Source of the DNA: a virus | Direction: 5' to 3' (one strand) | Virus record (IMG/VR): IMGVR_UViG_3300021471_000001 | Coordinates: 1-64,000 of that record | DNA: 64,000 nucleotides | In this document: positions 1-64,000 of the stretch, one piece after another | Position numbering within the stretch: the stretch's first letter is position 1 | How the letters are laid out: each line of letters opens with the position of its first letter | The notes under the pieces: generated by a model | Database searches by the model: none | Told to the model about the DNA's origin: nothing | Seen by the model: only the letters and a program-made list of their open reading frames with translations | Position numbers and translations under genes: made by a program

Positions 1-194
1 TGTTCTTTGAGATACTTTTTAAAATGTTTCTTATCTTTATTAAAGTCTTCTATAATCATTATTAATGCGTTTATATCTGTAAAAATCTCTCTGATAGTTC
101 CTTTATGTATTTCATCATAGTTAAATATTTGTCTTTCTATTTCTCTGAGCATTTCTTTTAGCCTAATCCAACTTTCTAATTCATACCTACTCAT
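1..194 (-). CDS. Partial small helical protein, cut by the window edge
   Basis: An open frame starts at 194 (ATG AGT AGG TAT) and runs off the left edge, giving at least 64 residues. An AAGG ribosome site sits about ten bases upstream. The visible protein is charged and looks helical (begins MSRYELESWIRLKEMLREIE). It directly follows the tail gene at 205-1224 and so belongs to the late tail operon. I do not recognise it; the C-terminus is missing. Confidence 0.6.
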   Translation of the reverse strand, partial: MSRYELESWIRLKEMLREIERQIFNYDEIHKGTIREIFTDINALIMIIEDFNKDKKHFKKYLKE

Positions 195-204
195 AACTTT
201 AACC

Positions 205-1224
205 TTATGTTATCTCCCAAGCTGTAATTCTACACTTATTTAAGTTAAAATCATATTCTTTATCTATACATGTGTAGCGTTTTTTTAAAGGTTCAATGTA
301 TAAAATATCGACTAGAGCAATGTAATCAGATACAGACATCTCTACATCAAATGTTACAACTTCAAATGGGTTCATATACCTATTTAAATAGCTTTCACCT
401 ATTAAAACAGCCGTACTAGCGTTTGGAATAACAACGTTGGAAGAGGAAGAGCCGTCTATTGATATAGCATTTTCTCCGTAGGTATTACGACTTACCAATC
501 CCACACCCCTATTATCATCTGTGACAGTGTTATTCAAGTAATATTTAATTTCATAATTATTTCTTATGTCATCATAGTTTTTGCTTATTTCTATGCTTAG
601 AACTTGACTTGACTTAAGCAAAACCTTGTAACCTTGCCCTGACATATAGATAGGATAGCAATATACCTGTTCTCTGCAAATATAGATAAATAGTCCTAGT
701 TTTTCACTTAGTTCTTTTAGTAGGTCAATAATAGTTATCGGATTATCACTACTAGCAATTATGGATAACAAAGCATTTTGAAGATATAAACTTGAATATT
801 GCCATGAGAAGGAATTTATATTTACGTTATAGTTACTTCTCAAAATGGCTGAGATTTCAAATAGTGACGACCTGATGATACCTTTTTTAATTTCTTGTGT
901 TAAAGTATCATGAATTGATTTTGTGACTATTTCTGCGTGTTTTTCAGCGAATTCATTTATCCATGTCACTGTACCTTTGTAGATGTTAGTATTGAATGCC
1001 GTATCTTTAATATTGATAGTATAATAGTTAATTGGAGTGCCTGCCATAATAGAGTTATCGTTTATTTTACCATCACTAACCCACTCATTCCTATTGTCAA
1101 CTTTGAAATTAGCTTTATATTCTACATTATCACTTTCTCCAATAAGTGATTCCTTAATTAGTGGAAACTCTAACACTTTGTCAGTGATGTCATAATAGTC
1201 ATTTAAATATACTTTGTATCTCAT
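205..1224 (-). CDS. Putative tail/baseplate protein
   Basis: This 339-residue protein is mostly beta-rich with a short helical middle. The N-terminus (MRYKVYLNDYYDITDKV) and the alternation of short strands resemble the hub-like or distal tail proteins that follow the tape measure in siphophages. No enzymatic motif is visible. It lies downstream of the beta-helix tail gene and a 55-residue ORF, with a hairpin just ahead of its start and a GAAGG ribosome site. The tail role is inferred from position and general character only. Confidence 0.5.
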   Translation of the reverse strand: MRYKVYLNDYYDITDKVLEFPLIKESLIGESDNVEYKANFKVDNRNEWVSDGKINDNSIMAGTPINYYTINIKDTAFNTNIYKGTVTWINEFAEKHAEIVTKSIHDTLTQEIKKGIIRSSLFEISAILRSNYNVNINSFSWQYSSLYLQNALLSIIASSDNPITIIDLLKELSEKLGLFIYICREQVYCYPIYMSGQGYKVLLKSSQVLSIEISKNYDDIRNNYEIKYYLNNTVTDDNRGVGLVSRNTYGENAISIDGSSSSNVVIPNASTAVLIGESYLNRYMNPFEVVTFDVEMSVSDYIALVDILYIEPLKKRYTCIDKEYDFNLNKCRITAWEIT

Positions 1225-1241
1225 GATTACCTTCTATAAAG

Positions 1242-1266
1242 GGAAGTGGCTTCACAGACCACTTCC
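1242..1266 (-). other. Hairpin ahead of tail gene 205-1224
   Basis: GGAAGTGG at 1242-1249 pairs with CCACTTCC at 1259-1266 around a nine-base loop. A second weaker dyad (CCTCT/AGAGG) lies at 1322-1338. On the minus strand the hairpin comes just before the ribosome site of 205-1224 and has only a short T run after it, so it could be a weak terminator, attenuator or processing site. Confidence 0.4.
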
Positions 1267-1367
1267 TTCGTAAAATTATTAACAGTTTTATTAGATGAAA
1301 AAAATCATTGAACTTTTTAACCCTCTCTGTGAAAGAGGTAACCAATAACCAGCAAAGCTCGTAATTA

Positions 1368-1535
1368 TTAGTCCTTCTTGTTTCTTACCAATTTACGTAA
1401 TTCACTCTTTCTAATTTTTAGCTTTCGTATTATATCTTTGGTGTATACATAGCTGTCTTGATAAGATAGAAAGTTAATTGCCCAATTTAAGGCGTCAACC
1501 GCACCTTCTATTCTTGTCGTACTAATTCTTTTCAT
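1368..1535 (-). CDS. Small basic protein, 55 aa
   Basis: ATG at 1535 follows a GGGAG ribosome site, and the frame runs 55 residues to TAA at 1368. The product begins MKRISTTRIEGAVDALNWAI and ends in a basic stretch rich in Lys and Arg, which could bind nucleic acid. It sits between the beta-helix tail protein and the next tail gene on the same strand. Function unknown; it is called a gene because of the ribosome site and the close fit to the gap. Confidence 0.5.
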   Translation of the reverse strand: MKRISTTRIEGAVDALNWAINFLSYQDSYVYTKDIIRKLKIRKSELRKLVRNKKD

Positions 1536-1562
1536 AGTTTTACTCCCTTCTATAGATTAAAG

Positions 1563-4500
1563 TCAATCAGTTTCATGGAATTCAAGTGTTGTGACATTAT
1601 ATCCTAAGTAGTCATCAACCCTTTTATATCTATTATAAAACTGTTTGACTAATTCTAAGCTTGTAAATCCTAATATACAGTAAAAATACTGTATCTCATA
1701 GTCCCATGAACCAATACTGATTTCATTCTCATCATCTTGTATCCATATATTTGTACTGTCATTAAAGATTATACGTTTGTAATATGTATCGGCTCCGCTT
1801 GTAAGTTTGATGAAAAAGCCCTTAAAACAATTAATATCCCACTCTTTGTTGCTGTCAGTTAGGACAAATCGCTGTTCGTTTACATCTATGTATTGGCTGT
1901 TAAAGAAAACACGAGCACTTGCATTTGATTTTATCGTCTGTAAAGCTATTATGCCTGTACCTGCCGAATAATCGGTGTCTTGTATTAAGTCTTGGAAGTA
2001 TACCTTTAGTTTATACTTGTTTAGGTCTGCTAGTAAGGCAAGTTCATAAAGCTCTTGTTCCTTCTGCTCACTTTCTGTATCCCAATTAAGCGTTATGATT
2101 GCGTTCTGTACTGGCCTTGCTAACACTTTCTTTCGTCCTTCTAAGTCTGAAACAATATTTTCGTCACTCTTTTCTACTTTATACGTTAGTGATCGTGGAG
2201 AATAGCTTAATGTAATTTCCTTAAGGCTGTTGTAATCTGTGTCTAAGGTGCGGATGGTATTCATCACTCCGATATCTCTTGTCCAATAGAAAGACGTAAA
2301 ATCCATACTAGTAAAGGTTCCTGATACAAGAGTAAACTCTAATCTCATTTGGGAATAGCTATTTAAGGTATTAAGAAAGTATAAATTATATGTAGCATTG
2401 GCTGTGAAATGAACACTATCTATACCAACCCATGATAATCCGTCCCATTCTTGTAATTCACATTGTACATTCGGAGACGTGCCTGTCAAATTGGATATTG
2501 TAAAATAAACACCACCAAGAATGCCATTAGATATATCAAAAGTAGATGTTTGGTATGGCAAACTATTTATGGTACCTGAATCAATGCTTACGTAAGTAGC
2601 AGAACCTGTCATGACACAGGGCGAATCAAACTCTGCTCCAAGTATTTTCATTAGTAGGTGATAATCCTCTGTTCCACTAAGGATATTCTTTAGTAATGGA
2701 GCTTGATAAATGTTTGGATAGTTAGTTTCATTGATTTCTGTGAATGTTTCGTTTGTTCCACAGCGATAAAAACAATTAAGATAACTTTTTGTTGAGTCTT
2801 GTATTTCGCAGTAGATACCTGTATGAACAATATCAAGAAATATACAACCAAGCACTTCAAGTTTTGTAGTTTCGTCTCCCTGATTATATATCCCATACAA
2901 ACAATTGTAGAACAAAGTATTCCGAATCTTTTCTACAAGATCACCTTTTAATGCTTCTTTTAACGTATTAGATATAACGCAATCGTACATTGACATTGTA
3001 TATTCAGCATTGATTAATGTAATTCCAAATTCACAATTGTCAAACAAGCAATCGTGTGTTGTGATATTTCGGTTGTTAGTGTCATCACAAAACATTATAC
3101 TAGATAAATCCTTTATTGTACACCATTTCAGGGTTAAAAAATATCCCGAAGTGTCTGTGAGCCAAAACCCCGAAAACTGTCTTCCTGATGGTTCAATTTC
3201 AAGGCCGTTTAACTCAAGGTCACCCGGTGACTTTATTGTTTCATGTAACCTAAAACAAAAGTAATCTGCGTTTCCACCGCCGACGTCTTGTACTTCCGTA
3301 TACACAAATCCGCTTAAGTCACTTGTAGATTCCAAAAACTTTATTTCATATATCTTTCTTGGTGTGTTAGTACTCATCATAGTGACTTCACTTGTTATTA
3401 AATTAATCCTAAAAATAGTGTTAACATCACTACATGTTACAAATAAGCAATCAGAAAGACTTTTCAATCGTTTACGTTCCATTCCGATAATACTATGTCC
3501 GATATTGGCGAGAAATGACCATTTATTAGCAATTGGATCGTACTCGTAGATTTTACCATCTTTGTTCCCTACGTATAGTCGGTCATATTCTGTATTTGTA
3601 GCTCTTCTTGTCACAGGGTCAAACGACTGATCATCATAATACGGTGATATGCAAGTTACAACAGGACAGTCAATTGGTGCTTTTGTAAATCTTTCCGTAA
3701 GATTGAATTCCGTTGTTATATCTATGAGATTTTCTTCTGAATTGAAGTATAGTCCATCATCTGCTCCGATATATAGGCTGTCTCTAAAGAAATCGCATAC
3801 ATTTAAGTTTTCTACGTGTGAAAAATCTGATTGGCGATCTAGGTCTGGCTGCGTAGATGTTCCAGTAGCTAAAATATGTAACCTTGCCTTAGTTCTTATA
3901 TCGCTTAGAATGAAGCAACCTGTATACTTATATGGTGTACCATGTAGCTGTTCGACTCTTGTCAAGGTAAAATCCCATATTCCGTCTGTAAATATGTCTA
4001 TACCATAGTCTGAGAATAGTGTTACTGAGCCACCGCCTATATAATAAAGCAACCCAGACTCTTTATTCGTTCCCGCAGAAGTTCTAAGGCATACTACTAC
4101 ATCATGATGCGTATCATCATCAACTTTGTTAATTAATCTTGATTTTTTTATTTGTCTAGTAGCAATTGTAGGATTTATGTGATTAAGCGTTGTTCCGTCC
4201 CAAACGTAAATTCCGTTACCTTCATCAGACAATAACACTCTGTCATCAAACGTTACAAGATGATCACGTCTATCTAAATACGTTACACCCGTGCTCCCTG
4301 CAAACTCTTGATCAAACACTTTCAACACTAGCTTTGGCTTTTCACCAAGTTCAGATTGCATACTCAAACCAACAGGTGCATTAGCAAGTAAAAACTCATA
4401 GTCAGTATCATCATCAAGTATGTGAATGTACTTTTCAGGTTTCAACTTAAGCAAAGCATTTTCTATAGTCTTAACAGGCAATGCTTTAGTACCAGGGTTT

Positions 4501-4658
4501 ATGTCATCACCAAGCATTCCCGATACATATATCGTCGTAGCGTCTTTATCCAAAAAGGATAATCGCCTCAAAGACGTATCTGTTGTCGCTCCTATAACGT
4601 TTTTATCAGTACTTGTATATTGTTTTAACTCATCTACTGTAATCTTTAAAAATGACAT
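1563..4658 (-). CDS. Large tail spike or fibre protein with beta-helix character
   Basis: This is a 1,031-residue late protein. Near residue 43 it has a YVSGMLGDDINPGTKALP stretch followed by KTIENAL. This matches the capping region of right-handed parallel beta-helix proteins, where a 'GDD.NPGT..P..TI..A' pattern starts the helix. Residues of about 480-640 contain short repeated turns with Cys and Asn typical of beta-helix rungs, and the C-terminal third is beta-rich. Such proteins often recognise or cleave surface polysaccharide, but no catalytic site could be identified. It has a GAAGGAAC ribosome site and lies right after the AntA-type gene 4661-5455. Confidence 0.6.
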   Translation of the reverse strand: MSFLKITVDELKQYTSTDKNVIGATTDTSLRRLSFLDKDATTIYVSGMLGDDINPGTKALPVKTIENALLKLKPEKYIHILDDDTDYEFLLANAPVGLSMQSELGEKPKLVLKVFDQEFAGSTGVTYLDRRDHLVTFDDRVLLSDEGNGIYVWDGTTLNHINPTIATRQIKKSRLINKVDDDTHHDVVVCLRTSAGTNKESGLLYYIGGGSVTLFSDYGIDIFTDGIWDFTLTRVEQLHGTPYKYTGCFILSDIRTKARLHILATGTSTQPDLDRQSDFSHVENLNVCDFFRDSLYIGADDGLYFNSEENLIDITTEFNLTERFTKAPIDCPVVTCISPYYDDQSFDPVTRRATNTEYDRLYVGNKDGKIYEYDPIANKWSFLANIGHSIIGMERKRLKSLSDCLFVTCSDVNTIFRINLITSEVTMMSTNTPRKIYEIKFLESTSDLSGFVYTEVQDVGGGNADYFCFRLHETIKSPGDLELNGLEIEPSGRQFSGFWLTDTSGYFLTLKWCTIKDLSSIMFCDDTNNRNITTHDCLFDNCEFGITLINAEYTMSMYDCVISNTLKEALKGDLVEKIRNTLFYNCLYGIYNQGDETTKLEVLGCIFLDIVHTGIYCEIQDSTKSYLNCFYRCGTNETFTEINETNYPNIYQAPLLKNILSGTEDYHLLMKILGAEFDSPCVMTGSATYVSIDSGTINSLPYQTSTFDISNGILGGVYFTISNLTGTSPNVQCELQEWDGLSWVGIDSVHFTANATYNLYFLNTLNSYSQMRLEFTLVSGTFTSMDFTSFYWTRDIGVMNTIRTLDTDYNSLKEITLSYSPRSLTYKVEKSDENIVSDLEGRKKVLARPVQNAIITLNWDTESEQKEQELYELALLADLNKYKLKVYFQDLIQDTDYSAGTGIIALQTIKSNASARVFFNSQYIDVNEQRFVLTDSNKEWDINCFKGFFIKLTSGADTYYKRIIFNDSTNIWIQDDENEISIGSWDYEIQYFYCILGFTSLELVKQFYNRYKRVDDYLGYNVTTLEFHETD

Positions 4659-4660
4659 TA

Positions 4661-5455
4661 TTAATGTTCCTTCCTTCTAAAAATGTAATACTTGTCTTCA
4701 TATTGCTTAAACATTGAACAGGCAACGTCCCAAGCATTCTTAAAATCCTCTTCACTCATTCCATCAATGCTATTACAAGTTACAGTATCTAAAATAACAC
4801 GCCTAATCTTATTTTCTGCAACCTTTTGATCTATTTTCTCAATCTGGGCTTTAAAAAATGCCATTTGTCTAATCTTTTTCTTAAGCTCATTCTTAGGTTT
4901 ATTCTTTGCCTTTGTCGATTGTCTTTCTAGAATATCGGTTTGAAACTCAACAACGTTTTGTCTCTGTTCTAATCCTATGTACTTTTGAAGTAAAGCTATC
5001 TGTTGTGACTGTAACTCTATCATTTCCTGTTTTTGTTTTTCTTGTTCGGCTTTCATCTTGACATAGCTTATGGATAACTCTACTAAAGGGTCTTTCATAA
5101 TGCTTTCGCTTTCCTCATAAGTTTCTTTAGCTTTAAGGAAACGTTTTTCGATGTCTATGAAGTAATTACGTATCTGCTCAGCTTTATCCGACTTAGACAC
5201 CATACAAAGCTTTTTAGCAGTGCTTATTGTTAATTCATAATCTGTGATATCCTTTTCTACATTGCCAACTGTCCGTCTCGCCCTTAAAGGCGTTACGTCA
5301 ACTCCCTTTTCTACATAGGGATTATCCACTATATGCTTCTTACACCATCTAGAAAAGTGAGAAGGCGATAACTCTAAAAACTTATATAGCTCACTCGCCA
5401 AGATGGTCTTCTTACTTTCATTTAAGCTTTCAAAACGAATTATATCTTTTCCCAT
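4661..5455 (-). CDS. AntA/AntB-type antirepressor-like protein
   Basis: Residues of about 14-112 match the AntA/AntB antirepressor domain: ILASELYKFLELSPSHFSRW, then a central 'YELTISTAKKLCMVSKSDKA' and 'IRNYFIDIEKRF'. The rest (about 120-215) is a charged coiled coil rich in Gln and Lys. In temperate phages such proteins counter a repressor, but here the gene sits inside the late tail region, between a small ORF and the beta-helix tail gene. It begins at ATG 5455 after TAGGAG. A related domain is encoded at 46413-47081. Its function in this place is unclear. Confidence 0.75.
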   Translation of the reverse strand: MGKDIIRFESLNESKKTILASELYKFLELSPSHFSRWCKKHIVDNPYVEKGVDVTPLRARRTVGNVEKDITDYELTISTAKKLCMVSKSDKAEQIRNYFIDIEKRFLKAKETYEESESIMKDPLVELSISYVKMKAEQEKQKQEMIELQSQQIALLQKYIGLEQRQNVVEFQTDILERQSTKAKNKPKNELKKKIRQMAFFKAQIEKIDQKVAENKIRRVILDTVTCNSIDGMSEEDFKNAWDVACSMFKQYEDKYYIFRRKEH

Positions 5456-5494
5456 TTTTTTTCTCCTAATAAAAATATTTGTTATAAAAGCTTT

Positions 5495-5740
5495 TTATCT
5501 GTTTCTATTTGTTCTTCTCGCTTCCACCCACGTATCAGGAACATCTATTATTATATTTATAGCTATGAGATGTTCATCTTGTTTTGTTCTATTGTTAAAG
5601 GCAGTTCCTATAAAGCTTAATGATGTACTTACAAGATGTTCCTTTGTAATCTTGTTTTTCTTTAGGTAATTATTGATATGCTTATCTACATTACTATTAC
5701 GGTTTGTTAGGTTCCCCAAAAACGTTTTTGACAATATCAT
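5495..5740 (-). CDS. Hypothetical protein, 81 aa
   Basis: ATG at 5740 follows an AAGGAG site. The protein starts MILSKTFLGNLTNRNSNVDK, then has a helix and a beta strand pair containing STSLSFIG and HLIAINIIID. It resembles small phage proteins with a helix plus two-strand layout but I cannot name the family. It lies in the lysis and tail segment between the 38-residue membrane peptide and the AntA-type gene. Confidence 0.55.
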   Translation of the reverse strand: MILSKTFLGNLTNRNSNVDKHINNYLKKNKITKEHLVSTSLSFIGTAFNNRTKQDEHLIAINIIIDVPDTWVEARRTNRNR

Positions 5741-5777
5741 TGTATAGGCTCCTTATGTTTTTTCTGTATTCTATACA

Positions 5778-5894
5778 TTATTTTTCACGTTTTCTTTTTA
5801 TGCTATATGCATAACACCCACCACCAATCAAAGATATAAGTGTTGGGATTATCCAATACGCATTACTGCTAAACCAGTTCAAAACATCTTCCAT
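5778..5894 (-). CDS. Small membrane peptide, 38 aa; possible lysis protein
   Basis: ATG at 5894 has a GGGGG-type ribosome site (AAAGGGGGTTTTGAG) and stops at 5778. The product has one hydrophobic segment (AYWIIPTLISLIGGGCYAY) and a basic tail (SIKRKREK). It starts 14 bases after the M23 peptidase ends. A one-segment peptide next to a cell-wall hydrolase could be a pinholin, holin or other lysis helper, but a second holin-like gene exists at 62702-62893. The role is inferred from position. Confidence 0.5.
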   Translation of the reverse strand: MEDVLNWFSSNAYWIIPTLISLIGGGCYAYSIKRKREK

Positions 5895-5907
5895 CTCAAA
5901 ACCCCCT

Positions 5908-6456
5908 TTAGCTATGTTTTATCCAATTCACGATACTTTCATCCTCTGGATCAATGTGTTTTCCATCAATCCAAATCTCTAAATGCAAATGTGAACCAGT
6001 AGAATGACCTGTATTTCCCTCTACACCAAGCGGATCACCGCCCAAAACTTCGTCATCAATCGTCAAATACGCTTTCTGTAAATGGAAATACTTAATCTCA
6101 ATATAATTCTTAGTATACCACAAAGACTGTAACACAAGATATAAACCAGCACCACCTTCTTGATACCCTTTCCTAATAACCTTTGACCACCCTATAGCGA
6201 ACAAATCTTTCTTCTTACCGACATAATCACAACCCCTATGAAATCCTTTTCCCCTCTTACCGTACGGTGAAGAAATCCTAAACCCACTTTTATAAGGTCG
6301 ATAAAAGTTTAAATGGTTTTCCTTTTCACCTTTATAGTTTTCATACATGCTATTCTCCTTTTTTTCTTTCACAAGTCGTTTTACATACTTGTCTAAAAAA
6401 CGCCCTGTAAAAGAGATAATCTTTTTTAGCAAAATATAAAGTATCGCAATTTTCAT
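5908..6456 (-). CDS. M23-family metallopeptidase (murein endopeptidase)
   Basis: The C-terminal 120 residues carry the M23 zinc site: HRGCD (His73, Asp77) and HLH (His156, His158), with His125 as a likely further active-site residue. These enzymes cut peptide cross-links in peptidoglycan. Placed right after the tape measure gene it may act in tail-mediated entry, in lysis, or both. Two starts are plausible. ATG 6456 gives 182 residues with an amphipathic N-terminus (MKIAILYILLKKIISF). ATG 6348 has the stronger ribosome site (AAAGGAGAATAGC) and gives 146 residues, keeping the whole enzyme domain. Confidence 0.85.
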   Translation of the reverse strand: MKIAILYILLKKIISFTGRFLDKYVKRLVKEKKENSMYENYKGEKENHLNFYRPYKSGFRISSPYGKRGKGFHRGCDYVGKKKDLFAIGWSKVIRKGYQEGGAGLYLVLQSLWYTKNYIEIKYFHLQKAYLTIDDEVLGGDPLGVEGNTGHSTGSHLHLEIWIDGKHIDPEDESIVNWIKHS

Positions 6457-6504
6457 ACCATCCTAACTTAATATAATAAAAAAGCTAAAAAAAACAATAC
6501 CAAA

Positions 6505-9500
6505 TTACAACTTTTTTTGTCCTTGCTTTAAGGCAAGTACACCACGAGGGCTTTTCAACACACTAAGTATTTTTTCACCAGCTTCTATACCATCTCTTGT
6601 AAACACTTTTATATCACCAATATTTACAACACTACTTCTACCATAGTCATACTGATTATTAACCGTTTTGGATATTTGATTTAAGCGTTCGATTCTCTTT
6701 TTCTCACTGTTATAGTAGCCTGACACCATGTCACTAAGGAAATCAGCAAGGCTCTCACGCATTTTCGGAGTTATAACATCTTCACCTTTGTGAAGTTGAT
6801 AAACGCCTGTCTTTTCTACCTTTCCACCTTCTTGAAAGCCACCTATCGGAGTTAACACACCTGCACCCGTACCACCACCTGCCGTTACCACTTCTTCACC
6901 TTCTACACCAATAATCAAATCAGTTATGGCTTGGTATGCCTCTTGTATCTGCTCTCCACCAATACCCATCTGTTGCAATATCTTTATCATTTGGTTAATT
7001 AACATTGTCTTTCGCTTCAAAGCCTCTTCTGGACTAATAGCTTTTAGCTTTAACAATCTTTGAACTTCCATATATTCACGCTTCAAGGCGTCTATACGAG
7101 CATTCTTTATCCCTCGTAGAAACCCCAACTCATCGATTAATTCCTCATTATATTCTTTCTGCAAGTCTACTTTTCTTTGTAACAAGCTTACTATTGCTTC
7201 ATCATAACCTGATTCCTTTAGCAGAGCTTCTATCATTTCATTTTCTGTTTTAAACATATCTCTAGATAGACCATATAGCTTCAAGTAAGCGTCAATTGCG
7301 TCTTCAATAAGCTTTTTTTCTTTTTCAAGTATTTCCGTTTGGTCTTCACCAAGCAATCCCAAACTTTTATGTATATCAAAACGTTGCAATTCCATTGCTA
7401 TCATTGATTTCATCATTTCTACATACTGTTCATAGTCTTCAAATATATCTTTGAATATTTCCCCTGCCTCTTTTATCGCTTCCATATTGAATATCTGAAC
7501 TTGTGTGTTTGCCAATGATATTATCTTTACTTCGAGCTGTTCAATGTATCCTAAGTCTTCATCACTTATAAATCCTCGTGATATAAGGTAACTGATGTGT
7601 TCCTGTACTTGAGCCCATGCGTCAAGCATATCTTTACCTTTTAGTGCACCGCTGACAACATTGTCAATGAAGTTATTAATAACTTCATCTGAGCCTTTAT
7701 AAATTTGGATAAAGTCTTTAATATCTCTTTCAGTTGCAAGCAAGCTTTCATAACGTGCTTCATCAAATTGTCCTAAAATATCAGGTATTTCCTCAAAAAG
7801 ATCATAAAAATCCTCAAACCATGCCATAGGGTCGCTTGGATCAAAACTCTCTATCTTATCAAGTATACTCATTAAGTCTTGCATTCCTGGTACATTGAAG
7901 AAATCCGCTGTCAACTCTGGTATTTCAGGAATATCACCTCTACGAACAACTTTCTCATAGAAATCGTACCATTTACTAATTGCAGCATCAATTTGGGACT
8001 TAATTTGGGAAGGTAATTGCTTTAAATTATCTATAGACCTATTGATTCTTTCTTCTAAAACGTCTTGTGATTTAACTAGTAAGTCGGAAACCTCTTTGTT
8101 TAATTGTCCTAATAAATCATATATATCAAGCCTTTGTTCTAGTATGGAGTTTATATATTCCTCTGCGTCTTTTTGTGCTTCTGTAGCAGCAAGTCTCCGA
8201 TTCATTTGATAAACAATTTCCTTTTGTCGTTTTAATGAAGCTTCAAGTAGCCTTTGGTGCTCTTCTTCTTCGTCGCTAGTACCTGCAATCTTATCGTATA
8301 AGCTGCTTGCAACCATTCCTAAAGAGACAAGAGCCCCAACTGCGCCCATACTTGCACCAATGACAGCAACGGTTGTACTTTTCATTGCCATTCCTAACAT
8401 CATGATATTCTCGCCCATCTGTCTGGTAAGCTTAACACCTTCTTCTAAACTAATATTGCCATCTTCAAGTGCATCGTCCCACTCTCTTAGATTATTTTCT
8501 ATGCTCCCAGTATAACCATAAAGCTTATCCATTGCCTTACTCAGTGTTTGTAGGTTCTCGTACGTATCTCTAGCTATAACATCATTAGCTTTCGAAAATT
8601 CATCTTTTATTCTCTTTGCAAGTTCTGGATACTTCTTTTCGTACTTTTCCATAAGCCTTTCAATAAACTTCATCTGTTCTTCATCACCATTTCTACGTGC
8701 TATATTCCACTGTTCCTGTAAGTAAATCATGTATTCAGCGTCTTCTCTCATCTTTGGTGAATACATATATTCCGTTTTAATCTGACCTCTTAGCTTATCG
8801 GCAATACCAGCATTTATTTTTACAAAGAGTTTTTCAACTTGTAATCCCTGTTTCTCAATGTCATACATTGCTCTCTCAAACTCATTCCCTGTTATACTCG
8901 CTAGTTCTGCTTGTGCATCTTTGGTTTCTTTTTTTGCCTTTCTTATCAATCTTTCGAAGTGTTCATAGTCTAGTTTTTCTATTTCCTTTAACTCTTTTTT
9001 GGCAGCGCCTATCTTTACTTTCTTTAACTTCTCTAGCATTTCACCGAAAGCTGTCTTTACAGACTCAGCTGACTTTGGGTCAACCTTTGTCAAGCTCTCA
9101 AAAATCGTTCCAGACTTCTTTTTAAAATCCTCGATCATCTTACTAAAGTCAACTTCTTTACTGAGCAACTCATCAAGTCTTTTTTTATCTTTCTCTTCAA
9201 GTTCACCACCTTGCGCAATGGCCTTGTTATTCAAATACCTAATCTCGTTTTGTCTTTCAATAACCTTATTAAACTCTTGATTCATTTGAGACATATAAAC
9301 AACAGCTTTAATTCTCTCTTTCATTGCCTGATTGCTTCTTTCAAGTGAACCAAACTCTTGTTCATAAAACTCTTCTGTTATTTTGCCTTGTTCGAGTTGT
9401 AACCTTCCGTACTCTAAGTTCTTTTCGTTCATTTCTATTCTTTTCTGTATTTCTTTGGCAATAGGACTTTCACCTGTGGCTTTCAGTTCCCCTCTTTCGA

Positions 9501-12500
9501 ATAAAGCTCCTACATCAAACATTTTGCCAATTTCTTCAGCAGTGGCACCTTTTAGCTGACTTAAGGCTACAATTCCAACGTCACTAAGCTGATTGATTAG
9601 CTCTTGTTTTGTAGCTTTGGTTAAGTTTCGCATATGCTGAGACAAAACCATGAATTCGTGATGGATTTGCTTATTAAAAGCTTCTTCTGCTAACCTACTT
9701 CGAAGTTCCCAGTACTTTCTTTCTTCTTCTTCTCGTCTATCGTTTATCTCCCCCTGTAAAGCCATAACGTCTTCTTTATACTCATTCATGTAGTCTCTAA
9801 GCGATTTTGTCAAATCTCTTTGTTTTTTTATCTCTTCCACAGAGTATTTTTTACGAATATTTTTTAATCCTTCACGTAGAATCTTGTCTAAATCAACTGT
9901 CATACGATTGATAAACTTTTCAATGTCTGTAAATTGTCTTTGAGCTTGTACTTTAATCATTTCAAGCGTCATCTGTTGTGATATAGACTTCCATAAGTTT
10001 GCTACATAAGGTCCTAGCTCTTTCCTTAAGGTATTATATTCAACGCCAATTTGCTTTGATAGTATTCTTAGATAGTTGCTCCAATCACCTTTTTCTTTGT
10101 CACCGATACGTGTAACCTCTGCTATTTGCTTTACTAACGCTTCTATCTTTTTATTGCTATACCCTAACTTCTTAAAATAGTTTTTGATATTAGTTAGTGC
10201 GGTTTCTTGTACGTTTGAAGCCATTTTAATGTGTTGAACAAAGAGTTCAGCTAATTGTCTTGATTGTAAAGTAGCGGTTTGTACACCTGCTTGTGTTCCT
10301 TTTATCGCTACCTCAACTTGGTATCTCATCTTTTCGTTTTTGTCAATCATCATAGAAATCAATCCCACAACCTCATTCCAGTTTAACATTGTCCGATTAA
10401 ACCGCTCCTTCATACCTGCAACATCTTGTGTTGTTAATCCTTCTTCTCCGGCAAGCTGTCCCTTAGCGACTGGACTTAAAGCCCTTAGCAGATTAGCGTA
10501 TTTGCCTTTATTAATCGCAGCAGTTTTCATAACTTCCGTTACAGCTTTGTTAATGAAGTCTTGTAGTCTTCCGATAGTGTCTTCCAAATTCCACCTATCA
10601 CGCTTAGATATCCGCCTTGCCTTTATGAGCTCATTTGTTGCATTAACCATGTTTGCAACATAAGCCCCCATAACGTCTTCATTCTTCTTTTGTGTTTCAT
10701 TTAGTCTTTTATAGCTAAAAAATAGGTCTTTAACAAGGTCATCAAGCTCTGCAACGCTATTTCCAAGATTATCTGTTTCCATAGCGAACATAGCTAGTGC
10801 TTTGTATCTTTTCGGTGACATTGCTTCAACTAACGGCTTGACACCTTTTGATCCTACCTCAGCAAACTTTTTCTGATTCTTTAAGTAATCCTCAATAGCT
10901 CTTAAACCTAAATAATGTTGTCTTATTATCTTACCTTCTTGTGTCAATAGCTTATTCTGTAACTCAATATTCTTTTCATACAGTTTAGAAAGGCTGTCAA
11001 CAAGGTTAATCTCTTCTTTTAACCTACTATTCTTTTGTGTCGCTAAGTCTATAACACGTAAACTATTATCCTTCAAAATACTAGAAGCTTCTATCAATTC
11101 AATCATTCGTTCTGTAAAGATATTAGATATCCTTTGTGCCATTCTTGAAAATGCAAGCTCTAATTCGAAAGGCGTCCTTGCCTTCTTTCTCTCTTCCGTG
11201 AATCGTTTTGTGGCTTCTTTCATCTGCATTGTCATTTTGGAAAAAACTCTATTATTAAACTTATTGCTTAAACTCTCCATCTCTTTGTAATGGCTTTCTA
11301 TCATTTTTTCTTGTTCTTCTCTGTACTTCTTTTCTGCGTTATATCTATCTTCTATCTCTTTTTCTGCCATTTTCTCCATCTTTTCTTCGTGCTTCTTTTC
11401 TTCTTTGACACGCTTTAGTTCTTCTTTAAGTTTTTGTATTTCCAGTTTATCTTTGTCTTCCGCAACCTTTTCGGCTTTCCTTTTACCTGCTCCACGCTTT
11501 TTCCCCGTTGGTAACGTAGGTTCTTCACCTGTGGTAGGAACTGTTATTTTAGGCAAAACTACTTTTTTCAACTCTTCTTGTAATTTTTCTGTTTGGTTTA
11601 ATTGTGCTTCTACATTCTTAATTGCATTAGTCATGGTCTCAGGAATTGCAGCCCCTACGAGTTGTAAAACTGATACCATACTCTTAAGCGTTTGTAGGTT
11701 TTGTTGTAAGACCTTTTGGTTTTTTATAAGTTCTTCTCTTTTCTTTATATGAGCGTTTATAATTGCATATATTTGTTTCTTTTGTTCTGCTGTAAGCTTA
11801 TTCCAACCACCAGCTTGTTCAACAAGTTCTTCTACTATAGCATTAGCTTCTTCATAGCTTGCCTTTTGGTCTTCTAGTAATGCTAAAACTTCTTGTTCTA
11901 CATCTGTTAACTCTGCTTCTTTCTCTCCATAGCTACTTATAGTACTATCAATTTCCTGTCTTTTTGCTATTTCTTCATCTAGTAATGCGATGCGGTCTTG
12001 TAGGTATGTGTTGGCTGTCTCATCAAGCATATATTCAGTTTCTGCCGTAATCTTTTGTACGACATCCTCTGGGGCAGTAACTTCTGGAACCTCAGGTGTT
12101 TCGATATTAAGCTTCAAATCAACTCCTATAGTCTCTAGATGTGTCTTTATCATTTCCACTATCTCAGGGACGTCTTTATACTTTTCGATTAACCCTTCTA
12201 GCTCTTCTTTTGATGATGTAAACGTTTCTTTAGTTATTTTCTGTAACTCACCTTCGTCTAATCCGAGTTCCTTAGCTTGTTTTGACAGTTGCTGATAGAC
12301 AAGTCCAGTTTCACCTAATTTCTTCTTTGTCTCTGCTATAGTAAGATTTAATTCTTTTCTTTTTTCAGTTTCCTGTTTTATAATATTTTCTATGGTAAAT
12401 CCACCTAAAGATGTCATGTACTCAGAAACCTCTGAAATACTCAAAGTCGTACTTATCAACTCTCTTAGCCTTTTTGTATCACCTTCAACCAATGCCCTCC

Positions 12501-14538
12501 TTGCCTCATTGATTAATTCAGTTCTCTTGTGATACTCTGATTGTGCTTGAGCAAGCTTTTCCATATTCTCAAGTAATACATTGTTATACTGTTGTGCTGT
12601 TTCAATAGCCTTAGCTCCTAAAACTTGTTTCTGTAACTCTATTTCGTTTTTTGTTACATTTATATGCCTATTCTTTGCATTTATCAGAGTGTCAATTGAA
12701 CCTTTCATAGCATCATAAGTCAAAGCCACAGATGGATTTATCTTTTCTATTTCTTGTAATAACGCCTTCTCTTCTCTCTTAGCTTTTGCCAACTCTTCCG
12801 TTGATAGCTTTACGTTATTCATCTTAGCTCTTAAGCTTATAAACTCATTAGAAAGCTTTTCAAAAGACTGTAATTCGTCTTCTTTAACTCTAATATCTGC
12901 CATAGCCTTAGCTATTCCCTGAACACTATCTTCAAAATCCGCTGTCTTACTTTGAAATAAGTTAATTATTTGAGCCAGGCCACCAGCAACACTTTCGACT
13001 ATTCCGTATATTTCCGCTTTCAAATTGGCAATAAATGGCAATACCTTCTTGAAAGCCTTTCCCATCTCTATAGCTCGTGCGTCTAATCTGTTCTGTGCTA
13101 GCTGTGCTCTCTTTTCAGTGGTGTCCATAGCAACATTAAACTCTTTTTCCAAGCTATCAGCTATGTTATACTGAGCTACACCTGTTTCGATATTCTTTCT
13201 CAAAGCGTCTATCGAGCCACCAAGTTTTAAAACTACTTTCTGAGCCTCGTCGCCAAAGATTTGTTGTATAAATCTTTGTCTTTTTGCAACGTCTCCAATT
13301 TTGTTTATACTTTCTAGTATCTTTATAATCATTTGTGACGGAGCTTTTATGAAGGCCTGGTCGAAGTCTTTGGCTGTCATCTTCATAAATGAGGCAAGCT
13401 TTTCTCTTTGTTTTCCAATCTGCCTAATGATAGCATTCATCCCTGTCGCTACTACCTCAGGTTCTAGACCACCTGCTATCGCCGTTGCCGCAAAAGCCAT
13501 AGCTTCAAAGGACTTTATACCGACAGCACTTGCACTAGTCATACGTTTCACAGCTTCACTTATTACGTATTCGTTTGCAGCAGTAGTATTAGCAAGTTCG
13601 TTTAACACGGACATAGCTTTAGCAGAGAATTCACTCATGTCAGTACTTTCTTTCTTAAAACTATTTCCTATCTTAGCTATTGTTTCTGCTAATAATTCAC
13701 TGTTGCCGTTGAATTTACTTAAAGCTATCGTGCCTTTTGCTATCTGTTCTAAGAAACCAGCTATTTGTTCTCTCGGAAGGCCTAACTGCCCTGCTACTTC
13801 ACCAATATTTGCTAAACCCGCAGCACTAACAGGCAATTCCTTAGATAATCTTAAGATTACTTTCTCTAACTTTATAGCTTCCTTAGTTCCTCTTTCTATA
13901 CCTGTAGTCTTAAAAACGCCTGCCATAGCAGTTTCAAACTCAACTGATTCGTCAACTGCATCACTTATTTTACCTGTCAAAAAGTTAAACGCTTTTTGTA
14001 AAGCCATTACACCAGCTGTTATTCCACCAACTGCCATTCCTAAACCACCTAATCCCATTCCACCTATCATCTCTTTAGCTTTACCTAAACCACCGCCAAT
14101 TCTACCAAAGAAAGTCGGCTTTGCCGCCTTCTTTTCTGCAACTAATCGCTCTTCTCTCAGCTGTTTTAATAACTTACTTTCTCGTCTTTTTATTCTTATA
14201 AACTCTTTACTATCTTTTTCATAAAGACTTTTTGCCTCAGCAAAGTGTTTTCGTATTTCTTGTGTTTGTTGCTTGTAGTGTTTTCTTATTTCATAAAGCT
14301 TTTTCTTATTAGCGTCCTTAGAATATCTAACCTCAAGTTCTTTTATAGCTTCTAAAGACTGTTTAGCTTGTCTCTTAGCTTTTTTATAGCTTTCTTTAAA
14401 CTGATTAGCTGTCTCTTTGCCGAATTTCTCATTTATACGTTTTATTGTTTGGTTTAAAGTAAGCTCACCTTTTTGAAACTTATCTACGATTGGCTTTAAG
14501 TTAGCGTCAACCTCGATTATAAAGTTTTGCTTTGCCAT
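6505..14538 (-). CDS. Tail tape measure protein, about 2,677 aa
   Basis: This is the longest gene. The start is set at ATG 14538 (MAKQNFIIEV), which follows AGGAGCTATAAA; an upstream in-frame codon lacks a site. Residues of about 205-460 resemble the TP901/PhageMin_Tail tape-measure domain (ETAMAGVFKTTGIERGTKEA; LANIGEVAGQLGLPREQI). Glycine-rich hydrophobic segments lie near residues 165-200 and about 2,070, and most of the remainder is long charged coiled coil. Tape measure length sets tail length, and at about 0.15 nm per residue this predicts a tail near 400 nm. No lysozyme or peptidase motif was seen inside; the M23 enzyme is separate and downstream. Confidence 0.95.
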   Translation of the reverse strand: MAKQNFIIEVDANLKPIVDKFQKGELTLNQTIKRINEKFGKETANQFKESYKKAKRQAKQSLEAIKELEVRYSKDANKKKLYEIRKHYKQQTQEIRKHFAEAKSLYEKDSKEFIRIKRRESKLLKQLREERLVAEKKAAKPTFFGRIGGGLGKAKEMIGGMGLGGLGMAVGGITAGVMALQKAFNFLTGKISDAVDESVEFETAMAGVFKTTGIERGTKEAIKLEKVILRLSKELPVSAAGLANIGEVAGQLGLPREQIAGFLEQIAKGTIALSKFNGNSELLAETIAKIGNSFKKESTDMSEFSAKAMSVLNELANTTAANEYVISEAVKRMTSASAVGIKSFEAMAFAATAIAGGLEPEVVATGMNAIIRQIGKQREKLASFMKMTAKDFDQAFIKAPSQMIIKILESINKIGDVAKRQRFIQQIFGDEAQKVVLKLGGSIDALRKNIETGVAQYNIADSLEKEFNVAMDTTEKRAQLAQNRLDARAIEMGKAFKKVLPFIANLKAEIYGIVESVAGGLAQIINLFQSKTADFEDSVQGIAKAMADIRVKEDELQSFEKLSNEFISLRAKMNNVKLSTEELAKAKREEKALLQEIEKINPSVALTYDAMKGSIDTLINAKNRHINVTKNEIELQKQVLGAKAIETAQQYNNVLLENMEKLAQAQSEYHKRTELINEARRALVEGDTKRLRELISTTLSISEVSEYMTSLGGFTIENIIKQETEKRKELNLTIAETKKKLGETGLVYQQLSKQAKELGLDEGELQKITKETFTSSKEELEGLIEKYKDVPEIVEMIKTHLETIGVDLKLNIETPEVPEVTAPEDVVQKITAETEYMLDETANTYLQDRIALLDEEIAKRQEIDSTISSYGEKEAELTDVEQEVLALLEDQKASYEEANAIVEELVEQAGGWNKLTAEQKKQIYAIINAHIKKREELIKNQKVLQQNLQTLKSMVSVLQLVGAAIPETMTNAIKNVEAQLNQTEKLQEELKKVVLPKITVPTTGEEPTLPTGKKRGAGKRKAEKVAEDKDKLEIQKLKEELKRVKEEKKHEEKMEKMAEKEIEDRYNAEKKYREEQEKMIESHYKEMESLSNKFNNRVFSKMTMQMKEATKRFTEERKKARTPFELELAFSRMAQRISNIFTERMIELIEASSILKDNSLRVIDLATQKNSRLKEEINLVDSLSKLYEKNIELQNKLLTQEGKIIRQHYLGLRAIEDYLKNQKKFAEVGSKGVKPLVEAMSPKRYKALAMFAMETDNLGNSVAELDDLVKDLFFSYKRLNETQKKNEDVMGAYVANMVNATNELIKARRISKRDRWNLEDTIGRLQDFINKAVTEVMKTAAINKGKYANLLRALSPVAKGQLAGEEGLTTQDVAGMKERFNRTMLNWNEVVGLISMMIDKNEKMRYQVEVAIKGTQAGVQTATLQSRQLAELFVQHIKMASNVQETALTNIKNYFKKLGYSNKKIEALVKQIAEVTRIGDKEKGDWSNYLRILSKQIGVEYNTLRKELGPYVANLWKSISQQMTLEMIKVQAQRQFTDIEKFINRMTVDLDKILREGLKNIRKKYSVEEIKKQRDLTKSLRDYMNEYKEDVMALQGEINDRREEEERKYWELRSRLAEEAFNKQIHHEFMVLSQHMRNLTKATKQELINQLSDVGIVALSQLKGATAEEIGKMFDVGALFERGELKATGESPIAKEIQKRIEMNEKNLEYGRLQLEQGKITEEFYEQEFGSLERSNQAMKERIKAVVYMSQMNQEFNKVIERQNEIRYLNNKAIAQGGELEEKDKKRLDELLSKEVDFSKMIEDFKKKSGTIFESLTKVDPKSAESVKTAFGEMLEKLKKVKIGAAKKELKEIEKLDYEHFERLIRKAKKETKDAQAELASITGNEFERAMYDIEKQGLQVEKLFVKINAGIADKLRGQIKTEYMYSPKMREDAEYMIYLQEQWNIARRNGDEEQMKFIERLMEKYEKKYPELAKRIKDEFSKANDVIARDTYENLQTLSKAMDKLYGYTGSIENNLREWDDALEDGNISLEEGVKLTRQMGENIMMLGMAMKSTTVAVIGASMGAVGALVSLGMVASSLYDKIAGTSDEEEEHQRLLEASLKRQKEIVYQMNRRLAATEAQKDAEEYINSILEQRLDIYDLLGQLNKEVSDLLVKSQDVLEERINRSIDNLKQLPSQIKSQIDAAISKWYDFYEKVVRRGDIPEIPELTADFFNVPGMQDLMSILDKIESFDPSDPMAWFEDFYDLFEEIPDILGQFDEARYESLLATERDIKDFIQIYKGSDEVINNFIDNVVSGALKGKDMLDAWAQVQEHISYLISRGFISDEDLGYIEQLEVKIISLANTQVQIFNMEAIKEAGEIFKDIFEDYEQYVEMMKSMIAMELQRFDIHKSLGLLGEDQTEILEKEKKLIEDAIDAYLKLYGLSRDMFKTENEMIEALLKESGYDEAIVSLLQRKVDLQKEYNEELIDELGFLRGIKNARIDALKREYMEVQRLLKLKAISPEEALKRKTMLINQMIKILQQMGIGGEQIQEAYQAITDLIIGVEGEEVVTAGGGTGAGVLTPIGGFQEGGKVEKTGVYQLHKGEDVITPKMRESLADFLSDMVSGYYNSEKKRIERLNQISKTVNNQYDYGRSSVVNIGDIKVFTRDGIEAGEKILSVLKSPRGVLALKQGQKKL

Positions 14539-14548
14539 TTTATAGCTC

Positions 14549-14728
14549 CTATACAATAAATCCAAAGATTTTTATTATTTTGGTGTTTTTATATCTTTTC
14601 AAAAGTCTTTTATAATTTTCCACGAGAAACGCCAAAATACCCACAAATTGAAGACTTTTTCTTTTTTTGGTATAAAAGTTCAACAAAGATAATAAAACGT
14701 CCTTATTGTGAATATTTTCAATTTTCAT
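14549..14728 (-). CDS. Small tail-chaperone-like ORF, 59 aa
   Basis: ATG 14728 lies inside the end of the frameshift extension 14718-14879, in another frame. The product contains KSLQFVGILAFLVENYKRLL. This resembles the extension's KSLQIVAFFVFLEGIFGLI, and the two DNA stretches are visibly related (about 14620-14670 and 14762-14815). It therefore looks like a duplicated second half of the tail chaperone. The ribosome site is weak, so it may be made by translational coupling or be a relic. It ends just before the tape measure ribosome site. Confidence 0.45.
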   Translation of the reverse strand: MKIENIHNKDVLLSLLNFYTKKRKSLQFVGILAFLVENYKRLLKRYKNTKIIKIFGFIV

Positions 14729-14879
14729 ATTTCTTTCTCTCTATCAATCCAAATATTCCCTCGAGAAACACGAAAAAAGCCACAATTTGAAGACTTTTTA
14801 CAAAAATGGTATAAATAATCATATCTATCATTCCTTCTTTTCTGCGTGCATTTTTTCTAGTTTTTCTCTCTCTTTTTTC
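14718..14879 (-). CDS. Minus-one frameshift extension of the tail assembly chaperone
   Basis: In the -1 frame relative to 14828-15628, translation is open from just after a stop at 14880-14882 down to TGA at 14718. A ribosome slipping on one of the A-runs at 14873-14878 or 14851-14856 would bypass the stop at 14828-14830. This would add a C-terminal tail containing KSLQIVAFFVFLEGIFGLI. A -1 shift between two chaperone frames just ahead of the tape measure gene is a conserved feature of long-tailed phages. The exact slip site is not certain, because neither run is a textbook heptamer. Confidence 0.55.
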   Translation of the reverse strand, partial: EKRERKTRKNARRKEGMIDMIIYTIFVKSLQIVAFFVFLEGIFGLIERKKYEN

Positions 14880-15628
14880 TTACGTTCGTGTTCTGCCATC
14901 TTTCTTAGACTAAACACTTCTTTTGGGTCTATTCCCTTCTCTTTTAGCTTTTCCTCATATGGCTTTGCATACTTCTTGTCGTATTCCAAAACCTTTCTGT
15001 ATGGTTTTTCCAAATCACTCAAAGTTTTTGAAGCTTTCGAACGCTTGTCTGAGTTATTAATTGCAAGCATTGATACTAAGATGTTTATTAATTCAAGTGA
15101 CTTCATGGCTTTATCACGCTCGATTTTACGAATATAATACTTTACCATTTGGAGATTAAGCACCTTCCAAAGCTCGTCTGGAATATCTAAATGACAGACT
15201 ATATCAAATATAATGTCATAAATAAAAGTAGCGTTATTGTGTTCTTCCTCTTCCTCACCTAAAATCTCATCATAATAACTCCGTTTTCTGCTTCCTGTCT
15301 CATCAACTCCAAGAAATCTTTGTACATAATCGTCTCTCAAAAAGTGTTTATAATCAGCTATAATACTTTCTATCAAATGCTGATAGATTATAAGCAATTC
15401 TTCACATTTATATTCCTTTATCTGTTCAAGTTGTGCTTTATATAGGATTGGTTCAAATAACTCTAGAATGTTATTTTTAATGGTTTCGCTGTTTTCTTTT
15501 TGCTCTAGTAGAATGCTTTCCGTGATGAGATAGTATTCGTATACAAAGTTAAAGGGTTTAAAGACAAGTCGCCTTGCCTTATTTTCAAAGGTGTAAGCGA
15601 CTTGCCTACGCAGAGAGGGAAAAAACAT
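14828..15628 (-). CDS. Tail assembly chaperone (short product)
   Basis: A 266-residue helical, charged protein (MFFPSLRRQVAYTFENKARR) encoded between the probable tail tube gene and the tape measure gene, the standard place for the G-type tail chaperone. Its C-terminus is highly basic and is encoded by A-rich codons that could support a -1 shift into 14718-14879. Such chaperones bind the tape measure protein during tail assembly and are not in the virion. The call rests on position, size and the overlapping -1 frame; sequence similarity was not tested. Confidence 0.6.
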   Translation of the reverse strand: MFFPSLRRQVAYTFENKARRLVFKPFNFVYEYYLITESILLEQKENSETIKNNILELFEPILYKAQLEQIKEYKCEELLIIYQHLIESIIADYKHFLRDDYVQRFLGVDETGSRKRSYYDEILGEEEEEHNNATFIYDIIFDIVCHLDIPDELWKVLNLQMVKYYIRKIERDKAMKSLELINILVSMLAINNSDKRSKASKTLSDLEKPYRKVLEYDKKYAKPYEEKLKEKGIDPKEVFSLRKMAEHERKKKEREKLEKMHAEKKE

Positions 15629-15653
15629 AACGTTATCATCTTCTTCTATAATC

Positions 15654-16589
15654 TTACAAAGCTTCTAGCAATGCGTGCATATCTTTAAAGAAGTCTTGGA
15701 AACCTCTACCCCAGATTACCTGCTTGTTATTGTAATCTGTAAAGGTAAATGCACATGCCGAGCCTTCTACATCAATTTCTCTTTGTGCGTCATTCGCAAA
15801 ACTATACGTTTTAGCTGGGGCAAACTTCATATTCCAAAAGATTTCTGCGGTATTATGATCTTGTACTGTCTTTGCTGAGGCGGTATTATCGGTAGTATAA
15901 GTATTCCCTAACTCATCTTTAGGTAGTACTATAACGATTTTACCGTCTAAGCTTTCACCTGCACCAACTGAACCGATCTTTCTAGTGTAACTTGGATTGG
16001 TTGTATGTCCATCATTAACAATTCTATCGTTTGAAAAGAACATTCCCATACCATTAGGATGTGCTGACACATTATGTGGAGGTTTAAATCTCAACGTAAC
16101 TTCTGCTGTGGAACTTGCTATTGTGTCGTATTTCTCTAAGTTATCTTGAGTCATAAAGGTATCTTGGGCCTCTTCATGTTCAATTCCTTCGTTCACTTCA
16201 ATATAATCATCATCACCCGGAAAGGTAAAGTAAGCGTAAAAATCTATGCTATCGCCATTCGAAATTGCCTGTGCAAAAGTCGAAGAGCCTTTCTCTTTCC
16301 ATGATGGGTGTCTAGCTAAACCTCTAATCAATCTTACAGATGTGGATGTGCTATCAAAGGCAATTACACCTTCACCTGTTTCTCTAACGATTCCAATAAG
16401 TGCTTGTCTTGTGCTATAGTTCACGTATCCAGAAATCGGAGCATTGGAACTTATGTCTATCTCTACATCGTCAGCTGTCTTGGTTGCTGATGACGTTACA
16501 GTAGCGTAAGATGATAACAATTTTGGAGCATCTGCTGTCGCTATTAAAGCAGCACCAGCTTTGATCGTTGGATCATATGTTCTAGCCAT
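15654..16589 (-). CDS. Probable major tail (tube) protein
   Basis: This 311-residue, beta-rich protein (MARTYDPTIKAGAALIATAD) has a strong ribosome site (AAAGGAG). It sits just upstream of the chaperone and tape measure genes, where the tube protein of siphophages is expected. Repeated Thr/Ser/Asp strands and a compact middle (FTFPGDDDYIEVNEGIEHEEAQDTFM) fit a tube or Ig-like fold. No tail sheath gene is nearby, so the tail is likely non-contractile. The function is inferred from order. Confidence 0.6.
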   Translation of the reverse strand: MARTYDPTIKAGAALIATADAPKLLSSYATVTSSATKTADDVEIDISSNAPISGYVNYSTRQALIGIVRETGEGVIAFDSTSTSVRLIRGLARHPSWKEKGSSTFAQAISNGDSIDFYAYFTFPGDDDYIEVNEGIEHEEAQDTFMTQDNLEKYDTIASSTAEVTLRFKPPHNVSAHPNGMGMFFSNDRIVNDGHTTNPSYTRKIGSVGAGESLDGKIVIVLPKDELGNTYTTDNTASAKTVQDHNTAEIFWNMKFAPAKTYSFANDAQREIDVEGSACAFTFTDYNNKQVIWGRGFQDFFKDMHALLEAL

Positions 16590-16653
16590 TTTTAAACTCC
16601 TTTGTTAAAATTAATTTATTGTTCTACTCAAACAAAGAAGTTCATTAGCTATG

Positions 16654-17136
16654 CTAATTACTTAATATATCATAACGTTCGGCTTTAAGCGTAATGAAAA
16701 AGCCAAAATACGGCATGTCATTTGCGTCCGCATAATAACCTATAGTGTCGTCTTCAATATCTAAACTTATATAATTCCTTTTATTATCAACACTTTTAAA
16801 GTCCATTTGTTTCGTAAAAGCTTTATAAATCTTACTTGTAAAGTCATATATATCCAATTCGTCTGTTAGAGTCTCGATTCTGCCCATCACAAATATACTA
16901 TAAGTGTCTATGAAATTGCTTTCACCATAACTGATAGCGTCTAAATACAATCCTATTTTGTCTTCTTTACTATTCTGCAATGGTGGAAATGGGTCTTCAA
17001 AGATAATTTTAATGTTATTGAGTTCGTTACTCGTTAGTCTTACTTCCAATTCAGCTTTTAAATCTGTTAAAACTGTTGATGGAACGGTCATCCTTTCTTT
17101 ATATGTTGTTCTATGTGCTTCTTTTAGCAATCCCAT
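16654..17136 (-). CDS. Putative tail terminator/completion protein
   Basis: This 160-residue alpha/beta protein contains LKAELEVRLTSNELNNIKII, a strand pair, a long helix (YDFTSKIYKAFTKQMDF) and a C-terminal strand with FFITLKAERYD. That layout is common to tail terminator proteins (gpU or gp17 type), which cap the tail tube. It precedes the tube gene in transcription order, but is cut off from the other connectors by the glycosyltransferase block. It starts at ATG 17136 after AAGGA. Confidence 0.5.
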   Translation of the reverse strand: MGLLKEAHRTTYKERMTVPSTVLTDLKAELEVRLTSNELNNIKIIFEDPFPPLQNSKEDKIGLYLDAISYGESNFIDTYSIFVMGRIETLTDELDIYDFTSKIYKAFTKQMDFKSVDNKRNYISLDIEDDTIGYYADANDMPYFGFFITLKAERYDILSN

Positions 17137-17139
17137 AGC

Positions 17140-18579
17140 TTATTCCTTTATAGCTTCAATTTGTGTAAAGTTTTGTTTTTGCTTTTCTAGTAATCTCTCT
17201 GCTTCCTTGAAAACAGGAATCCATTGTTCCCTAACGATTTTCTCCCAAGTAAAACTTTTCTTTATCCAACTAAAAGCTATCTCGGCTTTCTCTATATATT
17301 TATCTTTGTTATAGAAGCAATCATTAAGCTTATTAACAAAATCTTTCACATCTACTGCTTTTCTTGGTGGATCATCTTTCACAAATGCGTAACCAAAGAC
17401 ATATTCATTCGTATCAACTAGTGTAGCAAGCCTACCATTACGTGTTATCTCTGAATGTACTGTGTTATTTGGTACAAACACTGGTGTTTTCGTAGCATAG
17501 CATTCCGTTGTAAATAACCCCCAGCCTTCGCCTAAGGTGGTTGTGATACCTACATCTGCAATGTTATAAGCTTTATTAAGCTGTTCGACAGTGTTTCCAC
17601 CTGCCTTATCATACGAGCCCATCAAAAACACGTTATTCTTTTCGTCTCTTGGACTTCCATGATGTAAGTTATCGAAATATTCTATCATATTGATAATATT
17701 CGTACCTATGTCGTTGTTTTTCATATGCATAAGCAGTTTTACACGTCTCTTATCCTCATCATTCTTTAATGACTTTATGAATTCGGAGAACACGTACAAA
17801 GTCCGTGTAGGGTCTTTTCTTGGCTGATTCCTGTTTAAATTAAGCAAAATAAATAAATCATCTCCGTATTTCTCTATGTAGTCCTTAAATATGCCTTTCC
17901 TCAATTCTTTAACTTGGCTTTCAGGCAATGGATAAAAGCTTTTTGTATTAATGCCATGATATATATATTGCAATGGAACGCCTAATCCATAACACCGATC
18001 TTCCTTAAGTATTTCTGGAAAGCACTCTGCTTGTTTATACCCGAACTTTGTGTATGTAATCGGCATATCAAAGTAATTAGCTATCTCAAACCTGTGTGGA
18101 AGGAAGTATTCAGTGTCAATTGGAAAATAGTATATTGTCACAAAGCGTTTACCTGAGTATCTCATCTCTTCTAATGGTTTAGTTAAGCTTTCTACAACAA
18201 GTGGATCGTTTAAAATAAATATCACATCGACTTCATGGTGTTTAACATAATCCAAAAACTTGTCTTGGCTGTGTTGTGTGTTCAACAACCCTTTTCGCCT
18301 ATCCATTTCTGTGAAAAACAACCCTGGTATTACTTGAACATCACCCGGTAGTCTCCTATGGTTGCTCTCTTCTTTGATTAACCAACTATCGTCCGTTGGT
18401 TTTAATCCCCAGCTATTAATATTCAAGTGTTCATGTATCCCAAATACCTTTATATCGTAGTATCCACTAACCTTTCTAAGCTCCATAATAATGTTATAAA
18501 GCACTTGAGCAAACCCTGTCCATAGATTAGGGCTGTCACCATAGAATAACACTTTTAATTTTTGTTTTTTCTTTTTCAT
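17140..18579 (-). CDS. GT4-like (GT-B fold) glycosyltransferase
   Basis: This 479-residue enzyme begins with KVLFYGDSPNLWTGFAQVLYN, a GT-B N-terminal strand-loop-helix. Its C-terminal half has GEGWGLFTTECYATKTPVFVP, the E-x7-E sugar-nucleotide motif of family GT4, followed by a typical closing helix (FTWEKIVREQWIPVF). It probably transfers a hexose from a nucleotide sugar; the acceptor is unknown. It starts the downstream end of a block of three glycosyltransferases and two methyltransferases inserted between connector and tail genes. A virion protein or the host surface is a possible target. Confidence 0.8.
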   Translation of the reverse strand: MKKKKQKLKVLFYGDSPNLWTGFAQVLYNIIMELRKVSGYYDIKVFGIHEHLNINSWGLKPTDDSWLIKEESNHRRLPGDVQVIPGLFFTEMDRRKGLLNTQHSQDKFLDYVKHHEVDVIFILNDPLVVESLTKPLEEMRYSGKRFVTIYYFPIDTEYFLPHRFEIANYFDMPITYTKFGYKQAECFPEILKEDRCYGLGVPLQYIYHGINTKSFYPLPESQVKELRKGIFKDYIEKYGDDLFILLNLNRNQPRKDPTRTLYVFSEFIKSLKNDEDKRRVKLLMHMKNNDIGTNIINMIEYFDNLHHGSPRDEKNNVFLMGSYDKAGGNTVEQLNKAYNIADVGITTTLGEGWGLFTTECYATKTPVFVPNNTVHSEITRNGRLATLVDTNEYVFGYAFVKDDPPRKAVDVKDFVNKLNDCFYNKDKYIEKAEIAFSWIKKSFTWEKIVREQWIPVFKEAERLLEKQKQNFTQIEAIKE

Positions 18580-18605
18580 AACTTTAATTACCCTCTCTTA
18601 AAAAA

Positions 18606-18803
18606 CTATTTTTTCTTTTTTGGCTTTTTAGATTTAGCTTTTTGCCTTTGTTGACTTAAAATTATAGCTGTGTGCATGGCTTGTGCTTTTTTTTTGCTAT
18701 CAAAACACTTTATTACTGTACCTTTTGGTTTATCCGTTTTACTTCCTTTCTTTTTAGGATGTCCATGTACAACACACCATTTATCGCCTTTCTTTACTAC
18801 CAT
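18606..18803 (-). CDS. Small Lys-rich protein, 65 aa
   Basis: The product starts MVVKKGDKWCVVHGHPKKKG, continues with KGTVIKCFDSKKKAQAMHTAI and ends in a lysine-rich tail. The pattern 'W.V.HGHP ... I.CF.SK.KA..MH.AI' looks like the compact domains found in many small phage proteins of unknown role. The ribosome site overlaps the stop of 18813-18968, so the two are probably translated together. Nucleic-acid or virion-DNA binding is possible given the charge. Confidence 0.55.
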   Translation of the reverse strand: MVVKKGDKWCVVHGHPKKKGSKTDKPKGTVIKCFDSKKKAQAMHTAIILSQQRQKAKSKKPKKKK

Positions 18804-18812
18804 AGCTTTTAC

Positions 18813-18968
18813 CTACTTCTTTTTTTTCTTTTTTGGTTTCTTCCAAACTACTGTTGAGGCACAAACCGCTTCAGGATTTTTTACTCCACCTTTTTTCTTT
18901 ACATCTGCTACACACTTTTCAAACCTTTTCTTTGTAGCAGCGTCTTTAGGCTTTTTCTTTTTTGCCAC
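18813..18968 (-). CDS. Small Lys-rich protein with Cys pair, 51 aa (GTG start)
   Basis: GTG at 18968 follows AAGGAGTTATAAA and the frame runs 51 residues to TAG at 18813. The core is FEKCVADVKKKGGVKNPEAVC flanked by lysine tracts. A 'CV..V......NP.AVC' core recurs in small phage proteins near head genes, though the function is not known to me. It is followed with almost no gap by the equally lysine-rich 18606-18803. Confidence 0.5.
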   Translation of the reverse strand: MAKKKKPKDAATKKRFEKCVADVKKKGGVKNPEAVCASTVVWKKPKKKKKK

Positions 18969-19003
18969 TTTATAACTCCTTAATATTTACTAATTTATTA
19001 ATA

Positions 19004-19801
19004 TCAATCATACCCACTAGGTCCGTCATAGTGGATTGGTATGATTTGAGTCATGTAATAATACTTACCAAAGTTCCATTTGTTTTTATCTGCTAACATT
19101 AATTTCTCTGCTTTGCTATTCACAGGATAATAACAACAATTAGGTTTTTTAAAAATCCATGCCAAAACTATAATTGCCGAATGCGTTGCGTGTATTCCTA
19201 TACAACTGTCACTTTTCACAAGATGTACTAATTGTCTCACTGATAGCTTATCTATTAAATCCACAAGTCCACTTTCATCAGGGAAAGGATTGATTTCCTT
19301 TTTGTGATGTATTCGATCATAGTTTGCACCGATGAGATACACCTTTAATCCTTTCTCTTTGTTAATCTCAATAATCCTTTTGATAAGGTTCTCATTCATA
19401 ACGTCTCTGTCATCTTGGCCTGCCTTAGGATGAATAATCACATACCTGTTTTGATAGAGTTCTTCAAGCTGTTCCTTTTCTTGTTCTGTAAGATAAACTT
19501 CCAGCTTCTCACAATGTCCGATTGAAAGCAAGTCTTCAAGTTTTATTTCTGTATATCCTTCGAACTCATGTAAATGCGGTTCAATCGTATGTGTGTATTC
19601 TACTTGCTTAACCTCATCTATCCAATCTTGACCTGTGAATAAATCCTTTGAGTTTGGATTATGTGACACTATCAGTAGTTTTAAGTACTTATCAATATAG
19701 CTTTCCGTATATTTCTTAACCCTTGCGAAAAAGTCATTCTGGAAAAACTCGAAATATATATCGCCTAATCCCCCTCCAGTACTGAATATAAACTTATTCA
19801 T
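19004..19801 (-). CDS. GT9-like (heptosyltransferase-type) glycosyltransferase
   Basis: At 265 residues this is a shortened GT-B protein. It has STGGGLGDIYFEF at the N-terminus, IIHPKAGQDDRDV in the middle and SVRQLVHLVKSDSCIGIHATHSAIIVLAW near the C-terminus. This matches the nucleotide-sugar half of ADP-heptose:LPS heptosyltransferases (family 9), in which a conserved Asp/Ser and His line the donor pocket. It overlaps the end of the methyltransferase 19794-20453. A full-length heptosyltransferase is about 320-350 residues, so the acceptor domain is reduced. Confidence 0.65.
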   Translation of the reverse strand: MNKFIFSTGGGLGDIYFEFFQNDFFARVKKYTESYIDKYLKLLIVSHNPNSKDLFTGQDWIDEVKQVEYTHTIEPHLHEFEGYTEIKLEDLLSIGHCEKLEVYLTEQEKEQLEELYQNRYVIIHPKAGQDDRDVMNENLIKRIIEINKEKGLKVYLIGANYDRIHHKKEINPFPDESGLVDLIDKLSVRQLVHLVKSDSCIGIHATHSAIIVLAWIFKKPNCCYYPVNSKAEKLMLADKNKWNFGKYYYMTQIIPIHYDGPSGYD

Positions 19802-20453
19802 CTTCGTCTATCTCGTCTTCATCTTCATCAAATGGGACTATATCTATAACGTCTTTTAGTATGAAAGCCATTCCCGTCCAACTATCTGGTTGATGAATAT
19901 ACTTGACAGTACATTTATCGCTATTCTTTTTCTCGAAATTCTCTACCACAGCTCGAACGTCCTTATTTGCCAAATCGTCAACAATGACTCCGCCCTTCTT
20001 GCTACATCTTTTGAAAGCCCAATCTAACTGTTTCTCAACACTACTCTTAGAAATCTCATTATCAATCAAAATAAAATCATAAGTATCGGGATTATCCTTT
20101 ATGAACTTTCGCCAATCCTCATCATATAACGTGAATACATAGTCTTGAAGCAAGTTTTGTTTAAGTATGTCATTCTGTCCTTTGTATTCAGAGCCATTAT
20201 CGACAATCTCAATAGTTTTTACACTATCTCCAAGAGCTTCTACTATGCTTTTCGTGGAACATCCATATAAACCGCCAAGAATAAGTAAATTGAACTTTTT
20301 ATTCTTTGCAAATCTGCTCTTGACGAACTTTGCAAAGCTATACATTAAGTTGTAATACTTGTCAGAGTAAATGTGACCGCTATTTTTGTAATACTCTGGA
20401 AATGTGAAATTACTAAATAGCTTCTTTAAGTCTATTTTTTCTATACTAAACAT
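19794..20453 (-). CDS. Class I SAM-dependent methyltransferase-like protein
   Basis: This 219-residue protein contains NLLILGGLYGCSTKSIVEAL (SAM-binding strand and loop), SVKTIEIVDNG (acidic strand 2) and DTYDFILIDNE followed by KKGGVIVDDL. This order fits class I methyltransferases of the TylF or sugar-O-methyltransferase type. It ends in an acidic tail (FDEDEDEIDEDE). Between two heptosyltransferase-like genes, it probably methylates a sugar or a glycosylated product. It starts after a weak GGAAG site. Confidence 0.6.
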   Translation of the reverse strand: MFSIEKIDLKKLFSNFTFPEYYKNSGHIYSDKYYNLMYSFAKFVKSRFAKNKKFNLLILGGLYGCSTKSIVEALGDSVKTIEIVDNGSEYKGQNDILKQNLLQDYVFTLYDEDWRKFIKDNPDTYDFILIDNEISKSSVEKQLDWAFKRCSKKGGVIVDDLANKDVRAVVENFEKKNSDKCTVKYIHQPDSWTGMAFILKDVIDIVPFDEDEDEIDEDE

Positions 20454-20481
20454 TTTTTTTCTTCCTTTCAGGACTGTATTA

Positions 20482-21336
20482 TCACAATCCTAATATATAT
20501 TTGTTTATATAACCATAAAAATGCTGACTATTGTACTTTGGAAATATGACCTCATAGCTCTTTTCGAAGTTTTTCTTTTTCATCCAACTACCTAACATCT
20601 TCTCTAGCTGTGGAAAATATAACATATATATAGGGACATCCATCATGTCAGCTAGTATATGCAAGCCTGATTGAAAGCCATACAAAAACCTACCGTGCTT
20701 TATAACCTCCACTATAAAGTCAAAGCTCTTTTTGAAAAAGATATAAAAGTCTTTATTAAGTTTCATTCCTTGCTGTTGAAGAAAGCTATTAGCTATATCC
20801 AAATTATCTTTATCCCATTCTGCTCCTATCAATACAGGAATTAACTCTTTCTTATACTCTAAACACACTTTAACATAATCAACAGCATTGATAAAGCCGT
20901 TATTTCCTTTGTTAGACATAAAGATAACATAGTAATCTTTGTCTAAACCCCTCTTGAACTTTTCAAATTGTTTCCTTGCTTCGTCAAATACGAGTAGTTC
21001 GTATTCTTCTACTAAGTCACTTTCTAAAAAGCACTTCTCAACTCGATGTCCAGCTTCTAACCACCCATTTACCATTATAGGATTGAGTTTATTTAACGTA
21101 ATCTGTTCATTTATGCCTTTTTTCCAATCAAACCAGTTAGGATTATTTTGTCTTACATATTCTACGGAGTTTGTAATGGGTATTAAGTCAAGATAAGGTT
21201 TGCTACGCAACGGAGCATGGTCCTGAACCTTCCAATTCACCTTCAAGCCATATTTTAAAGCATAGGGGTAAACAAATTGTACACTCCAATGTATATCACC
21301 TATACCAGGAGGCACTAAAACGTCTATAGTATTCAT
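20482..21336 (-). CDS. GT9-like glycosyltransferase
   Basis: This 284-residue protein starts MNTIDVLVPPGIGDIHWSVQ, the 'GIGD..W' loop typical of heptosyltransferase-like GT-B enzymes. It later has YYVIFMSNKGNNGFINAVDY and FDFIVEVIKHGRFLYGFQSGLHILADMMDVPIYML, the C-terminal donor domain with its conserved 'G..SG..IlAd...vP'. It is related in layout to 19004-19801. Its start overlaps the stop of the methyltransferase 21333-22016, showing translational coupling. Confidence 0.65.
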   Translation of the reverse strand: MNTIDVLVPPGIGDIHWSVQFVYPYALKYGLKVNWKVQDHAPLRSKPYLDLIPITNSVEYVRQNNPNWFDWKKGINEQITLNKLNPIMVNGWLEAGHRVEKCFLESDLVEEYELLVFDEARKQFEKFKRGLDKDYYVIFMSNKGNNGFINAVDYVKVCLEYKKELIPVLIGAEWDKDNLDIANSFLQQQGMKLNKDFYIFFKKSFDFIVEVIKHGRFLYGFQSGLHILADMMDVPIYMLYFPQLEKMLGSWMKKKNFEKSYEVIFPKYNSQHFYGYINKYILGL

Positions 21337-22016
21337 TTTTTAACTCCTATCATTGTTAAAATATTATTCCGAATGTACTTTCGGACAGTATCTTCATCAA
21401 AGCCCCTATACAAAACTTTAAACCCTTTTTTATTCATAAGTCTTTCTAGCGTGCCCTCATTGAAGTAACACAAATGTTCATTCGGCTTGTAGTGTCTCCA
21501 ATTTGGGTAAAAGCCAATCGACTTTGGAGCACTCGGTGTACTGATAACAATATACTTAGTGTTTAATCCAAACAAAACGTCTATCTCACTAAATGTCATG
21601 TGTTCTATACTGTCAAAAGCCGTTACTATATCAAACTTTAAGCTTGTTTTCTTTATATCAATCCACTTAACACCCACATCTACACCATGAACATCGTAAC
21701 CATAACACGTAAGACCATGTTTCTCAAACCTTTTTAAGAACGTGCCTAATCCAAAACCTACATCTAATAACGTTTCACATGTCTTATCGTCTTTTATGAT
21801 ATAGCTATATATCATGTCCATACGTAAAAACGTAACCAATAAACTGTCTTTCTCATACAGATTCTTATAATAATCCAAATACTTTTCATTATATTCAAAC
21901 TTATCTTTAATATCATACTGCCATGTAAAGCCACAATCAGTACACTGATACAGATTCGTATCATACGTAACGTATTCGTCACAGTCGCATACATAACATA
22001 TATCTCTGTTTTCCAT
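21333..22016 (-). CDS. Zinc-ribbon plus class I methyltransferase
   Basis: The N-terminus has CYVCDCDEYV and CTDCGFTWQY, a zinc ribbon. The SAM domain follows with ETLLDVGFGLGTFLKRFEKH, YGYDVHG, FDIVTAFDSIEHM, and HYKPNEHLCYFNEGTLERLM. This zinc ribbon plus Methyltransf-23-like layout is typical of enzymes in sugar and polysaccharide modification clusters. It is the first gene of the glycosylation block in transcription order, 14 bases after the connector gene 22031-22399. Confidence 0.75.
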   Translation of the reverse strand: MENRDICYVCDCDEYVTYDTNLYQCTDCGFTWQYDIKDKFEYNEKYLDYYKNLYEKDSLLVTFLRMDMIYSYIIKDDKTCETLLDVGFGLGTFLKRFEKHGLTCYGYDVHGVDVGVKWIDIKKTSLKFDIVTAFDSIEHMTFSEIDVLFGLNTKYIVISTPSAPKSIGFYPNWRHYKPNEHLCYFNEGTLERLMNKKGFKVLYRGFDEDTVRKYIRNNILTMIGVKK

Positions 22017-22030
22017 TTATCAAAGTACCT

Positions 22031-22399
22031 TTAAAACGTAATATCTTGCTTGTCGTGTCTGCTAACAAGTAATTCCGCACCTGTAAAAATTGCAGGGAAC
22101 GGGATTATCTCTTCCACCTTATAATACATATCATCTTTCTTTATACGATACTCTTTCCTATTGTCAAAAGAGACACCTTTTACTATAACTTTCGCTTCTA
22201 TAGATATTTCTTGTAAATGGTCACCACTAGAACCACCGCTCTTAGTGATGGAACGAGTATTTTTATTTAGCTTTATACTTTCATCCCAAAAACAATGACC
22301 AGTTTTAATGTTTTCTGCCTTTGGCTTGTAATTATCATCATATCCTATTTCTGCTATAGTTATGGTAGCATTGCGAAAGAAGGTACTAAAATCTGCCAT
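22031..22399 (-). CDS. Putative head-tail joining protein, 122 aa
   Basis: The beta-rich protein MADFSTFFRNATITIAEIGY... has the size and position of a head-completion (stopper) protein after the adaptor gene 22400-22906, which it abuts. It carries short strands such as EISIEAKVIVKGVSFDNRKEY ending in ELLVSRHDKQDITF. No motif proves the role; position between capsid and tail genes is the main support. Confidence 0.5.
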   Translation of the reverse strand: MADFSTFFRNATITIAEIGYDDNYKPKAENIKTGHCFWDESIKLNKNTRSITKSGGSSGDHLQEISIEAKVIVKGVSFDNRKEYRIKKDDMYYKVEEIIPFPAIFTGAELLVSRHDKQDITF

Positions 22400-22906
22400 T
22401 TAGCTTCTCTCCCACCTTTGCATATATGGTGTATTTCGCAAGTTTTGATTCTCGTCTACAAAAAGCTCAATCAAAGCTATCACATTCTCAGGTAACGTCT
22501 CACCCTTCAATTCCATAGAAAAGTCTAAAGAACCTACTGACACATCTTTTACATTTATCCGTTGTAACTTTTGTAACTCTCTGTTACCCGATTGGTCAAT
22601 CCAATCAACTATTAACTCGCACTGAGCTCGTTTTATCTCGTCTGGTATCTTATATTCATAAGCTGACATTGAGGACAAATACGGATACTTTCTTGGAAAT
22701 TCGAGTGGCTGTGTATCTACAACCTTCTCACCTTTCCAAATAAGCTGATTAAGGCGACGTTGGGCTGTTATGATGTAATTTATCTTTGTTTGAGTAGAAA
22801 GACTAGCCCAATCGTCACCAATGAAAGCATTTGTGGTAACGTATTCATCTATATATGTATAATCAGCAAATGAATTAATCCCAGCTTTCACATCGCTTTC
22901 TGTCAT
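22400..22906 (-). CDS. Head-tail adaptor-like protein
   Basis: This 168-residue helical protein contains 'YVTTNAFIGDDWASLSTQTKINYIITAQRRLNQLIWKG', 'LEFPRK' and 'IPDEIKRAQCELIVDWI'. This arrangement is widely seen in phage adaptor proteins of the gp6/gp15 type (some annotated as DnaT-like), which bind the portal ring. It lies downstream of the capsid and a 70-residue ORF, as expected. It starts at ATG 22906 just ahead of gene 22918-23130. Confidence 0.65.
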   Translation of the reverse strand: MTESDVKAGINSFADYTYIDEYVTTNAFIGDDWASLSTQTKINYIITAQRRLNQLIWKGEKVVDTQPLEFPRKYPYLSSMSAYEYKIPDEIKRAQCELIVDWIDQSGNRELQKLQRINVKDVSVGSLDFSMELKGETLPENVIALIELFVDENQNLRNTPYMQRWERS

Positions 22907-22917
22907 ATCTTCCTCGT

Positions 22918-23130
22918 CTAACTCCAGGGTGGATCAGTCCATGTGTAACTATCAGTTAACTCCATGTCTTTTACAACCTTAATATTGGACGTTGCATAGT
23001 CCGCTGACATAGAATCAAACGCCGTTTGTGGCTGATCATAATCTATAGGAGTATATCTACTCGCTCTAACCTCTTGTTTGACTTTCCAAGTACCATCTGT
23101 ATCGTAATATATAACAAAAAAATCTGCCAT
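22918..23130 (-). CDS. Small virion-region protein, 70 aa
   Basis: MADFFVIYYDTDGTWKVKQEVRASRY... follows a perfect ribosome site (AGGAGG) and lies between the capsid and adaptor genes. It is beta-rich and ends in WTDPPWS. I do not recognise it; a capsid decoration or connector role is possible from position only. Confidence 0.55.
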   Translation of the reverse strand: MADFFVIYYDTDGTWKVKQEVRASRYTPIDYDQPQTAFDSMSADYATSNIKVVKDMELTDSYTWTDPPWS

Positions 23131-23159
23131 AGAAACCTCCTATCATTCTATAGTAGCCA

Positions 23160-24053
23160 TTAATGGAGGACTTCTATAACCCATTCACTGCGTAGTACCT
23201 TAACTCCAAAGTATAGATCAAGGTTCATCTTCCATCCAACGTTATCTAAGTCATATTGCATTGTGTATCTTATACTCAGATTAGTTTCATCATCAGTATA
23301 AATGTTAGAAACCACTCCGTTAGCTTCAATTGCGTCTAATGGTGCTGACACAATAGCTACTGCTGGTTCTATCATTGCAAAACCTCGATAACCTGAACCA
23401 GATGCAGGTATCAACTGCGATTGATGGAAATTCAAACCTAAGTACGGACTTAAAGAACCCTTTTGCATTACATTGGCATTCCCATAAGTATTTGCATTAC
23501 GATACTCTGTTATATTTAGTATGTCTTTCTTCCCTTCAGGGCCTATAACTACGTGTCTAGGATACTCTTCATCTGCAAGCTCAGTGTCGAATGTCTTAAC
23601 TATATTTTCTATAACGGTTGTATCGATATCTGAACCTAAACTTCCTACAGTAGTGCCAGCATTAGCAAGTATTTCATCTATGATAATGTTTTCTACTTTC
23701 TTTTTTAAAGCTCTTCCACCCTGACTTCCGTATACCTCTTGGATATTTTGCTTTGATGTAACACTCAAAGTGTCTTCCAAAAGGATAGGTACGTTTACGT
23801 GTTTATTTAAGGTAACACTTACAACGGAAGTAGAAGCACCACCAAATGTTAAAGCCGTTCCTGGTGTCTTTTCCACCGCCGTAAAGTCGCCAAAATCTGG
23901 TACTTGAACCGTTCCGTGTTCGGGCATTTCTGATTCATATCGTCTAGTACACAGTTTAGCGATTACAAAGTTTTCTTTAAAATACTCTAAAACCTGTCTT
24001 GAAATTGTGGTACCAACTATATCAGCGTTGGTCGTTACATTAAAAGTTGCCAT
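23160..24053 (-). CDS. Major capsid protein
   Basis: This 297-residue protein begins MATFNVTTNADIVGTTISRQVLEYF and contains FVIAKLCTRRYESEM, TVQVPDFGDF, TLNKHVNVPILLEDTLS and ALKKKVENIIIDEIL. These match the N-arm, E-loop and spine-helix order of HK97-fold capsid proteins of the P22 coat-like group. It follows a coiled-coil scaffold gene and portal, and precedes connector genes. Its size fits a protein assembled with a separate scaffold rather than a long cleaved N-terminal delta domain. Confidence 0.85.
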   Translation of the reverse strand: MATFNVTTNADIVGTTISRQVLEYFKENFVIAKLCTRRYESEMPEHGTVQVPDFGDFTAVEKTPGTALTFGGASTSVVSVTLNKHVNVPILLEDTLSVTSKQNIQEVYGSQGGRALKKKVENIIIDEILANAGTTVGSLGSDIDTTVIENIVKTFDTELADEEYPRHVVIGPEGKKDILNITEYRNANTYGNANVMQKGSLSPYLGLNFHQSQLIPASGSGYRGFAMIEPAVAIVSAPLDAIEANGVVSNIYTDDETNLSIRYTMQYDLDNVGWKMNLDLYFGVKVLRSEWVIEVLH

Positions 24054-24112
24054 CTTATTTTACCTCGCTTTGATGTTTTATTTTAAGTATATGACAACCT
24101 AGTTCTCTAATC

Positions 24113-24949
24113 TTATCTTGTTTTTCCGAAACCCTTCCTAAGCAAATGCGGTATCTGTTTTTGGAATTCTTCTTTACTCATTTGTTTTATATCATCAGCA
24201 GTGATTTCAGTACCAAACTTCTTTCGTCTATTCACAGTAGAAATGCCTGTTCCTACTTTTTCTTTTTTAAAGCAATAGCTTAACTCTTTCTCATAGAGCT
24301 CTGCCAAAAGATCGTCTGGTGTATACAAGTCTCCCTTTGCTTTGTTAATCATTACTTCACCGTCTTTATCTACTATGACAAGGTTTCCATCGTCATCAAA
24401 TTCCATAAACTGCATTAACCGATTAATTACGTGTTCCCTTGCTTCCGTATTGTGTGTTGAGTACTCAAAATCACCAATTGCTGTAATCGCAGAGTAACGC
24501 TTTCTTTCCTCAAGTCTCGCTAGTCTTTCCTCTTCCATCTTTTTCGCCAACTCTTCTTTTTCCTTCATGATAGCTTGTATCTCTTTCATCTTTTTCTCAC
24601 TCAGTCTTCTACGCTCTTCTTCAAGCTTTTTCTCAAACTCAAGTTCTGGTGTCTTACCATCTTTCTGTTTTTCCAGCTCTTCAATATATTTTTGAAACTT
24701 ATCATACTCTTCTACACTAAGAACACGCTGTCTTTCTGGATCGATTAATTTACCTTCTTCTTTTAACCTTTCGATTTCGGCTTTATGTTCTTTTGTCAAT
24801 CTTTTAATCGCCTCACTAGCCCCGATTCTTCTCGCCTTGTCAAACAATTCCTTTGTAGTATCCTTCTCTTGCTTTGGTTTTTCATCTGTTTCGGATTTTT
24901 CTTCAACCTGTTCTTCCTGTTCTAAGTTGTCTTTTACTTTTTCTTCCAT
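24113..24949 (-). CDS. Capsid scaffold protein
   Basis: The 278-residue protein is Glu/Lys-rich with a long coiled coil over about residues 40-160 (KFQKYIEELEKQKDG; EEERRRLSEKKMKEIQAIMK). A compact C-terminal part follows (DDLLAELYEKELSYCFKKE) and it ends HLLRKGFGKTR. The profile matches GP20-type scaffolds encoded between portal and capsid. The start ATG 24949 has AAAGGAG. No protease domain is visible, so maturation cleavage, if any, needs another protein. Confidence 0.8.
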   Translation of the reverse strand: MEEKVKDNLEQEEQVEEKSETDEKPKQEKDTTKELFDKARRIGASEAIKRLTKEHKAEIERLKEEGKLIDPERQRVLSVEEYDKFQKYIEELEKQKDGKTPELEFEKKLEEERRRLSEKKMKEIQAIMKEKEELAKKMEEERLARLEERKRYSAITAIGDFEYSTHNTEAREHVINRLMQFMEFDDDGNLVIVDKDGEVMINKAKGDLYTPDDLLAELYEKELSYCFKKEKVGTGISTVNRRKKFGTEITADDIKQMSKEEFQKQIPHLLRKGFGKTR

Positions 24950-25025
24950 TTTTATACTCCTTTCGAGTCATGATTTTTATACTCAATCACGAGTCTTTGT
25001 ATTTGTGAAAAAGCGTTTAAAGTAT

Positions 25026-26549
25026 TTACGCTTTTTCTTGTATGTTTTGTCCCTGCCCTGGTACTTGTTTTTGTCCCTCTGGTATTGTCTCTATTATTTC
25101 CTGTTCTTCTTTCTTAGGTTCTTCTGTTACCTTTTCCTGTTTCAACTCTTCTTTATAGTGCTTTTCTATTTCCTTATATACTCTCTTCTCTAAGTCTGCT
25201 GATAACGATAATTGTTCTGATACTAGCTGCTTTACAGCCTCAGCCTTTGCTGTTGGAGAATATCCATGTATGTCAGCATGGTCTATAAACGTATATAGCT
25301 CTTCTATCTTCTTAGAAACGTCTATGATATTATAATTACGTGGATAAGTTATTTTTATTTCCTTTATGAACTCATCATAAGAAACATCAAGTGTGTTAGG
25401 ATGTACTTTGTAAACATCATACCAAACCTTACATTCAAAGTTTTCCATCTGATTGGCTATTTGAATGATGGTTTCATACGTGTTGGTATAATCCATTATC
25501 ATGCTTATCCCTGATTGGTAAGAAGAAGTAGCTGAACCTTTTGCCTTAAAACCTGCTATATCTGCCATTCTATCAAGTAAGAAGTTTATCATTTCCCTTT
25601 TATCTTTCATTGTAGATAGGTCAGGGGTTAAGAATGTCGGCTTGAAGGCGTTATCGTCCAATCCCTTCATTATTACTGCACGCTTTGTACTTAAGTCTAT
25701 TGGTGTTTTTTCTCTTTCACCAGTTGTTGTGTTTATTCTAATTCCTGTATCAAGCTCTGGTAACATTAATAGATTAAACGCATTCTGAAAAACCTCTTCA
25801 TCATGTAAACTCATATAATTCATAATCTGTATATCGCATTCTAGTAAGCTTTCCGAAAAGCTATCACCGACCATATCAAAGTCAACGTCTCTTAAACACA
25901 ATGGCACAAGTGGGACAAGCCCGTAACCGTGATTTGCACCTTCGCCTGAAATAATTGAACCATCGCTTTCATACCACTGAAAAGACTTCTCATCATACAA
26001 TAAATACCGTTTCTCCGATTTATGCTCTGTGAAAGGCGTATACTCATCAAAAATATCATACTTTATCACTACCCAATCATAATTTCCATACTTATCCTTA
26101 TACCAATCTATGACATCTTCAAATGACACTGACTTTACGAATACTTCACCTGTATCATTATCAAGGTCAATAAAGGCATAAGCTACTTTCGTTATTAGAC
26201 TTAACACTCCTAGCTGCTTAAAGAAGTTATCCGCTTGTGTCCCTTTACCATCTAGATTTTCCTCATAAGGTATTAATATGTTTTTGTATTTCCCAAAGTT
26301 CCTCTCTACATAGCCATCTGAACCGAACAATACCTTAAAATATAAGTCTATGTACATTTTGAAGAAGTTTAAATGTATAGTTCTTTTGCAACGCTCTTCA
26401 AAATCAAGTGATGTTTCTCGTTTATGCTTATACAAAGCCTTTTCGAGAAACCCTCGATTCATATAACAGCGTAATGCTAAGTCTACATAGCTAATGTTCT
26501 CTTTGTAAATGTCATGTTGCTGAATAATAAGCTTATTTTTGCTTGCCAC
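25026..26549 (-). CDS. Portal protein (GTG start)
   Basis: This 507-residue protein lies upstream of scaffold and capsid. It shows features of SPP1 Gp6-like portals: an early helix with YVERNFGKYKNILIPY, a central strand region with YDWVVIKYDIFDEY, and 'GYGLVPLVPL'. A long helix follows (INFLLDRMADIAGF), then KGSATSSYQSGISMIMDYTNTYETI. The start is GTG at 26549 after a GGTGGA site. The C-terminus is acidic and Gln-rich. It forms the dodecameric DNA gate at the capsid vertex. Confidence 0.85.
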   Translation of the reverse strand: MASKNKLIIQQHDIYKENISYVDLALRCYMNRGFLEKALYKHKRETSLDFEERCKRTIHLNFFKMYIDLYFKVLFGSDGYVERNFGKYKNILIPYEENLDGKGTQADNFFKQLGVLSLITKVAYAFIDLDNDTGEVFVKSVSFEDVIDWYKDKYGNYDWVVIKYDIFDEYTPFTEHKSEKRYLLYDEKSFQWYESDGSIISGEGANHGYGLVPLVPLCLRDVDFDMVGDSFSESLLECDIQIMNYMSLHDEEVFQNAFNLLMLPELDTGIRINTTTGEREKTPIDLSTKRAVIMKGLDDNAFKPTFLTPDLSTMKDKREMINFLLDRMADIAGFKAKGSATSSYQSGISMIMDYTNTYETIIQIANQMENFECKVWYDVYKVHPNTLDVSYDEFIKEIKITYPRNYNIIDVSKKIEELYTFIDHADIHGYSPTAKAEAVKQLVSEQLSLSADLEKRVYKEIEKHYKEELKQEKVTEEPKKEEQEIIETIPEGQKQVPGQGQNIQEKA

Positions 26550-26585
26550 TTTTCCACCAATAATATCATAATTTAATCAAATAGT

Positions 26586-26616
26586 TTTGTCCCTGTCATA
26601 GTGAAACAGGGACAAA
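26586..26616 (-). other. Perfect 11-bp hairpin upstream of the portal gene
   Basis: TTTGTCCCTGT (26586-26596) pairs perfectly with ACAGGGACAAA (26606-26616) around a nine-base loop. It lies in the 350-base gap between the plus-strand gene and the portal gene, 37 bases upstream of the portal start. It lacks a good T-tract on either strand. It may protect or regulate the portal message, or terminate weakly in both directions. Confidence 0.5.
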
Positions 26617-26684
26617 TATTTCTCAGGAGTAAGCTATGACAAGTATTTTTTACACTTTATCATTTATAATTCCACTCTATATAT

Positions 26685-26713
26685 AAATAAACACTTTTTT
26701 TGTTAAAAGTCAA
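26685..26713 (-). promoter_or_regulatory. Possible promoter for the portal-capsid operon
   Basis: On the minus strand TTGACT (26708-26713) is followed, after 17 bases, by TTATTT (26685-26690) and then by more AT-rich sequence with TATATA. The -35 and the T run after it match the stronger promoter at 36575-36603. The -10 is poor, so the exact position is uncertain. The rest of the 26550-26899 gap is very AT-rich with no other clear feature. Confidence 0.35.
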
Positions 26714-26899
26714 GGGCAATCCTAACTTTTTACTATATTTATATATATATCTATATGATATTTATATAATAAAACCTTAAGTTTTTTGTAATTTTTTTTC
26801 TACTTTTTAATAAAAAGCCAGCTGTAAATAAAAATAAAAAAAATGACACGGTTCTTACAAAAACGGTGTTAAGTGCCAAAAAATCTTAGGAGGTTCAAA

Positions 26900-27529
26900 A
26901 TGGAAAAAATGGAAAAAATAAAAACTAATTTTAACGACTTAAAAAAAGGACTAGAAGCAAAAAAAGATGAATATTTTAACCTATGTTATGAAACTTGTAG
27001 GGTTATAGATGAGCTAATACATCAAAACAAGGGAATATTCTTCCCAAACCTTGATGACCTTATTTTGGACCATAAGTTCAGAATAACTAAGGTTGACAGC
27101 GTCCAATTTAACGTTAGGAATATGCATTACGACCTGTTGTTTTATTTATTTCAATACCAAAAGGATAAAAGGTGCTGTTACTACTATGACAGCTATACCT
27201 ACGAACTGTTGAACAATGTTTTTTCCGACAATAAGAAAAAATATTACTGCAATTTGATAAAGGAATTAGAAAAAAATGAGTTTTACATATACAAAAATTT
27301 GGATCACATTGATTGTATAAAATGTAAATATAAAGACAAGTGGTATGTAATACAAGTTTTTTTGTCTGAAAACATCGACATATATGAAGATGAGGTCTTG
27401 TTTTCAGACAAGAAGTATGTTTTTTCAATTTGGAAAAACGATAATGAAGTTTTTCCAATTATTAAAGAAATAATGCTATGTCACTTAGAATCTGAGGAAT
27501 TCTCAGATCACATAAAAGCATTTGGATAA
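26900..27529 (+). CDS. Lone plus-strand gene, unknown protein of 209 aa
   Basis: This is the only convincing plus-strand gene. The start is placed at ATG 26900 (MEKMEKIKTNF), after a perfect AGGAGG, rather than an upstream in-frame GTG without a site. The protein is Lys/Asn/Tyr-rich with CCYYYDSYTYELL and HIDCIKCKYKDKWYVIQV, and shows no signal peptide, membrane segment or known motif. It sits between the reductase and portal genes, is AT-rich, and has its own AT-rich upstream region and T-rich downstream region. It may be a separately expressed accessory ('moron') gene. Confidence 0.75.
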   Translation: MEKMEKIKTNFNDLKKGLEAKKDEYFNLCYETCRVIDELIHQNKGIFFPNLDDLILDHKFRITKVDSVQFNVRNMHYDLLFYLFQYQKDKRCCYYYDSYTYELLNNVFSDNKKKYYCNLIKELEKNEFYIYKNLDHIDCIKCKYKDKWYVIQVFLSENIDIYEDEVLFSDKKYVFSIWKNDNEVFPIIKEIMLCHLESEEFSDHIKAFG

Positions 27530-27659
27530 TCCGTTTCACCACATTCACACATCTTTGTATTTTTTTTTAATAGTTTATTTCTTTTTGTTTTTTAACTATT
27601 CCTATCTTTTACCTCTATGCTTAATCCTAACGTAGGGGCTTTTCCTACCCTCACTATCT

Positions 27660-29312
27660 TTATCCACAAGTAGCACACTCCTCTTTCGATTGTATCTTAC
27701 ACAAATTACCTGTTCTACAACCATCACGCCAATAGGTCATCCCCTTTATATGCTTACTTGTAACAGCATACTCAAATAATTCATACGTTTCATCCTTTGT
27801 GAAACCATTTGGAACGTTTACCGTTTTACTCACACTCATATCTACAAAGCCTTGTATTGCCTCTTGCATATATATGTGTCGTCTCCAAGTAAGATCACTT
27901 GCCTTTGGACGCTGTATTTCCTTTGCTACATCGAATAAATCCTTCTTTAAATATCTCTTATCTCCGTTTATGCCCTTTAGGTGTTTGATAAACTCAAGTG
28001 ATGTAATTAATCTCTGTCTCATCTCCCCATCTATAGTAATATACTTATTATAATACCAATCAAACTGTGGTTCTATGCTAGTAGATAGCATACCATCGAA
28101 ATCCCAGCTTGCTATAAAAGTCAAAGTTCCTGTCGGAGCGACCGATAACAATTTAAGATTATTCCTTTTATCTTTTCCTTTTTCTTTTGCAAGTTTCCAT
28201 GACTCGTCATCTGCAATCCTATAGATAAACTCAAACAATTCCCTAGCTAAAAAATAGCTGTCATCACTACCATAATCCTTACCTAACAAGTTTAAAAATG
28301 TCCCAAACCCTGTTACACCTAGTCCTATACGCCGATCTCTTTTTGCTACTGCTTCCATTGGTTCTACTATATATTCAGACTTATCTATCACATTGTCCAA
28401 AAACCTTATGGCAAAACGAATATCCCTTTCCATATTACGCCAACTAATCACCTTGTTTTTGCTTACATACTTCGGAAGTACGATTGAACCGAGATTACAA
28501 ATTCCCCATGCTGGTAAGCACGTTTCACCGCAAGGATTCGGGGCGATAACATCTTTATCTTCTTTCTGAGCGTTATATAAATTAAATATGCCAGGGTCTC
28601 CACACTCCCAGTTTGCATAAGCAATATCTCTCAATAACTCCCTTGCCTCTACTCTATCAATCACAGCACCATTCCACGTCAAGTCAAACTTAGTCCCTTG
28701 TTTTACTGCATCAATAAACTCTTTTGTTATTCCTACGCTGATATTAAAGTTACTCCAACCCATTTTAAGCGACTGTAAGTCTTTTTTGGCACTTATAAAA
28801 TCCCTTATATCTGGGTGCCATATTGGGACTAAAGCTAATCCCGCTCCTCTTCTACCACCACCTTGTATAATCGTACCTATTGCTTTTCCATACAGTTCTA
28901 TAAAAGACAATAAACCACTTGACTTTCCTCTACTTCGTTTTAACTCAAATCCTTTAGGTCTTAGGTTAAACTTAAATCCAATACCACCGCCTTTTTGGAA
29001 TATCTTTATTGCCAAAGATAACTTGTCGGCAATGTCTTCAATATTATCGCTTACTTCTAACACGTAACAGTTAAACAAAACCTCGTCCGTATCTTCACCC
29101 AAAAGCCTTTTTACACCTAAGTTTGCTATTATACGACCTGCTGGTAGAAATCTCTTAGCATAAATCGGCTCTATGTCATATCCGATTCCTGCTTCCAATC
29201 GTTTACATGTGTCGTCCCAAGTAAACTCTCTGTCCAACACAGCATAACGGTTTAAGAAAATTTTTTCACATAATTCCTTGTGTGATCGTTTTAATCGTTC
29301 TATATCATACAT
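27660..29312 (-). CDS. nrdJ: Ribonucleotide reductase, class II (B12-dependent) type
   Basis: This 550-residue enzyme makes deoxyribonucleotides. Visible landmarks are Cys82 (NCYVLEV), the NPCGE active-site loop (residues 259-263), the partner Cys272 (ICNLGSI), APTGTL in the barrel, 'VNVPNGFTKDETYELF', WRDGCR and the redox CATC near the C-terminus. The single-gene form without a nearby small subunit fits class II NrdJ. There is no N-terminal ATP-cone, so allosteric control by dATP is probably reduced. It sits within the packaging region after a terminator, with a GAAAGGAAG ribosome site. Confidence 0.88.
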   Translation of the reverse strand: MYDIERLKRSHKELCEKIFLNRYAVLDREFTWDDTCKRLEAGIGYDIEPIYAKRFLPAGRIIANLGVKRLLGEDTDEVLFNCYVLEVSDNIEDIADKLSLAIKIFQKGGGIGFKFNLRPKGFELKRSRGKSSGLLSFIELYGKAIGTIIQGGGRRGAGLALVPIWHPDIRDFISAKKDLQSLKMGWSNFNISVGITKEFIDAVKQGTKFDLTWNGAVIDRVEARELLRDIAYANWECGDPGIFNLYNAQKEDKDVIAPNPCGETCLPAWGICNLGSIVLPKYVSKNKVISWRNMERDIRFAIRFLDNVIDKSEYIVEPMEAVAKRDRRIGLGVTGFGTFLNLLGKDYGSDDSYFLARELFEFIYRIADDESWKLAKEKGKDKRNNLKLLSVAPTGTLTFIASWDFDGMLSTSIEPQFDWYYNKYITIDGEMRQRLITSLEFIKHLKGINGDKRYLKKDLFDVAKEIQRPKASDLTWRRHIYMQEAIQGFVDMSVSKTVNVPNGFTKDETYELFEYAVTSKHIKGMTYWRDGCRTGNLCKIQSKEECATCG

Positions 29313-29354
29313 ACTTTCTTCCTTTCAATCCCATCTCTTCTTTAATTGTAATCC

Positions 29355-29394
29355 CAAAAAATAGTGCCTAGCCCCCAACACAAGACTAGGCACT
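29355..29394 (-). terminator. Rho-independent terminator after the ThyX-like gene
   Basis: On the minus strand AGTGCCTAG pairs with CTAGGCACT (arms at 29386-29394 and 29363-29371) around a 14-base loop and is followed by ATTTTTT. It lies between gene 29444-30025 and nrdJ, so transcripts of the terminase group can stop here. Confidence 0.75.
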
Positions 29395-29443
29395 TCCCAT
29401 CTTCCTATCGTTTCGCCATACAAAAGAATTATAAAACAATGTA

Positions 29444-30025
29444 CTATACCAGTAACCACGCTTCTGGAAAAGCTTCCAACTCATCACAAAACTTTTGCCA
29501 TTCTTTGAGTTTGTGATGACGTCTTTGTTTATACATCCTTCGCAGCGTTTGATAACTAACGCTCACATCTCTAATCTGTAGGAATCCTTCAGGTAAATGT
29601 TTCTTGACATAGTCAAATTGATTTTCATTTATGTAAAAGTTTAAAAAGCCGATTATCTCTTCATTCATACCTTCTACAAAGTCTTCTTGTGATAAATTTC
29701 TTTTCATTATCGTATGCATTGTACTTTCACTGCCCTTTTCCACGCCTATTCTATATGTATCGAACTGTTGCCAAAAGTATCGAGGAGCTTTCATCTCAAA
29801 CTGGGCTATGATAAACCTTAAGAACTTGCTTCTTTCGTCTGAATCTTTATCCAATAAACGTTTTAACAACTTCTTGTCCCTGTTTCCCATTTCTACTGTA
29901 CCATCACCATATTCAAAACTATCCATCTTAATTATACTACCACTTCCACCAACACTCCAACTTCTACGAGCCGACTTAACAGCTCTTATCCAACCATATA
30001 CTCTTAATTCTTTTATCTGTAACAT
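29444..30025 (-). CDS. Conserved phage protein with ThyX-like signature
   Basis: This 193-residue protein contains FLRFIIAQFEMKAPRYFWQQ, then DTYRIGVEKGSESTMH. The core 'F...AP.YfW.QfdtYr.g...S.STMH' recurs in an uncharacterised phage family. It lines up loosely with the ThyX motif (F...P..v..Q..RHR..S.NE.S.R), in which flavin and dUMP bind. The key RHR is not kept, so thymidylate synthase activity is doubtful. It lies just after the large terminase and before the reductase, consistent with a nucleotide-metabolism link. Confidence 0.4.
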   Translation of the reverse strand: MLQIKELRVYGWIRAVKSARRSWSVGGSGSIIKMDSFEYGDGTVEMGNRDKKLLKRLLDKDSDERSKFLRFIIAQFEMKAPRYFWQQFDTYRIGVEKGSESTMHTIMKRNLSQEDFVEGMNEEIIGFLNFYINENQFDYVKKHLPEGFLQIRDVSVSYQTLRRMYKQRRHHKLKEWQKFCDELEAFPEAWLLV

Positions 30026-30026
30026 T

Positions 30027-31487
30027 TTAAAATACCTTTACATCTTGAAAACTTACTTTACCTTTACTTTGCATTGTAAAGCCACCGTGTAAGCTATCAG
30101 GACCGTCTAACTTACTATCAGGAAAATAGTCCAATTGTTCTATCAGCTTCTTATAAGCTTTAAACATATCCCTACGGAACTTTATACGACCATTAACTAT
30201 GAATGGTTCTATCGTCTTTATCCTTGCTATCTTGTTTTCATAGTTCTTTATCTTTTTAATCGACATATAGAAACGGTTTTCTTCAAACTTTCTTTCTATC
30301 TCACTTACAACGTATTTCTGAAACCCGTTTGACTCTATACCTAACTCGTGCCACTGCCACTCTATCCCCTTTGACACTACAAAGTCAGTTAACTTCTCTG
30401 GTCTAAGCTTTACCAGATTGCAGTCTAACACATAGAAAGTACCGTCGTCATCTTTGCCATACGTAATAAGACAAGAGTAATCACTATGTTTTTTCTCTTC
30501 TAGTGCTGGGTCTAAGTATGCCCATTTGTATAATCTATCTATATCTATAGCTTCCATGTCAAATAAATGAAACCTTTCGCTGTTGAAAACCCTTTCGTCC
30601 TCACTGTATGGCTCATTCATCCACTCACATTGGAAACCACGAAGATTATCTTCACGTATTTTCTCTAACTCTTCAATGGTATAGCGTTCTTTCCACAGAG
30701 GAGTCCCATCTTCCTTTATAGCTTTGTAAAAATGTATTCGATATAATGGGTTTTTCTTTCTACAAATGTTATGAAGCAAACTATCCCAGTGTAATATCGT
30801 ACCTACAAGGATAATATTCGTATACTTTAAGTCCCCTAAAAACCTAATAGCACGATTGAACCAATTCATCTGTCTTTTTCTGTAAGCTTCACTTTCAACT
30901 TCTTCATCTTTTTCTAAGTCGTCAATCAGTATAAAATCAGGTCGCTTCTCTCTTTGCCTTATTCCACGCAGTGATTGACCAAACCCACGTGCTACAATCC
31001 TTACTCCATTGCTAAGGATAATATCACTATCCGACCACTTTACAAGCCTATTGCCTTTATCCATTGCCGGCTTTAATCCGAAAACCTCTATCAGCTTATC
31101 GTTATATTCTATTTCTTCTACAATATTACGTAAGATTGATTGAGAGCTAGCACCACTAGACGATATTATCACTATGAACTTACGTTTCATATAACATGTG
31201 AGCCATAAAACCGCACCTAAAGATAATAAAACAGACTTACCATGATTTCTCGGAGCTATGAAAGTTTCTATTTCAGTTTTGACATTTAAGTTTTCGATAG
31301 TATGGATAACGTCATCATGAAATGGACAAAAGCTATAGTTAAAGTAGGACGGCAAAAACTCCAACAAAAACCCCTTGAAGTTGTTCTCATACTTCTTTTT
31401 AATCTTTTCGTTTTTTTGCTGTACTAGTTTCCTATGCTTTTCGTACAACAAAAGTAGTTGTTGTTGTTTCAACCGCAGTAATGACAT
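30027..31487 (-). CDS. terL: Terminase large subunit
   Basis: This 486-residue motor pumps DNA into the head. The N-terminal ATPase has a Walker A-like APRNHGKS (about 78-85), Walker B FILIDD (185-190) followed by LEKDEE, and a VGTILHWDS coupling segment. The C-terminal RNase H-like nuclease shows YLDPAL (Asp326) and ESNGFQKYV. It follows the small terminase gene and precedes the ThyX-like gene with only one base between. Packaging type (cos or pac) cannot be told from sequence alone. Confidence 0.95.
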   Translation of the reverse strand: MSLLRLKQQQLLLLYEKHRKLVQQKNEKIKKKYENNFKGFLLEFLPSYFNYSFCPFHDDVIHTIENLNVKTEIETFIAPRNHGKSVLLSLGAVLWLTCYMKRKFIVIISSSGASSQSILRNIVEEIEYNDKLIEVFGLKPAMDKGNRLVKWSDSDIILSNGVRIVARGFGQSLRGIRQREKRPDFILIDDLEKDEEVESEAYRKRQMNWFNRAIRFLGDLKYTNIILVGTILHWDSLLHNICRKKNPLYRIHFYKAIKEDGTPLWKERYTIEELEKIREDNLRGFQCEWMNEPYSEDERVFNSERFHLFDMEAIDIDRLYKWAYLDPALEEKKHSDYSCLITYGKDDDGTFYVLDCNLVKLRPEKLTDFVVSKGIEWQWHELGIESNGFQKYVVSEIERKFEENRFYMSIKKIKNYENKIARIKTIEPFIVNGRIKFRRDMFKAYKKLIEQLDYFPDSKLDGPDSLHGGFTMQSKGKVSFQDVKVF

Positions 31488-31573
31488 ATACTAATATTCC
31501 TTTTTACTCTTTGATAGTGATTCTACAAAAACAAAATCGTCTAATTATTTTTAGCTCTTTTTTACAAACCCCA

Positions 31574-31666
31574 TTACTCATCTAAACCAAACCCTTTGTA
31601 GAAACCAAACTTGTTTTCACAATTTTTCATACATAAAATTAATTTACACGATTTCACTTTTGTCAT
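31574..31666 (-). CDS. Possible Cys-rich micro-ORF, 30 aa
   Basis: In the 197-base gap between the terminase genes, ATG 31666 opens a 30-residue frame (MTKVKSCKLILCMKNCENKF) preceded by AAGGATTGAAAAGGA. A second 25-residue frame overlaps its end. Three cysteines could hold a metal. Either could be real or chance. Confidence 0.3.
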   Translation of the reverse strand: MTKVKSCKLILCMKNCENKFGFYKGFGLDE

Positions 31667-31684
31667 TCCTTTTCAATCCTTCGT

Positions 31685-32425
31685 TTAAGCAGTTATGCTT
31701 TCTAAAAGCTTAATGTCATCTTTGATTCTATCTATTTCTTTATCTATTTGTTCTATGTTCAGATTATCAATCCTAGTAAAGTTAACCATCACATTGTTTA
31801 TTGTTTCCACTTTATCGTCTATATATAAAGCTTTTTCCATTTGTTGTACTTCTTTTGACGTCTTAATTGCTTTCATGAGCTTGCTTTCATATGCTTTTAT
31901 ATAAACTCTATCACGCAAAGCTAAACGCTTAGAAAGTTCAAAACCATCTGCTTTTGCTTTCCTTTTTACTTCTCGTAAAACTCTTTTTAACTCATTTCTA
32001 CAAGCCGATACATACATATTATGATACTTAACATGTATATCTATAACCTCTTTTATCAATGCTTTTTGATCAATTCCTTGAATAGCGTTGTAATTCTGCA
32101 TTTGCTTATTTGGTGCTAGTGTTTTTTGCTGTTCCTTTTTGTCTTTTTCTTGTTGTACCTTTTTTTGTTCCCTTTTTTGTACTTGTACTCCTTTTTGTAC
32201 CTCTTTTTGTCTGTCGTACTTTTTCCCTTTTTCTCTGTAAAACTTTCTAAGCTTTTTCCACGTTACGCTCTCACCCGTATACCAGTTTCTTTTTGAAATT
32301 CTTTTTACGATTGTTTCCAGCTTAATGTTAAACTTTTCCGATATCTGTTTATATGTCATTGTATAATCAGACATAAATGTATCTTGCATTTTTCTTTTTA
32401 GTTCTACTGGTATATTTGTTCTCAT
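31685..32425 (-). CDS. terS: Putative terminase small subunit
   Basis: The 246-residue protein begins with a helix-turn-helix (MQDTFMSDYTMTYKQISEKF ... LETIVKRISKRNW) as in small terminases that recognise the packaging site. A Lys/Gln-rich linker and a helical oligomerisation region (ALIKEVIDIHVKYHNMYVSA) follow. It lies directly upstream of terL. The sequence-specific nature of DNA binding is known for the family; for this gene it is an inference from layout. Confidence 0.75.
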   Translation of the reverse strand: MRTNIPVELKRKMQDTFMSDYTMTYKQISEKFNIKLETIVKRISKRNWYTGESVTWKKLRKFYREKGKKYDRQKEVQKGVQVQKREQKKVQQEKDKKEQQKTLAPNKQMQNYNAIQGIDQKALIKEVIDIHVKYHNMYVSACRNELKRVLREVKRKAKADGFELSKRLALRDRVYIKAYESKLMKAIKTSKEVQQMEKALYIDDKVETINNVMVNFTRIDNLNIEQIDKEIDRIKDDIKLLESITA

Positions 32426-32435
32426 TTGTTTTATC

Positions 32436-32771
32436 CTATTTTGTTAGTTCCTCTAGCTGATCACCTGGAACCTTTAATACACTTGTCGCAGAACCTTTTC
32501 CGTGATAGATATATGTAAAATCATAATTGCTTTCGTATCTAGCGTACAATATCATAGTCTTGTTTGAATAGTACTTATCGTCTTTCATAGATACTAAGTC
32601 AGCATTGAGTGAGCCTATGTCTTTAGCATGATCGTCTTCTATTTCTACCGTTGAGATTGTATTATCAATAATCGAAACTGCAATTGTTTTATCATTATCA
32701 CTGTCATAATAACAATACATTACCTTGTCTGGGTCTATTGCTAATGTAGAAGCTACTTTTGTTAAAGCCAT
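32436..32771 (-). CDS. Unknown protein of the packaging region, 111 aa
   Basis: A small beta-rich protein (MALTKVASTLAIDPDKVMYC) with several strands, including KTIAVSIIDNTISTVEIEDD and KTMILYARYESNYDFTYIYH. It has a perfect AAGGAG ribosome site and lies between HNH and the small terminase. No family recognised; a small virion or decoration protein is possible. Confidence 0.55.
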   Translation of the reverse strand: MALTKVASTLAIDPDKVMYCYYDSDNDKTIAVSIIDNTISTVEIEDDHAKDIGSLNADLVSMKDDKYYSNKTMILYARYESNYDFTYIYHGKGSATSVLKVPGDQLEELTK

Positions 32772-32792
32772 TTTTATAACTCCTTGATAAAT

Positions 32793-33167
32793 TTATAATA
32801 AAGCCATATACTCTTCTCTTACTTTGTTATCTTTTATTTCTCTTTTGTATTTATTTATTTCCTCTATGTCATAGCCCAGTTTTAATATTTTATCTTTTGT
32901 AATTTCTTTCTTGTGTATCTTTATAGCTAGGAACCTTTGTATTTTCTCATTCTTTGTCATTTTGTACAGTTTTGTGTCATCTTTATACCTTTGGTGCACT
33001 CCATACAGATGGTTGTTATGTGTTAAAGCTATCCAGTTCCACTTTTCGTCCTTTCCTTTTCCACGCCCTGCGATATGGTGAATGTGATCTGCACTTTTTA
33101 GTCTCCCACAAAAGTAAAACTCATATTCGTCGAACTCATTTTCTATTATGTATTTTTGTTTGCTCAT
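32793..33167 (-). CDS. HNH nuclease
   Basis: This 124-residue protein has an HNH core: SADHIHHIAGRGKGKDEKWNW followed by IALTHNNHLYGVHQ. The His pair at 30-31, Asn52 and His53 are the expected metal and catalytic residues. HNH proteins encoded next to terminase are common and in several phages are required for DNA packaging; a homing role is also possible. A Lys-rich helical C-terminus follows. The ribosome site is weak. Confidence 0.85.
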   Translation of the reverse strand: MSKQKYIIENEFDEYEFYFCGRLKSADHIHHIAGRGKGKDEKWNWIALTHNNHLYGVHQRYKDDTKLYKMTKNEKIQRFLAIKIHKKEITKDKILKLGYDIEEINKYKREIKDNKVREEYMALL

Positions 33168-33205
33168 ACTCTTATATTAACACCTCAAAACAGTAAAACA
33201 TATAT

Positions 33206-33595
33206 TTATATTTTATGAACTTTTCTCAGACTTGCAAAAAACTTAATGCATTTCAAACCAAGCTCTTTTATAATAATCTTTACAAGTAATCTTAAAATCT
33301 TTTTATCTCTTTTAGTCAACTTTACAAACAAGTCACCCTCATAAAACAGCTTAATTCTTATCTTTTTCTTACCGTCAAGTTTATAAACATAATATTTTAC
33401 AAGACTTAAACCTTTTTTAATTTCATAATAGCCTTCAATAGCTAAAGAAACTTCATAATGTAAATCTTTTTCATCTTTAAATTTAACTTCCACGTGCTCT
33501 GGTATACGATTTCCAGATTCATCATACATATAAAAATTTTCGCCATTCTTTAAGTACTTTATACTAAAAATATTAAAATCCTCAATTTTTACCAT
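33206..33595 (-). CDS. Unknown protein, 129 aa
   Basis: The start is set at ATG 33595 (MVKIEDFNIFSIKYL), which has TGGAG upstream; a longer in-frame ATG has none. The protein is strand-rich with FKDEKDLHYEVSLAIEGYYE and ends in a basic helix (LLVKIIIKELGLKCIKFFAS). It lies between the minor capsid and HNH genes on the same transcript. No function can be assigned. Confidence 0.5.
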   Translation of the reverse strand: MVKIEDFNIFSIKYLKNGENFYMYDESGNRIPEHVEVKFKDEKDLHYEVSLAIEGYYEIKKGLSLVKYYVYKLDGKKKIRIKLFYEGDLFVKLTKRDKKILRLLVKIIIKELGLKCIKFFASLRKVHKI

Positions 33596-33643
33596 AGCTT
33601 TACTCCAAAAATGCATATATTTTATGAATAGCTCTTTCTATAC

Positions 33644-34981
33644 TTACTCTTTTAAAAATTCTTTTATATCGCCAACAAAAGCTTTTATTATGTCTTCTCT
33701 GCTCATCTTGTAGGTGCTTGCCAAATCACTAATCTTATAATATTCGCTCTCAAATGGGTCTCCACCAACCAAAGATGCCATTTGCTCTTTTTCTGGTGGG
33801 ATTTTCCCTTTATTTTTCTTGTATTTTTCAAGCTCAAACTTCAATGCCTCCATTTCTCTTTTTTCTGTTTGCCCAATTGCAGTACTAAAAGCACTTTTAC
33901 TTTTCTTTGCAAAGTCTTCTTTTAATTTCTTATAGTTTTTTAACATTGTTTCTATTTCTAAAGCCTCTTTAGGCGTTATAATTTTCTTTTCTTTTTCCAC
34001 TTTTTCCTCTTCTACCTTTTTCTTTGGCTTTTCCTCTTTTTTTATTTCTTCTTGTTTGCTTTTTGGAAGTGGCTTTAGATACTTACTACAATTCGGATGA
34101 TACGGTGGATATTTAGTTAAACGTTTATATTTCTTTGATTTCCCTGTTATACTGTATATTGCAGGTGGCTTGCTAAATGGGTCACATAGTGGATTGTCTG
34201 TTATACCACCACCGACTTGTATAAGGTCAAAGCCAGAATCAAGCGTTGCCGATACTACGGCTTTACTATCGTTTAATGTTGACATGTCCTTTACCCAAGC
34301 GTCTGTATAGTGCGTTAAATCCATATGCGTTGTTACCAATTTTTCTTTTCCAGTCTTCTTGTCGACAACTCGTCTAGGTATAGGGACTTTTCCAGTTGGA
34401 TATACTTCTTCTAACGTCTTTGTAACTTCTTTTGATGCTTGATTATATGTCTGCTTACCTTCTCTCATCTTTTTTATTTCTTTTTTTATTTCTCTTGTAG
34501 TTTTAAGATACGTCTTTCTTATTGCGTTTTTCTCGCTTTCAGTCCAAAACTTGCCAACTTGAAAAAGTACAACTCTTGGTGAAAAGGCAGTTCCAAGATT
34601 CGTCGCCTTTATATATTTATCAAAGTACTCTACTTTCTGCTCTAAAGACTGTTCTGAAAGCTTTGAAGCTTCTAATATACTGTCAGTCATGTCTTCCTTA
34701 AGTCCCATAATCGCTTCTTTGTCATCATTACTGATTCTACGAATTTCTATGCTTGGATTAAGTTTTTCAGCTATATTATTGTACTTCTTCATATATTCCT
34801 TTTCCACTTCTTTGTCTTTTCTAGACCATAAATTAATTTGTTTTATTAAGTCATTTAAATACAGCCGTGCTTTTTGAATTATTTCGTTCTTTTTTCCCTT
34901 TTCTATCTTGTCAAACATGGTTTTTGTAAGCTTATTCATAAAGTAGTCATATCTTTCCACTGCTTCATCTGGCGTTTTCAT
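33644..34981 (-). CDS. Minor capsid / head morphogenesis protein
   Basis: This 445-residue protein carries the SPP1 gp7/Mu F-like signature 'DNPLCDPFSKPPAIYSITGKS ... YPPYHPNCSKYLKP' near residues 265-310, preceded by a helical domain with SPRVVLFQVGKFW. These proteins bind the portal and act in head assembly or DNA ejection. The C-terminal part is a Lys/Glu-rich linker and coiled coil. Unusually, the gene is upstream of the terminase genes instead of next to the portal. It starts at ATG 34981 after GAGGAG. Confidence 0.75.
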   Translation of the reverse strand: MKTPDEAVERYDYFMNKLTKTMFDKIEKGKKNEIIQKARLYLNDLIKQINLWSRKDKEVEKEYMKKYNNIAEKLNPSIEIRRISNDDKEAIMGLKEDMTDSILEASKLSEQSLEQKVEYFDKYIKATNLGTAFSPRVVLFQVGKFWTESEKNAIRKTYLKTTREIKKEIKKMREGKQTYNQASKEVTKTLEEVYPTGKVPIPRRVVDKKTGKEKLVTTHMDLTHYTDAWVKDMSTLNDSKAVVSATLDSGFDLIQVGGGITDNPLCDPFSKPPAIYSITGKSKKYKRLTKYPPYHPNCSKYLKPLPKSKQEEIKKEEKPKKKVEEEKVEKEKKIITPKEALEIETMLKNYKKLKEDFAKKSKSAFSTAIGQTEKREMEALKFELEKYKKNKGKIPPEKEQMASLVGGDPFESEYYKISDLASTYKMSREDIIKAFVGDIKEFLKE

Positions 34982-34984
34982 TGG

Positions 34985-35182
34985 TCAAAGCTCCTCTAAT
35001 CCCATGACTATAACCAACAACAAAAAAAACATCAAGCTTACGATCAAACCCCAAAAAAAAGCTTCGAAAACGTTATATCCTAAAGCACCTGCTATTCCTT
35101 GAGGAACTGTTCCTGAAATTCCTATACATACAGCTATAACTCTTTTGATAACACTTGCATGCTTTCTTAAAAAACTAAACAT
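34985..35182 (-). CDS. Small membrane protein with two hydrophobic segments, 65 aa
   Basis: The protein has a basic N-terminus (MFSFLRKHASVIKRV) and two hydrophobic stretches (VIAVCIGISGTVPQGIAGAL and FFWGLIVSLMFFLLLVIVMG). It resembles two-segment holins in size and layout, but it lies among head genes rather than lysis genes. It could be a membrane-active early or virion protein. Its stop is three bases from the next start. Confidence 0.6.
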   Translation of the reverse strand: MFSFLRKHASVIKRVIAVCIGISGTVPQGIAGALGYNVFEAFFWGLIVSLMFFLLLVIVMGLEEL

Positions 35183-35217
35183 TCCTCATACCTTAATTTA
35201 ACAATAGATTATTGCTT

Positions 35218-35808
35218 TTATTCTTTGACAAGCTTTTCTTGTAACAATTCCATTTTTTCTATCATTTCAGACATCTTTTCATCAACCTTTGTTTTCTCAA
35301 ATGCTTTTCTTACGAAGTCTGTCTTGATTTTAACAAGATCGCCTCTTTCTTTTAGCTTTCTGTAAGCTACTTCATACTCATATTGGTGCTTACTTGTACG
35401 CATAAGTCTTTCTATGTATTGCTTTGTCTTTTCTTTTTTCTTTCCAGTCTCTTTTTCGTACCTTTTTCTTAATCTTGAAAGCTTATCTCTAAGTGTCAGC
35501 TTAAGTTCCTTCAATATCCTATGCCGTGAAATACTACCTTTAACGTCATGACTGTATTCGGGTAAATGCCTTAACACTTCTAAAGCTTGTTTTGCTGCGT
35601 ATGGCGACTTAATTACTATTGTAGAACGTATAACATCGCCTTTTTCAACCACATTCGCTGGATTAATACTTCTCATCAAAGACTTTGTATCCTTTGGCAC
35701 TTCCTCACGCAGATGTACATAAAACTCATAGTTAATCTGCTTTACCACAGGCATAAATGCTCGTTTTAGTTCTTTACCGTGTATGAATCTTAGTTGTCTT
35801 ATTGCCAT
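35218..35808 (-). CDS. HK97 gp10-like / minor head protein
   Basis: The N-terminal part (FMPVVKQINYEFYVHLREEVPKD, SLMRSINPANVV, RSTIVIKSPYAAKQALEV) matches the 'tail-component, gp10-like' pattern: a helix, then P.DTG.L..S, then YA. A helical Lys-rich C-terminus follows, about 100 residues longer than usual. This family works at the head-tail joint. It overlaps the upstream 74-residue ORF by one base, and lies far from the other connector genes. Confidence 0.6.
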   Translation of the reverse strand: MAIRQLRFIHGKELKRAFMPVVKQINYEFYVHLREEVPKDTKSLMRSINPANVVEKGDVIRSTIVIKSPYAAKQALEVLRHLPEYSHDVKGSISRHRILKELKLTLRDKLSRLRKRYEKETGKKKEKTKQYIERLMRTSKHQYEYEVAYRKLKERGDLVKIKTDFVRKAFEKTKVDEKMSEMIEKMELLQEKLVKE

Positions 35809-36032
35809 CAGTTAAACCCTACCCATATAAAATCAAAATCAGCGTCTATTTCTATCCTATCAACGTCTACTAATGCCTTTATATACATTTCCTGATCAAT
35901 GTTTCGATATTTCTTTTTACTGAACTTGCTTTTGATTTTGCTTTTACGAATTATACTTCTAAACGCCATTTGTGTCATACCACCTATAAAAACTTTAATC
36001 TCATAGGTTTCTTTCTTACGCTTTTTTTTCAT
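35808..36032 (-). CDS. Unknown basic protein, 74 aa
   Basis: MKKKRKKETYEIKVFIGGMT... has a strongly basic N-terminal half and an acidic C-terminus (DVDRIEIDADFDFIWVGFN). It starts after AGGACTTAATTTA and overlaps the next gene by one base, so the two are co-translated. Not recognised. Confidence 0.5.
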   Translation of the reverse strand: MKKKRKKETYEIKVFIGGMTQMAFRSIIRKSKIKSKFSKKKYRNIDQEMYIKALVDVDRIEIDADFDFIWVGFN

Positions 36033-36043
36033 TAAATTAAGTC

Positions 36044-36538
36044 CTAATTACTAAACTTATGTCCACATTTTGGACATATTATGGTGTTTTCTTTGCTATC
36101 AAATGCAAAATTGTCCTCTTTTGTATTTATTATTTCGTCTAATTCGTTGTCTGAAAAAGGTAACTCTTCACGTATATCAACTTCATATTCTTTCTCAAGT
36201 TCAACTAACAAGTCCTTTAACACATCATTGTCAGCATAACCCTTTGTCTCATTAAGTCTTATGCTTAAGCGTTTTGCCTCTTTGTCACTTAGAGTCCCAA
36301 GATTGTTTATACTTATTTCCTTCATACCAAGTTCTATACAAGCCTTCCATCTATGCTCTCCGTCTATTATCTCATAGAAACCGTCTTTCTCTCTTACAAC
36401 TATTGGTACAACAAATCCATCTTCACTTATGCTTTGTTTTTCCTTCTCAAACATAAAGCTATTTTGTATGTTATAATTCCAATCATTCGGCTTTACTTTA
36501 TCAATGCTTATTTTCTGTTCATTAACCTTTATTTTCAT
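36044..36538 (-). CDS. ParB/sulfiredoxin-like domain protein with zinc-ribbon end
   Basis: The 164-residue protein contains a ParB-N-like fold: VKPNDWNYN, ISEDGFVVPIVV, DGFYEIIDGEHRWKACIELG (GEHR box at 60-63) and KRLSIRLNETKGYAD. The C-terminus has a CPKCGH half zinc ribbon. ParB-like proteins near terminase genes are common in phages. Some bind CTP, some act as nucleases, and others work with methyltransferases. It is the first gene after the strong promoter at 36575-36603. Confidence 0.75.
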   Translation of the reverse strand: MKIKVNEQKISIDKVKPNDWNYNIQNSFMFEKEKQSISEDGFVVPIVVREKDGFYEIIDGEHRWKACIELGMKEISINNLGTLSDKEAKRLSIRLNETKGYADNDVLKDLLVELEKEYEVDIREELPFSDNELDEIINTKEDNFAFDSKENTIICPKCGHKFSN

Positions 36539-36574
36539 ATTTCTACTCTTTTAAACATCTCGTTTATCTATATA

Positions 36575-36603
36575 AATATAACATATTTCAACAAAAAAGT
36601 CAA
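36575..36603 (-). promoter_or_regulatory. Sigma-70-type promoter for the packaging/head operon
   Basis: On the minus strand TTGACT (36598-36603) and TATATT (36575-36580) are separated by exactly 17 bases. Both match the consensus in five of six positions. The predicted start lies about 30 bases upstream of the ParB-like gene. The -35 overlaps the end of gene 36600-36848. Confidence 0.65.
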
Positions 36604-36848
36604 GTTTTTTCTGAAATATTTTCTTCTACCGAGCTAAATTGGGACATAAAATCTGCACAAATCAACTCTAAGCACCTCTCATCGCTTTCCTTCGGATTGT
36701 CTGTTAACTTCCTCACCACTTTGATAGCACTAAGTATTATATTAAACTTATCTACTTCTATGAACCAATGTGGGTTTACCCAACACTTGTCCTTCCACAT
36801 CTTATACTCATAACGCATTCTTACAGGTTTGCCGTTCTTTATCCTCAT
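36600..36848 (-). CDS. Unknown protein, 82 aa
   Basis: MRIKNGKPVRMRYEYKMWKD... is a small protein with a Trp-rich N-terminal half (KDKCWVNPHWFIEV) and a helical C-terminal half. The ribosome site is poor, and the gene lies between the hairpin-rich spacer and the late promoter, whose -35 overlaps its stop codon. Not recognised. Confidence 0.5.
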   Translation of the reverse strand: MRIKNGKPVRMRYEYKMWKDKCWVNPHWFIEVDKFNIILSAIKVVRKLTDNPKESDERCLELICADFMSQFSSVEENISEKT

Positions 36849-36886
36849 CCTACACTCATTTTATGAGATATTAAACAAAAAAAAAG

Positions 36887-37338
36887 ACTTCCTATGTACC
36901 TATAGAAAGCCTTTCCGGGTTGCCTTATGGAAAAATCTGTTACTCCATACACTAAACTCAAGCTTAAACTTTGAAGATGGGCATTTAGGAGGATTTTCTG
37001 ACCACTTAACATTTAAAAACTCTTTGTCAAAAAGCTATTAAGAAATAGTCCCTTCTAAAACGAAGGATCAAATAGATAAAGAATAATAATAACTAAATGG
37101 GAAAAACTGCGTATAAGAGTACACAGTTTTCCCATAATATTCCCTATTCTTTTAAAAAAACGAAAATACTGCCCCTTTGTAGCGTCAAAGAGGCAAGGTA
37201 AAGTGTCAAAATATGTTAATAAATAATTATATACAATTCCGAAAAACAGCTTGCCCCTTTAATCTTTCCTAAAGAGGCAAGTAGACTGTTGAGAATATCC
37301 AAACATCAAGTAAACCCTTCTTTCGACATCAAGAAGGG
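36887..37338 (-). other. Hairpin-rich noncoding spacer
   Basis: The 555-base gap between 36848 and 37404 contains no convincing gene but at least five stem-loops. They lie at 37051-37066 (CCTTC/GAAGG), 37097-37135 (ATGGGAAAAACTG/CAGTTTTCCCAT with one bulge) and 37171-37194 (GCCCCTTTG/CAAAGAGGC). Two more are at 37250-37281 (CTTGCCCCTTTA/TAAAGAGGCAAG) and 37315-37338 (CCCTTCTT/AAGAAGGG, perfect). The stems at 37171 and 37250 are near-copies. The spacer separates early and late gene blocks, so terminators, a regulatory RNA or a packaging site are possible. Confidence 0.55.
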
Positions 37339-37403
37339 CTTAAATATAAATAATTCTTCCAATACCTATACCTAAAACACTCAAAAACCCAAATGTTCCA
37401 TTT

Positions 37404-37595
37404 TTATTTTGCCACGTAGTAAGGACAATTCAGTATCACTACACTGCTATCTTGTTTACAGTCCTTTCTACAAGTCTTACAATGTGCGTTAACCTCCCTT
37501 TGAGTCTGTCTATCATCAACTTTTTTTTCTGTTTTTTCATACTTTTTTTTCATCTTTTTCACCTTTTTTTTCTCACATAAATCAAAAAAAATCAC
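37404..37595 (-). CDS. Small Cys-rich protein, 63 aa (GTG start)
   Basis: GTG 37595 follows GGAG with nine bases spacing; an internal ATG at 37553 with AAGGTG upstream is an alternative. After a Lys/Glu-rich N-terminal half, the C-terminal part has HCKTCRKDCKQDSSVVILNC, four Cys and a His likely to bind zinc. Related small Cys clusters occur at 51787-51939 and 52825-52998. It is followed by the hairpin spacer. Function unknown. Confidence 0.5.
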   Translation of the reverse strand: MIFFDLCEKKKVKKMKKKYEKTEKKVDDRQTQREVNAHCKTCRKDCKQDSSVVILNCPYYVAK

Positions 37596-37651
37596 GTAAT
37601 AAACTCCAAAATGAACACAAAATAAAGACTTTACATTTTTTTGGGACTTTT

Positions 37652-38251
37652 TTACACCTTTGTATTTTTTTTCACCTCGTTATACGAATATTCTAAAGAT
37701 TTCTCATAATTTACTATTATACCTCTTCTTACACGTTTAAGGCGTTTTATAAAACCTTTCCTTTCTAATGCTTTAAGTATAAAGTGTGCCTGACTATCCC
37801 TCTTGAAGCCGAAATTCTCTTTTATCTCCATCAAAAGTGGAGCCTCACCGTATCTTTTCAAATATCCAACTATATAATCATAAACTCTTAGCTGATTTTT
37901 AGTCAATACTTTTCTCATTTTACCTTCTCGAAGCACAGAATAATATTTACAACGTACCGATCTAACCGTTCTACCAAGCATTAAAGACACACCCACAATT
38001 CCATCTTTAGGAATGTGTTCTAGCATATAACTAATCTCACTTTCACCCCACTTTTTATTCTTTTTCCTTTTCCTTTTCTCAGCAATCGTTTTAATAATAC
38101 TATGCTTTGCTTTTATCAAGTACTTCTTATGTTTTCCATTTGCTATCTCCCAAGCTAACCTCTTACAGGCCTCTTCAACATATATTTTGTCCTTTAATAG
38201 CTTTCTATAGCGCCTTACATCTGACCAATCTAAAATTTTTCTTCTTTTCAA
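37652..38251 (-). CDS. Two-domain DNA-binding protein (TTG start)
   Basis: The start is placed at TTG 38251, after a nearly ideal GGAGGTGAT; the longer ATG frames lack sites. The N-terminal part (YRKLLKDKIYVEEACKRLAW) is shared with 39557-40093. A SANT/Myb-like helix group follows (KKWGESEISYMLEHIPKDGI ... GRTVRSVRCKYYSVL). The C-terminus is a winged helix like the LexA N-terminal domain (LTKNQLRVYDYIVGYLKRYG ... SQAHFILKALERKGFI). It is probably a transcription regulator at the end of the early operon. No protease domain of LexA is present. Confidence 0.65.
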   Translation of the reverse strand: MKRRKILDWSDVRRYRKLLKDKIYVEEACKRLAWEIANGKHKKYLIKAKHSIIKTIAEKRKRKKNKKWGESEISYMLEHIPKDGIVGVSLMLGRTVRSVRCKYYSVLREGKMRKVLTKNQLRVYDYIVGYLKRYGEAPLLMEIKENFGFKRDSQAHFILKALERKGFIKRLKRVRRGIIVNYEKSLEYSYNEVKKNTKV

Positions 38252-38400
38252 AATCACCTCCAAAAAATCTAGGTATGCCATTATTCTAATTTCGCTGAGA
38301 AATGCGAAATTGTACACAAGATTTAATTTTATTTTCATTTAGGTATATATAATCGTTTTTTCAAAAAAGCCTTCATTTTGTGCCGTTTTTCGAAATATTC

Positions 38401-38499
38401 TCAACTTTTCCTTTTTAACAGCGACTTTTGAAACAAATACAGCAAAAACGTTATCAAAAGCCAAAATAAAATGTATTCAATTTCTAAACACCTTATCAT
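38401..38499 (-). CDS. Small membrane peptide, 32 aa
   Basis: ATG 38499 has GGAGTTAAGCTT upstream and the frame ends at TGA 38401. The product is one hydrophobic helix (EYILFWLLITFLLYLF) with a basic tail (QKSLLKRKS). Single-segment peptides like this can disturb or modify the host membrane, but no function is known. It fits the gap between two early genes. Confidence 0.45.
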   Translation of the reverse strand: MIRCLEIEYILFWLLITFLLYLFQKSLLKRKS

Positions 38500-38533
38500 A
38501 AGCTTAACTCCAAGTTTTAATTTACAAATTTAT

Positions 38534-39310
38534 TTATGACATAGTATTACATATACCTACACACTCAAACAATGGATACTCATCCTTATAGTAAAAGCCG
38601 CTCAACTCTCCTTTTTCAATCTTAATCCTAAAATCTTCTAAAGTTATATCTTTAAGAAAGTGTACATCCTTAGAAAACTTTTTCCTAAATCGCCTTTCTA
38701 CTCTTTCTCTATCTGCATATACATCAGGTAGCTTATCATATAGTCTTTTCCATTGTCTTTTACCTTGCCTAACACAACCACCTGAACAATTGTTATGGCT
38801 AAATCCTAACTTATATAATATTGGCTCTTCAATCCCAGAATGCTTTATAAAATCATCTATTTCCATAGAATTAATACCATGCTCTATAAGAGGGAATCTT
38901 ATTCGACACATTTTTTTCTTTTTAGCTGCTATTACTTGATATACAGATACAATTCTTTGTGCTCTATGCTCTTCATCTTTACTAATGCCAAAAATTATTG
39001 TATCACCATTCTTATAAAACTTTTGAAGTCTTTCTGCTTTAAGTATACGAGAGCAAAATGGCATACGATCGCAAGCAAGAGCCTTTTGATCAAAAAAAAG
39101 CTGTTCAGGACTTCTTCCATCTGTATCCTTTGTTACTTCCTTTTTTAAAAACCTACTCAGATCATCTAAAAAACGGTATAGGTCTGGATGTTCCCACTTG
39201 GTGTCATTAAAATATAACACAATATCGTCCTTATCAAAGTTTCTCATTGCCCAATTAGCACACCATGCACTAGCTTTTCCACCACTTAAAGCTACTATAA
39301 TTCTTCCCAT
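38534..39310 (-). CDS. PP-loop (PAPS-reductase/CysH-like) protein
   Basis: The 258-residue protein has the pyrophosphate loop SGGKASAW (9-16) after strand RIIVAL, and the strand-2 segment IVLYFNDTKWEHPDLYRFLDD. Cys-rich pieces follow (LACDRMPFCSRILK; NNCSGGCVRQGKRQW; FECVGICN). PP-loop enzymes activate substrates by adenylation or reduce PAPS; the Cys set suggests an iron-sulfur or zinc site. A second PP-loop protein ends the csf operon at 41862-42557, and cysH-like genes are regular partners of type IV-B systems. Its substrate is unknown; Dnd-type DNA modification enzymes also use this fold. Confidence 0.75.
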   Translation of the reverse strand: MGRIIVALSGGKASAWCANWAMRNFDKDDIVLYFNDTKWEHPDLYRFLDDLSRFLKKEVTKDTDGRSPEQLFFDQKALACDRMPFCSRILKAERLQKFYKNGDTIIFGISKDEEHRAQRIVSVYQVIAAKKKKMCRIRFPLIEHGINSMEIDDFIKHSGIEEPILYKLGFSHNNCSGGCVRQGKRQWKRLYDKLPDVYADRERVERRFRKKFSKDVHFLKDITLEDFRIKIEKGELSGFYYKDEYPLFECVGICNTMS

Positions 39311-39333
39311 ATAAAAAAACCTTAATACAACAA

Positions 39334-39567
39334 CTAATTTTTGTTAAACATAAATCTGCTTTGATAATCCTGAACTACCTTCCAAGCCTTCATTATACCA
39401 TCAGCTATTTCTGACCGTGCCTTTATCTGGTATTCAAGACTGTCAAGCTTTTTTCTAATTTCGTCTATATCAATATAACCCTTCCCTTTGCATTTATCAC
39501 AAAGAAAAGGATAGTCCACAACGCCTATTCCTTTACATTTAGAACAGACAATCAAATTATTTTTCAT
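39334..39567 (-). CDS. DnaJ-type zinc-finger protein, 77 aa
   Basis: Residues 8-31 carry two CxxCxGxG-like repeats (CSKCKGIG and CDKCKGKG) as in the zinc domain of DnaJ, without a J domain. A helical C-terminus follows. It overlaps the end of 39557-40093 and has a strong GGGAGG site. It may help fold or bind an early phage protein; this is an inference. Confidence 0.6.
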   Translation of the reverse strand: MKNNLIVCSKCKGIGVVDYPFLCDKCKGKGYIDIDEIRKKLDSLEYQIKARSEIADGIMKAWKVVQDYQSRFMFNKN

Positions 39568-40093
39568 TTTTTTCCTCCCTTCTCTTCAAAATATAGTATC
39601 TATTTTTTATTGCATCTATGGTTCTGTTAAGCTTTTTTGCTATATAGTCATCGTCAATCTTTCTGTAGTATTTCAATATACAACAATCGTCTTCTCTAGT
39701 CCACTTATGATAGTGTCCTTTTCCATTCTCATATCCTTCCAATTCAAGTTGACGCTTAGAACTCAAATTCCGATATTTATAATAAACTTCACTATAGCTT
39801 CTACCTGTAATATCGGCTACCTTCAACAGCGTTTCCCTAAGATTGCGCCTATCTACAGTTTTATTTAAAACACATATCTCAAGCTCAGTCCAATTTTTAT
39901 ACCTCTTACCATTTTTAGTATCACTTTGAATGATATCACTAAGGTCGTAAGACGGATGTCTATTATTTGCTATTTCCCATGCCAACAATCTAGTGGCTTT
40001 TTTTAAGTAATCCGCATCTCTTAACATCTTTCTGTACATAATTATCTCTTTTTTTGTTAACTTTCTTTCTTTTTCAAAGGCATTTTCATTCAT
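39557..40093 (-). CDS. SANT/Myb-like helix-turn-helix protein
   Basis: This 178-residue protein begins with a helical domain (YRKMLRDADYLKKATRLLAW EIANNRHPSY) shared with 37652-38251. Two Myb-like units follow: WTELEICVLNKTVDRRNL ... SYSEVYYKYRNL, and WTREDDCCILKYYRKIDDD ... TIDAIKNRYYIL. These bind DNA in other families. The pair suggests duplication of an early regulator. The ribosome site is weak. Confidence 0.6.
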   Translation of the reverse strand: MNENAFEKERKLTKKEIIMYRKMLRDADYLKKATRLLAWEIANNRHPSYDLSDIIQSDTKNGKRYKNWTELEICVLNKTVDRRNLRETLLKVADITGRSYSEVYYKYRNLSSKRQLELEGYENGKGHYHKWTREDDCCILKYYRKIDDDYIAKKLNRTIDAIKNRYYILKRREEKNEK

Positions 40094-40130
40094 TTTAAAG
40101 CCCCATTATCTTTTGTTGTATTAAATTAAA

Positions 40131-40391
40131 TCAATTAAACATATCTAACTGCTTATTGTATTTAACATTACCATTTACAACTTCATACTTTTGAAAACAG
40201 AACAGGCAAATATATAAGTTATCTTTATTATCGAACTCGTACTTTTCCTGTCGTTCTTGTTTTCCACAATTTGGACACCTTATATTCGTTTCTTCAAAAC
40301 AAGATGGACAAAGATATGAATTAACCTTCTCACAAAAAATAAGCTTTTCAGATGGAATCTTCCTTTCACATTTTGGACACCTTATAATCAT
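40131..40391 (-). CDS. Multi-zinc-ribbon protein, 86 aa
   Basis: Five Cys pairs or singles are spaced as zinc ribbons: CPKC (5-8), FCEK, CPSC, CPNC and CLFC. It has a perfect AGGAGG site and starts one base from the RusA gene stop. The protein probably binds nucleic acid or another early protein. It has no visible enzymatic motif. Confidence 0.6.
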   Translation of the reverse strand: MIIRCPKCERKIPSEKLIFCEKVNSYLCPSCFEETNIRCPNCGKQERQEKYEFDNKDNLYICLFCFQKYEVVNGNVKYNKQLDMFN

Positions 40392-40742
40392 TTATACCTC
40401 CTTTACAGTTATCATTAAATAGTTTTCCTTGTCTGGCAAACGCTTTACACTTATATAATCGACCTGACTATCGTCTACAAAGACAATTCCCTTCAAACCA
40501 TCTATAGAAGCCTTTATAACATTATCTATATCTCTAAGCTTAACCATAAAAGACACTTCTATATTGATTCTTATGCGCTTACTTGACATCTTGGGTTTTT
40601 GTGAAAGGCATAAATATCCCAAAGCCCTCTTAAAATCCTTTACTGGACGCTTTAAATATATTCTACCATTTCTACTTATACCATAGGACTGATTTACAGA
40701 CGGTATTAAACCTGTATACTCTATCTTACATATAGTTTTCAT
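40392..40742 (-). CDS. rusA: RusA-family Holliday junction resolvase
   Basis: The 116-residue protein carries the RusA core LRDIDNVIKASIDGLKGIVF VDDSQV, with Asp71, Asp73 and the Asp90/Asp91 pair expected to bind magnesium, plus a GLIPSVNQSYG start. RusA cuts four-way DNA junctions made during recombination and clears branches before packaging. It fits with the annealing protein and SSB at 53329-54488. GGAGG precedes the ATG. Confidence 0.88.
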   Translation of the reverse strand: MKTICKIEYTGLIPSVNQSYGISRNGRIYLKRPVKDFKRALGYLCLSQKPKMSSKRIRINIEVSFMVKLRDIDNVIKASIDGLKGIVFVDDSQVDYISVKRLPDKENYLMITVKEV

Positions 40743-40978
40743 AATATCCTCCCATCAAAATAATTTACAAGCTTTTCTGTCATTTCATCTGTCAGTCTCA
40801 AATAATGCCGATTTAACTTCTCCCAAACCCTTCTCAATCTATCTTTTGCCTCACCTTCTTTTAACCTACTGCCCAACTGCCTTACTTTTTCCATCAACCT
40901 GTACGTCTCTTCTTTGTTCCAACCACCATTTATAAATGATACGTACTCTTCATATATAGTTCTAATCTCTTTTAACAT
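40739..40978 (-). CDS. Small helical protein, 79 aa
   Basis: The start is put at ATG 40978 (MLKEIRTIYEEYVSF) after AAAGGATG, three codons inside a longer frame. It is fully helical and charged (TYRLMEKVRQLGSRLKEGEA). It overlaps both neighbours slightly, so it is co-translated with the XRE regulator and RusA. Function unknown. Confidence 0.5.
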   Translation of the reverse strand: MLKEIRTIYEEYVSFINGGWNKEETYRLMEKVRQLGSRLKEGEAKDRLRRVWEKLNRHYLRLTDEMTEKLVNYFDGRIL

Positions 40979-41288
40979 CTCGAACATCCTTTAAAATTCC
41001 TTTCAACAAAGATAATAATTCTAATAAAGCTTTAGATTGCAATTCCAAAGCCAATTTTTTAATTTTAGGTTCCAACTTGCCATACTCTCTATGTAAAGAG
41101 CATCTGATATCATACGACTCATCTAGTACTTTACCCAAAACAAAAAGAAATTTATTTGATGGATTTTCTTTTCCAGATTCTATTCTTGATATATATCCTT
41201 TACTAAAACCCATGATGGAAGATAGTTTGCCAACACTTAAATTATGTCTTTCTCTTAAAGACGCTACAGAAATAATATTTTTAACCAA
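40962..41288 (-). CDS. XRE-family helix-turn-helix regulator (TTG start)
   Basis: TTG 41288 lies after GGAGGTGGAGAT. Residues of about 10-60 form a Cro/CI-type helix-turn-helix: LRERHNLSVGKLSSIMGFSK GYISRIESGKENPSNK. A helical tail follows. It is likely a repressor or activator of early genes, but no paired operator was identified next to it. Confidence 0.8.
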   Translation of the reverse strand: MVKNIISVASLRERHNLSVGKLSSIMGFSKGYISRIESGKENPSNKFLFVLGKVLDESYDIRCSLHREYGKLEPKIKKLALELQSKALLELLSLLKGILKDVRDVKRD

Positions 41289-41302
41289 ATCTCCACCTCC
41301 AT

Positions 41303-41836
41303 TTACAAATTTACCATAATTTTACCCAAACGATTTTCTCTTTGAGCTTTGTAATGGTTTTTTACAATATTGTGAAATTCATTTAATGACTTTCTAGAAA
41401 CATGTTCAGACAAGTAATATATATCACTCTTTTTCCTACCACTGCCATCATCGTAAAAAACTTCAATAGTCACTTCCACACGAAATCCTACCTCCATATC
41501 TACTTTTATAAAGTCCCTTTCAGCTTTGTATATAAAGCATGGACCAAAAGTCAAAAAGCCATAATCGTCCATAGTCCAATTAAACTTATAGGCGTGCCTT
41601 TTAATATACTCAAAAAGCTGAACAATGTTTCCACCTTGAACACTAGGCATATAGCTAATATTATAATTGCCTTCCATAACATCTTGGTATATTTCCTCTG
41701 CCCTATTTTTATCTATACCATAAAGTTCAACCGCTGCCTCTATCATAGCCTCTTTGTCATACTTATTTTCAGGCAACGTACCACTTCTTACCGCTTCCTC
41801 ATCAACCATCTTAAAAAAAGCATCTTTATCTATCAT
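41303..41836 (-). CDS. Unknown protein downstream of the csf/cysH operon, 177 aa
   Basis: The protein has an acidic helical N-terminal half (AAVELYGIDKNRAEEIYQDV) and a strand-rich part with DYGFLTFGPCFIYKAERDFI KVDMEVGFRVEVTIEVFY. It has an AAGGAG site and follows the CysH-like gene by 25 bases, so it may belong to the same unit. I do not recognise it. Confidence 0.5.
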   Translation of the reverse strand: MIDKDAFFKMVDEEAVRSGTLPENKYDKEAMIEAAVELYGIDKNRAEEIYQDVMEGNYNISYMPSVQGGNIVQLFEYIKRHAYKFNWTMDDYGFLTFGPCFIYKAERDFIKVDMEVGFRVEVTIEVFYDDGSGRKKSDIYYLSEHVSRKSLNEFHNIVKNHYKAQRENRLGKIMVNL

Positions 41837-41861
41837 ACTTTACTCCTTGAATAATAATAAT

Positions 41862-42557
41862 TTAAAAATATCTAAGTTTCCAACTTAACACATTGTCTAT
41901 TTCTGGACAACCATAAGCTAAAAACTCTGGGTCAAAAAGCGTTGTGAAACGTACTTTATCCCATCCCACGACAGGTGAATACTTGTCGTAGTAACTAATA
42001 TAAGGAATGCCGTTTTCTACTATGTAGCCCCACACATCAAGCCACGTCAAATCTCGGATAGGAAAAACTTCTTTCATTTCCGTTAAAGAACGACCTGAAG
42101 TTATTCTCAACCGTCTTTTTATGCTTTCTTCTTTTCTCAAACCGACAAAACAACAATCATATCCTTCTTTTATCAATCTAGGAATTAATCCCTTGATTAA
42201 ATCCATTCCTATCACGTTTGTAGCTTTTCGTTTTAATTTATCGTACAACTCGGAAGTCTCTACACGTAAGTTTTCTACGCCTATCTTTTTTGCATTTTCC
42301 ATTATTTCATTGAAATACACTCTCGGCATATAATACTTTCCGTAATCCCAATGTAAAACCATTATGTCTTTTTGCTGTTCTATAATCATGTGTAACATAA
42401 CGGTTGAGTCCTTTCCTCCAGAGAAAGCGACGTAAGACTTGTTATATTTCTTTAAGCTCTTTTTCACAATATCTTTAGCATTATCTATTCTCTCTCTATA
42501 CTCTTCTGTTGTACTATGTAAAGCAAAAGTTTCTCTTATTCTTTCTTCCATAACCAT
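41862..42557 (-). CDS. CysH-like PP-loop protein linked to the type IV-B locus
   Basis: This 231-residue protein has SYVAFSGGKDSTVMLHMI with the PP-loop SGGKDST at 46-52. It also has the strand 'DIMVLHWDYGKYYMPRVYFN', CFVGLRKEESIKRR and FPIRDLTWLDVWGYI. This is the PAPS/adenosine-phosphosulfate reductase fold, though the C-terminal Cys motif of true CysH (ECGIH) is absent. cysH-like genes neighbour many type IV-B csf operons and their role there is unknown. It ends the overlapping series that starts with csf1, sharing its first base with the end of the methyltransferase. Confidence 0.8.
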   Translation of the reverse strand: MVMEERIRETFALHSTTEEYRERIDNAKDIVKKSLKKYNKSYVAFSGGKDSTVMLHMIIEQQKDIMVLHWDYGKYYMPRVYFNEIMENAKKIGVENLRVETSELYDKLKRKATNVIGMDLIKGLIPRLIKEGYDCCFVGLRKEESIKRRLRITSGRSLTEMKEVFPIRDLTWLDVWGYIVENGIPYISYYDKYSPVVGWDKVRFTTLFDPEFLAYGCPEIDNVLSWKLRYF

Positions 42558-43231
42558 TAACTCACTTTAAATTTTGCACCTTCCTTATTAAGCTTACTAA
42601 TAGCATGTGCTAAGCTATTTTTATTTATATCTACACCATAAAAACACTTACATTGATTATAACAAGCTAAAGCAGTTAACCCTCTTCCCATACACATGTC
42701 TACTATAGGTGATAATATTTCATATCCTATAGCATGATACGGCGTCATACTGTCATCCAAACCACTAAAATCCTTTTTACAAAGGTCATAGGCACCTCTG
42801 AGCAGATAAGCTTTTCTTTCTTTATAGTAAGTAATTTCCCAAACATCTACTATTGGAAAAAGCTTCCCCATTTCAAATTCAAAGACATCTACATATTGTT
42901 TTCCTATTTCCAAATAACAAACTTGAGCATTCGTTTCATTAATTCTTTCAAACAAAGACATATAAAAATCTGCATAATCTTTTATCTTATTTTCTTTACA
43001 TGCCTTATTAATAAAATAGTTTGTCAAAGCTTTATTCCAGGGGGGATCACAATAAACCATCTCCGCTTTTTTACAGTAAGTCGGATAATCATGTCTTATA
43101 TCACATACACTTATCATTGAATCTCCCTTTAAGTTGCTATCATAATAGTGCCATATCTCTCCCTCCTTGATTGGGAACTGATACCAAGCACTCATCTTTT
43201 TCTTTTTTTTCTTATTCTTTTTCTCTTCCAT
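42557..43231 (-). CDS. DNA methyltransferase-like protein (DPPW motif)
   Basis: The N-terminus is a lysine run. MVYCDPPWNKAL (motif IV, DPPW at 62-65) comes before ILSPIVDMCMGRGLTALACY NQCKCFYGVDIN (SAM-binding motif I), the order of beta-class amino-methyltransferases. The product is therefore probably N6-adenine or N4-cytosine methylation of DNA. At 224 residues it is short and has little target-recognition region. It overlaps the glycosyltransferase-like gene by 40 bases, with its own AGGAG site, and lies in the csf operon. Confidence 0.7.
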   Translation of the reverse strand: MEEKKNKKKKKKMSAWYQFPIKEGEIWHYYDSNLKGDSMISVCDIRHDYPTYCKKAEMVYCDPPWNKALTNYFINKACKENKIKDYADFYMSLFERINETNAQVCYLEIGKQYVDVFEFEMGKLFPIVDVWEITYYKERKAYLLRGAYDLCKKDFSGLDDSMTPYHAIGYEILSPIVDMCMGRGLTALACYNQCKCFYGVDINKNSLAHAISKLNKEGAKFKVS

Positions 43232-43845
43232 ATCTTTACACTCCTTTCTTTTAGAAAATCTCTCTTTAATTTTTCTAAGTCAGTAACGCCAAAAGTCCTT
43301 GACTGTCTTTTAGAAGAACGTCTAGGATTGATTGAAGACCTTCCTACCCTATGATCTACCAAATTAGGTACAACAATCCAATATCTCATTTTCTTCTTAC
43401 GCAAAACCCAAGCAACAAATAAATCTGTCCCCGTCGGATTCTTACCACTATCATATACTTTCCAGCTTTCATAATATTCTAACAGTTCTTTTGACAATCC
43501 CATAGGCAAATAAAAACACACGCTACACATAAAAGAACCGCCTGAACAATATCTACTGCCTATCAATATATCATCTTTCCTTCTTGAAAAGAATTGTATA
43601 ACTTCATTTGGTCTTTTATCTATTTCTACACTAACTTTATCCAAAAAATTATCACACAATATAACATCGTCTTCCAAATGCAAGCATGGATATGACTTTG
43701 CAAGCTTCAACGCTTCTAAAAACGTGTCCATAGCATTCTTTGTTTTATCATAACAGTATATTGTGTCTTCTGGTAAATGATTCCGCAAATATTCTATGTA
43801 CGGTTCTCTTTTCTTAACACATTTAACAATTATTTTATAATTCAA
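43192..43845 (-). CDS. Glycosyltransferase-like protein (TTG start)
   Basis: TTG 43845 follows GAGGAG. The N-terminal half has a Rossmann-like strand (YKIIVKCVKKREPYI), a helix with MDTFLEALKLAKSYPCL and the LHLEDDVIL acidic motif (EDD 58-60), as in GT-A enzymes that bind a sugar nucleotide through a metal. The C-terminus is extremely basic (KIWKRKRIRKKRKR), suggesting contact with nucleic acid. Related phage genes accompany DNA modification enzymes. Here it sits between csf3 and a DNA methyltransferase, so glycosylation of DNA is a possibility. Confidence 0.6.
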   Translation of the reverse strand: MNYKIIVKCVKKREPYIEYLRNHLPEDTIYCYDKTKNAMDTFLEALKLAKSYPCLHLEDDVILCDNFLDKVSVEIDKRPNEVIQFFSRRKDDILIGSRYCSGGSFMCSVCFYLPMGLSKELLEYYESWKVYDSGKNPTGTDLFVAWVLRKKKMRYWIVVPNLVDHRVGRSSINPRRSSKRQSRTFGVTDLEKLKRDFLKERSVKIWKRKRIRKKRKR

Positions 43846-44575
43846 TTTCTATCTCCTCTTTTGGAATGCAACAAATATCCACATTTTCAGGAGACCAGTA
43901 CGGTGGCTTCCAAGCTACATTCACAACTCTTTTACATTTCTTTAAATATCGTCTCGGAATAGGTCTCATCGCCTTGCCATCTTTGATTAAACTATAATCT
44001 TTATCTGTACTCTTAATCTCAAAACCACTTACAGCACCATAACCAACACGACAATTATCTCCCAAACCCACAATCAAAGAACACAAATACTCCATCGCCT
44101 TTCTATCCGCATTAACATAAAAGCTTACTGTCCTAGTCGGTATATATATATGTCTCATCATATAATCCCTAAAGTGACCACTACCTTTACTTATTTTTCT
44201 ATGTCCTTTTATCCATCTATCCTCAAACTTCTTGTACAACACTTCCATTTTTAAGCTATCAGTATCGAAAAAAGAAATCGAACTATGGTATAAATCACCA
44301 TGAGAAAGCTTTATTGGACTTTCTGGTAAATCATTTTTATTTATCACTCGAAATAAATTAAACTTACGTGGAAGCAAATAATAATCTTTCCCTAAATACT
44401 TCAATAGAAGCAAATGTCCAATTAGTCCATCGAAGTTTAACCAAGCATGATTCAATGCTATTGGTGAGGACATATAAAAAATTATCTCCATAGGAGTATA
44501 TTTCATAGGTTTTGCATTCCGATTAATCGCTTCTACATACTTTTTTGCAAAATATTTTATTTCATCAATTATCAT
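43835..44575 (-). CDS. csf3: Type IV CRISPR Csf3 (Cas5-like) protein
   Basis: The 246-residue protein has the RAMP fold features of Csf3: 'YTPMEIIFYMSSPIALNHAW LNFDGLIGHLLLL' at the N-terminus and SLIVGLGDNCRVGYGAVSGF near the C-terminus (a Gly-rich loop). In between, SKGSGHFRDYMMRHIYIPTR TVSFYV. Csf3 is the Cas5-like subunit that caps the 5' end of the guide RNA in type IV complexes. It overlaps csf2 by four bases and is overlapped by the glycosyltransferase gene. The order csf1, cas11, csf2, csf3 matches subtype IV-B. Confidence 0.85.
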   Translation of the reverse strand: MIIDEIKYFAKKYVEAINRNAKPMKYTPMEIIFYMSSPIALNHAWLNFDGLIGHLLLLKYLGKDYYLLPRKFNLFRVINKNDLPESPIKLSHGDLYHSSISFFDTDSLKMEVLYKKFEDRWIKGHRKISKGSGHFRDYMMRHIYIPTRTVSFYVNADRKAMEYLCSLIVGLGDNCRVGYGAVSGFEIKSTDKDYSLIKDGKAMRPIPRRYLKKCKRVVNVAWKPPYWSPENVDICCIPKEEIEIEL

Positions 44576-45414
44576 TTTCCCTTTCCTAACTTTGCAATTA
44601 ATTCAATTAATAAATCTTTGTTACTTTCTACAAAGCTAATATACGCCTTACTATCGCTAATCTGTGGTCTATAGTCAAAAGACACTTCGCCATCACCTGT
44701 TGAACTTTTTCCACCAACAAATGGTGACTTTCTGAATAGCTCAATCACTCTTCCAAAACACGACTTTTCTAATTCCGTTGCCCACTCGAGTGAGAACCAG
44801 TGATAAAACTTTGTTCCTATACCAAAGCACTCATAGTCAACTTTCATCTGTTGAGCCTGCTCATCCTTCTCTCTATCGGCTTTTAAGTCGTCCTTACGTG
44901 TATGAAAGCTTTCGTCAGTAAATTCTTTCACGTTTTTATTTACTCTTTCGTCTTGTTTATATTGTTCAGGTAGGTATATATAATATTCTTTGCAGATTGG
45001 AAAAGCATGTCCGACTTTCAAAATTCCTGGTATCATTTGATTTCCTATTGCACAGCCAAAAACGGCAAGTGGTATAATCAAATCTCTTATTTCAGTACGC
45101 ATTTTCAGGTCTATGGTTGCGTAATTATCCTCTGTACTCTCTAATACACCACCTGTGAAGAATGTATGATATAGCTTTACTGGAAGTTTATCAACCTCAA
45201 ATCCAAGCAGTTCTAGAAAGTCTTTCATAATAAGACGTCTTAGCTTCCCCCTTATAGCATTGCCATGCAAGTATGGAAATGGTATTTCACCCATTCCATC
45301 AACGTAAAGGTAGATTGTCCTTAACACTGGTGTTGAACCAGTCTTTTCATTACCACCGTGATGTATTGGAGACTTCGCTAGAAGCCATCCTTCGTACTTT
45401 TGAATTATTTTCAT
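44572..45414 (-). CDS. csf2: Type IV CRISPR Csf2 (Cas7-like) backbone protein
   Basis: The 280-residue protein starts YEGWLLAKSPIHHGGNEKTG STPVLRTIYL and continues GEIPFPYLHGNAIRGKLRRL IMKDFLELLG, the hallmark of Csf2/Cas7 RAMP proteins. A later LFRKSPFVGGKSSTGDGEVS is the C-terminal Gly-rich loop. Csf2 multimerises along the guide RNA as the backbone of the type IV ribonucleoprotein. It has a perfect AGGAGG site and overlaps the cas11-like gene by four bases. I consider this the strongest Cas assignment in the window. Confidence 0.9.
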   Translation of the reverse strand: MKIIQKYEGWLLAKSPIHHGGNEKTGSTPVLRTIYLYVDGMGEIPFPYLHGNAIRGKLRRLIMKDFLELLGFEVDKLPVKLYHTFFTGGVLESTEDNYATIDLKMRTEIRDLIIPLAVFGCAIGNQMIPGILKVGHAFPICKEYYIYLPEQYKQDERVNKNVKEFTDESFHTRKDDLKADREKDEQAQQMKVDYECFGIGTKFYHWFSLEWATELEKSCFGRVIELFRKSPFVGGKSSTGDGEVSFDYRPQISDSKAYISFVESNKDLLIELIAKLGKGK

Positions 45415-45821
45415 TCTTTTACCTCCTCTGTCTTTTTTTGTTCATACATATCTTGTATGTCTATATCAAATGTAGGTTTACTTTTCCTACTACTTTTAAT
45501 CTCTTTTCCCTTTATGATAGCTCTTACACAAAAGGGAATGTGTTCAGAATAAAGCCTAGTAAGTACATAGACCTCATCCTTTCTTAAATCTTCGACTAAT
45601 CCTATACTTTCACCTGGTAGGGTCTGCAAACCAAAGTAATTACATAACTTACTTGCAAAAGCATAGATAGTCCCTCGTCTAGAAGCCGATCTAACACGGT
45701 GATTAAATATATCGTGCGGATTCTTAGACGTTTTCATACTATGCCAATTTATCTTACTGTATACCACAGCGAGTAAATCGACAAGCGTATCTTCTAAAAC
45801 CTTTTTCCTATTTGGAGACAT
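45411..45821 (-). CDS. Cas11-like small subunit of the type IV-B complex
   Basis: This 136-residue protein is mainly helical (LEDTLVDLLAVVYSKINWHS; RGTIYAFASKLCNYFGLQTL) with a strand-rich segment (DEVYVLTRLYSEHIPFCVRA IIK). It lies exactly between csf1 and csf2, where type IV-B loci encode the small subunit Cas11 that lines the belly of the complex. No motif is diagnostic, so the call rests on position, size and helical nature. It overlaps csf1 by 14 bases and csf2 by four. Confidence 0.65.
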   Translation of the reverse strand: MSPNRKKVLEDTLVDLLAVVYSKINWHSMKTSKNPHDIFNHRVRSASRRGTIYAFASKLCNYFGLQTLPGESIGLVEDLRKDEVYVLTRLYSEHIPFCVRAIIKGKEIKSSRKSKPTFDIDIQDMYEQKKTEEVKE

Positions 45822-46416
45822 AAGCTAACAACTCCCATAATGGATTTCTAATAAATGGTTTGGCACTTTCTATTAAGAAATACCAACCCTTTTCCATAGC
45901 TAGCCTTGAGTTTTTCATTGTTAATTCACCTCTAATTATTTCTGACTTTGAGACTTTATTCTCACGAAGCCTACATATTAGGTTGTGATAAGTCTTCACG
46001 TCACTTTGATTAACTAAAAAACTCCCGAGCCAGTCTGTGGAAACATAAAAATGAACGTTATCAAAGTTAATTCTTTGTAAGGAATCGAGCCACCCTTGTT
46101 TTTGGTAGCTCTTTGTAACATATAAAAAGAATGGAACAGGTTTTTCTCTCAATAAGGTCTCCAAAACCTCTTCTCTCTTTAAAAATACAACACTTTCCTC
46201 AGTAGCAAACCACGATTTCTTACGATAGTTCTGATTCCTAAAGAAATGATAACAATATTCACAAGTTACACCGCCATTTTTCAAGTATGAGTATCCTGTA
46301 AAACTGTTTGAGAATGGCAAATCAAAACCATTATTCGTCTCTTTACCACATACACAACAATAGCCAGATTTATCTCCTATTTCTGGACTTCTAATAACCA
46401 ATTCTGTAACTATCAT
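45808..46416 (-). CDS. csf1: Type IV CRISPR Csf1 (Cas8-like, zinc-finger) protein
   Basis: The 202-residue protein has a CxxC pair at 20-23 (CCVC) and another at 52-55 (CEYC), with 'DLPFSNSFTGYSYLKNGGVT' between them. This is the zinc finger typical of Csf1, the large-subunit marker of type IV CRISPR. The rest contains FFLYVTKSYQKQGWLDSLQR INFDNVHFYVSTDW and a helical C-terminus. Its start overlaps the stop of the AntA-type gene (ATGA), so both are translated together. No nuclease motif is present, as expected for type IV. Confidence 0.8.
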   Translation of the reverse strand: MIVTELVIRSPEIGDKSGYCCVCGKETNNGFDLPFSNSFTGYSYLKNGGVTCEYCYHFFRNQNYRKKSWFATEESVVFLKREEVLETLLREKPVPFFLYVTKSYQKQGWLDSLQRINFDNVHFYVSTDWLGSFLVNQSDVKTYHNLICRLRENKVSKSEIIRGELTMKNSRLAMEKGWYFLIESAKPFIRNPLWELLAYVSK

Positions 46417-47081
46417 CTTGACAACCTCTTTCTATACTGATAAAACAACTTTTCGATATTTAAGTACCTAGTTCTAACTACTTCACCTTTATAGCTTCTA
46501 CTAAGCATAATCAACTTCTTAGCAAAGTCAAGAGTCAGCTCATACTCTATCCTACGTGGAAAACCACGCCGATCATACTCGATAACATAGCGTTTATAAT
46601 CCCTTCCTTCCTTTGCATACAAATTTTGTTCTATGTTTTTTCGCTTCCATTTAGCATAATTACCAACGTCAAGTCCCAAAAACCTGTATAGCTCTGAGCT
46701 CATGATGGTTTTCTTTAACTCAATTTTTTCTGTAAATCTAGGTAAGCTCGTTTTCATAAAGCTTTTTCCCTTTTCTGCGTCTTTATACTCTTTTCTAGAT
46801 TCTTCTCTATCCTTTATATATCCCACTACAATTTCGTATCCTCTTTTGGTAAATACTCTTAGACGATTGACTTGTTCTACGTTATTATATAGGTCTTTGA
46901 TTTGAGACCTGAATACTTTTACATTATCGCCTGAAAGCAAATATGTATCTTTGTTTTCCTTCAAGTTTCGTTTCAAGAGCTTATTTGCAACTTGTTGAAT
47001 TCTCTTTTCTGTTACACCAAGCTCTTTTGCCATGTCTAAAACAGTAAATACTTGTTTACCATTAAAATATCTTTTTGTCAT
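46413..47081 (-). CDS. HTH plus AntA-type regulator ahead of the csf genes
   Basis: The start is set at ATG 47081 (MTKRYFNGKQVF) after TGGAGG. The N-terminal helix-turn-helix (VFTVLDMAKELGVTEKRIQQ VANKLL) is followed by a spacer, then an AntA/AntB domain (IMSSELYRFLGLDVGNYAKW ... EYELTLDFAKKLIMLSRSYK ... VRTRYLNIEKLF). It is related to 4661-5455. The gene overlaps csf1 and lies downstream of the DnaC-like gene, so it may control, or simply share, the message of the Cas genes. Confidence 0.75.
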   Translation of the reverse strand: MTKRYFNGKQVFTVLDMAKELGVTEKRIQQVANKLLKRNLKENKDTYLLSGDNVKVFRSQIKDLYNNVEQVNRLRVFTKRGYEIVVGYIKDREESRKEYKDAEKGKSFMKTSLPRFTEKIELKKTIMSSELYRFLGLDVGNYAKWKRKNIEQNLYAKEGRDYKRYVIEYDRRGFPRRIEYELTLDFAKKLIMLSRSYKGEVVRTRYLNIEKLFYQYRKRLSR

Positions 47082-47097
47082 AGCTTTAAACCTCCAT

Positions 47098-48069
47098 TTA
47101 TTTAAGTTCAATAAAGTTTTTACTATCATTACACTTCTCACTTATCCTTCTAAACATTGAAGTAAGAACATCACTCCATGAATTGTTTATGTCATAAATC
47201 ATTTTCTGTAAATCATAGATTGATTTGTTCGATGTAATAATGAACTGAAACCGCTCTCCACGTTTATAAATCGCATCAAACACAGCCAACATCTCTTTTA
47301 AGTTAAACTCTGTGAACTTCACTTTATCAAAGTCATCTATAAGAATATAGTAATATGATTCTGTCGGTGGAACAGTAATTTCCCATATTTTCAAATGTGT
47401 AAATGCTTTATAATCCCTTTCTAATCCATATTTTACAAACTCTTTTATCAGTTTATTACATGTGAAATTGTTAAAAGAGAATATTAAGTCTTGGTCTATG
47501 TAGTAGGAAAGTATCGCATACATGGAGTATGTTTTGCCAACGGCAGGTCTGCCATATAGATAAAAGGATTGTGGCTTTTCATAATTTTTAACCATATTAA
47601 AAAGCCTTTTCTGACAGCCATTCTTATGACTTTCAAAATTAGCATCTTTATAAATGCCAAACTTGTACTTCATCTTAGCTAACATATTTTTCCTGTAATC
47701 TTTGCTTTTCTCTTTGTATCGTCTATCTATCTCACACTGTCTGCAATAATCCCAAATCAGAACGTCGTTATCGAATTCTCTCGGCTTTCCGATTGTATCT
47801 TTTAAAGCATCTGCACTTATTTTAAAGAATGACGAAATCCACTCAATCTTACTAGCAAAGATTTTTGAACCGCAGACCTGACATAATTTAACGCTATCTC
47901 TAAGATTACCTTCAGTTACATATTTATTTATCGCTTCCATACGTTCTTTAACACTACTTGGAATTATATCTTTCTTTTCATTAGCTTTAATTTGTTCTAA
48001 TGGTATCTCAAACTTTGTTTTGACAGCCTTTTTTATTGGTTTGTCAAATGGATTTTCTTTGCTATTCAT
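47098..48069 (-). CDS. dnaC: DnaC-like helicase loader (AAA+ ATPase)
   Basis: This 323-residue protein has an N-terminal zinc site (Cys63-x2-Cys66 and Cys109-x2-Cys112). Its AAA+ core has Walker A GRPAVGKT (173-180), Walker B YILIDDFD, sensor FIITSNKS and an arginine-finger region MFRRISEKC. DnaC/DnaI proteins open the DnaB ring and load it at an origin. With the initiator gene 49908-51311, it suggests lambda-style theta replication using host DnaB and polymerase. It starts after AAGGAG. Confidence 0.88.
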   Translation of the reverse strand: MNSKENPFDKPIKKAVKTKFEIPLEQIKANEKKDIIPSSVKERMEAINKYVTEGNLRDSVKLCQVCGSKIFASKIEWISSFFKISADALKDTIGKPREFDNDVLIWDYCRQCEIDRRYKEKSKDYRKNMLAKMKYKFGIYKDANFESHKNGCQKRLFNMVKNYEKPQSFYLYGRPAVGKTYSMYAILSYYIDQDLIFSFNNFTCNKLIKEFVKYGLERDYKAFTHLKIWEITVPPTESYYYILIDDFDKVKFTEFNLKEMLAVFDAIYKRGERFQFIITSNKSIYDLQKMIYDINNSWSDVLTSMFRRISEKCNDSKNFIELK

Positions 48070-48072
48070 AAC

Positions 48073-48456
48073 TTACTCCTTTTGATTTTCTTCTTTGATA
48101 ATCTCATGTGGATATATGGCATGTTCTCTTGTCTCTTTGGCAATGTCTTCAACATAAGCGTTTGCTAAATTATTCCAAATGTCTACACTGTTTGTACATA
48201 TAATATTAAGTCTATAACCTTCACCGTCACTCTGAAAAAACAACACATCTTTATTCTTAATTTCGCTTTCATCAAGAGTTTTGCCATTCTTTAAACTATT
48301 AACAAGTTCTCCCAATACTTTATATAGCTTAAAGAGAGCCCTCTCATTAAGTACTATAAAGGAATCTGTATGCCAATATTGTTGTGAATAAATGTGACAT
48401 GCGGCTATAGTTTTATAGTGCTTTTTAAGTATTTCTCTTACTTCCTTTTTATCCAT
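48073..48456 (-). CDS. Unknown early protein, 127 aa
   Basis: The protein is helical in its first two thirds (KEVREILKKHYKTIAACHIY, ALFKLYKVLGELVNSL) and has a strand pair (KDVLFFQSDGEGYRLNIICT). It lies between the duplicated family and the DnaC-like gene with a GAGGGGG site, overlapping the former by eight bases. Not recognised. Confidence 0.55.
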   Translation of the reverse strand: MDKKEVREILKKHYKTIAACHIYSQQYWHTDSFIVLNERALFKLYKVLGELVNSLKNGKTLDESEIKNKDVLFFQSDGEGYRLNIICTNSVDIWNNLANAYVEDIAKETREHAIYPHEIIKEENQKE

Positions 48457-48781
48457 CTTTTTCCCCCTCTCGGTTTTTTAAAACGTGCTCTAAGATAATA
48501 TTAAACAATTTAGATTGTAGATTTAATTCGTTCAGTAATGTGCTTCCAAAGTCATCATGAAAACGCTCATTGAGAGATAGTTTACTGGTGATCATGATGA
48601 ATAGCATGGTAATAGCTCCCTCATAAAAGCTTTTGTCTTTATCAAAACTGAACTTGCTTTTTAAAATACTACATCCATCTAAGCTTAAGTCACCGCTATC
48701 AAGATCACTACTAAAATCTTTTAAAGCTTTTGTAGGAATAATTACATCCCAAAATTTTAATTCTTTTTCTTTATTACTCAT
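48449..48781 (-). CDS. Member 1 of a duplicated phage family, 110 aa
   Basis: The C-terminal half has SKFSFDKDKSFYEGAITMLF then NLQSKLFNIILEHVLKNREG. The same 'F.FD..D.FYEG ... L.N..L.HVLK.R' pattern is found in 48774-49136 and twice in 49223-49915. It is helical with no enzymatic motif. The strong AAAGGAGG site and overlapping starts show one transcript. Function unknown. Confidence 0.6.
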   Translation of the reverse strand: MSNKEKELKFWDVIIPTKALKDFSSDLDSGDLSLDGCSILKSKFSFDKDKSFYEGAITMLFIMITSKLSLNERFHDDFGSTLLNELNLQSKLFNIILEHVLKNREGEKDG

Positions 48782-49136
48782 ATTTTTCCTCCTTTCTGTT
48801 CTTCAAAACATATTCTGAGATAGATTTAAACAAATTCGTTTCTAAGTTTGATATATGTAAAAGTATACTTCCTAAATCATCTGTTTTTTCAGTATAGTAC
48901 ATGTGAGCCATCATAATCGTATATAAAACCGCTACTGCCCCCTCATAAAAACTATCACTTTCATCAAAGCTCAACCGCTTTTCTACAAAACTGATACTAT
49001 TTGGGCCATCACTAATATCCACATCATAAAACTTTTTTATGATTTTTGTACTAACCGAGATGCCCTCAAGTAAAAATTCCAACTCACTTTCAGTAATACA
49101 TCTATCCCAAAATAATTCCTTCTCTTTATTATTCAT
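48774..49136 (-). CDS. Member 2 of a duplicated phage family, 120 aa
   Basis: It opens with MNNKEKELFWDRCITESELE and contains EKRLSFDESDSFYEGAVAVL and SNLETNLFKSISEYVLKNRK. These line up with 48449-48781 and with both halves of 49223-49915. It overlaps member 1 by eight bases. The family may form helical bundles; no known function. Confidence 0.6.
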   Translation of the reverse strand: MNNKEKELFWDRCITESELEFLLEGISVSTKIIKKFYDVDISDGPNSISFVEKRLSFDESDSFYEGAVAVLYTIMMAHMYYTEKTDDLGSILLHISNLETNLFKSISEYVLKNRKEEKYE

Positions 49137-49140
49137 ATTT

Positions 49141-49212
49141 TTACCTCTCTTTTTTTTCTAAAATATGCTTCAACAAAATGTTATATGGTTTATTATTTGT
49201 ATGAAGCCTATA
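49141..49212 (-). pseudogene. Remnant of a further family member
   Basis: In the gap between members 2 and 3, one minus-strand frame reads NNKPYNILLKHILEKKER before a stop at 49141. This resembles the family's C-terminal 'LFNIILEHVLKNRE'. There is no start codon and no upstream domain. It looks like the surviving tail of a deleted copy. Confidence 0.45.
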
Positions 49213-49222
49213 TTGAAGCACT

Positions 49223-49915
49223 TTAATAATTCATCCTCATTTTCAAAACAAAGCTTGATACAATGTTAAAAATACTTGTAATAAATAAAATTAAACTTTC
49301 TAAAACTTCTTCTTTCTTCTCGTAGGCAAAATTAAAACGATTATAAGCATCAAGCACAGCCGTCAAGGACGAAACAAAGCCATCATAAAAGTTTTCACCC
49401 TTATCAAAATTAAAAAATTTTGCTAAATCTTTTTCATACATAGAAATATTTATATTAAAATGCTTAACACTTTTTCTAAAGCTTGGTATAATTTCTGATA
49501 CAGTTATCAATTCACCATTACTAATAACCTTATCTATGTAATGTTCAGAATCATCTTTATTACAACCACTTTTATCATTTCTTGTTTTTAAAACATGCTT
49601 TAATACTGCATTATATAAACCAGACATAACCTCAAAAACCTGTGCAACAACAGTTTTATAGTCTTCAAATTTATTTAAAGCATTTGTCAAACATAAAAAT
49701 ACATGATGAACTGATGAAATAAAACCTTCATAGAAAATATCGTCCTTTTCGAAAAGCATAAATTCCCTAGAAATATGGTCTCTATTTACACTTATATCTG
49801 GAACGTATGGGACCTTCTCTTTTGCAAGCTTTAATTCACTATTCAGAAGCTTAAAATCAAGTTCGGATAGCATTCTATCACTATTAAAAGCTTTAATCTC
49901 TCTTCTATTACTCAT
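49223..49915 (-). CDS. Member 3, with two tandem copies of the family domain, 230 aa
   Basis: The first copy has EFMLFEKDDIFYEGFISSVH and GLYNAVLKHVLKTRNDK. The second has KFFNFDKGENFYDGFVSSLT and IFNIVSSFVLKMRMNY. The gene is thus an internal duplication of the domain in 48449-48781 and 48774-49136. It begins inside the end of the initiator gene after AAGGAG, so expression is coupled to replication. Confidence 0.65.
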   Translation of the reverse strand: MSNRREIKAFNSDRMLSELDFKLLNSELKLAKEKVPYVPDISVNRDHISREFMLFEKDDIFYEGFISSVHHVFLCLTNALNKFEDYKTVVAQVFEVMSGLYNAVLKHVLKTRNDKSGCNKDDSEHYIDKVISNGELITVSEIIPSFRKSVKHFNINISMYEKDLAKFFNFDKGENFYDGFVSSLTAVLDAYNRFNFAYEKKEEVLESLILFITSIFNIVSSFVLKMRMNY

Positions 49916-51311
49916 TTTCTTTTACTCCTTCATCATTATACTTATGTGGATAGTAATCTCTAAGACATTTCTCTTCCCATTCTTCATCTGTCATCAGACT
50001 AGGATCGGTCTTTCTCTTTTCTATATACTCTGCCTTTAAGTTAGAATATTTCCTTAGTAGTATAGAAGGAATTAATTCGTATTTATACCAATCTTTCTTC
50101 AGTGCAAAATTGACAATCCTACGAAACAAATCTCTATCTTTTTCTATTCTAGCAATATAACGGAATTGTCCTATTTCAGATATTGTAAGAGAGCAATAGA
50201 AACCGTGCACTTCTTTCCACTCTTCAAAATATATTTTCCTTAAGTCTTCTGAAAGCTTTTTTTCTAAACTTTTCTTACCTTTTCCATTTCTAGAAGGTTT
50301 AAGTACTTTACTTGCTTCTTCAAAAAGATATTCTGTACTAGTATTAACATTATCTTTACTTTGACTTACTTTTTCTATACTACTAGTACTAGAATCTATG
50401 TTATGGGAACTAGTACCTAGAGTAGAGTCTATGTTAGAAGTACAAGTTGTACTAGATTCCTTAGTACTAGAGTCTTTGCTAGAAGAACTAGATTCTTTAG
50501 GTCTAGTTGTACTAGATTCTCTAGTAGATCTAGATCTACTAGAAGTACTAGAAGATTCATCAACTTTTTCTTTAGAAAAAGTTGATGGTTTTTCTTTATT
50601 TTTTTTTCTAGATCTTTCTTTATATTCTTTATTTCTAGTTTCTTTAGGATTCTCGAAATGCTTTTCAGAAAAGCTTTTTTGCGGTGTAACTTGTGTATTT
50701 TTTACACAAGTTATTAATCCTTTGTCAATCCCGTTTTCGAAGACATCGAGTTTGTTATCACTGTCTGGTTGCTGATTCCCAACTTGTGTATTTTTTACAC
50801 AAGTTTTGTGTAAACTTTCCCCAAGTTGGCTTTTATCTTTGACACTGTCTTTAGAGTAATCTTGTTCCATTTTGTTGTTCTCTGATAAAGATTTTTCAGG
50901 TTGTGTATTTTTTACACAAGTTGTTTCCTTGCTTTCAATTTCTTTTTTCGGAGTTGCAACGTCTATTTTGTTGTTGGAGACTTTATCTTCAACTTGTGTA
51001 ATATTTACACAAGTTTGATTTCCTCTTTTCTCACTTGTGTAATATTTACACAAGTTTATTATACGCCCCTGTCCCTGTCTTGTTTTCACTTCTATTATAC
51101 CTTTTCTTTTTAATTCAGAAAGACATTTTGTAATCGTCTTATTATTCAATCCAGTTTCAGAAATGAGTTTACAATTTGTTAATTTTGTTCCTCTTCTTTG
51201 AAAGCCATTCGTATATCGAAATATTATGAAAAGTAGTTTCGTAGCATTTCCTGAAAGGTGAATTAAATCTTTTTTATCGATCAAATCATTATCAAACATA
51301 GTAAAGCCCAT
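49908..51311 (-). CDS. Replication initiator-like protein carrying the origin
   Basis: The 467-residue protein has an N-terminal winged-helix domain like phage O/RepA N-terminal or MarR-like initiators (LSGNATKLLFIIFRYTNGFQ, SETGLNNKTITKCLSELKRK GIIEV). A long Ser/Thr/Lys-rich low-complexity middle and a folded helical C-terminus follow (EWKEVHGFYCSLTISEIGQF ... NFALKKDWYKYELIPSILLR). The middle contains repeated TCVKNTQ units, which are the coding shadow of five palindromic iterons. An initiator binding repeats inside its own gene is the arrangement of lambda O. The gene lies just upstream of the DnaC-like loader region. Confidence 0.75.
   Translation of the reverse strand: MGFTMFDNDLIDKKDLIHLSGNATKLLFIIFRYTNGFQRRGTKLTNCKLISETGLNNKTITKCLSELKRKGIIEVKTRQGQGRIINLCKYYTSEKRGNQTCVNITQVEDKVSNNKIDVATPKKEIESKETTCVKNTQPEKSLSENNKMEQDYSKDSVKDKSQLGESLHKTCVKNTQVGNQQPDSDNKLDVFENGIDKGLITCVKNTQVTPQKSFSEKHFENPKETRNKEYKERSRKKNKEKPSTFSKEKVDESSSTSSRSRSTRESSTTRPKESSSSSKDSSTKESSTTCTSNIDSTLGTSSHNIDSSTSSIEKVSQSKDNVNTSTEYLFEEASKVLKPSRNGKGKKSLEKKLSEDLRKIYFEEWKEVHGFYCSLTISEIGQFRYIARIEKDRDLFRRIVNFALKKDWYKYELIPSILLRKYSNLKAEYIEKRKTDPSLMTDEEWEEKCLRDYYPHKYNDEGVKENE
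50381..50587 (-). repeat. CTAG-rich palindromic tract inside the initiator gene
   Basis: About 200 bases code for the Ser-rich linker and contain many CTAG tetramers, often as TACTAG or CTAGAT. A perfect 22-base palindrome lies at 50521-50542 and a perfect 13-bp hairpin at 50558-50587 (CATCAACTTTTTC and GAAAAAGTTGATG, loop TTTA). The tract is next to the iterons and may help melt or fold the origin. Confidence 0.6.
50688..51055. repeat. Five palindromic iterons; probable replication origin
   Basis: Five copies of ACTTGTGTA, five A/T bases, TACACAAGT occur at 50688-50712, 50781-50805, 50898-50922 (left outer arm changed), 50991-51015 and 51033-51055. Centres use TTTTT or ATATT. Four copies are read as TCVKNTQ or TCVNITQ, but the fifth is read in another frame (NLCKYYTSE). 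DNA sequence, not protein, is therefore conserved. The location within an initiator gene strongly suggests an origin. Confidence 0.75.
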
Positions 51312-51313
51312 AA

Positions 51314-51496
51314 TTAGTCCTCTGGATATACATTTACATCTTTAACTTTTTCTTTTTTAACTTTGAATTCATATTTTCGTATGTAATTGTCTAAGATTCG
51401 CCTTATGAACTCGGTTTCAGAAATTTCCAATTTCTTTGATATATCATTAACAAATGTTTTCTGTCTATCAGAAAGCCTTATAACCTTTTTGAACAT
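51314..51496 (-). CDS. Ribbon-helix-helix regulator, 60 aa
   Basis: KKVIRLSDRQKTFVNDISKK LEISETEFIRRILDNYIRKY fits a CopG/Arc-type fold: a strand then two helices. It is the first gene of the initiator operon, with AAGGAG and a promoter just upstream. It may repress its own operon by binding the palindrome at 51572-51596; this is an inference. Confidence 0.7.
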   Translation of the reverse strand: MFKKVIRLSDRQKTFVNDISKKLEISETEFIRRILDNYIRKYEFKVKKEKVKDVNVYPED

Positions 51497-51538
51497 AGAA
51501 AACTCCTTATAGTAATATATATAATTTTATATCAGTTA

Positions 51539-51567
51539 AAAATATATAAATATATCCAAAAAGTCAA
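51539..51567 (-). promoter_or_regulatory. Promoter of the RHH-initiator operon
   Basis: On the minus strand TTGACT (51562-51567) is followed after 17 bases by TATTTT (51539-51544) within an AT-rich run that also offers TATATT at a shorter spacing. The -35 is the same as at 36598-36603. It lies about 45 bases upstream of the RHH gene start. Confidence 0.5.
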
Positions 51568-51571
51568 GTAA

Positions 51572-51596
51572 AAATTGTATATTTTTTATACAATTT
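51572..51596. promoter_or_regulatory. Palindromic operator-like site next to the promoter
   Basis: AAATTGTATA (51572-51581), TTTTT, TATACAATTT (51587-51596) is a perfect 10-bp inverted repeat with the same spacer as the iterons but different arms. It sits just upstream of the -35. It could bind the RHH protein or the initiator. Confidence 0.5.
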
Positions 51597-51706
51597 ACGC
51601 TTATTTTTTGTAATAACATGAGGTTAAGCATACATTTTTCTCAAAAAAAAATAAGGCTTATTATTTTTAAAAACTCTTAAAAACATTTTGCTTTTCCAGA
51701 GAACAT

Positions 51707-51777
51707 TTGAGTAAAGTAAGCTCCCATATATAACTTGCTGCATTATATATGGGAACAGAATTAAATGGTTTACTCAA
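51707..51777 (-). other. Nested double dyad downstream of gene 51787-51939
   Basis: An inner perfect dyad (TCCCATATATA 51722-51732; TATATATGGGA 51744-51754) is enclosed by an outer one (TTGAGTAAA 51707-51715; TTTACTCAA 51769-51777). It follows the stop of 51787-51939 in transcription order, and could be a terminator-like or regulatory RNA fold. Confidence 0.45.
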
Positions 51778-51786
51778 GATAACTGC

Positions 51787-51939
51787 CTAGTTCATCTCTT
51801 TTTTTAGTAAAGCTATTCGTAACTCTAGATACTCTCTTATCATACACACTTCTTTTTCGTCATCAAGAAACTGACAGTCAAGTCTACAAAAATTTTTTAT
51901 TAGTGGACAGATGCTCATATCATGTCTTCTCTTTTCCAT
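51787..51939 (-). CDS. Small Cys-rich protein, 50 aa
   Basis: The start is set at ATG 51939 (MEKRRHDMSICPLIKNFC) after AAGGAG; longer frames lack a site. Cys11, Cys18, Cys22 and Cys32 form a likely zinc cluster (CPLIKNFCRLDCQF ... VC), followed by a helix (YLELRIALLKKEMN). Function unknown. Confidence 0.5.
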   Translation of the reverse strand: MEKRRHDMSICPLIKNFCRLDCQFLDDEKEVCMIREYLELRIALLKKEMN

Positions 51940-52025
51940 GCTTTCTTTACTCCTTATAATTTTTTTAAATAGCGTCTCACAGCAACATAACATCGCCATG
52001 AAACGCATAAACAAAGAATATATAT

Positions 52026-52838
52026 CTATTTAAAAAGTTTATTTTGATTAAAATGAAACTTGAAAAAGTCTGGAAACTCTTGATAGACTTTACCATCAAT
52101 CAGATTACCACCCTTGAAACTTCCATCACTGCATTCTCCTTTTCTACCCCACTGTTTGAAGAAAAATGGTATCTTTAAGCTTTCACAATAGTTTTTTATA
52201 TTAATAACCCAATCTTTTTTCATGGGGCGTGCACATTTGCCACCAGTTTCTCCCCCAACTATCACCCAACTGACGTATTGCAATTTACTGTATAAAGATG
52301 CATTCATTTTTTCTAGCAGAGGTTCAAAAGAAACAAAAATGTTGAATTTAAAAATATTGTAAACTGTGTATACTAAAGCTTTCAGACGATGTAACGCTCG
52401 ATTATTTTCTACAGTCACGCCTATCATAACGTTTCTAGGTAAACCTTCAAAATTGATACCATGACTACGATAGAAGTCCATCTCGATAAAATGCGTGATT
52501 AATTTATCTATACGCTTTGTCAGTATCAAAAAAATATGTTGTTTAGATTTTTCGATAGTAGAAAAGACTTGTGCAATAAAATTATGACTAACTTCTTCAT
52601 GAAACAAGTCTGACATTGAATTTACAAATATTAATTTAGGTTTTTTCCATTTTAACGGCGTATTTAATTCATTTTCATGACAAACAACTTTATTAAAACC
52701 ATATTTATATTTTTTTAATCCCATAGCTTGTAGTCTTTTTGTCATTCTTTCTGCATAGCAATATCTACAACCGTCACTTACTTTAGTACACCCTGTCACA
52801 ATATTCCAAGTTTCCTCTGCCCATTCAATTTTTGTCAT
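52026..52838 (-). CDS. DUF5131 / phage Gp37-Gp68-type protein
   Basis: The 270-residue protein starts MTKIEWAEETWNIVTGCTKV SDGCRYCYAERMTKRL, with Cys17, Cys24 and Cys27 in the family's C-x6-C-x2-C cluster. It then shows PKLIFVNSMSDLFHEEV, IFLILTKRIDKLI, NVMIGVTVENN, FVSFEPLLEKM and WVIVGGETGGKCARPM. This matches the phage family now called DUF5131, thought to be radical-SAM-like because of the three-Cys cluster. Its substrate is unknown. It overlaps the small ORF 52825-52998, which carries its ribosome site. Confidence 0.8.
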   Translation of the reverse strand: MTKIEWAEETWNIVTGCTKVSDGCRYCYAERMTKRLQAMGLKKYKYGFNKVVCHENELNTPLKWKKPKLIFVNSMSDLFHEEVSHNFIAQVFSTIEKSKQHIFLILTKRIDKLITHFIEMDFYRSHGINFEGLPRNVMIGVTVENNRALHRLKALVYTVYNIFKFNIFVSFEPLLEKMNASLYSKLQYVSWVIVGGETGGKCARPMKKDWVINIKNYCESLKIPFFFKQWGRKGECSDGSFKGGNLIDGKVYQEFPDFFKFHFNQNKLFK

Positions 52839-52998
52839 AATATTTTACCTCCTTATGCTTACAGTAAACATTTTCCAGTAGTTGCATATCCTTAAAATAC
52901 TTATCCATATAAGAACAATAAGAACCTTTATCCTTCTCAACAAGATTCACACAACCATTACAATTAGTTATCTTTATAATTTCATTTATTTCATCCAT
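52825..52998 (-). CDS. Small Cys-rich protein, 57 aa
   Basis: ATG 52998 has AAGAGGTATATAA upstream and the frame ends at TGA 52825, 14 bases inside the DUF5131 gene. The protein (MDEINEIIKITNCNGCVNLV) has CNGC, then Cys28 and Cys46 as possible metal ligands. The AAGGAGG of the next gene lies in its coding sequence, so the two are coupled. Unknown function. Confidence 0.5.
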   Translation of the reverse strand: MDEINEIIKITNCNGCVNLVEKDKGSYCSYMDKYFKDMQLLENVYCKHKEVKYYDKN

Positions 52999-53017
52999 TT
53001 ATATACCTCTTATAATA

Positions 53018-53197
53018 TTAATTCTTTGATATAAAAGCATTTTGATGATCTATTTTTCTTCTATTAAGCTCACCAATAATTTTAATCAAGTCACTGCTTA
53101 TTTGAATAAACTGATAGGACTTTTCATTATATAAATTAGTCAATTTTTCATTTGATAAACGATTTATATAAATATATTTCTTTTTTTTCCTTTTCAT
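53018..53197 (-). CDS. Small basic protein, 59 aa
   Basis: The start is ATG 53197 (MKRKKKKYIYINRLSNEKLT) after TAGGAG; the longer frame upstream lacks a site and would cross the hairpin at 53237-53291. The remainder is a helix (FIQISSDLIKIIGELNRRKI). Not recognised. Confidence 0.5.
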   Translation of the reverse strand: MKRKKKKYIYINRLSNEKLTNLYNEKSYQFIQISSDLIKIIGELNRRKIDHQNAFISKN

Positions 53198-53236
53198 ATT
53201 AACTCCTATAAACCAAACATATTTTTTTCCTAAAAG

Positions 53237-53291
53237 GAAACCTGCAAACCACAGCTTAAGACATCGAAAAAACACTGTGGTTGCAAGTTTC
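53237..53291 (-). other. Long hairpin after the annealing-protein gene
   Basis: GAAACCTGCAAACCACAG (53237-53254) pairs with CTGTGGTTGCAAGTTTC (53275-53291) with one mismatch and one bulge. It lies between genes 53329-54090 and 53018-53197. There is a T run within the loop on the minus strand rather than after the stem, so a simple terminator is not clear. Confidence 0.5.
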
Positions 53292-53328
53292 TAAAGTCAC
53301 AATTAGGAGGAACTTTATGTAGGGTTAT

Positions 53329-54090
53329 CTATGATACCTCATCATTCGTGTTTTTCCAATCTTGTAAGGTTTTTTGAAACCTTCCAGCTTCCAAGCTTTC
53401 CTTTAGCTTTTGTACAGCGTCCATTCCCAATTCATTTGTACTCTCTTTAATAAGACCAGCTTCAATACAATAAGATTTAAACTCTTCTTTGTCTATTCCA
53501 TATTGATTTAACAAAGCATATAACATTTTTCTTGTTTTTTCATTGCCATTTTTTGTACTTGCATTTTTGTTAACGTTCTTTGGAACATTATTATTATCTA
53601 CGTACTCTTCTATATCCTGTGTAAATAAACCACTAATACGTGTTGCAGAGATGACACCACTTACAAAGGCACGTTTATAGGCCATCTTAAGGATCGTATT
53701 AGACCATCTCAAAGGATTATACTTAAATCTTTCCTGTTCGGCACTCGAATAACTGCCTAGACCAAAGGATATAACTTTATCTTTCGTTTTAATGTTTAAC
53801 TGAACAGTCCATTCTAATACGTTATTGTGGAAAAACCTTTCTTGTTTTACTATTTCAACCGATAATCCAAACAAAAAAGCCAATTTATCCGCACCACTTT
53901 TAAAAAGACAAGGTTTATCTCCGAAAGGTTTTTTCCCATACTTGTCAACAACAACACCATAATCCTCATTCTCTTTTAGAAATTGCATTATGGCTTTTTT
54001 ATGTTCTTCAAAACGCTTTTTTAATTCTATGGCTCCCTGTTCCGACGCATAAGGTAAGTCGGAATGTATTTTGATTAAATCATTTGACAT
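53329..54090 (-). CDS. Putative single-strand annealing protein (Rad52/Erf-like)
   Basis: This 253-residue protein has 'CLFKSGADKLAFLFGLSVEI', VISFGLGSYSSAEQERFKYN and NTILKMAYKRAFVSGVISAT RISGLFTQDIEEY. The pattern 'GA.KLA..FGL ... NT.LKMA.KRA.V......S.LFTQD' is a widespread phage family that I believe to be recombination-related. It is next to an SSB-like gene and upstream of RusA. The C-terminal part is a separate helical unit. The exact family is from memory and unverified. Confidence 0.55.
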   Translation of the reverse strand: MSNDLIKIHSDLPYASEQGAIELKKRFEEHKKAIMQFLKENEDYGVVVDKYGKKPFGDKPCLFKSGADKLAFLFGLSVEIVKQERFFHNNVLEWTVQLNIKTKDKVISFGLGSYSSAEQERFKYNPLRWSNTILKMAYKRAFVSGVISATRISGLFTQDIEEYVDNNNVPKNVNKNASTKNGNEKTRKMLYALLNQYGIDKEEFKSYCIEAGLIKESTNELGMDAVQKLKESLEAGRFQKTLQDWKNTNDEVS

Positions 54091-54101
54091 AGCTTACCTC
54101 C

Positions 54102-54488
54102 TTAATATGGTATTTCATCTTTATTTGCAAAACTCTTAGGTTCGTCTTTACCAAATTGTTCAGTCTTTTCGTTGTTTTGACTTTCTTTTTCCTCTATCAT
54201 TTCTCTTTCTGCTCTCTCTTTTACCCCATCTATAACCTTAATAAGCGTAATAGCAGAACCATTTATTAGCCTTGCACTAGTACCGTCTAATTTGGTAAAG
54301 ACAAAAAAGGTAGGTGTAAAGTCGGCAACTTGTTCTGTTCCCTTAAACAAACACTCAAATCCATCGTCGGGCATATTAGGAAAGTCCTCACGCCTAAGAT
54401 ATATCTTAACTTTATCACCTTCATTCAGATAGGGAACACTAGTTACAGCTTTCCTCATCTGAGCTGGATGTACACGTGCTTTACTCAC
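54102..54488 (-). CDS. Single-stranded DNA-binding-like protein (GTG start)
   Basis: GTG 54488 follows GGAGGTGAT. The 128-residue protein has a strand-rich N-terminal domain (KVKIYLRREDF, FECLFKGTEQVADFTPTFFV FTKLDG, SAITLIKVIDG) and a Glu/Asn-rich linker. It ends with DEIPY, like the acidic tip (DDIPF) by which bacterial SSBs recruit partners. It lies 11 bases from the annealing protein gene. The OB fold is presumed, not proved. Confidence 0.6.
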   Translation of the reverse strand: MSKARVHPAQMRKAVTSVPYLNEGDKVKIYLRREDFPNMPDDGFECLFKGTEQVADFTPTFFVFTKLDGTSARLINGSAITLIKVIDGVKERAEREMIEEKESQNNEKTEQFGKDEPKSFANKDEIPY

Positions 54489-54489
54489 G

Positions 54490-54858
54490 TCAAATCACCT
54501 CCCCACGACCTGTAATAGTATTGTATAGCTCTATTTCCTCTATCCAATGCCGTTTATCAAGTAGTTCATCTATTAGAAACCTAATGCCATCAACACGTTT
54601 CGTGTTTTTATCCACTCTTTTATTGTACTCATTCGTAAGATGGCTTTCATATGACAAGTGTAAGTAGTCCCAAGAGCTTTTTTCTGAGCTATCGTCCATA
54701 GAATCTGTTGCCCTCCCATACGGATCGACCTTTAAAATAACATCTAACAATTCTAGAAAATTATAATCACTAAGAAGAGAGGCGACTTCCTTTTTCTGCT
54801 CTTCACCAAGCTCATCAAAACCCTCGTCAAGCTGTTCTAGTACATAATCGTAAATCAT
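54490..54858 (-). CDS. Unknown helical protein, 122 aa
   Basis: An acidic helical protein (MIYDYVLEQLDEGFDELGEE) with IRFLIDELLDKRHWIEEIEL near the end. AGGAGG precedes ATG 54858, and its stop adjoins the SSB-like start. It is part of the recombination group but has no recognised motif. Confidence 0.55.
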   Translation of the reverse strand: MIYDYVLEQLDEGFDELGEEQKKEVASLLSDYNFLELLDVILKVDPYGRATDSMDDSSEKSSWDYLHLSYESHLTNEYNKRVDKNTKRVDGIRFLIDELLDKRHWIEEIELYNTITGRGEVI

Positions 54859-54868
54859 AATAAACCTC

Positions 54869-55066
54869 CTATTTGTTTATAGTTACAATTTTAAGTAGGG
54901 TATAACCCTTTAATTCAGGTATCTGTTCTCCGTTTTCGGACATTCTAACTAGTCCTTCATATATCAAGTTTTCTGCTAAAACGGAGACCTGAACACCTTT
55001 TTTCTTAGAAATCTTTTTCAAAGCTGTATGTAGCTTCTTATCTAAAACGATTCTTTTCTTTTCCAT
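54869..55066 (-). CDS. Ribbon-helix-helix-like protein, 65 aa
   Basis: MEKKRIVLDKKLHTALKKIS KKKGVQVSVLAENLIYEGLV is a typical strand-helix-helix of CopG-like DNA-binding proteins. It has an AAAGGAG site. It probably regulates early genes or, as part of a toxin-antitoxin pair, might have a lost partner; no toxin is next to it. Confidence 0.65.
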   Translation of the reverse strand: MEKKRIVLDKKLHTALKKISKKKGVQVSVLAENLIYEGLVRMSENGEQIPELKGYTLLKIVTINK

Positions 55067-55079
55067 TTATCACTCCTTT

Positions 55080-55274
55080 TTACAAAGTATAATCTGTTAT
55101 GGTAAATTGTTCAGTAGCGTCATTGCTTACTATCCAAAGACCGTCATAACCTACTAAGAGGCGTCCTTCTTTCTTTGCATTCTTTAAACGGCTATGAGTA
55201 AGCTTAACGCCGTACTTATTTTTAACAGGACCGACCTGATCCCATATTTGACGTAATTGTTTATATGTTACCAT
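55080..55274 (-). CDS. Small helix-turn-helix-like protein, 64 aa
   Basis: MVTYKQLRQIWDQVGPVKNK ... LTHSRLKNAKKEGRLLVGYD GLWIVS looks like a small HTH-type or DNA-mimic fold: a helical half and a hairpin. It has an AAGGAG site. No family could be named. Confidence 0.5.
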   Translation of the reverse strand: MVTYKQLRQIWDQVGPVKNKYGVKLTHSRLKNAKKEGRLLVGYDGLWIVSNDATEQFTITDYTL

Positions 55275-55285
55275 CTTTTACTCCT

Positions 55286-55678
55286 TTAAACTAACTTCCA
55301 CCCATCTTTTGCAACGACGGATATTACTTTACCATTAGGTAGCTCTATCTTTTCACGTTTATCATTATGAAAAACTACCATTGACTTTTTAATAGAACCA
55401 CCCATTTTGTCTTGTTTCTTTTCTGCTACAAGTTTCATAAGTGCTGGTACCGGCGAAACAAACACTACATAGTTTTCATAGATTTCCTCTGCCAATTTTT
55501 CCATTTCCACAAGCTTTATACCAGTAGCAGGTATCTTTATATGTTCTATATAGCTTTCATAATCTCTAAGGCCTTTGTATTCGTCATCCAGTATATAATC
55601 AATGAATTCATAAATCTGATCTTTCTGTTCTACGGTTAATTTATGGGTTTCATTTATTATTATATATACTTTAAACAT
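55286..55678 (-). CDS. Unknown early protein, 130 aa
   Basis: The protein (MFKVYIIINETHKLTVEQKD) is alpha/beta, with IKIPATGIKLVEMEKLAEEI and a C-terminal strand pair (KIELPNGKVISVVAKDGWKL). AAGGAG precedes its ATG. No function recognised. Confidence 0.55.
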   Translation of the reverse strand: MFKVYIIINETHKLTVEQKDQIYEFIDYILDDEYKGLRDYESYIEHIKIPATGIKLVEMEKLAEEIYENYVVFVSPVPALMKLVAEKKQDKMGGSIKKSMVVFHNDKREKIELPNGKVISVVAKDGWKLV

Positions 55679-55735
55679 TGTTCTACTCCTTAAAAATAAA
55701 TTTTATAAAAAAAAATGAATTACTTTAATTGTATT

Positions 55736-56311
55736 TTAGTCTTGTTCTTCAGCCAATGCTCTTTTTTCAGCTTCTCTTTCCTCTGCTTTTCTTACTATTT
55801 CAGCCGAGCTTAGATAAGGCGAAATAAGGTCTCTTTTCTCTTTAAGCAATTTAAAGTTTATAAATTTTTTATACAATTCGCCTGTTAAATAACTATACAT
55901 ACGAGAATCAGCAACGTCTAAAAGCCAGTTTTTGCAGTCCTCTTCTTTTTCACAAAGGTGTAAAATTGTTTCTTCATTTCTACCTGAATTATCATAACCA
56001 TTTGTAATAACGACAGGCTTTTCTGGTTTGATATACAGAGACAATCTAAGATTTCTTCCACTATCTTGAGGTAACATAAAAGATATTTTTATTTTTTCTC
56101 CATTGTACCGAACACTTAAATATTCATGGTATGTTTTAAAATCTTGTGATAGGATTATATTTGAAGGCATGCCAGCTCCTGAATCTGAAAGTACAGGAAG
56201 TATACAGTAATATAAAAAGTCTTTTTTTTCCTTCAAGTGGGCTTGATAGCCAATAGAAGAGGCGTCACATATTTCTGAGAAAGTTATTCCATCAATTCCA
56301 TGATAGCTCAT
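55736..56311 (-). CDS. Unknown early protein, 191 aa
   Basis: Begins MSYHGIDGITFSEICDASSI; the middle is strand-rich (KIKISFMLPQDSGRNLRLSL YIKPEKPVVITNGY) and the C-terminus is a charged helix. It follows a TAGGAG site. It sits between the early lipoprotein and the small protein 55286-55678. Not recognised. Confidence 0.55.
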   Translation of the reverse strand: MSYHGIDGITFSEICDASSIGYQAHLKEKKDFLYYCILPVLSDSGAGMPSNIILSQDFKTYHEYLSVRYNGEKIKISFMLPQDSGRNLRLSLYIKPEKPVVITNGYDNSGRNEETILHLCEKEEDCKNWLLDVADSRMYSYLTGELYKKFINFKLLKEKRDLISPYLSSAEIVRKAEEREAEKRALAEEQD

Positions 56312-56436
56312 AGTTATCTCCTAAGTGTTTTTTGGGATTTGCATACGATCAATTAGGCACCCATAAACCTTCTTGAAAGCCACACAATTGTGGATTATTA
56401 CATCATAGGCATTTTTTACAAATAGAAAAACTCTAC

Positions 56437-56757
56437 TTAGTAGTTACACCAATTCATCACAGCCATTTGGAAAAGCTTTGCCTTCCTACAACTCAGAGGA
56501 CCAATTTCCACAGGAACGCCTTTCTTAAAGTAAACAGCAACAAAACATTCACTAAAACGTCCATTGAAAATGTGTTCTACATAAGACACATTCTTGATAT
56601 TGAACCTGACAGTGTTTGTTTTTCCACCACCTATGCCTATATCTACTGTCACATAACCATTACTTAAATAATAGTTAAAGTGGCGGTCACACCTTTCTTC
56701 ACATGAATAAATAGCTATAAAAAAGAATAACAGTATAAATATAAAATTTATTTTCAT
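56437..56757 (-). CDS. Early phage lipoprotein, 106 aa
   Basis: The N-terminus MKINFIFILLFFFIAIYSC is a signal peptide with a lipobox-like end (IYSC), so Cys19 would be lipidated. The mature part has four more Cys (CEERC, SEC, LSC, WC) and beta strands with GYVTVDIGIGGGKTNTVRF. Gene and AGGAGG site lie in the early region, not with lysis genes. Small phage lipoproteins such as T5 Llp block receptors and prevent superinfection, and a similar role is possible here. The lax lipobox is typical of diderm hosts. Confidence 0.65.
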   Translation of the reverse strand: MKINFIFILLFFFIAIYSCEERCDRHFNYYLSNGYVTVDIGIGGGKTNTVRFNIKNVSYVEHIFNGRFSECFVAVYFKKGVPVEIGPLSCRKAKLFQMAVMNWCNY

Positions 56758-56761
56758 TTAT

Positions 56762-56980
56762 TTACCTCCTATTAAGTAAAATAATTGAATCTAAAATATG
56801 ACTTAAGCGATTGATACGACCTTCTATATTAAGTAAGTATATGGGGGATTGATCAGAAAGATCGATCAAGCTATCGTAAAGATGTGTAAAGTATCGTAAG
56901 ATATTGTCAATGCAGTTTTCGGCGTATGATATGCCGTGTAATTTGCATTGGGTAAGGTAATATGATTTTATGTAGTTCAT
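56762..56980 (-). CDS. Small helical protein, 72 aa
   Basis: The start is ATG 56980 (MNYIKSYYLTQCKLHGISYA) after AGGAG; an upstream in-frame start lacks a site. It is helical with two Cys and ends SHILDSIILLNRR. It abuts the lipoprotein gene, so both are likely expressed together. Function unknown. Confidence 0.5.
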   Translation of the reverse strand: MNYIKSYYLTQCKLHGISYAENCIDNILRYFTHLYDSLIDLSDQSPIYLLNIEGRINRLSHILDSIILLNRR

Positions 56981-57000
56981 ATTATTGCTCCTATAAAGAC

Positions 57001-57738
57001 TTAATGGAACCACAAACACATTTCATTATCAGGCGTATCTTTTTCAAAAAACTTGTGTTTATATATTTTCGCTTCCATAATCTCCCATACTCTTTTTTCA
57101 CATTTAACAGTGTCTTTGTATTTTATACATTCTTCTTTGTCACAGTTATGATTCCAATATCCATATGCTCTTCTGACCTCTGCACTTATTTTTTCAACTC
57201 CACCTTCCATTTTCTTTTCCCCAAAAAGATGTATATAGTTCAGATTATTTTTGAGCATATATTCTTTAACCTTTTCAGGAGTTCCTTCTGGAAATTCCAA
57301 TCCTTTTTCGTCTTTTTCCATTTTGCAAGTATCCATTCGCAAAAAATCCACTTCTTCATTCAACAACGCTTTTCCAATTTCTTTTTTTTGGGCTTCTTCT
57401 TTTTCTTCTTCTTCTTTTTCTTTTCTTTCTTTTTCTTCTCTTTCTCTTTCTTTTGCTTCATCCCATACTTTGAAATAACTATTATCTTCTATAGTTCCAA
57501 CTAATTTTCCGTTTATATAACATTTTTTACGAAACATTTGAAAACTTTTAATTTCCAAATCCTCTTCAACTTTAATAAAACGGGAGCCCTCTTCTTGAGC
57601 GATTCTTTTTATTTCACTTCCACCTTTACCTATCCATTTCCCTGCAGTGTGTTTTTGTACGTGTAATGTGTTTTTATTTTTATTAAGTAATCCAAAATCT
57701 TCTCTCAAATTTGTAACTACTTTTTTTAAAACTTTCAT
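57001..57738 (-). CDS. KH-domain RNA-binding-like protein, 245 aa
   Basis: Residues 29-58 read KHTAGKWIGKGGSEIKRIAQ EEGSRFIKV, with the GKGG loop of KH domains that bind single-stranded RNA or DNA. A short strand region (KCYINGKLVGTIED) and a charged coiled coil (KEREREEKERKEKEEEEK) follow, then a Cys-containing C-terminal part (HNCDKEECIKYKDTVKCEKR). It starts after TAGGAG and overlaps the end of 57735-58319. KH domains are uncommon in phages, and this one lies just downstream of the structured-RNA island at 58430-60440. Confidence 0.6.
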   Translation of the reverse strand: MKVLKKVVTNLREDFGLLNKNKNTLHVQKHTAGKWIGKGGSEIKRIAQEEGSRFIKVEEDLEIKSFQMFRKKCYINGKLVGTIEDNSYFKVWDEAKEREREEKERKEKEEEEKEEAQKKEIGKALLNEEVDFLRMDTCKMEKDEKGLEFPEGTPEKVKEYMLKNNLNYIHLFGEKKMEGGVEKISAEVRRAYGYWNHNCDKEECIKYKDTVKCEKRVWEIMEAKIYKHKFFEKDTPDNEMCLWFH

Positions 57739-58319
57739 TTTTTTTCTCCTAATTCTATATCCTCTTGGGCTAAGTACTTTTTACAAAGCTTTTCTAACTC
57801 AATAGTTGCATTTACAACGTGTTCCCCTGTGTCATAGTTAACTTCGGCACAATGTATAACCTCACCCATAAGGGCAGATTCAAATTCTGCATTTTCAATA
57901 TCTTCGGGACGTATACTTGAAATGGATTTTGACATAACACGTCTAGCCGCATCGTTTGCTGTAACATAGTAGGGGGGGACATCCCCTAATGATATAAATT
58001 CATCTTTAAGAATACTTTTTAGTAACGGATTTTCAATATATTTTATATAGTTTTTTCTTTCTATAATTGTTTTTGCAAACATAATTGAAGCTTGCCTTAA
58101 TTCACCATAAGTAATAGGATCAGATTTTAAGGTTGATCCCCTGTGAGTTGTGCCAATAAATATCTCCCTATTGTTATTATAGTTCCAGTATGGTGCGGAA
58201 AGGGTCCAACAACCATCATATACATTTATAGATAAAATTTTAACATCTTTTTTGGAATTGCATTTTTGACAATATCTTTCAGTATCGTCAATATTTTTAA
58301 AGCATTTATCATTACACAT
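57735..58319 (-). CDS. Zinc-finger-start protein, 194 aa
   Basis: The start is ATG 58319 (MCNDKCFKNIDDTERYCQKC) after CAGGAG; a longer frame lacks a site. Four Cys in the first 20 residues suggest a zinc finger. The rest has GCWTLSAPYWNYNNNREIFI and helical pieces. It overlaps the KH-domain gene by four bases. It is the first ordinary gene after the GC-rich island. Unknown function. Confidence 0.55.
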   Translation of the reverse strand: MCNDKCFKNIDDTERYCQKCNSKKDVKILSINVYDGCWTLSAPYWNYNNNREIFIGTTHRGSTLKSDPITYGELRQASIMFAKTIIERKNYIKYIENPLLKSILKDEFISLGDVPPYYVTANDAARRVMSKSISSIRPEDIENAEFESALMGEVIHCAEVNYDTGEHVVNATIELEKLCKKYLAQEDIELGEKK

Positions 58320-58436
58320 TTTAAATCTCCTGATTATAAAAATTTTTTCCACAAAGCAATAAACATAATATACCTGTGGAAACATAGCATAATATGACAT
58401 TTTGATTGAACTATTGGATTGAATTTGGTAGGTGAA

Positions 58437-58526
58437 GCCCCCTTTCGGGGGCGTACGTACGTATTTTGGGTTGTCCTACCTTCATTCAACCCCGTACAGG
58501 TAGGATAATGCGGGGTTTAACGAAGG
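58437..58526 (-). other. Structured element A of the repeated island
   Basis: The main stem is CCTTCATTCAACCCCG (58479-58494) with CGGGGTTTAACGAAGG (58511-58526), with two non-Watson-Crick positions. The loop contains AGGTAGGA (58498-58505), and its complement TCCTACC stands at 58474-58480, so a pseudoknot is possible. A perfect GCCCCC/GGGGGC hairpin (58437-58452) with a GAAA tetraloop on the transcript lies downstream. Confidence 0.65.
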
Positions 58527-58537
58527 AAAAGGTAAGT

Positions 58538-58930
58538 CTATTCTGGATTTGGTATTTCTGTTAAAATAGCCGGGACATGTGCTGTAAGACAATCTTCATA
58601 AGCAACTTGTTCCCCTTCTTCTTCATATGTATCATAAAAATACTGGTAGGCCGTAAGGCTGCCAGTATATTCCCCGTCCCTGTGTAGGTTTGGGGAAAGT
58701 AATATGTGATCAACTTCAGGTTCATCTGGATCAGGCTCGGGGGACGGCTCCCCGGCCTCCTTAGCCCAGGCGAGCTTTTCAAATAAGGGAAGGATGTCCT
58801 CTATCTTGACAATGAAAAGTGTAATTATTGTTTTTTTAACTATATATTTATCTGTAAAATAAATAAATTTTTCTCCCCTCTCCCAAAGGTCTTTTAGAAA
58901 AGGGAGTCCATATTTTCTTGTTATAATCAT
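58538..58930 (-). CDS. Island ORF 1, unknown protein of 130 aa
   Basis: The ORF starts after GGAGGGTAAC. The N-terminal 50 residues look like an ordinary alpha/beta start (MIITRKYGLPFLKDLWERGE KFIYFTDKYIVKK). The second part is rich in Pro, Glu and Asp (EPSPEPDPDEPE) and is encoded by GC-richer DNA with hairpins at 58640-58668 (ATACTGG/CCAGTAT) and 58738-58754 (CGGGG/CCCCG). Not recognised; composition differs from the surrounding genome. Confidence 0.55.
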   Translation of the reverse strand: MIITRKYGLPFLKDLWERGEKFIYFTDKYIVKKTIITLFIVKIEDILPLFEKLAWAKEAGEPSPEPDPDEPEVDHILLSPNLHRDGEYTGSLTAYQYFYDTYEEEGEQVAYEDCLTAHVPAILTEIPNPE

Positions 58931-58933
58931 GTT

Positions 58934-59079
58934 ACCCTCCTATAGGGTTTTCGGACTTAACTATGACCACAAAGGCGTCCGTAAACCTTCGTAGAAACTA
59001 CCTTACGGTAGGTTAATCCCTCATAGGGACGATAGAAGCTTGCTACACCCCGCATAGGTAGGAATGCGGTGTGCAGCAA
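58934..59079 (-). other. Structured element B of the repeated island
   Basis: The main stem is TTGCTACACCCCGCAT (59040-59055) with ATGCGGTGTGCAGCAA (59064-59079) around AGGTAGGA exactly. Next is the constant ATCCCTCATAGGGACGAT (59016-59033), then CTACC/GGTAG (58998-59011). Finally ACCCT/AGGGT (58934-58948) encloses the ribosome site of 58538-58930. Stem bases differ from elements A, C and D while pairing is kept. Confidence 0.7.
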
Positions 59080-59102
59080 AGGGATTGGCTATTTTCACCA
59101 CT

Positions 59103-59615
59103 TTACATACTCGAAACATACTCGAATTCCGATTGGAATTCGAGTGTTTTTATAATTCTATCGCAGTACCAACGAATTTCTTTTTTTTCTTTTAAATCTT
59201 TTAAAATTTCTACGATTTTTTTTGCTTGTCGAGGGGAGAGATCGTGGTCGTGGTGGGTGTAATCTTTCTTAATGTAGGCGCTAGCTATGTAATTTGGGTC
59301 GAAGGAGCCATCTTCTCCCAATCGTAGTACTACTACTATATCGGTGGGGGGTGTGATGTGGGGGTGTTTTTCGTCTATAAATCTGTGTTCAGATGGGAGG
59401 GTTCCCCCTTCTCCATCTGGCGAGGGACCTGACCAGCTTTGGTCAAACTCGCTGGCAACGGTAAGCGGGGAGGGGGAGTTGGGTGTGTAAACAAAAGAAT
59501 AAGAAAAATTAATTCTGCCTTGCCCCTGATAGGCTGAATAATCTCTAACATGTACAGAAACTACTATTAGCCCCCCTTTTTTAATAAAGGTGGAAAATAG
59601 ATTTTTATTTTTCAT
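59103..59615 (-). CDS. Island ORF 2, unknown protein of 170 aa
   Basis: It starts after AGGAGGGTAAT. The protein has a strand-rich N-terminus (LIVVSVHVRDYSAYQGQGRI NFSYSF), a Pro/Ser/Gly-rich middle (PNSPSPLTVASEFDQSWSGP) and a helical C-terminus (ARQAKKIVEIL-like LSPRQAKKIVEILKDLKEKK). The middle is encoded around a nested hairpin at 59420-59452 (GCGAG/CTCGC enclosing TGACC/GGTCA). Not recognised. Confidence 0.55.
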   Translation of the reverse strand: MKNKNLFSTFIKKGGLIVVSVHVRDYSAYQGQGRINFSYSFVYTPNSPSPLTVASEFDQSWSGPSPDGEGGTLPSEHRFIDEKHPHITPPTDIVVVLRLGEDGSFDPNYIASAYIKKDYTHHDHDLSPRQAKKIVEILKDLKEKKEIRWYCDRIIKTLEFQSEFEYVSSM

Positions 59616-59618
59616 ATT

Positions 59619-59760
59619 ACCCTCCTAGGGTTTTCACCTTTGTTTACGACTACTCGGGCAGGTGTAAACCCAAGCAGAAGCCCTCATACGAAGGGTTTAT
59701 CCCTCATAGGGACGATGTAAAACCCCTTTCCGCTTAGGTAGGACAGCGGGAAGAGGTTTT
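59619..59760 (-). other. Structured element C of the repeated island
   Basis: The main stem is AAAACCCCTTTCCGCT (59719-59734) with AGCGGGAAGAGGTTTT (59745-59760), loop with AGGTAGGA. The constant ATCCCTCATAGGGACGAT is at 59699-59716. ACCCT/AGGGT (59619-59631) holds the ribosome site of 59103-59615. Its core of about 65 bases is nearly identical to element D, with one difference seen. Confidence 0.7.
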
Positions 59761-59766
59761 GGGTGA

Positions 59767-59964
59767 CTAATAAACGAGGGCGTCTTTCTTTTCCGAATAG
59801 ACGCACTCACAGGTTGGAATTTGGTGGTATGCAGTGTGGCTTTCGCCAGCATCTGCATACCACCAGTCAATTATAATGTCCTGGTCGTCTACGACAGGGT
59901 AGACGCCTAGGATAGGAAAATTTATGCTGGAAAGGGGCTTCCCCAAAAATTTTTCTAATTTCAT
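59767..59964 (-). CDS. Island ORF 3, unknown protein of 65 aa
   Basis: It starts after AAAGAGGTATAAGAT, a leader shared with island ORF 4. The protein contains PILGVYPVVDDQDIIIDWWY ADAGESHTAYHQ. Its coding DNA holds a perfect 12-bp inverted repeat (GGTGGTATGCAG 59823-59834; CTGCATACCACC 59853-59864) enclosing a smaller TGGC/GCCA hairpin. Not recognised. Confidence 0.5.
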   Translation of the reverse strand: MKLEKFLGKPLSSINFPILGVYPVVDDQDIIIDWWYADAGESHTAYHQIPTCECVYSEKKDALVY

Positions 59965-59998
59965 ATCTTATACCTCTTTTTTTTTAATTTTTTTGGTA

Positions 59999-60077
59999 GG
60001 GGCAAAGAGCCCCAAATCCCTCATAGGGACGATGTAAAACCCCTTTCCGCTTAGGTAGGATAGCGGGAAGAGGTTTT
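59999..60077 (-). other. Structured element D of the repeated island
   Basis: The main stem is AAAACCCCTTTCCGCT (60036-60051) with AGCGGGAAGAGGTTTT (60062-60077), loop with AGGTAGGA. The constant ATCCCTCATAGGGACGAT is at 60016-60033. A GGGGC/GCCCC hairpin (59999-60013) takes the place of the variable third stem. It precedes island ORF 3. Confidence 0.7.
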
Positions 60078-60092
60078 GGGCGGTATGAAAGG

Positions 60093-60335
60093 CTATATGA
60101 TTATGTCCTCTGCAAAACTGTGGGCTTTATTTAGCCAGTAATATTTTTTGTGACTTCGATTGGAAGCCCAAAAATGGTATTGATTAAACAGTTGTTGGAG
60201 TTGGTCTAGTTTATTTTTTAATTCTAATTCTTCTGGAGGCAGTTCTGGTGGCGGGGATGATGTAGCGGCAATTTTGTCTCGACCTACCCATAGGGTAGTT
60301 TGAATATATTTTTCTTTATTTTCAATCTTTTTCAT
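60093..60335 (-). CDS. Island ORF 4, unknown protein of 80 aa
   Basis: It shares its ribosome-site leader (AAAGAGGTATAAGAT) with island ORF 3. The protein has a Lys-rich start, a Pro-rich middle (SSPPPELPPEELEL) and a helical end (LDQLQQLFNQYHFWASNRSH). It is the first island ORF after the terminator at 60393-60440. Not recognised. Confidence 0.5.
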   Translation of the reverse strand: MKKIENKEKYIQTTLWVGRDKIAATSSPPPELPPEELELKNKLDQLQQLFNQYHFWASNRSHKKYYWLNKAHSFAEDIII

Positions 60336-60367
60336 ATCTTATACCTCTTTTTTTTTAAATATTTTGT

Positions 60368-60440
60368 GGGGACAAAGCCCCAAAGGATTGGAAACAAAAA
60401 AAACCCAGTCACCCGTTTCTTCTGTTTCGGTGCTGGGGTT
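60368..60440 (-). terminator. Terminator at the upstream border of the island
   Basis: On the minus strand an imperfect stem built from AACCCCAG/CTGGGTT with inner ACCG/CGGGT is followed directly by eight T residues (60393-60440), a good rho-independent terminator. A small GGGG/CCCC hairpin (60368-60381) follows, like the one in element D. It would stop transcripts coming from the fibre and holin genes, so the island probably has its own transcription start. Confidence 0.7.
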
Positions 60441-60534
60441 TGGGGAAGAATTTTTTTTGTAATTTTTTTCTATCGTTTCCATGCCATATAATATTGCAAT
60501 ATATATACCACCACGCCATATTTTTTACCTATTT

Positions 60535-60806
60535 TTTACACAAATCGTACAAACAACATAAACATAACAATTTACATAAACACAAAAAATTAAAAAGCAA
60601 AATGCAAGTATGCCAACTTTACAAAAATTTGTCTAAATATTTTACATAATTCAACCACATTTTTTACACAATTTTAATCGAAATGCATTCATATATCGTT
60701 CCAAATAGCAAAAGCACCGTGTCTAAAATCTTTACATATACACAAAAAATATGTCTATTATTTTTACATAAAAATGCACAGCAAATTGTCGTTATTATCT
60801 TTTACA
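60535..60806 (+). repeat. AT-rich spacer with eight TTTACA direct repeats
   Basis: The gap between the terminator and gene 60932-61135 has no convincing gene. TTTACA occurs at 60535, 60571, 60618, 60651, 60663, 60731, 60773 and 60801, all in the same direction and often continuing as TTTACACA or TTTACATA. The right half of the iterons at 50688-51055 is also TTTACACAAGT. The repeats may bind the initiator or another protein. Confidence 0.5.
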
Positions 60807-60852
60807 CATTTTATAGAAGAATCTCCAAAATGCAATGTAGAAAAGGATAAGC

Positions 60853-60898
60853 AAAGTGTAAGTAATAGATACATATATGTAATCACCACTTACACTTT
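60853..60898 (-). other. Hairpin after the last fibre-operon gene
   Basis: AAAGTGTAAGT (60853-60863) pairs perfectly with ACTTACACTTT (60888-60898). On the minus strand it follows the stop of 60932-61135 by about 30 bases. There is no T-tract, so it may be a processing or stabilising stem. Confidence 0.45.
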
Positions 60899-60931
60899 TG
60901 AAAAGAGTAGGAGTAGTATTATGTTTTAAAA

Positions 60932-61135
60932 CTATGCAGTATCTTCAATCTTTAATGAAACAACATCTCCAATCTTTTCGCCAAATGTTTTCACTTTATC
61001 TGTATCAGGTAAGGGATATTGTATAACAGAACCACTATCTAAAGCAATTTCTACATAGTTTACTGATTCTGGAATACCTTCTATCTCATATCCTACAGTC
61101 ATAATTGTTCCTGTAGTTTCATATAAAATAGCCAT
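60932..61135 (-). CDS. Small protein downstream of the fibre gene, 67 aa
   Basis: MAILYETTGTIMTVGYEIEG... is a strand-rich protein ending VVSLKIEDTA, with a GAGGTG site. It follows the probable fibre gene, where small fibre chaperones or attachment proteins are common. Not recognised. Confidence 0.5.
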   Translation of the reverse strand: MAILYETTGTIMTVGYEIEGIPESVNYVEIALDSGSVIQYPLPDTDKVKTFGEKIGDVVSLKIEDTA

Positions 61136-61151
61136 AGAAACACCTCATAAT

Positions 61152-62309
61152 TTAATATCTTTCAAAAAAGCCAATGTGAGTCAATTTAACATTGGCATTT
61201 GCAGAGCAATACATAAACTTGAAAAGCAAATTGGAAGAAGCTATATACTCTGACTCGTTTCTACGTAGTGTTGATCCACCAGTAAGGGTAATCGGACATA
61301 CTATTGCAGTAGTTCTAGTAGAATATAACAAGGCCTGATACATAGTAGAAGTAGGTGGCATATAACCATAAAATGGTATTGGCGTTATTCCAGCACTAAA
61401 AGGTGTACTATTGAACTGTATTTGCCCACTATGACATATAAACGAGCTTCCATAATCTATTTGTGTGTGTGTGAAACGATAAATTGTACCAACCCCGTCT
61501 ACAAAGATAGCTCCAGACATGAGTTTATAGTAGTTGCTGTAAAGTGTCTGTCCGTCTCGTTTTGCAACCCAGGGTTTGAAATAGTCTCTTTGTACGATAA
61601 CTCCACCAACTGAGGTTAAATTTGTACCGTAGAACGATATATTGTCAAGCTTAACCATCAACTGCGTGTCTGACAATATTTCTTGTACAACACCTGTGTT
61701 GTATTGTGAACTTGAACGCCAACATAAAACCTTTGCACCTACTGTGAATAAGTATGGAAGTGGAGATGTAAGAGTAAATGTAGCAGTACCGCCCTTATTC
61801 CCACCAGATACGGCACTGTAATTACCTTTAGGCTGTCTCATTAACCCAAAGCCAACTAGTGGTTTATTATCAATCGTTATTTCTGGTATATTTAAGCTAT
61901 CTTGTTCCGTATTTCCAGCATTAGCAAAAGCCCATAAGAAGTAGTAGCTGTTATTTACTAATCCAAGCCCATCAACAATACCACAGGTTTTATTTTCGTT
62001 GTCAATCCCTTTTGTAGTAATATCAACTGTCCAGTCGTTAGGTTCTTCATACACCTTGCCATCAATCAACACACGAATTACTTTGTCATAGCTTAAATCA
62101 TTTTGTTCGGTCGACACATTTTCGTTTTCACCAAAGCTCATTTCTGGTAACTTAGGCGATCTTCCCTCTACTGGTTTGGCAAAAAGCTTAAAGCTATTGC
62201 CATCTATGTACTCTAAACCGAATGTAGAGAAAACCTTCCCTTCATATACTCCACTAGAAAAGGCTTTATTGATTCTTTGATTTAAATAAACTTCCTTATT
62301 TGCCTCCAC
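61152..62309 (-). CDS. Probable tail fibre / receptor-binding protein (GTG start)
   Basis: GTG 62309 follows AAGAGG. The 385-residue protein is beta-rich and aromatic, with SGGNKGGTATFTLTSPLPYL F and MPPTSTMYQALLYSTRTTAI VCPITLTGG, and ends NVKLTHIGFFERY. Low helix content, many Thr/Ser/Tyr/Gly and its position beside the holin and lipoprotein genes support a distal fibre or adhesin. It overlaps the membrane-anchored gene by 14 bases. No enzymatic motif. Confidence 0.55.
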   Translation of the reverse strand: MEANKEVYLNQRINKAFSSGVYEGKVFSTFGLEYIDGNSFKLFAKPVEGRSPKLPEMSFGENENVSTEQNDLSYDKVIRVLIDGKVYEEPNDWTVDITTKGIDNENKTCGIVDGLGLVNNSYYFLWAFANAGNTEQDSLNIPEITIDNKPLVGFGLMRQPKGNYSAVSGGNKGGTATFTLTSPLPYLFTVGAKVLCWRSSSQYNTGVVQEILSDTQLMVKLDNISFYGTNLTSVGGVIVQRDYFKPWVAKRDGQTLYSNYYKLMSGAIFVDGVGTIYRFTHTQIDYGSSFICHSGQIQFNSTPFSAGITPIPFYGYMPPTSTMYQALLYSTRTTAIVCPITLTGGSTLRRNESEYIASSNLLFKFMYCSANANVKLTHIGFFERY

Positions 62310-62568
62310 TATAATACCTCTTACGATCTAATACTTTATCTTTTATCTCTTCTACAGGTTTAAATACGTAATTAATATATTCAATTTGCTTTCCCAATTC
62401 AGTCGAATACATTATCAATTCTTGTATAATCTTTTGAGTTCTTAAAACATATAATCTTTGAATTTTCATATTGAACTTATGCCTGTTCAGTTCTTTCTTT
62501 ACACTTGCCACTTCAAACATCATCCAAATCAGAAAAGCATAGTTAAGTAATATCAAGAATAATTTCAT
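62296..62568 (-). CDS. Membrane-anchored helical protein, 90 aa
   Basis: An N-terminal hydrophobic segment (LFLILLNYAFLIWMMFEV) is followed by a long charged helix (ASVKKELNRHKFNMKIQRLY). This is the layout of an inner-membrane spanin (Rz type): one anchor and a periplasmic coil. It lies after the holin-like gene and near a lipoprotein gene, the usual set for lysis of a diderm host. The spanin role is an inference. Confidence 0.5.
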   Translation of the reverse strand: MKLFLILLNYAFLIWMMFEVASVKKELNRHKFNMKIQRLYVLRTQKIIQELIMYSTELGKQIEYINYVFKPVEEIKDKVLDRKRYYSGGK

Positions 62569-62593
62569 TTATTACATTCCTTTTTGCAATAGT

Positions 62594-62675
62594 TATCTGT
62601 GTAAATACTTTATAGAATAGTAAAAAATCAACCGAGAGGAGAAAAAACCTATTCTAATAAAGCATTACACAGATA
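62594..62675 (-). other. Long nested hairpin between holin-like and spanin-like genes
   Basis: TATCTGTGTAA (62594-62604) pairs with TTACACAGATA (62665-62675). Inside, CTTTATAGAATAG pairs with CTATTCTAATAAAG with one bulge. GCAATAG and CTATTGC extend the fold outward. It may be a processing site, a weak terminator or a regulatory fold in the lysis region. Confidence 0.5.
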
Positions 62676-62701
62676 GACACCTAAGAATATCTATTGCACT
62701 T

Positions 62702-62893
62702 TTATTTGTCTTCTGCGATCTTCTTAGTCTTAGTATCATTGTAAACTAGACCGACCGCAATAAGTATGTTTCCTACCATAGTAGCTATTTGCATAAAAGA
62801 TGCTTCTTCTATTGGTACATCAGTAAATGTTTTTACAACACTTATTACTGCCCAAATTACTGCTACTATTGCTAGATATCTTGTATACTTCAT
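62702..62893 (-). CDS. Holin-like protein, 63 aa
   Basis: The start is ATG 62893 (MKYTRYLAIVAVIWAVISVV) after a perfect AGGAGGT; a longer frame lacks a site. Two hydrophobic segments (AIVAVIWAVISVVKTF and IATMVGNILIAVGLVY) are joined by an acidic turn and end in a charged tail (NDTKTKKIAEDK), resembling phi LC3-type holins. Holins make pores that let the wall-degrading enzyme out. Confidence 0.65.
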   Translation of the reverse strand: MKYTRYLAIVAVIWAVISVVKTFTDVPIEEASFMQIATMVGNILIAVGLVYNDTKTKKIAEDK

Positions 62894-62965
62894 CTTTTTT
62901 ACCTCCTGTAAAAAGAATTGATGTAATATAGGATGAAAAATGTATTTTTTTAACATATCCCCTTC

Positions 62966-63988
62966 CTATTCGTCATCATCACCCTCTTCTTCATCATCTT
63001 CATCCTCATCATCCTCTAAGTCGTCTATTTTAGCTTTGTACTCTTTGTTTTGCTTTTTCAGTTCTTTGTTTTGTTCTTTTAAGTTTGTTAATTCGAGTTC
63101 TAGGTTAATAAGTAATTGGTTCATGTTCTTCAAAGCATTGTTTAGCTGTTCGTTTTCGAGTTTTGCAATCTCAAAGCTTTCTTGGTCTACTTCTTTTTTT
63201 AATTCTTCTTTTTTTGCTTTTAGTCTTTCGATTTCGTCTTGTAATGCTTTGACTTCTTTTTCTGATATTTCTTTTCGGTCTTGTAATGCCTTCGTAATTT
63301 CATTGTCAGCTTTCATTATGTCATCTTTTAGTACTTCAATTACTTTCTTGAAAGCTTTTTCATCAATTGTAACATATAATTCGTCTTTCTTTTCCTTCTT
63401 TGACACAGGAATTACAGAGAATTCTTTTTTTACTTTTTTGAGTTTATCTTTTGTGATTGGTGGAAAACCATATTTGATAATGTCTTCCATTTGTTGATAC
63501 GGTTCAGGTTCCCACCCACCGTGTGTTTTCCAAAGCTCATAGAGTTCGTTCTGCTCTTCATACTTTTTTAAAACTTCTACATCAGCGTTTGGAATACTAT
63601 CTATGCTACCTATAAAGCTCTCACCACCTACTTCACCCTCAATCTTAAGTATGCTGTCATCTACTTTTTTCTTATCTACCTTTATAGTTTTCTTTTTTCT
63701 TATTCGTTTTTTCTTTACTATAGGCTTTCTAGTAGCTTTTTTATTCTCTCTGTAAGGAAGAGGTTTATATTCCATCTCTTCAATCTTTTTGTTTATGTTC
63801 TCAATGTTTATTCTATTATCATTAACACTTGTTTGTAAGCCCTCAATGTCGTTTTGATTAATATCAACCCCACCTGAAAGCTTTTTTACAGTGTCATTGA
63901 GATTATTCAATTGCTCTTTTTCTTCACTGGAATTATTACAAGTGAAAATCAATAATGTTAAGAATAATGTAATTATTAGGTACTTCAT
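62966..63988 (-). CDS. Coiled-coil lipoprotein, 340 aa
   Basis: The signal MKYLIITLFLTLLIFTC ends in a lipobox-like sequence, so Cys17 may be lipidated. The mature protein has an N-terminal coiled coil (LNNLNDTVKKLSGGVDINQN), a basic linker, and a long C-terminal coiled coil (LKAKKEELKKEVDQESFEIA). It ends in a very acidic tail (DDEDEDDEEEGDDDE). It lies upstream of the holin-like gene and may be an outer-membrane spanin-like partner or a surface protein. GGGGGT precedes its start. Confidence 0.65.
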   Translation of the reverse strand: MKYLIITLFLTLLIFTCNNSSEEKEQLNNLNDTVKKLSGGVDINQNDIEGLQTSVNDNRINIENINKKIEEMEYKPLPYRENKKATRKPIVKKKRIRKKKTIKVDKKKVDDSILKIEGEVGGESFIGSIDSIPNADVEVLKKYEEQNELYELWKTHGGWEPEPYQQMEDIIKYGFPPITKDKLKKVKKEFSVIPVSKKEKKDELYVTIDEKAFKKVIEVLKDDIMKADNEITKALQDRKEISEKEVKALQDEIERLKAKKEELKKEVDQESFEIAKLENEQLNNALKNMNQLLINLELELTNLKEQNKELKKQNKEYKAKIDDLEDDEDEDDEEEGDDDE

Positions 63989-64000
63989 AAGTTACCCCCT

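What the first reader, a model, noticed from the sequence alone, without database searches (positions are those of the whole stretch)
43835..46416. Phage-borne type IV-B CRISPR-Cas operon without an array
Four overlapping genes code for Csf1 (zinc finger), a Cas11-sized helical protein, Csf2 and Csf3, the order described for subtype IV-B. No Cas6, DinG-like helicase, Cas1/Cas2 or repeat array is visible anywhere in the window. Known type IV-B loci are mostly on plasmids and their function is not settled. Here the set is in the early region of a phage with structural genes, suggesting use against rival elements or as an anti-defence complex.
Basis: partly seen in the sequence, partly recalled or inferred. 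Interest (0 to 1): 0.92.

Follow-up and report, generated by a model that had tools for sequence, protein, structure and literature searches.

The report
Phage CRISPR operon with methyltransferase
A phage carries a complete set of type IV-B CRISPR proteins, a poorly understood kind with no memory array and no cutting enzyme, and its genes are interleaved with DNA-modifying enzymes, which hints that such complexes may help modify nucleic acids rather than cut them.

Summary
46416-43835 (-) encodes Csf1, Cas11, Csf2 and Csf3 (PADLOC E 3e-34, 4e-34, 2e-70, 2e-52), in a virus with terminase, portal, major head and replication genes. No CRISPR array, Cas1, Cas2, Cas6 or DinG was found. Phage or viral IV-B is already known (Fuxiviridae; some phages), so the operon itself is a new member of a known subtype.

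The new element is the methyltransferase. Its family, absent from 50,697 phage records with either query, usually sits in a cassette with a DUF3440 PAPS reductase and a ParB-like protein. It lies beside type IV csf genes in 13 of 45 viral loci, against 0 of 79 control methyltransferase loci. There are at least five arrangements (for example csf3-MT-cysH, csf1-MT-cas11), and the tree needs about 8 changes. The Csf2 clade lacks the putative catalytic Asp. I favour an early RNA-bound complex that binds without cutting and works with modification enzymes. RNA-sponge and silencing models remain open. Nothing was tested at the bench.

The parts
45808..46416 (-). Csf1 (Cas8-like large subunit, 4-Cys zinc finger)
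   Evidence: PADLOC Csf1_0_IV 3.1e-34; C20/C23/C52/C55 invariant in 19 homologues
45411..45821 (-). Cas11 small subunit
   Evidence: PADLOC Cas11_0_IV 4e-34
44572..45414 (-). Csf2 (Cas7 backbone subunit)
   Evidence: PADLOC Csf2_0_IV 2e-70; PDB 7jhy 1.3e-14; GSTPVLRT motif without the Asp42 of 7jhy
43835..44575 (-). Csf3 (Cas5)
   Evidence: PADLOC Csf3_0_IV 1.7e-52; TIGR03116 6.3e-13
43192..43845 (-). glycosyltransferase-like protein (LEDDV motif), between csf3 and the methyltransferase
   Evidence: phrog_854 glucosyltransferase 3.3e-8; its relatives L092-L095 adjoin DUF3440/ParB genes
42557..43231 (-). small beta-class DNA N6-adenine methyltransferase (DPPW and DxCxGxG motifs), between csf3 and cysH
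   Evidence: PDB profile search DpnA/M1.HpyAVI 1.2e-5; AlphaFold2 pLDDT 93, Foldseek M1.HpyAVI 2.7e-7; motifs conserved
41862..42557 (-). CasCysH: type IV-B-associated PAPS-reductase-like PP-loop protein
   Evidence: PAPS_reduct 6.9e-18; member of the csf-adjacent family; SGGKDS invariant, C-terminal Cys not conserved; model pLDDT 88, best fold match CysH 6vpu
36044..36538 (-). ParB-N domain protein related to the cassette ParB (possible partner, 5 kb downstream)
   Evidence: ParB_N 1.8e-10; cassette ParB HMM 150 bits
38534..39310 (-). second PAPS-reductase-like gene, not of the CasCysH family
   Evidence: phrog_424 5.1e-40; PAPS_reduct 1.7e-11

Best explanation
This is a phage-encoded type IV-B CRISPR-Cas effector operon, csf1-cas11-csf2-csf3-[GT-MTase]-casCysH, transcribed with the early replication genes. 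Shown here: gene identity, order, overlap, lack of array, adaptation and nuclease genes, lack of the putative catalytic Asp in Csf2, and recurrent linkage with one methyltransferase family and a DUF3440-ParB cassette. Inferred: the proteins build a Cas7/Cas11 filament on small RNAs taken from the infected cell, because the phage supplies no array. The filament pairs with or holds nucleic acid without cutting it, and the ATP-using CasCysH and the methyltransferase modify the bound nucleic acid. The modified product would most likely protect the phage or disarm a host defence.
For: Identity. CasCysH is next to csf genes in nearly all relatives (24 of 27 viral csf2 loci have a CysH; two of the three exceptions, L022 and L025, end within or just after csf2, so their downstream is not seen). 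The methyltransferase lies inside the csf operon in three arrangements: window csf3-GT-MT-cysH, L002 csf3-MT-cysH, L044 csf1-MT-cas11. In L055, L065 and L085 the cassette lies between csf3 and a CysH. 13 of 45 loci of this methyltransferase family carry csf genes against 0 of 79 control methyltransferase loci, Fisher p 5e-7, or 1.4e-4 after a rough collapse of relatives. About 8 changes of the csf label on the methyltransferase tree (7-9 in bootstraps, at least 4 forced by starred branches). Divergent csf neighbours confirmed by independent profiles. Methyltransferase fold and motifs intact. Csf2 lacks Asp42. No array, Cas1, Cas2, Cas6 or DinG. Taylor et al. (PMC8175902) proposed on other grounds that IV-B complexes recruit CasCysH to modify nucleic acid.
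Against: Gene linkage is not a physical or functional interaction. Most members of the methyltransferase family (32 of 45) have no csf nearby, and most IV-B loci have no methyltransferase nearby (3 of 17 with enough flank have one), so neither needs the other. The known IV-B complex bound heterogeneous RNA (PMC7937560), which fits a sponge as well. The control methyltransferases may come from different hosts. The substrate of CasCysH is unknown.
Confidence: 0.42

Rival explanations
1. Guide-RNA sponge (anti-defence). The complex is made early, assembles unspecifically on small RNAs including host crRNAs, and so disarms host RNA-guided defence. The modification genes are separate phage counter-defence genes that merely sit nearby.
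For: Recombinant IV-B complex assembled on non-CRISPR RNAs and the sponge model is proposed for plasmids (PMC7937560; PMC8175902). No array and no catalytic Asp. Early-region location.
Against: Does not explain the near-universal CasCysH or the methyltransferase inside the operon in different positions.
Confidence: 0.25
2. RNA-guided silencing with borrowed crRNAs. As in type IV-A, the complex takes host (or rival) crRNAs and represses transcription of host or competitor genes without cleavage.
For: IV-A acts by transcriptional repression (reviewed in PMC11656645; PMC12669027). A related IV-B locus, L043, has a true array of four 36-bp repeats downstream of its glycosyltransferase-like gene, and Fuxivirus IV-B has a mini-array (PMC10848311).
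Against: No DinG helicase, no Cas6 and no array in this phage; no repeat to match a host array; CasCysH and methyltransferase unexplained.
Confidence: 0.22
3. Ordinary neighbourhood effect. Methyltransferase, ParB, PAPS reductase and csf genes are all early-region accessory genes of the same uncultivated phages and drift together by mosaic exchange without working together. (Overlaps with the two rivals above; it concerns the linkage, not the Csf function.)
For: Many methyltransferase loci lack csf; phage early regions exchange genes freely (general knowledge).
Against: 0 of 79 control methyltransferase loci carry csf. The methyltransferase lies within the csf operon in the window, L002 and L044, with overlapping reading frames in the window. 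Expected chance overlap of the two rare families is about 4e-4 contigs (a rough estimate).
Confidence: 0.2

Closest known systems
Type IV-B Csf system of Mycobacterium sp. JS623 plasmid (PDB 7jhy; PMC7937560)
   Same: Csf1, Cas11, Csf2, Csf3 plus cysH; no array, Cas6 or nuclease; Csf2 matches the 7jhy chain
   Different: Phage-borne; Csf2 clade lacks Asp42; methyltransferase and glycosyltransferase-like genes sit between csf3 and cysH; Csf2 falls in a different, mainly viral clade
IV-B locus of Fuxiviridae, Bathyarchaeia viruses (PMC10848311)
   Same: Viral IV-B operon with CysH next to csf3 and no adaptation module
   Different: Fuxivirus has a two-repeat mini-array and infects archaea; no methyltransferase in its operon is described in the passages read
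Skermania phage SPI1 ORF40-44 (KR011061.1, L008)
   Same: Isolated tailed phage with csf1-cas11-csf2-csf3-cysH, annotated only as hypothetical proteins
   Different: Csf2 23% identical, in the actinobacterial IV-B clade; no methyltransferase between csf3 and cysH
Caldicoprobacter algeriensis TH7C1 locus (L037)
   Same: Same Csf2 clade (57% identity); csf1-cas11-csf2-csf3-casCysH followed by u298-DUF3440-ParB-MT
   Different: Methyltransferase lies in the complete cassette after cysH, not between csf3 and cysH; contig from a cultured strain
Thermococcus nautili plasmid THER333_p IV-B operon (L007)
   Same: csf1-cas11-csf2-csf3-cysH, Csf2 43% identical
   Different: Archaeal plasmid; no methyltransferase

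Membership tests
CRISPR-Cas subtype IV-B | csf1, csf2 and csf3 of type IV | tested here: met
   PADLOC; NCBIfam below cut-off; PDB 7jhy
CRISPR-Cas subtype IV-B | cas11 small-subunit gene between csf1 and csf2 | tested here: met
   Cas11_0_IV 4e-34 at 45411-45821
CRISPR-Cas subtype IV-B | associated cysH-like gene lacking the catalytic C-terminal Cys | tested here: met
   41862-42557; PAPS_reduct 6.9e-18; aligns with csf-adjacent CysH of relatives; the C-terminal Cys column is A/S/C/N across homologues; separated from csf3 by two genes
CRISPR-Cas subtype IV-B | no CRISPR array, Cas6 or adaptation genes | tested here: met
   The record may be an incomplete genome.
CRISPR-Cas subtype IV-B | Csf2 phylogeny with IV-B rather than IV-A or IV-C | tested here: inconclusive
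   the IV-B reference 7jhy groups with the Rhodococcus and Skermania rows, and the window lies in a well supported, mainly viral clade. The IV-A reference is partial and deep branches are unresolved.
CRISPR-Cas subtype IV-B | forms an RNA-bound Csf2/Cas11 filament | not testable with these tools
   Needs purification and microscopy
CRISPR-Cas subtype IV-A | DinG helicase, Cas6 and CRISPR array | tested here: not met
CRISPR-Cas subtype IV-C | Cas10-like large subunit with HD nuclease in place of Csf1 | tested here: not met
   The large subunit is Csf1 with zinc finger; all operon genes are otherwise assigned
beta-class DNA N6-adenine methyltransferase | DPPW motif IV preceding the SAM-binding motif I, beta-class fold | tested here: met
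   D62-P63-P64-W65 and D178-x-C180-x-G182-x-G184; Foldseek M1.HpyAVI and CcrM
beta-class DNA N6-adenine methyltransferase | methylates adenine in DNA | not testable with these tools
   Activity and target unknown

The most novel reading that the evidence does not exclude
Phage type IV-B complexes are RNA-guided nucleic-acid modification machines. The nuclease-less Csf filament directs a small methyltransferase and CasCysH, sometimes with the DUF3440-ParB cassette, to modify chosen DNA or RNA, marking self or silencing host and rival genomes.
Probability: 0.2. Interest if true: 0.93.

Novelty: new variant of a known kind. Interest (0 to 1): 0.62.

Why it matters
The function of subtype IV-B has been open for years: reviews held here (PMC8175902, PMC11127173, PMC11656645) list its target and mechanism as unknown and point to CysH as the main clue. 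A second, recurrent partner with an assayable activity (a DNA methyltransferase inside the operon) would make the question directly testable. Two cultured handles surfaced: Caldicoprobacter algeriensis TH7C1, with the same Csf2 clade and the methyltransferase cassette, and the isolated Skermania phage SPI1, whose IV-B operon is unannotated in its record.

Tried and rejected
Guide source inside the phage: no CRISPR-like repeats, no Rfam match in the window, and coding is packed from 40131 to 49136 with gaps of at most 25 bases, so no room for a hidden array in the operon. The short repeats found elsewhere are palindromes inside the O-like replication gene at 50.7-51.1 kb and zinc-ribbon or Myb-like coding repeats, not CRISPR. 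Window 38534-39310 as the CasCysH: rejected, it is not in the csf-adjacent family. RNase activity of Csf2: unlikely, since the putative catalytic Asp is absent in this clade. Search for the methyltransferase in isolated phages: no match with two different queries; in plasmids one match, a Fusobacterium plasmid. Search of about 400 genomes of the phylum of Caldicoprobacter: only two carry the methyltransferase family, and the second has no csf in the stretch read, too few for an independent association test. Host of the window phage: not settled; the terminase is only about 30% identical to phages of diverse hosts. Unread literature: Pinilla-Redondo 2020, Moya-Beltran 2021 and Shmakov 2018 are not held, so an earlier report of the methyltransferase link there cannot be excluded.
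Full report
Observation. PADLOC profiles assign them to type IV Csf1, Cas11, Csf2 and Csf3 with E-values of 3e-34, 4e-34, 2e-70 and 2e-52. NCBIfam agrees below its cut-offs, and the best PDB relative of Csf2 by sequence is the type IV-B Csf2 of entry 7jhy. The four zinc-finger cysteines of Csf1 are invariant in 19 homologues. The record (64,608 bases, IMG/VR) is a tailed phage: terminase, portal, major head protein, ribonucleotide reductase and an O-like replication protein. The operon sits between a DnaC-like loader plus antirepressor and a RusA resolvase, that is, in the early region. No CRISPR-like array and no Cas1, Cas2, Cas6 or DinG helicase domain were found.

The operon does not end at csf3. 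Three more genes follow with overlapping frames: a glycosyltransferase-like protein (43192-43845, phrog_854), a small methyltransferase (42557-43231) and a PAPS-reductase-like protein (41862-42557). The last belongs to the family that follows csf3 in nearly all relatives. It keeps the PP-loop SGGKDS and lacks a conserved C-terminal cysteine, as described for Cas-associated CysH (PMC8175902). Its predicted structure (pLDDT 88) is closest to CysH, CysD, FAD synthase and LarE folds.

Known ground. Viral IV-B with CysH is published for Bathyarchaeia viruses, and type IV in prophages and several lytic phages is mentioned there (PMC10848311; PMC11656645). I found 27 viral contigs and 13 genome contigs with close Csf2 relatives, mostly with the same csf1-cas11-csf2-csf3-cysH order; archaeal and actinobacterial plasmids; and an unannotated operon in the isolated Skermania phage SPI1. 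Phage carriage by itself is therefore not new.

The new element. The methyltransferase has intact motif IV (DPPW) and motif I. Its model (pLDDT 93) matches beta-class N6-adenine DNA methyltransferases such as M1.HpyAVI and CcrM. It has no relative in 50,697 phage records with either of two queries. In IMG/VR, 45 loci carry the family. In most of them it ends a cassette u298-DUF3440 PAPS reductase-ParB-MT, and relatives of the window's glycosyltransferase-like gene also adjoin DUF3440 or ParB genes. In 13 of the 45 loci type IV csf genes lie within the fetched flank (one, L059, with csf1 only), against 0 of 79 loci of an unrelated phage N6/N4 methyltransferase family (Fisher p 5e-7, or 1.4e-4 after collapsing relatives by a rough count). 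Arrangements differ: csf3-GT-MT-cysH (window), csf3-MT-cysH (L002), csf1-MT-cas11 (L044), csf operon then cassette (L005, L006, L037, L066), csf1-csf2-csf3 then cassette then CysH (L055, L065, L085), cassette then csf operon (L081), convergent (L080), csf3-CysH-MT-csf1 (L079). Several of these csf sets are divergent and were found only through the methyltransferase; PADLOC confirms the five tested. On the methyltransferase tree the csf label needs 8 changes (7-9 in bootstraps; at least 4 forced by starred branches), so the link was made or lost repeatedly rather than inherited once.

Mechanism. Shown: gene content, order, linkage and motifs. In this Csf2 clade the loop that holds the putative catalytic Asp42 of the JS623 protein reads GSTPVLRT, without Asp, and no nuclease gene accompanies the operon. 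Inferred: the complex binds but does not cut. With no array and no spare non-coding room in the operon, guides must come from elsewhere. The recurrent partners are enzymes of the nucleotide or nucleic-acid modification type (CasCysH, methyltransferase, sometimes DUF3440 reductase and ParB), which favours an RNA-bound complex that takes part in modification of nucleic acid. This extends the proposal of Taylor et al. for CasCysH (PMC8175902). A guide-RNA sponge and crRNA-borrowing silencing remain credible, and a neighbourhood effect is not excluded: most methyltransferase loci lack csf, and only 3 of 17 viral csf2 loci with enough flank carry the methyltransferase.

Verdict. Observation confirmed; interpretation partly supported. 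Membership in IV-B is secure by gene content (the Csf2 tree alone does not resolve the deep branches). The variant, IV-B interleaved with a DNA methyltransferase and a modification cassette, was not mentioned in any paper I could read, but three key papers were not held. Interest lies in making the IV-B function question testable.

Noticed in passing
L043:4044-4295: A type IV-B locus in a UBP9 metagenome-assembled genome has a true CRISPR array (four identical 36-bp repeats, three 36-bp spacers) about 0.8 kb downstream of cysH, with a glycosyltransferase-like gene between them; most IV-B loci are said to lack arrays.
   Followed up: partly
L008:4846-8479 (Skermania phage SPI1, KR011061.1): Isolated phage with an apparently unrecognised IV-B operon (ORF40-44, all annotated hypothetical).
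   Followed up: partly
L055, L065, L080, L081, L085: Divergent type IV csf systems in uncultivated viruses, found only through the methyltransferase; L081 has two tandem csf3 genes and a CysH between csf2 and csf3.
   Followed up: partly
window 50691-51053: Five palindromic repeats (TTGTGTATTTTTTACACAA or TTGTGTAATATTTACACAA) inside the O-like replication gene (49908-51311), resembling origin iterons or operator sites.
   Followed up: no
window 52026-52838 and L009:865-1653: A DUF5131 (phage Gp37/Gp68) protein is encoded in the window and also upstream of the csf operon on a Natrinema plasmid.
   Followed up: no
L007:8845-9588: Csf3 of the Thermococcus nautili plasmid is annotated as the endoribonuclease Cas6 in RefSeq; by position and profile it is Csf3.
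   Followed up: partly
L005:12251-13147 and most cassette loci: A conserved protein of about 298 residues without a Pfam family precedes the DUF3440-ParB-MT genes; function unknown.
   Followed up: partly

Follow-up and report, generated by a model that had tools for sequence, protein, structure and literature searches.

Long, widely spaced palindromic iterons inside a divergent O-type initiator gene mark a probable lambda-like origin of a tailed phage

Introduction

A set of near-identical palindromes inside a replication initiator gene raises the question of whether the gene carries its own origin and, if so, of which type. The gene studied here lies in the window, by which we mean the whole stretch of DNA analysed, bases 1-64000 of a viral record of 64,608 bases. 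Terminase, portal, major head and tape-measure genes are present in the window, and nearly all of its long genes are on the minus strand.

The lambda mechanism, as set out in PMC5043065 and PMC7466680, served as our model. PMC7466680 describes each iteron of the lambdoid origins as an inverted repeat, PMC5043065 describes the lambda sites as binding O dimers, and PMC3349717 gives an arrangement in which four iterons of 18 bp are connected to an AT-rich sequence of 38 bp. An origin inside the initiator gene is also known for pSK41-type plasmids, according to PMC5703833.

Results

Palindromic sites in the initiator gene

The repeated element is a 25-bp palindrome, AACTTGTGTA-N5-TACACAAGTT, and all five copies lie inside the initiator gene (Table 1), as a sequence-only reading of this DNA had claimed. 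The pattern ACTTGTGTANNNNNTACACAAGT is matched with 0-2 mismatches at 50689, 50782, 50899, 50992 and 51033, whereas 100 dinucleotide shuffles of the window gave 0.04 matches on average and never five. Over the full 64,608 bp of the record there are five occurrences of the core TTGTGTA-N5-TACACAA and 0 of its backwards-read control. All ten arm pairs are formed in three copies; one copy lacks two outer pairs and another the outermost pair.

Table 1. Features of the initiator region, with positions in the window
Feature	Position	Strand or frame	Basis or remark
DnaC-like helicase loader gene	47098..48069	-	phrog_50 (E 1e-11), phrog_3277 (E 1e-6)
O-type replication initiator gene, 467 aa	49908..51311	-	PF04492 and O-like PHROGs
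AT-rich tract, candidate unwinding element	50595..50634		40-mer of 87.5% AT, in gene, 3' of iterons
Palindromic iteron, last along gene	50688..50712	frame 2 (TCVKNTQ)	
Palindromic iteron	50781..50805	frame 2 (TCVKNTQ)	
Degenerate sixth iteron	50803..50827	third frame	weight-matrix score 9.2 and recurrent-palindrome detector; 22 bp from copy at 50781
Palindromic iteron, two outer pairs lost	50898..50922	frame 2 (TCVKNTQ)	
Palindromic iteron	50991..51015	frame 2 (TCVNITQ)	
Palindromic iteron, first along gene	51032..51056	frame 0 (NLCKYYTSE)	
Winged-helix DNA-binding N-domain, first 92 aa	51036..51311	-	tblastn to phage O proteins, Pfam, model and fold matches
60-aa protein, ribbon-helix-helix look (by eye only)	51314..51496	-	operon's first gene; rival site binder
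Possible promoter TTGACT-17-TATTTT	51539..51567	-	consensus match only
Palindrome variant upstream of operon, candidate operator	51572..51596		score 14.0; simulated maximum 12.3 (20 sequences)

A weight matrix was built from the five sites, with 20 simulated 64-kb sequences as background. It picked out two sites that the sequence-only reading did not contain, the degenerate sixth iteron and the variant upstream of the operon. The score of the sixth iteron is attained in some of the simulated 64-kb sequences but has a low chance of arising in any one stretch of a few hundred bases. The upstream variant departs from the consensus symmetrically and lies directly upstream of the possible promoter, which is a weak match; promoter-like matches in the region are no commoner than in shuffles. 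The site at 19245, which scores 12.6 and lies in a structural-gene region, was taken as chance, as was an exact palindrome that occurs as a single site in one other viral contig.

The strict sites are spaced by 41, 93, 117 and 93 bp, and including the degenerate site gives 41, 93, 95, 22 and 93 bp. These positions are phased at 10.5 bp per turn with R 0.84 (P ~0.02 against random placement), and R is 0.39 at 10.3 and 0.43 at 10.6. Since this test was made post hoc it is weak, and it does no more than suggest phasing near 10.5 bp per turn.

The best AT-rich 40-mer of the initiator gene is richer on the 3' side of the sites than on the 5' side. The least stable duplex near the sites is not this in-gene tract but the intergenic stretch 51506-51560, which is second in the whole window for low duplex stability.

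Selection on DNA

Four copies are translated as TCVKNTQ (three) or TCVNITQ (one) and the fifth is read in another frame, and on this point offsets and codons agree with what had been read from the sequence. The TCVKNTQ copies all use ACT TGT GTA AAA AAT ACA CAA and the TCVNITQ copy uses ACT TGT GTA AAT ATT ACA CAA; under phage codon usage, the seven-codon spelling of TCVKNTQ has a chance of ~0.01 per copy. When the protein was resampled synonymously 1000 times, the exact core appeared 0 times in 922 resamplings, once in 75 and twice in 3, as against five times in the gene itself. The 68- and 92-base spacers between sites show no alignment beyond shuffles. Since the spacers are not detectably homologous and resampling never reaches five, it is the DNA that is selected, in agreement with the sequence-only reading, and 25-bp blocks are kept rather than a peptide or a larger repeat unit. 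The repeats could also be explained as kept for the peptide TCVKNTQ or as a relic of the tandem duplication of a larger coding unit, and the reading frame common to four of the five copies and the two identical spacings of 93 bp speak for this. However, one copy is read in a different frame, free synonymous choice would be unlikely to produce the identical codons and the spacers lack homology, and we give this explanation practically no weight; both of its forms were rejected on the resampling and the spacers.

The initiator and its neighbourhood

The initiator scores 31.2 bits against Pfam Phage_rep_O (PF04492) over the full protein and 34.9 bits over the first 100 aa (cut-off 28.7), and matches several O-like PHROGs. 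Its score with NCBIfam phage_O_Nterm (TIGR01610), 37.4 bits (E 2.7e-9), is below the curated cut-off of 45.5 bits. Judged by these scores, the protein passes the Pfam line and is related to the TIGR01610 family while lying outside that model's line. In tblastn, the first 92 aa match the O proteins of Flyfo siphovirus, Virgibacillus phage Mimir87, D3, phi80, HK97 and Salmonella phages, with 24-31% identity among the matches listed; identity of the N-domain is 26% to lambda O and 24% to phi80. The last 140 aa gave no tblastn match in 50,697 phage records.

We modelled the N-domain from a 70-sequence alignment, and the model is a winged helix with a mean pLDDT of 73. CodY DNA-binding domains head its PDB matches, among which the N-domains of plasmid initiators (4pql, 5kbj and 4pt7) are also listed. 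Among PDB chains the lambda O N-domain has no sequence match at E 0.1, and a direct structural template is thus lacking.

No close relatives of the initiator were found in the viral contigs, phages, genome contigs or plasmids searched, and a search for relatives of the DnaC-like loader likewise found none. The terminase has no viral-contig relative and matches only phage records of < 60% identity, and the gene at 53329-54090 has no viral-contig relative and matches 10 distant phage records.

The loader gene is downstream of the initiator gene, with three listed minus-strand ORFs in between. The 60-aa protein that heads the operon has no significant family match in profile searches (Pfam, PHROGs and NCBIfam among them). 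Searches of the window found no tRNA and no Rfam family. There are 4 matches to the DnaA box TTATNCACA in the window against 3.9 expected, and none between 48392 and 61742.

Downstream of the iterons the initiator gene has two further features. Its Ser/Thr/Arg linker (50383-50638 in the window) is enriched in CTAG, with 16 occurrences in codons 226-325. Phage codon usage gives a mean of 2.8 (largest value 8 of 2000) and local synonymous shuffling gives 9.3, with 16 reached in 2 of 5000 shuffles; the enrichment could reflect slippage or a DNA signal. An inverted repeat with a 14-bp stem at 50557-50588 adjoins the AT-rich tract.

Palindromes in the O family

To place the sites in a wider setting, we surveyed 13 named O genes and the O genes from three scans, which covered 80 of the 311 relatives from viral contigs, 80 of the 103 from genomes and 80 of at least 588 further viral-contig relatives. 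Of the 240 loci, 238 have an O ORF, and 223 of these ORFs are complete and at least 180 aa long; they form 123 clusters at 80% identity. With the named genes, one representative per cluster and the window's gene, 137 genes were tested. To count as positive, a gene needed a best recurrent palindrome, present at three or more sites, whose score exceeded that of every one of 100 codon shuffles.

Such a palindrome is present in 89 of the 137 O genes, that is, in the window's gene and 88 of the 136 others. As a control, the longest ORF other than O was taken from each locus, and a signal appeared in 0 of 112 cases (11 of 123 loci have no such ORF). The sites occupy more than one reading frame in 64 of the 88 positive relatives, or in 57 of 85 with stricter sites. 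Over 79 loci, 288 of the sites with at most one mismatch are inside the O gene and 1 is outside it. When the best AT-rich 40-mers on the two sides of the sites are compared, the 3' one is richer in 78 of 87 relatives, and there are 4 ties; a further gene was excluded since it lacked flanking sequence. In this survey, palindromic sites in mixed frames are usual in the O family. The 88 include near-duplicates, namely CBP1 and L019, D3 and FBPa47, and phi80 and its viral-contig relatives.

The window's gene stands apart in two respects. Its median arm length is 10 bp as against 6 bp in the other genes, none of which reaches 10. Spacing in the family has a median of 24 bp over 299 spacings, of which 20 are at least 60 bp and 5 at least 90 bp; only TPWB-05 has a median spacing above that of the window's gene, and its site set is doubtful because it includes an outlying site. 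With a first detector, which used 20 shuffles per gene, TPWB-05 and FBPa47 scored within the shuffle range. Since spacing varies to this extent across the family, we did not take 20-24 bp as a defining bar.

No palindrome above all shuffles was found in 48 of the 137 genes, including those of Mimir87, SDFMU_Pfc, YPHTV-1 and Spoks, in which the first detector likewise found no repeat. Sites in these 48 genes may be direct repeats or may be located elsewhere. As a separate observation, AP45 has a 12-bp repeat pattern.

Discussion

A lambda-type origin and the alternatives

The Phage_rep_O N-domain, the winged-helix model, the DnaC-like loader and the AT-rich tract 3' of the sites make it very probable that the locus is a tailed-phage replication origin built like ori-lambda. 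The confinement of the DNA-selected sites to the gene, and the recurrence of palindromes and of the richer 3' side across the O family, speak for it as well. By analogy with lambda, the O-type initiator would bind each 25-bp palindrome as a dimer through its winged-helix N-domain, the site-loaded array would bend the DNA, the AT-rich tract on the 3' side would open and the DnaC-like loader would bring the helicase. Autoregulation at the variant site 51572-51596 is possible. Several results count against a lambda-type origin: the spacing is far from the 24-bp median, the TIGR01610 cut-off is missed, the last 140 aa have no tblastn match, the least stable duplex is intergenic and 48 of the 137 family genes have no palindrome signal.

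The position of the least stable duplex leaves some room for a related arrangement in which the initiator, bound at the palindromes, opens 51506-51560 rather than the in-gene tract, so that the origin spans both; the variant palindrome adjoins this stretch. Promoter regions are AT-rich in any case, however, and the in-gene 40-mer is richer on the 3' side in the window as in most relatives, which makes intergenic opening rather improbable in our view. The same upstream variant, next to the possible promoter and the gene that heads the operon, also fits a purely regulatory role, with the palindromes serving as operators for another DNA-binding protein of the phage, be it the 60-aa protein or the phage repressor. 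Against such a role, five sites lie within the initiator gene, O-family genes generally carry their own sites (288 of 289 with at most one mismatch) and the 60-aa protein matches no regulator family significantly; we judge it improbable by a wide measure. Each palindrome could in addition form about ten base pairs of RNA, and T-rich sequence follows one of them on the plus strand, as would suit mRNA hairpins that tune translation or stability of the initiator message. Yet similar palindromes with unrelated half-sites recur across O genes, no Rfam family is matched and the lambda sites are described as binding O dimers (PMC5043065), and hairpins of this kind are very hard to credit.

The long perfect arms, the wide spacing near whole helical turns and the symmetric upstream variant could also be read as a distinct O-type architecture, a looped or wrapped origin of ~370 bp instead of lambda's compact array, with the initiator controlling its own promoter. 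Own-promoter control occurs in some plasmid initiators. We consider such an architecture unlikely. What stands out at the locus is quantitative, namely arm length and spacing, and the lambda-type origin proposed here is a divergent member of an already known origin type.

Comparison with known origins

As in ori-lambda (gene O) and phi80 (gene 15), a winged-helix O N-domain is followed by inverted-repeat iterons within the gene, the sites have an AT-rich tract on their 3' side and a partner replication gene is downstream; the sites are in different frames, as they are in lambda. In contrast, the lambda and phi80 sites are ~20-24 bp apart and have shorter arms, whereas the arms here are 10 bp and the spacing is mostly 93-117 bp, and the half-site is unrelated. 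The sequence-only reading had seen the lambda O arrangement recreated with palindromic instead of direct repeats. The O-type initiator and the likely origin in its gene bear out the arrangement, but the supposed novelty does not stand. Since the lambda iterons are inverted repeats, as PMC7466680 describes them, and the lambda sites in NC_001416 lie in two reading frames, the contrast was mistaken and a frame change is usual.

RepA_N replicons such as pSK41 share a winged-helix N-domain, sites for the initiator midway along the rep gene and an origin-encoded linker, as described in PMC5703833, but they belong to another sequence family and are plasmid-borne, and RepA_N is absent among the Pfam matches of the initiator up to E 0.1. 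The iteron plasmids F, P1 and R6K have arrays of initiator sites adjoining an AT-rich region; these are described in PMC5043065 as mostly direct repeats that bind monomers, unlike the inverted repeats found here within the gene.

The analysis assigns a likely origin to a phage for whose initiator the searched collections contain no close relative, and it shows that palindromic iterons are no departure from lambda. According to the survey, the sites can be read straight off the sequence of O genes, and the survey provides 88 relatives in which a predicted half-site stands beside the winged-helix sequence expected to read it. With these pairs, the recognition code of the initiator family can be tested by sequence comparison and domain swaps.

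Additional features of the window

Upstream of the initiator operon, the intergenic sequence has a strong nested hairpin (51680-51790, minus strand; -29.7 kcal/mol, z -3.75), whose stability is matched by no shuffle and which has no Rfam match. The replication region is flanked by an AntA/ORF6N-type antirepressor gene and a DUF5131 gene (46413-47141 and 52026-52838).

Near the initiator region the phage has an operon resembling a type IV CRISPR effector (Csf; 43835-46416, minus strand). It comprises a Csf3-like ORF (TIGR03116, E 6e-13), a Csf2/Cas7-like ORF (TIGR03115, E 4e-12; PDB 7jhy Csf2, E 1e-14), a Csf1-like ORF (TIGR03114, E 3e-5) and one 136-aa ORF, and all three TIGR matches are below the curated cut-offs. 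No CRISPR-like array was seen in 36500-48500 at the settings used. Type IV-B CRISPR loci carry CysH, and PAPS-reductase (CysH-like) genes are present here at 41862-42557 and 38534-39310. The phage also encodes the barrel domain of a ribonucleotide reductase large chain (27660-29312; PF02867, E 4.5e-78).

Follow-up and report, generated by a model that had tools for sequence, protein, structure and literature searches.

Intergenic stem-loops joined to pieces of a type I-B CRISPR repeat in a viral gene island: candidate Racr-like decoys for host Cas6

Four structured elements, here called A to D, lie in the gaps of a small gene island in virus record IMGVR_UViG_3300021471_000001, and their arrangement raises the question of what an uncultured phage gains from repeating such a structure beside each gene of one operon. 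The window analysed, 64,000 nucleotides long, is nearly all of this 64,608-base record. An earlier note had placed the four elements around the island ORFs from the letters of the sequence; all are present where it put them. We read them as RNA on the minus strand, since their GNRA loops (GAAA in A, GUAA in B) occur on that strand only and all genes relevant to the island are encoded there.

Gene setting of the elements

The surroundings of the elements, in the direction of transcription, are as follows.

60420..60930 (~500 bp), no strand: AT-rich noncoding stretch that contains short repeats and precedes the island operon
60093..60335, minus strand: island ORF of 80 aa, upstream of element D; no family
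59767..59964, minus strand: island ORF of 65 aa, between D and C; no family
59103..59615, minus strand: island ORF of 170 aa, between C and B; without relatives in our searches
58538..58930, minus strand: island ORF of 130 aa, between B and A; without relatives in our searches
57735..58319, minus strand: ORF of 194 aa after A; of two possible starts, 58319 and 58400, the former has the better ribosome-binding site
57001..57738, minus strand: KH-domain protein of 245 aa (PF00013), second gene past element A

The island is the first gene cluster past the 500-bp noncoding stretch, itself likely a promoter or origin region, and continues towards the replication genes: past the KH gene come more early and replication genes, including an O-like initiator, a DnaC-like loader and a 253-aa protein weakly related to proteins of other phages, among them one with a Gam-like annotation. 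The first cluster heading to the replication genes is a usual site of early anti-defence genes. The G+C content of the island is 39-46%, against 27-35% for its neighbours. Each gap between consecutive island ORFs holds one element, and one more follows the last ORF, giving the transcription order D, C, B, A; P1, the main stem-loop, begins 15, 6, 22 and 11 nt past the respective stop codons, 50-160 nt separate each element from the next start codon, and the elements are spaced 300-700 bp apart with the ORFs in between. Searches of IMG/VR with three ORFs of the island region, the terminase and an adjoining 385-aa protein found no relatives, and as the island proteins have no detectable relatives, a tie to known acr genes cannot be made.

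Several other observations concern the same DNA. Within the AT-rich stretch (60516-60900) the motifs TTTTTTACAC, TTTACATAAACACAAAAAAT and AAAAATTTGTCTA are repeated and may form a cluster of early promoters or an origin of replication ahead of the island. The four island ORFs have two duplicated leader/RBS types, AAAAAAAAAGAGGTATAAGATATG and CCCTA..AGGAGGGTAA.ATG (59959-59995 and 60330-60366; 58927-58942 and 59612-59627), pointing to a duplication of gene-plus-element units. The 65-aa ORF contains a perfect 13-bp inverted repeat (TGGTGGTATGCAG / CTGCATACCACCA, 59822-59865), the 3' end of the 170-aa ORF a strong terminator-like hairpin on the plus strand, antisense to the genes (59118-59147), and the 80-aa ORF a CTACCCATAGGGTAG hairpin followed by TTTGAA (~60288-60304), faintly CRISPR-repeat-like on the plus strand (score 23). 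Elsewhere in the window, a tandem pair of intergenic hairpins lies on the minus strand at 37250-37342 (AAGCCCTTCTTGATGTCGAAAGAAGGGTTT, TTGCCTCTTTAGGAAAGATTAAAGGGGCAA), and 52026-52838 (minus strand) encodes a well conserved phage protein, phrog_2045, annotated as Gp37/Gp68 family in a mycobacteriophage and 37% identical to actinobacteriophage proteins.

Fold and covariation of the main stem-loop

Each element is divided below into the main stem-loop P1, a segment P2 and a small hairpin P3.

58479..58526, minus strand: A, P1, 16-position stem with loop UAUCCUACCU
58437..58452, minus strand: A, P3, GCCCCC-GAAA-GGGGGC hairpin
59040..59079, minus strand: B, P1, stem-loop with loop UCCUACCU
59015..59034, minus strand: B, P2, identical over 20 nt to a 30-nt WOR-3 CRISPR repeat (its nt 6-25), without handle
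58998..59011, minus strand: B, P3, CUACC-GUAA-GGUAG hairpin, weakly repeat-like
59719..59760, minus strand: C, P1, stem-loop with loop UCCUACCU
59699..59721, minus strand: C, P2, identical to the WOR-3 repeat over 18 nt (59699-59716) and matching a Caloramator repeat (its nt 2-23) at 21/22 (59700-59721)
59681..59695, minus strand: C, P3, CCCUUCGUAUGAGGG hairpin, weakly repeat-like, a pairing competitor of P2
60036..60077, minus strand: D, P1, stem-loop with loop UCCUACCU
60015..60038, minus strand: D, P2, identical to the WOR-3 repeat over 19 nt (60015-60033) and matching the Caloramator repeat (its nt 2-23) at 21/22 (60017-60038)
59999..60013, minus strand: D, P3, GGGGC...GCCCC hairpin

The 16-bp stem around a constant loop, first described by the earlier note, was recovered with 16 positions in all four elements, the loop UCCUACCU and one mismatch whose place moves: A has 8 bp, a 1x1 mismatch and 7 bp (plus 2 bp), B has 9, 1x1 and 6, and C/D have 10, 1x1 and 5. 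The folding z-scores are -4.2 for A and B, -5.1 for C and -4.3 for D, and 0 of 200 shuffles fold as well. That the stems differ and yet stay paired, as had been claimed, is borne out by double-sided changes in 11 of 19 stem pairs, a number reached by 1 of 500 shuffles; 89.9% of cells are paired, compared with 68.3% in shuffles, and the covariation score of 0.684, compared with 0.271 in shuffles, was reached by none of 500 shuffles and was lost when the partner was slid by 1-3 columns. C and D are recent duplicates, 98% identical over 65 nt, so that the covariation rests on about three independent stems. Folding and pair counting thus both support the proposal of a selected single-strand structure. 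Between B and D, each stem arm is identical at 3 of 16 positions, while the loop (8/8) and P2 are fully so, which argues that loop and P2 are read as sequence and the stem as structure only. In the window, AGGTAGGA occurs 7 times where 1.9 are expected.

The possible pseudoknot in A is not supported. What A shows is complementarity: an 8-nt complement of the loop lies at 58474-58481 and overlaps the final 3 nt of the 3' arm (arm end 58479), and since no linker is left to span the 16-bp stem, an intramolecular pseudoknot is sterically implausible; the complement could pair in trans. No riboswitch or ribozyme had been recognised in the elements, and Rfam likewise gave no match at gathering thresholds in the window and none relevant at E values up to 5.

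A loop-binding protein would be expected to leave just such a trace, a loop that stays constant while the stem varies, and the KH gene stands two genes past A. In the PDB, the product of this gene, whose tail is charged and coiled-coil-like, is closest, though weakly, to Nova-1 and hnRNP K in their KH domains (E 0.007-0.01); these two bind pyrimidine-rich single-stranded RNA, and the phage protein is a plausible candidate for a reader of the UCCUACCU loops. The 16-bp imperfect stems also lie right behind stop codons and in this resemble phage RNase III sites. The elements might then be processing or stabiliser elements, acted on by a general host RNase (RNase III-like) or by the KH protein, with any CRISPR likeness of P2 secondary or coincidental. 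We regard this explanation as improbable, since it leaves unexplained why B and C/D keep an exact 18-20 nt piece of a repeat when its surroundings have diverged.

Likeness of the elements to type I-B CRISPR repeats

The 18-base segment with a small hairpin that the earlier note saw in B, C and D is exact in all three, and its 16-base core would be expected 0.09 times by chance at up to 3 mismatches. It is a real shared motif, but not a new one: it is a piece of a CRISPR-DR2 / type I-B repeat. When ATCGTCCCTATGAGGGA was searched in ~85,000 bacterial and archaeal species genomes, it turned up in host arrays with a spacing of 65-70 bp: a WOR-3 genome has stretches of 9-22 copies each, Caloramator fervidus has 11 copies, and the remaining matches were all single. 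Chance gives scattered single matches in so large a collection, but not tandem arrays. The array repeats are GTTTTTATCGTCCCTATGAGGGATTGAAAC (candidate division WOR-3) and GTTTATATCGTCCCTATGAGGGAGGGAAAC (Caloramator fervidus). The contiguous match to the WOR-3 repeat is 20 nt in B (nt 6-25), 19 nt in D (nt 7-25) and 18 nt in C (nt 7-24), P2 of C and D matches nt 2-23 of the Caloramator repeat at 21/22, and the probability that a random 17-mer matches any of 17,823 known CRISPR repeats (PMC10651486) is about 3e-5. Judged from these alignments, the assignment of P2 to a CRISPR repeat is firm. With an assumed 8-nt 5' handle, Cas6 would cut after nt 22, GAGGG/AUUGAAAC; the P2 match spans the hairpin and this expected site and ends 2-3 nt into the 5' handle, whose last 5-6 nt are replaced by sequence that differs among B, C and D. 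Element A has no CRISPR-like P2.

The likeness may extend to P1. When ten real repeats of this type were aligned locally along the whole window, the best four sites were B (42), D (41), C (40) and A (32), all on the minus strand, with the next best at 28; eight of the ten repeats had been collected for sharing CCTACCT with the loop, so that the rank of A is partly non-independent, a point addressed by an arm-shuffle control. With the arms shuffled and the loop fixed, the score was reached in 1 of 300 shuffles for A, 33 for B, 85 for C and 96 for D, and is significant in A only. The P1 of A is thus likely to be repeat-like, while for B-D the likeness is only suggestive. In A, loop and 3' arm (TTATCCTACCTGTACGGGGTTGAA, 58485-58508) are 20/24 identical to a clostridial I-B repeat, and the 5' arm of P1 pairs with the repeat's 3' half. 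Rfam CRISPR-DR2 (RF01315) aligns to P2 of B in the right orientation (18.7 bits, gathering 37), and its consensus contains AUAGGUAgG, the loop on the opposite strand. Of 391 genomes sampled from the class of Caloramator, 12 have repeats with CCTACCTATNAGGNATTGAAAC.

Two successive repeat-like units in B-D, and weak third copies (P3) in B and C (3/200 and 5/200), might suggest a captured CRISPR array or mini-array remnants, either neutral or used for inter-phage targeting. We consider this largely refuted and very improbable: P1 and P2 are separated by no spacer, handle and array spacing are both missing, and neutral decay would not preserve an exact P2 together with a paired P1.

Seven genomes with repeats of this type were tested: Cas6 scored above the curated cut-off in every one, and the I-B large subunit Cas8b/TM1802 was present in five, in four on the same contig as the array. 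Among about 1,000 spacers taken from such arrays none matched the window, the longest exact stretch being 16 nt. A host assignment from the terminase was not decisive, with weak matches to the WOR-3 phylum (32%, E 9e-47) and Clostridia (E 9e-34), and a search for both repeat types in one genome did not succeed, the TAAGG-type being absent from the two genomes checked. Separately, the WOR-3 contig JANXBH010000009 (2542-2558 of the stretch examined) carries a single full CRISPR repeat without neighbours and away from arrays, possibly a solitary repeat in a mobile element.

Further homologues, whose absence the earlier note took as grounds for refuting its reading, were not found for the composite element in IMG/VR, INPHARED, 291 clostridial or 147 WOR-3-phylum genomes, yet its repeat piece is clearly related to repeats of host arrays. 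A covariance model scored strongly in the window only for A-D and their reverse strands, and in the 291 and 147 genomes gave single matches of 24-25 bits that we take as chance. In IMG/VR, the 17-nt core had one chance match, inside a helicase-like gene; the matches listed for CCGC-TCCTACCT-CGG were unrelated, for example a CCGCCAGTCCTACCTGGCGG hairpin that recurs ahead of a T-run; and 14 matches to the loop plus CCCTATGAGG included none with the structure of the element, several being one recurring sequence. In INPHARED, island DNA had nothing beyond chance matches.

Possible functions and comparison with known systems

RNA anti-CRISPRs (Racrs) derive from solitary repeat units of phages (Camara-Wilpert et al. 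2023, PMC10651486). We suggest, as the best explanation and a somewhat probable one, that A-D are multi-copy Racr-like decoys for host Cas6b: CRISPR-repeat mimics between the genes of the first (early) operon of the phage, presumably co-transcribed with them. P2 of B, C and D would supply the part of a type I-B repeat that Cas6 recognises, the hairpin and the predicted cleavage site, and host Cas6b would bind and probably cut it; bound RNA without a usable handle would recruit neither Cas5 nor Cas8b, no working Cascade would form and Cas6 would be sequestered. P1 would be a second, fused unit, making the elements composite modules with an added stem-loop that in all four could act as a stable cap, shielding the decoy and halting growth of the Cas7 filament; in A it may also lock the 3' half of the repeat into a helix, comparable to Cas13 leader-repeat hairpins.

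The retention of the Cas6 part and the loss of the handle are a good fit to a decoy, and the early-operon site, as a usual anti-defence position, also counts in its favour, as does the presence of Cas6 in 7/7 and Cas8b in 5/7 genomes with this repeat type. In a crRNA, Cas5 reads the 5' end and Cas6 the 3' end (PMC13199841); for RacrIF1, inhibition remained substantial when the 8-nt handle was altered and came mainly from the product upstream of the Cas6 site (PMC10651486). Against the decoy we count that the composite has no homologues, that A has no P2, that the repeat likeness of P1 is significant in A only, that P2 lies at 36-40 bits, just below the 41.1-bit cut-off for solitary repeats, that ~1,000 spacers do not match the window, and that the long P1 stem has no Racr counterpart known to us. 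Known Racrs are described as solitary repeats.

The placement of the elements also allows a serious rival, which we nevertheless judge unlikely, in which Cas6 acts on P2 in a polycistronic early mRNA and the elements are sensors or processing sites. The message could be split into single-gene messages, with P1 guarding the upstream 3' end, or downstream translation could be altered when CRISPR-Cas is present. Every element stands 6-22 nt past one stop and 50-160 nt ahead of the next start, no minus-strand terminator with a strong U-tract lies in between, copy number tracks gene number, and C is able to refold between P2 and P3, all of which agree with regulation or processing. On the other hand, this rival has no demonstrated switch structure masking ribosome-binding sites, it does not account for an element A without P2, and a phage that needs a host defence nuclease for its mRNA would be at a disadvantage in CRISPR-minus hosts. 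A related idea, that host Cas6 serves as a signal whose action at the intercistronic P1-P2 units switches or splits an early anti-defence operon only in CRISPR-carrying hosts, would make the elements a defence-sensing viral RNA; we think this rather doubtful.

The decoy reading bears on how RNA anti-CRISPRs are found, as their recent discovery came via nearly full-length solitary repeats. The SRUFinder rules ask for identity of at least 90%, coverage of at least 90%, at least 41.1 bits and nothing repeat-like within 100 bp (PMC10651486). Here the coverage is 60-73%, the best score 40.1 bits, and the repeat-like P1/P3 adjoin; the pieces do match repeats of real arrays (18-20 nt exact to one, 21/22 to a second), all lie between ORFs, the window contains no array, and the neighbouring proteins scanned include no cas. 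Since the rules on coverage, bit score and solitariness are failed, we call the elements a Racr-like variant and not a Racr member. These partial repeats, below the cut-off and beside other repeat-like hairpins, are nonetheless exact in several copies within one operon. If they work, present screens overlook a class of Racr; Racr candidates would be added for type I-B, which has been described as the commonest CRISPR subtype (PMC13199841), and the four small island proteins would be good candidates for anti-CRISPR or anti-defence proteins of new kinds.

In comparison with other repeat-derived RNAs, the elements resemble CRISPR-DR2 (RF01315) and type I-B repeats in that P2 of B aligns to the family and P1 of A to real repeats, but the family score is below gathering (18.7 vs 37), they lie outside any array and the 3' handle is replaced. 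As in the Cas13 leader-repeat hairpins, the upstream 5' arm of A pairs with the repeat and would block processing; those hairpins, however, belong to host type VI arrays and protect immunity (PMC13187072), whereas the locus here is a phage one and of the I-B kind. Viral CRISPR mini-arrays share with A-D viral repeats that match host repeats, but A-D have no spacer or second full repeat, and P1 and P2 abut. With the Racrs the parallels are these: A-D are phage-encoded and intergenic, B-D hold the repeat hairpin and Cas6 site of a known CRISPR type, the handle is not needed, and an operon can be shared with other genes. Unlike a Racr, the island carries four copies, one between each neighbouring gene pair, and their type I-B repeats are partial, under the published cut-off and fused to a covarying 16-bp stem-loop.
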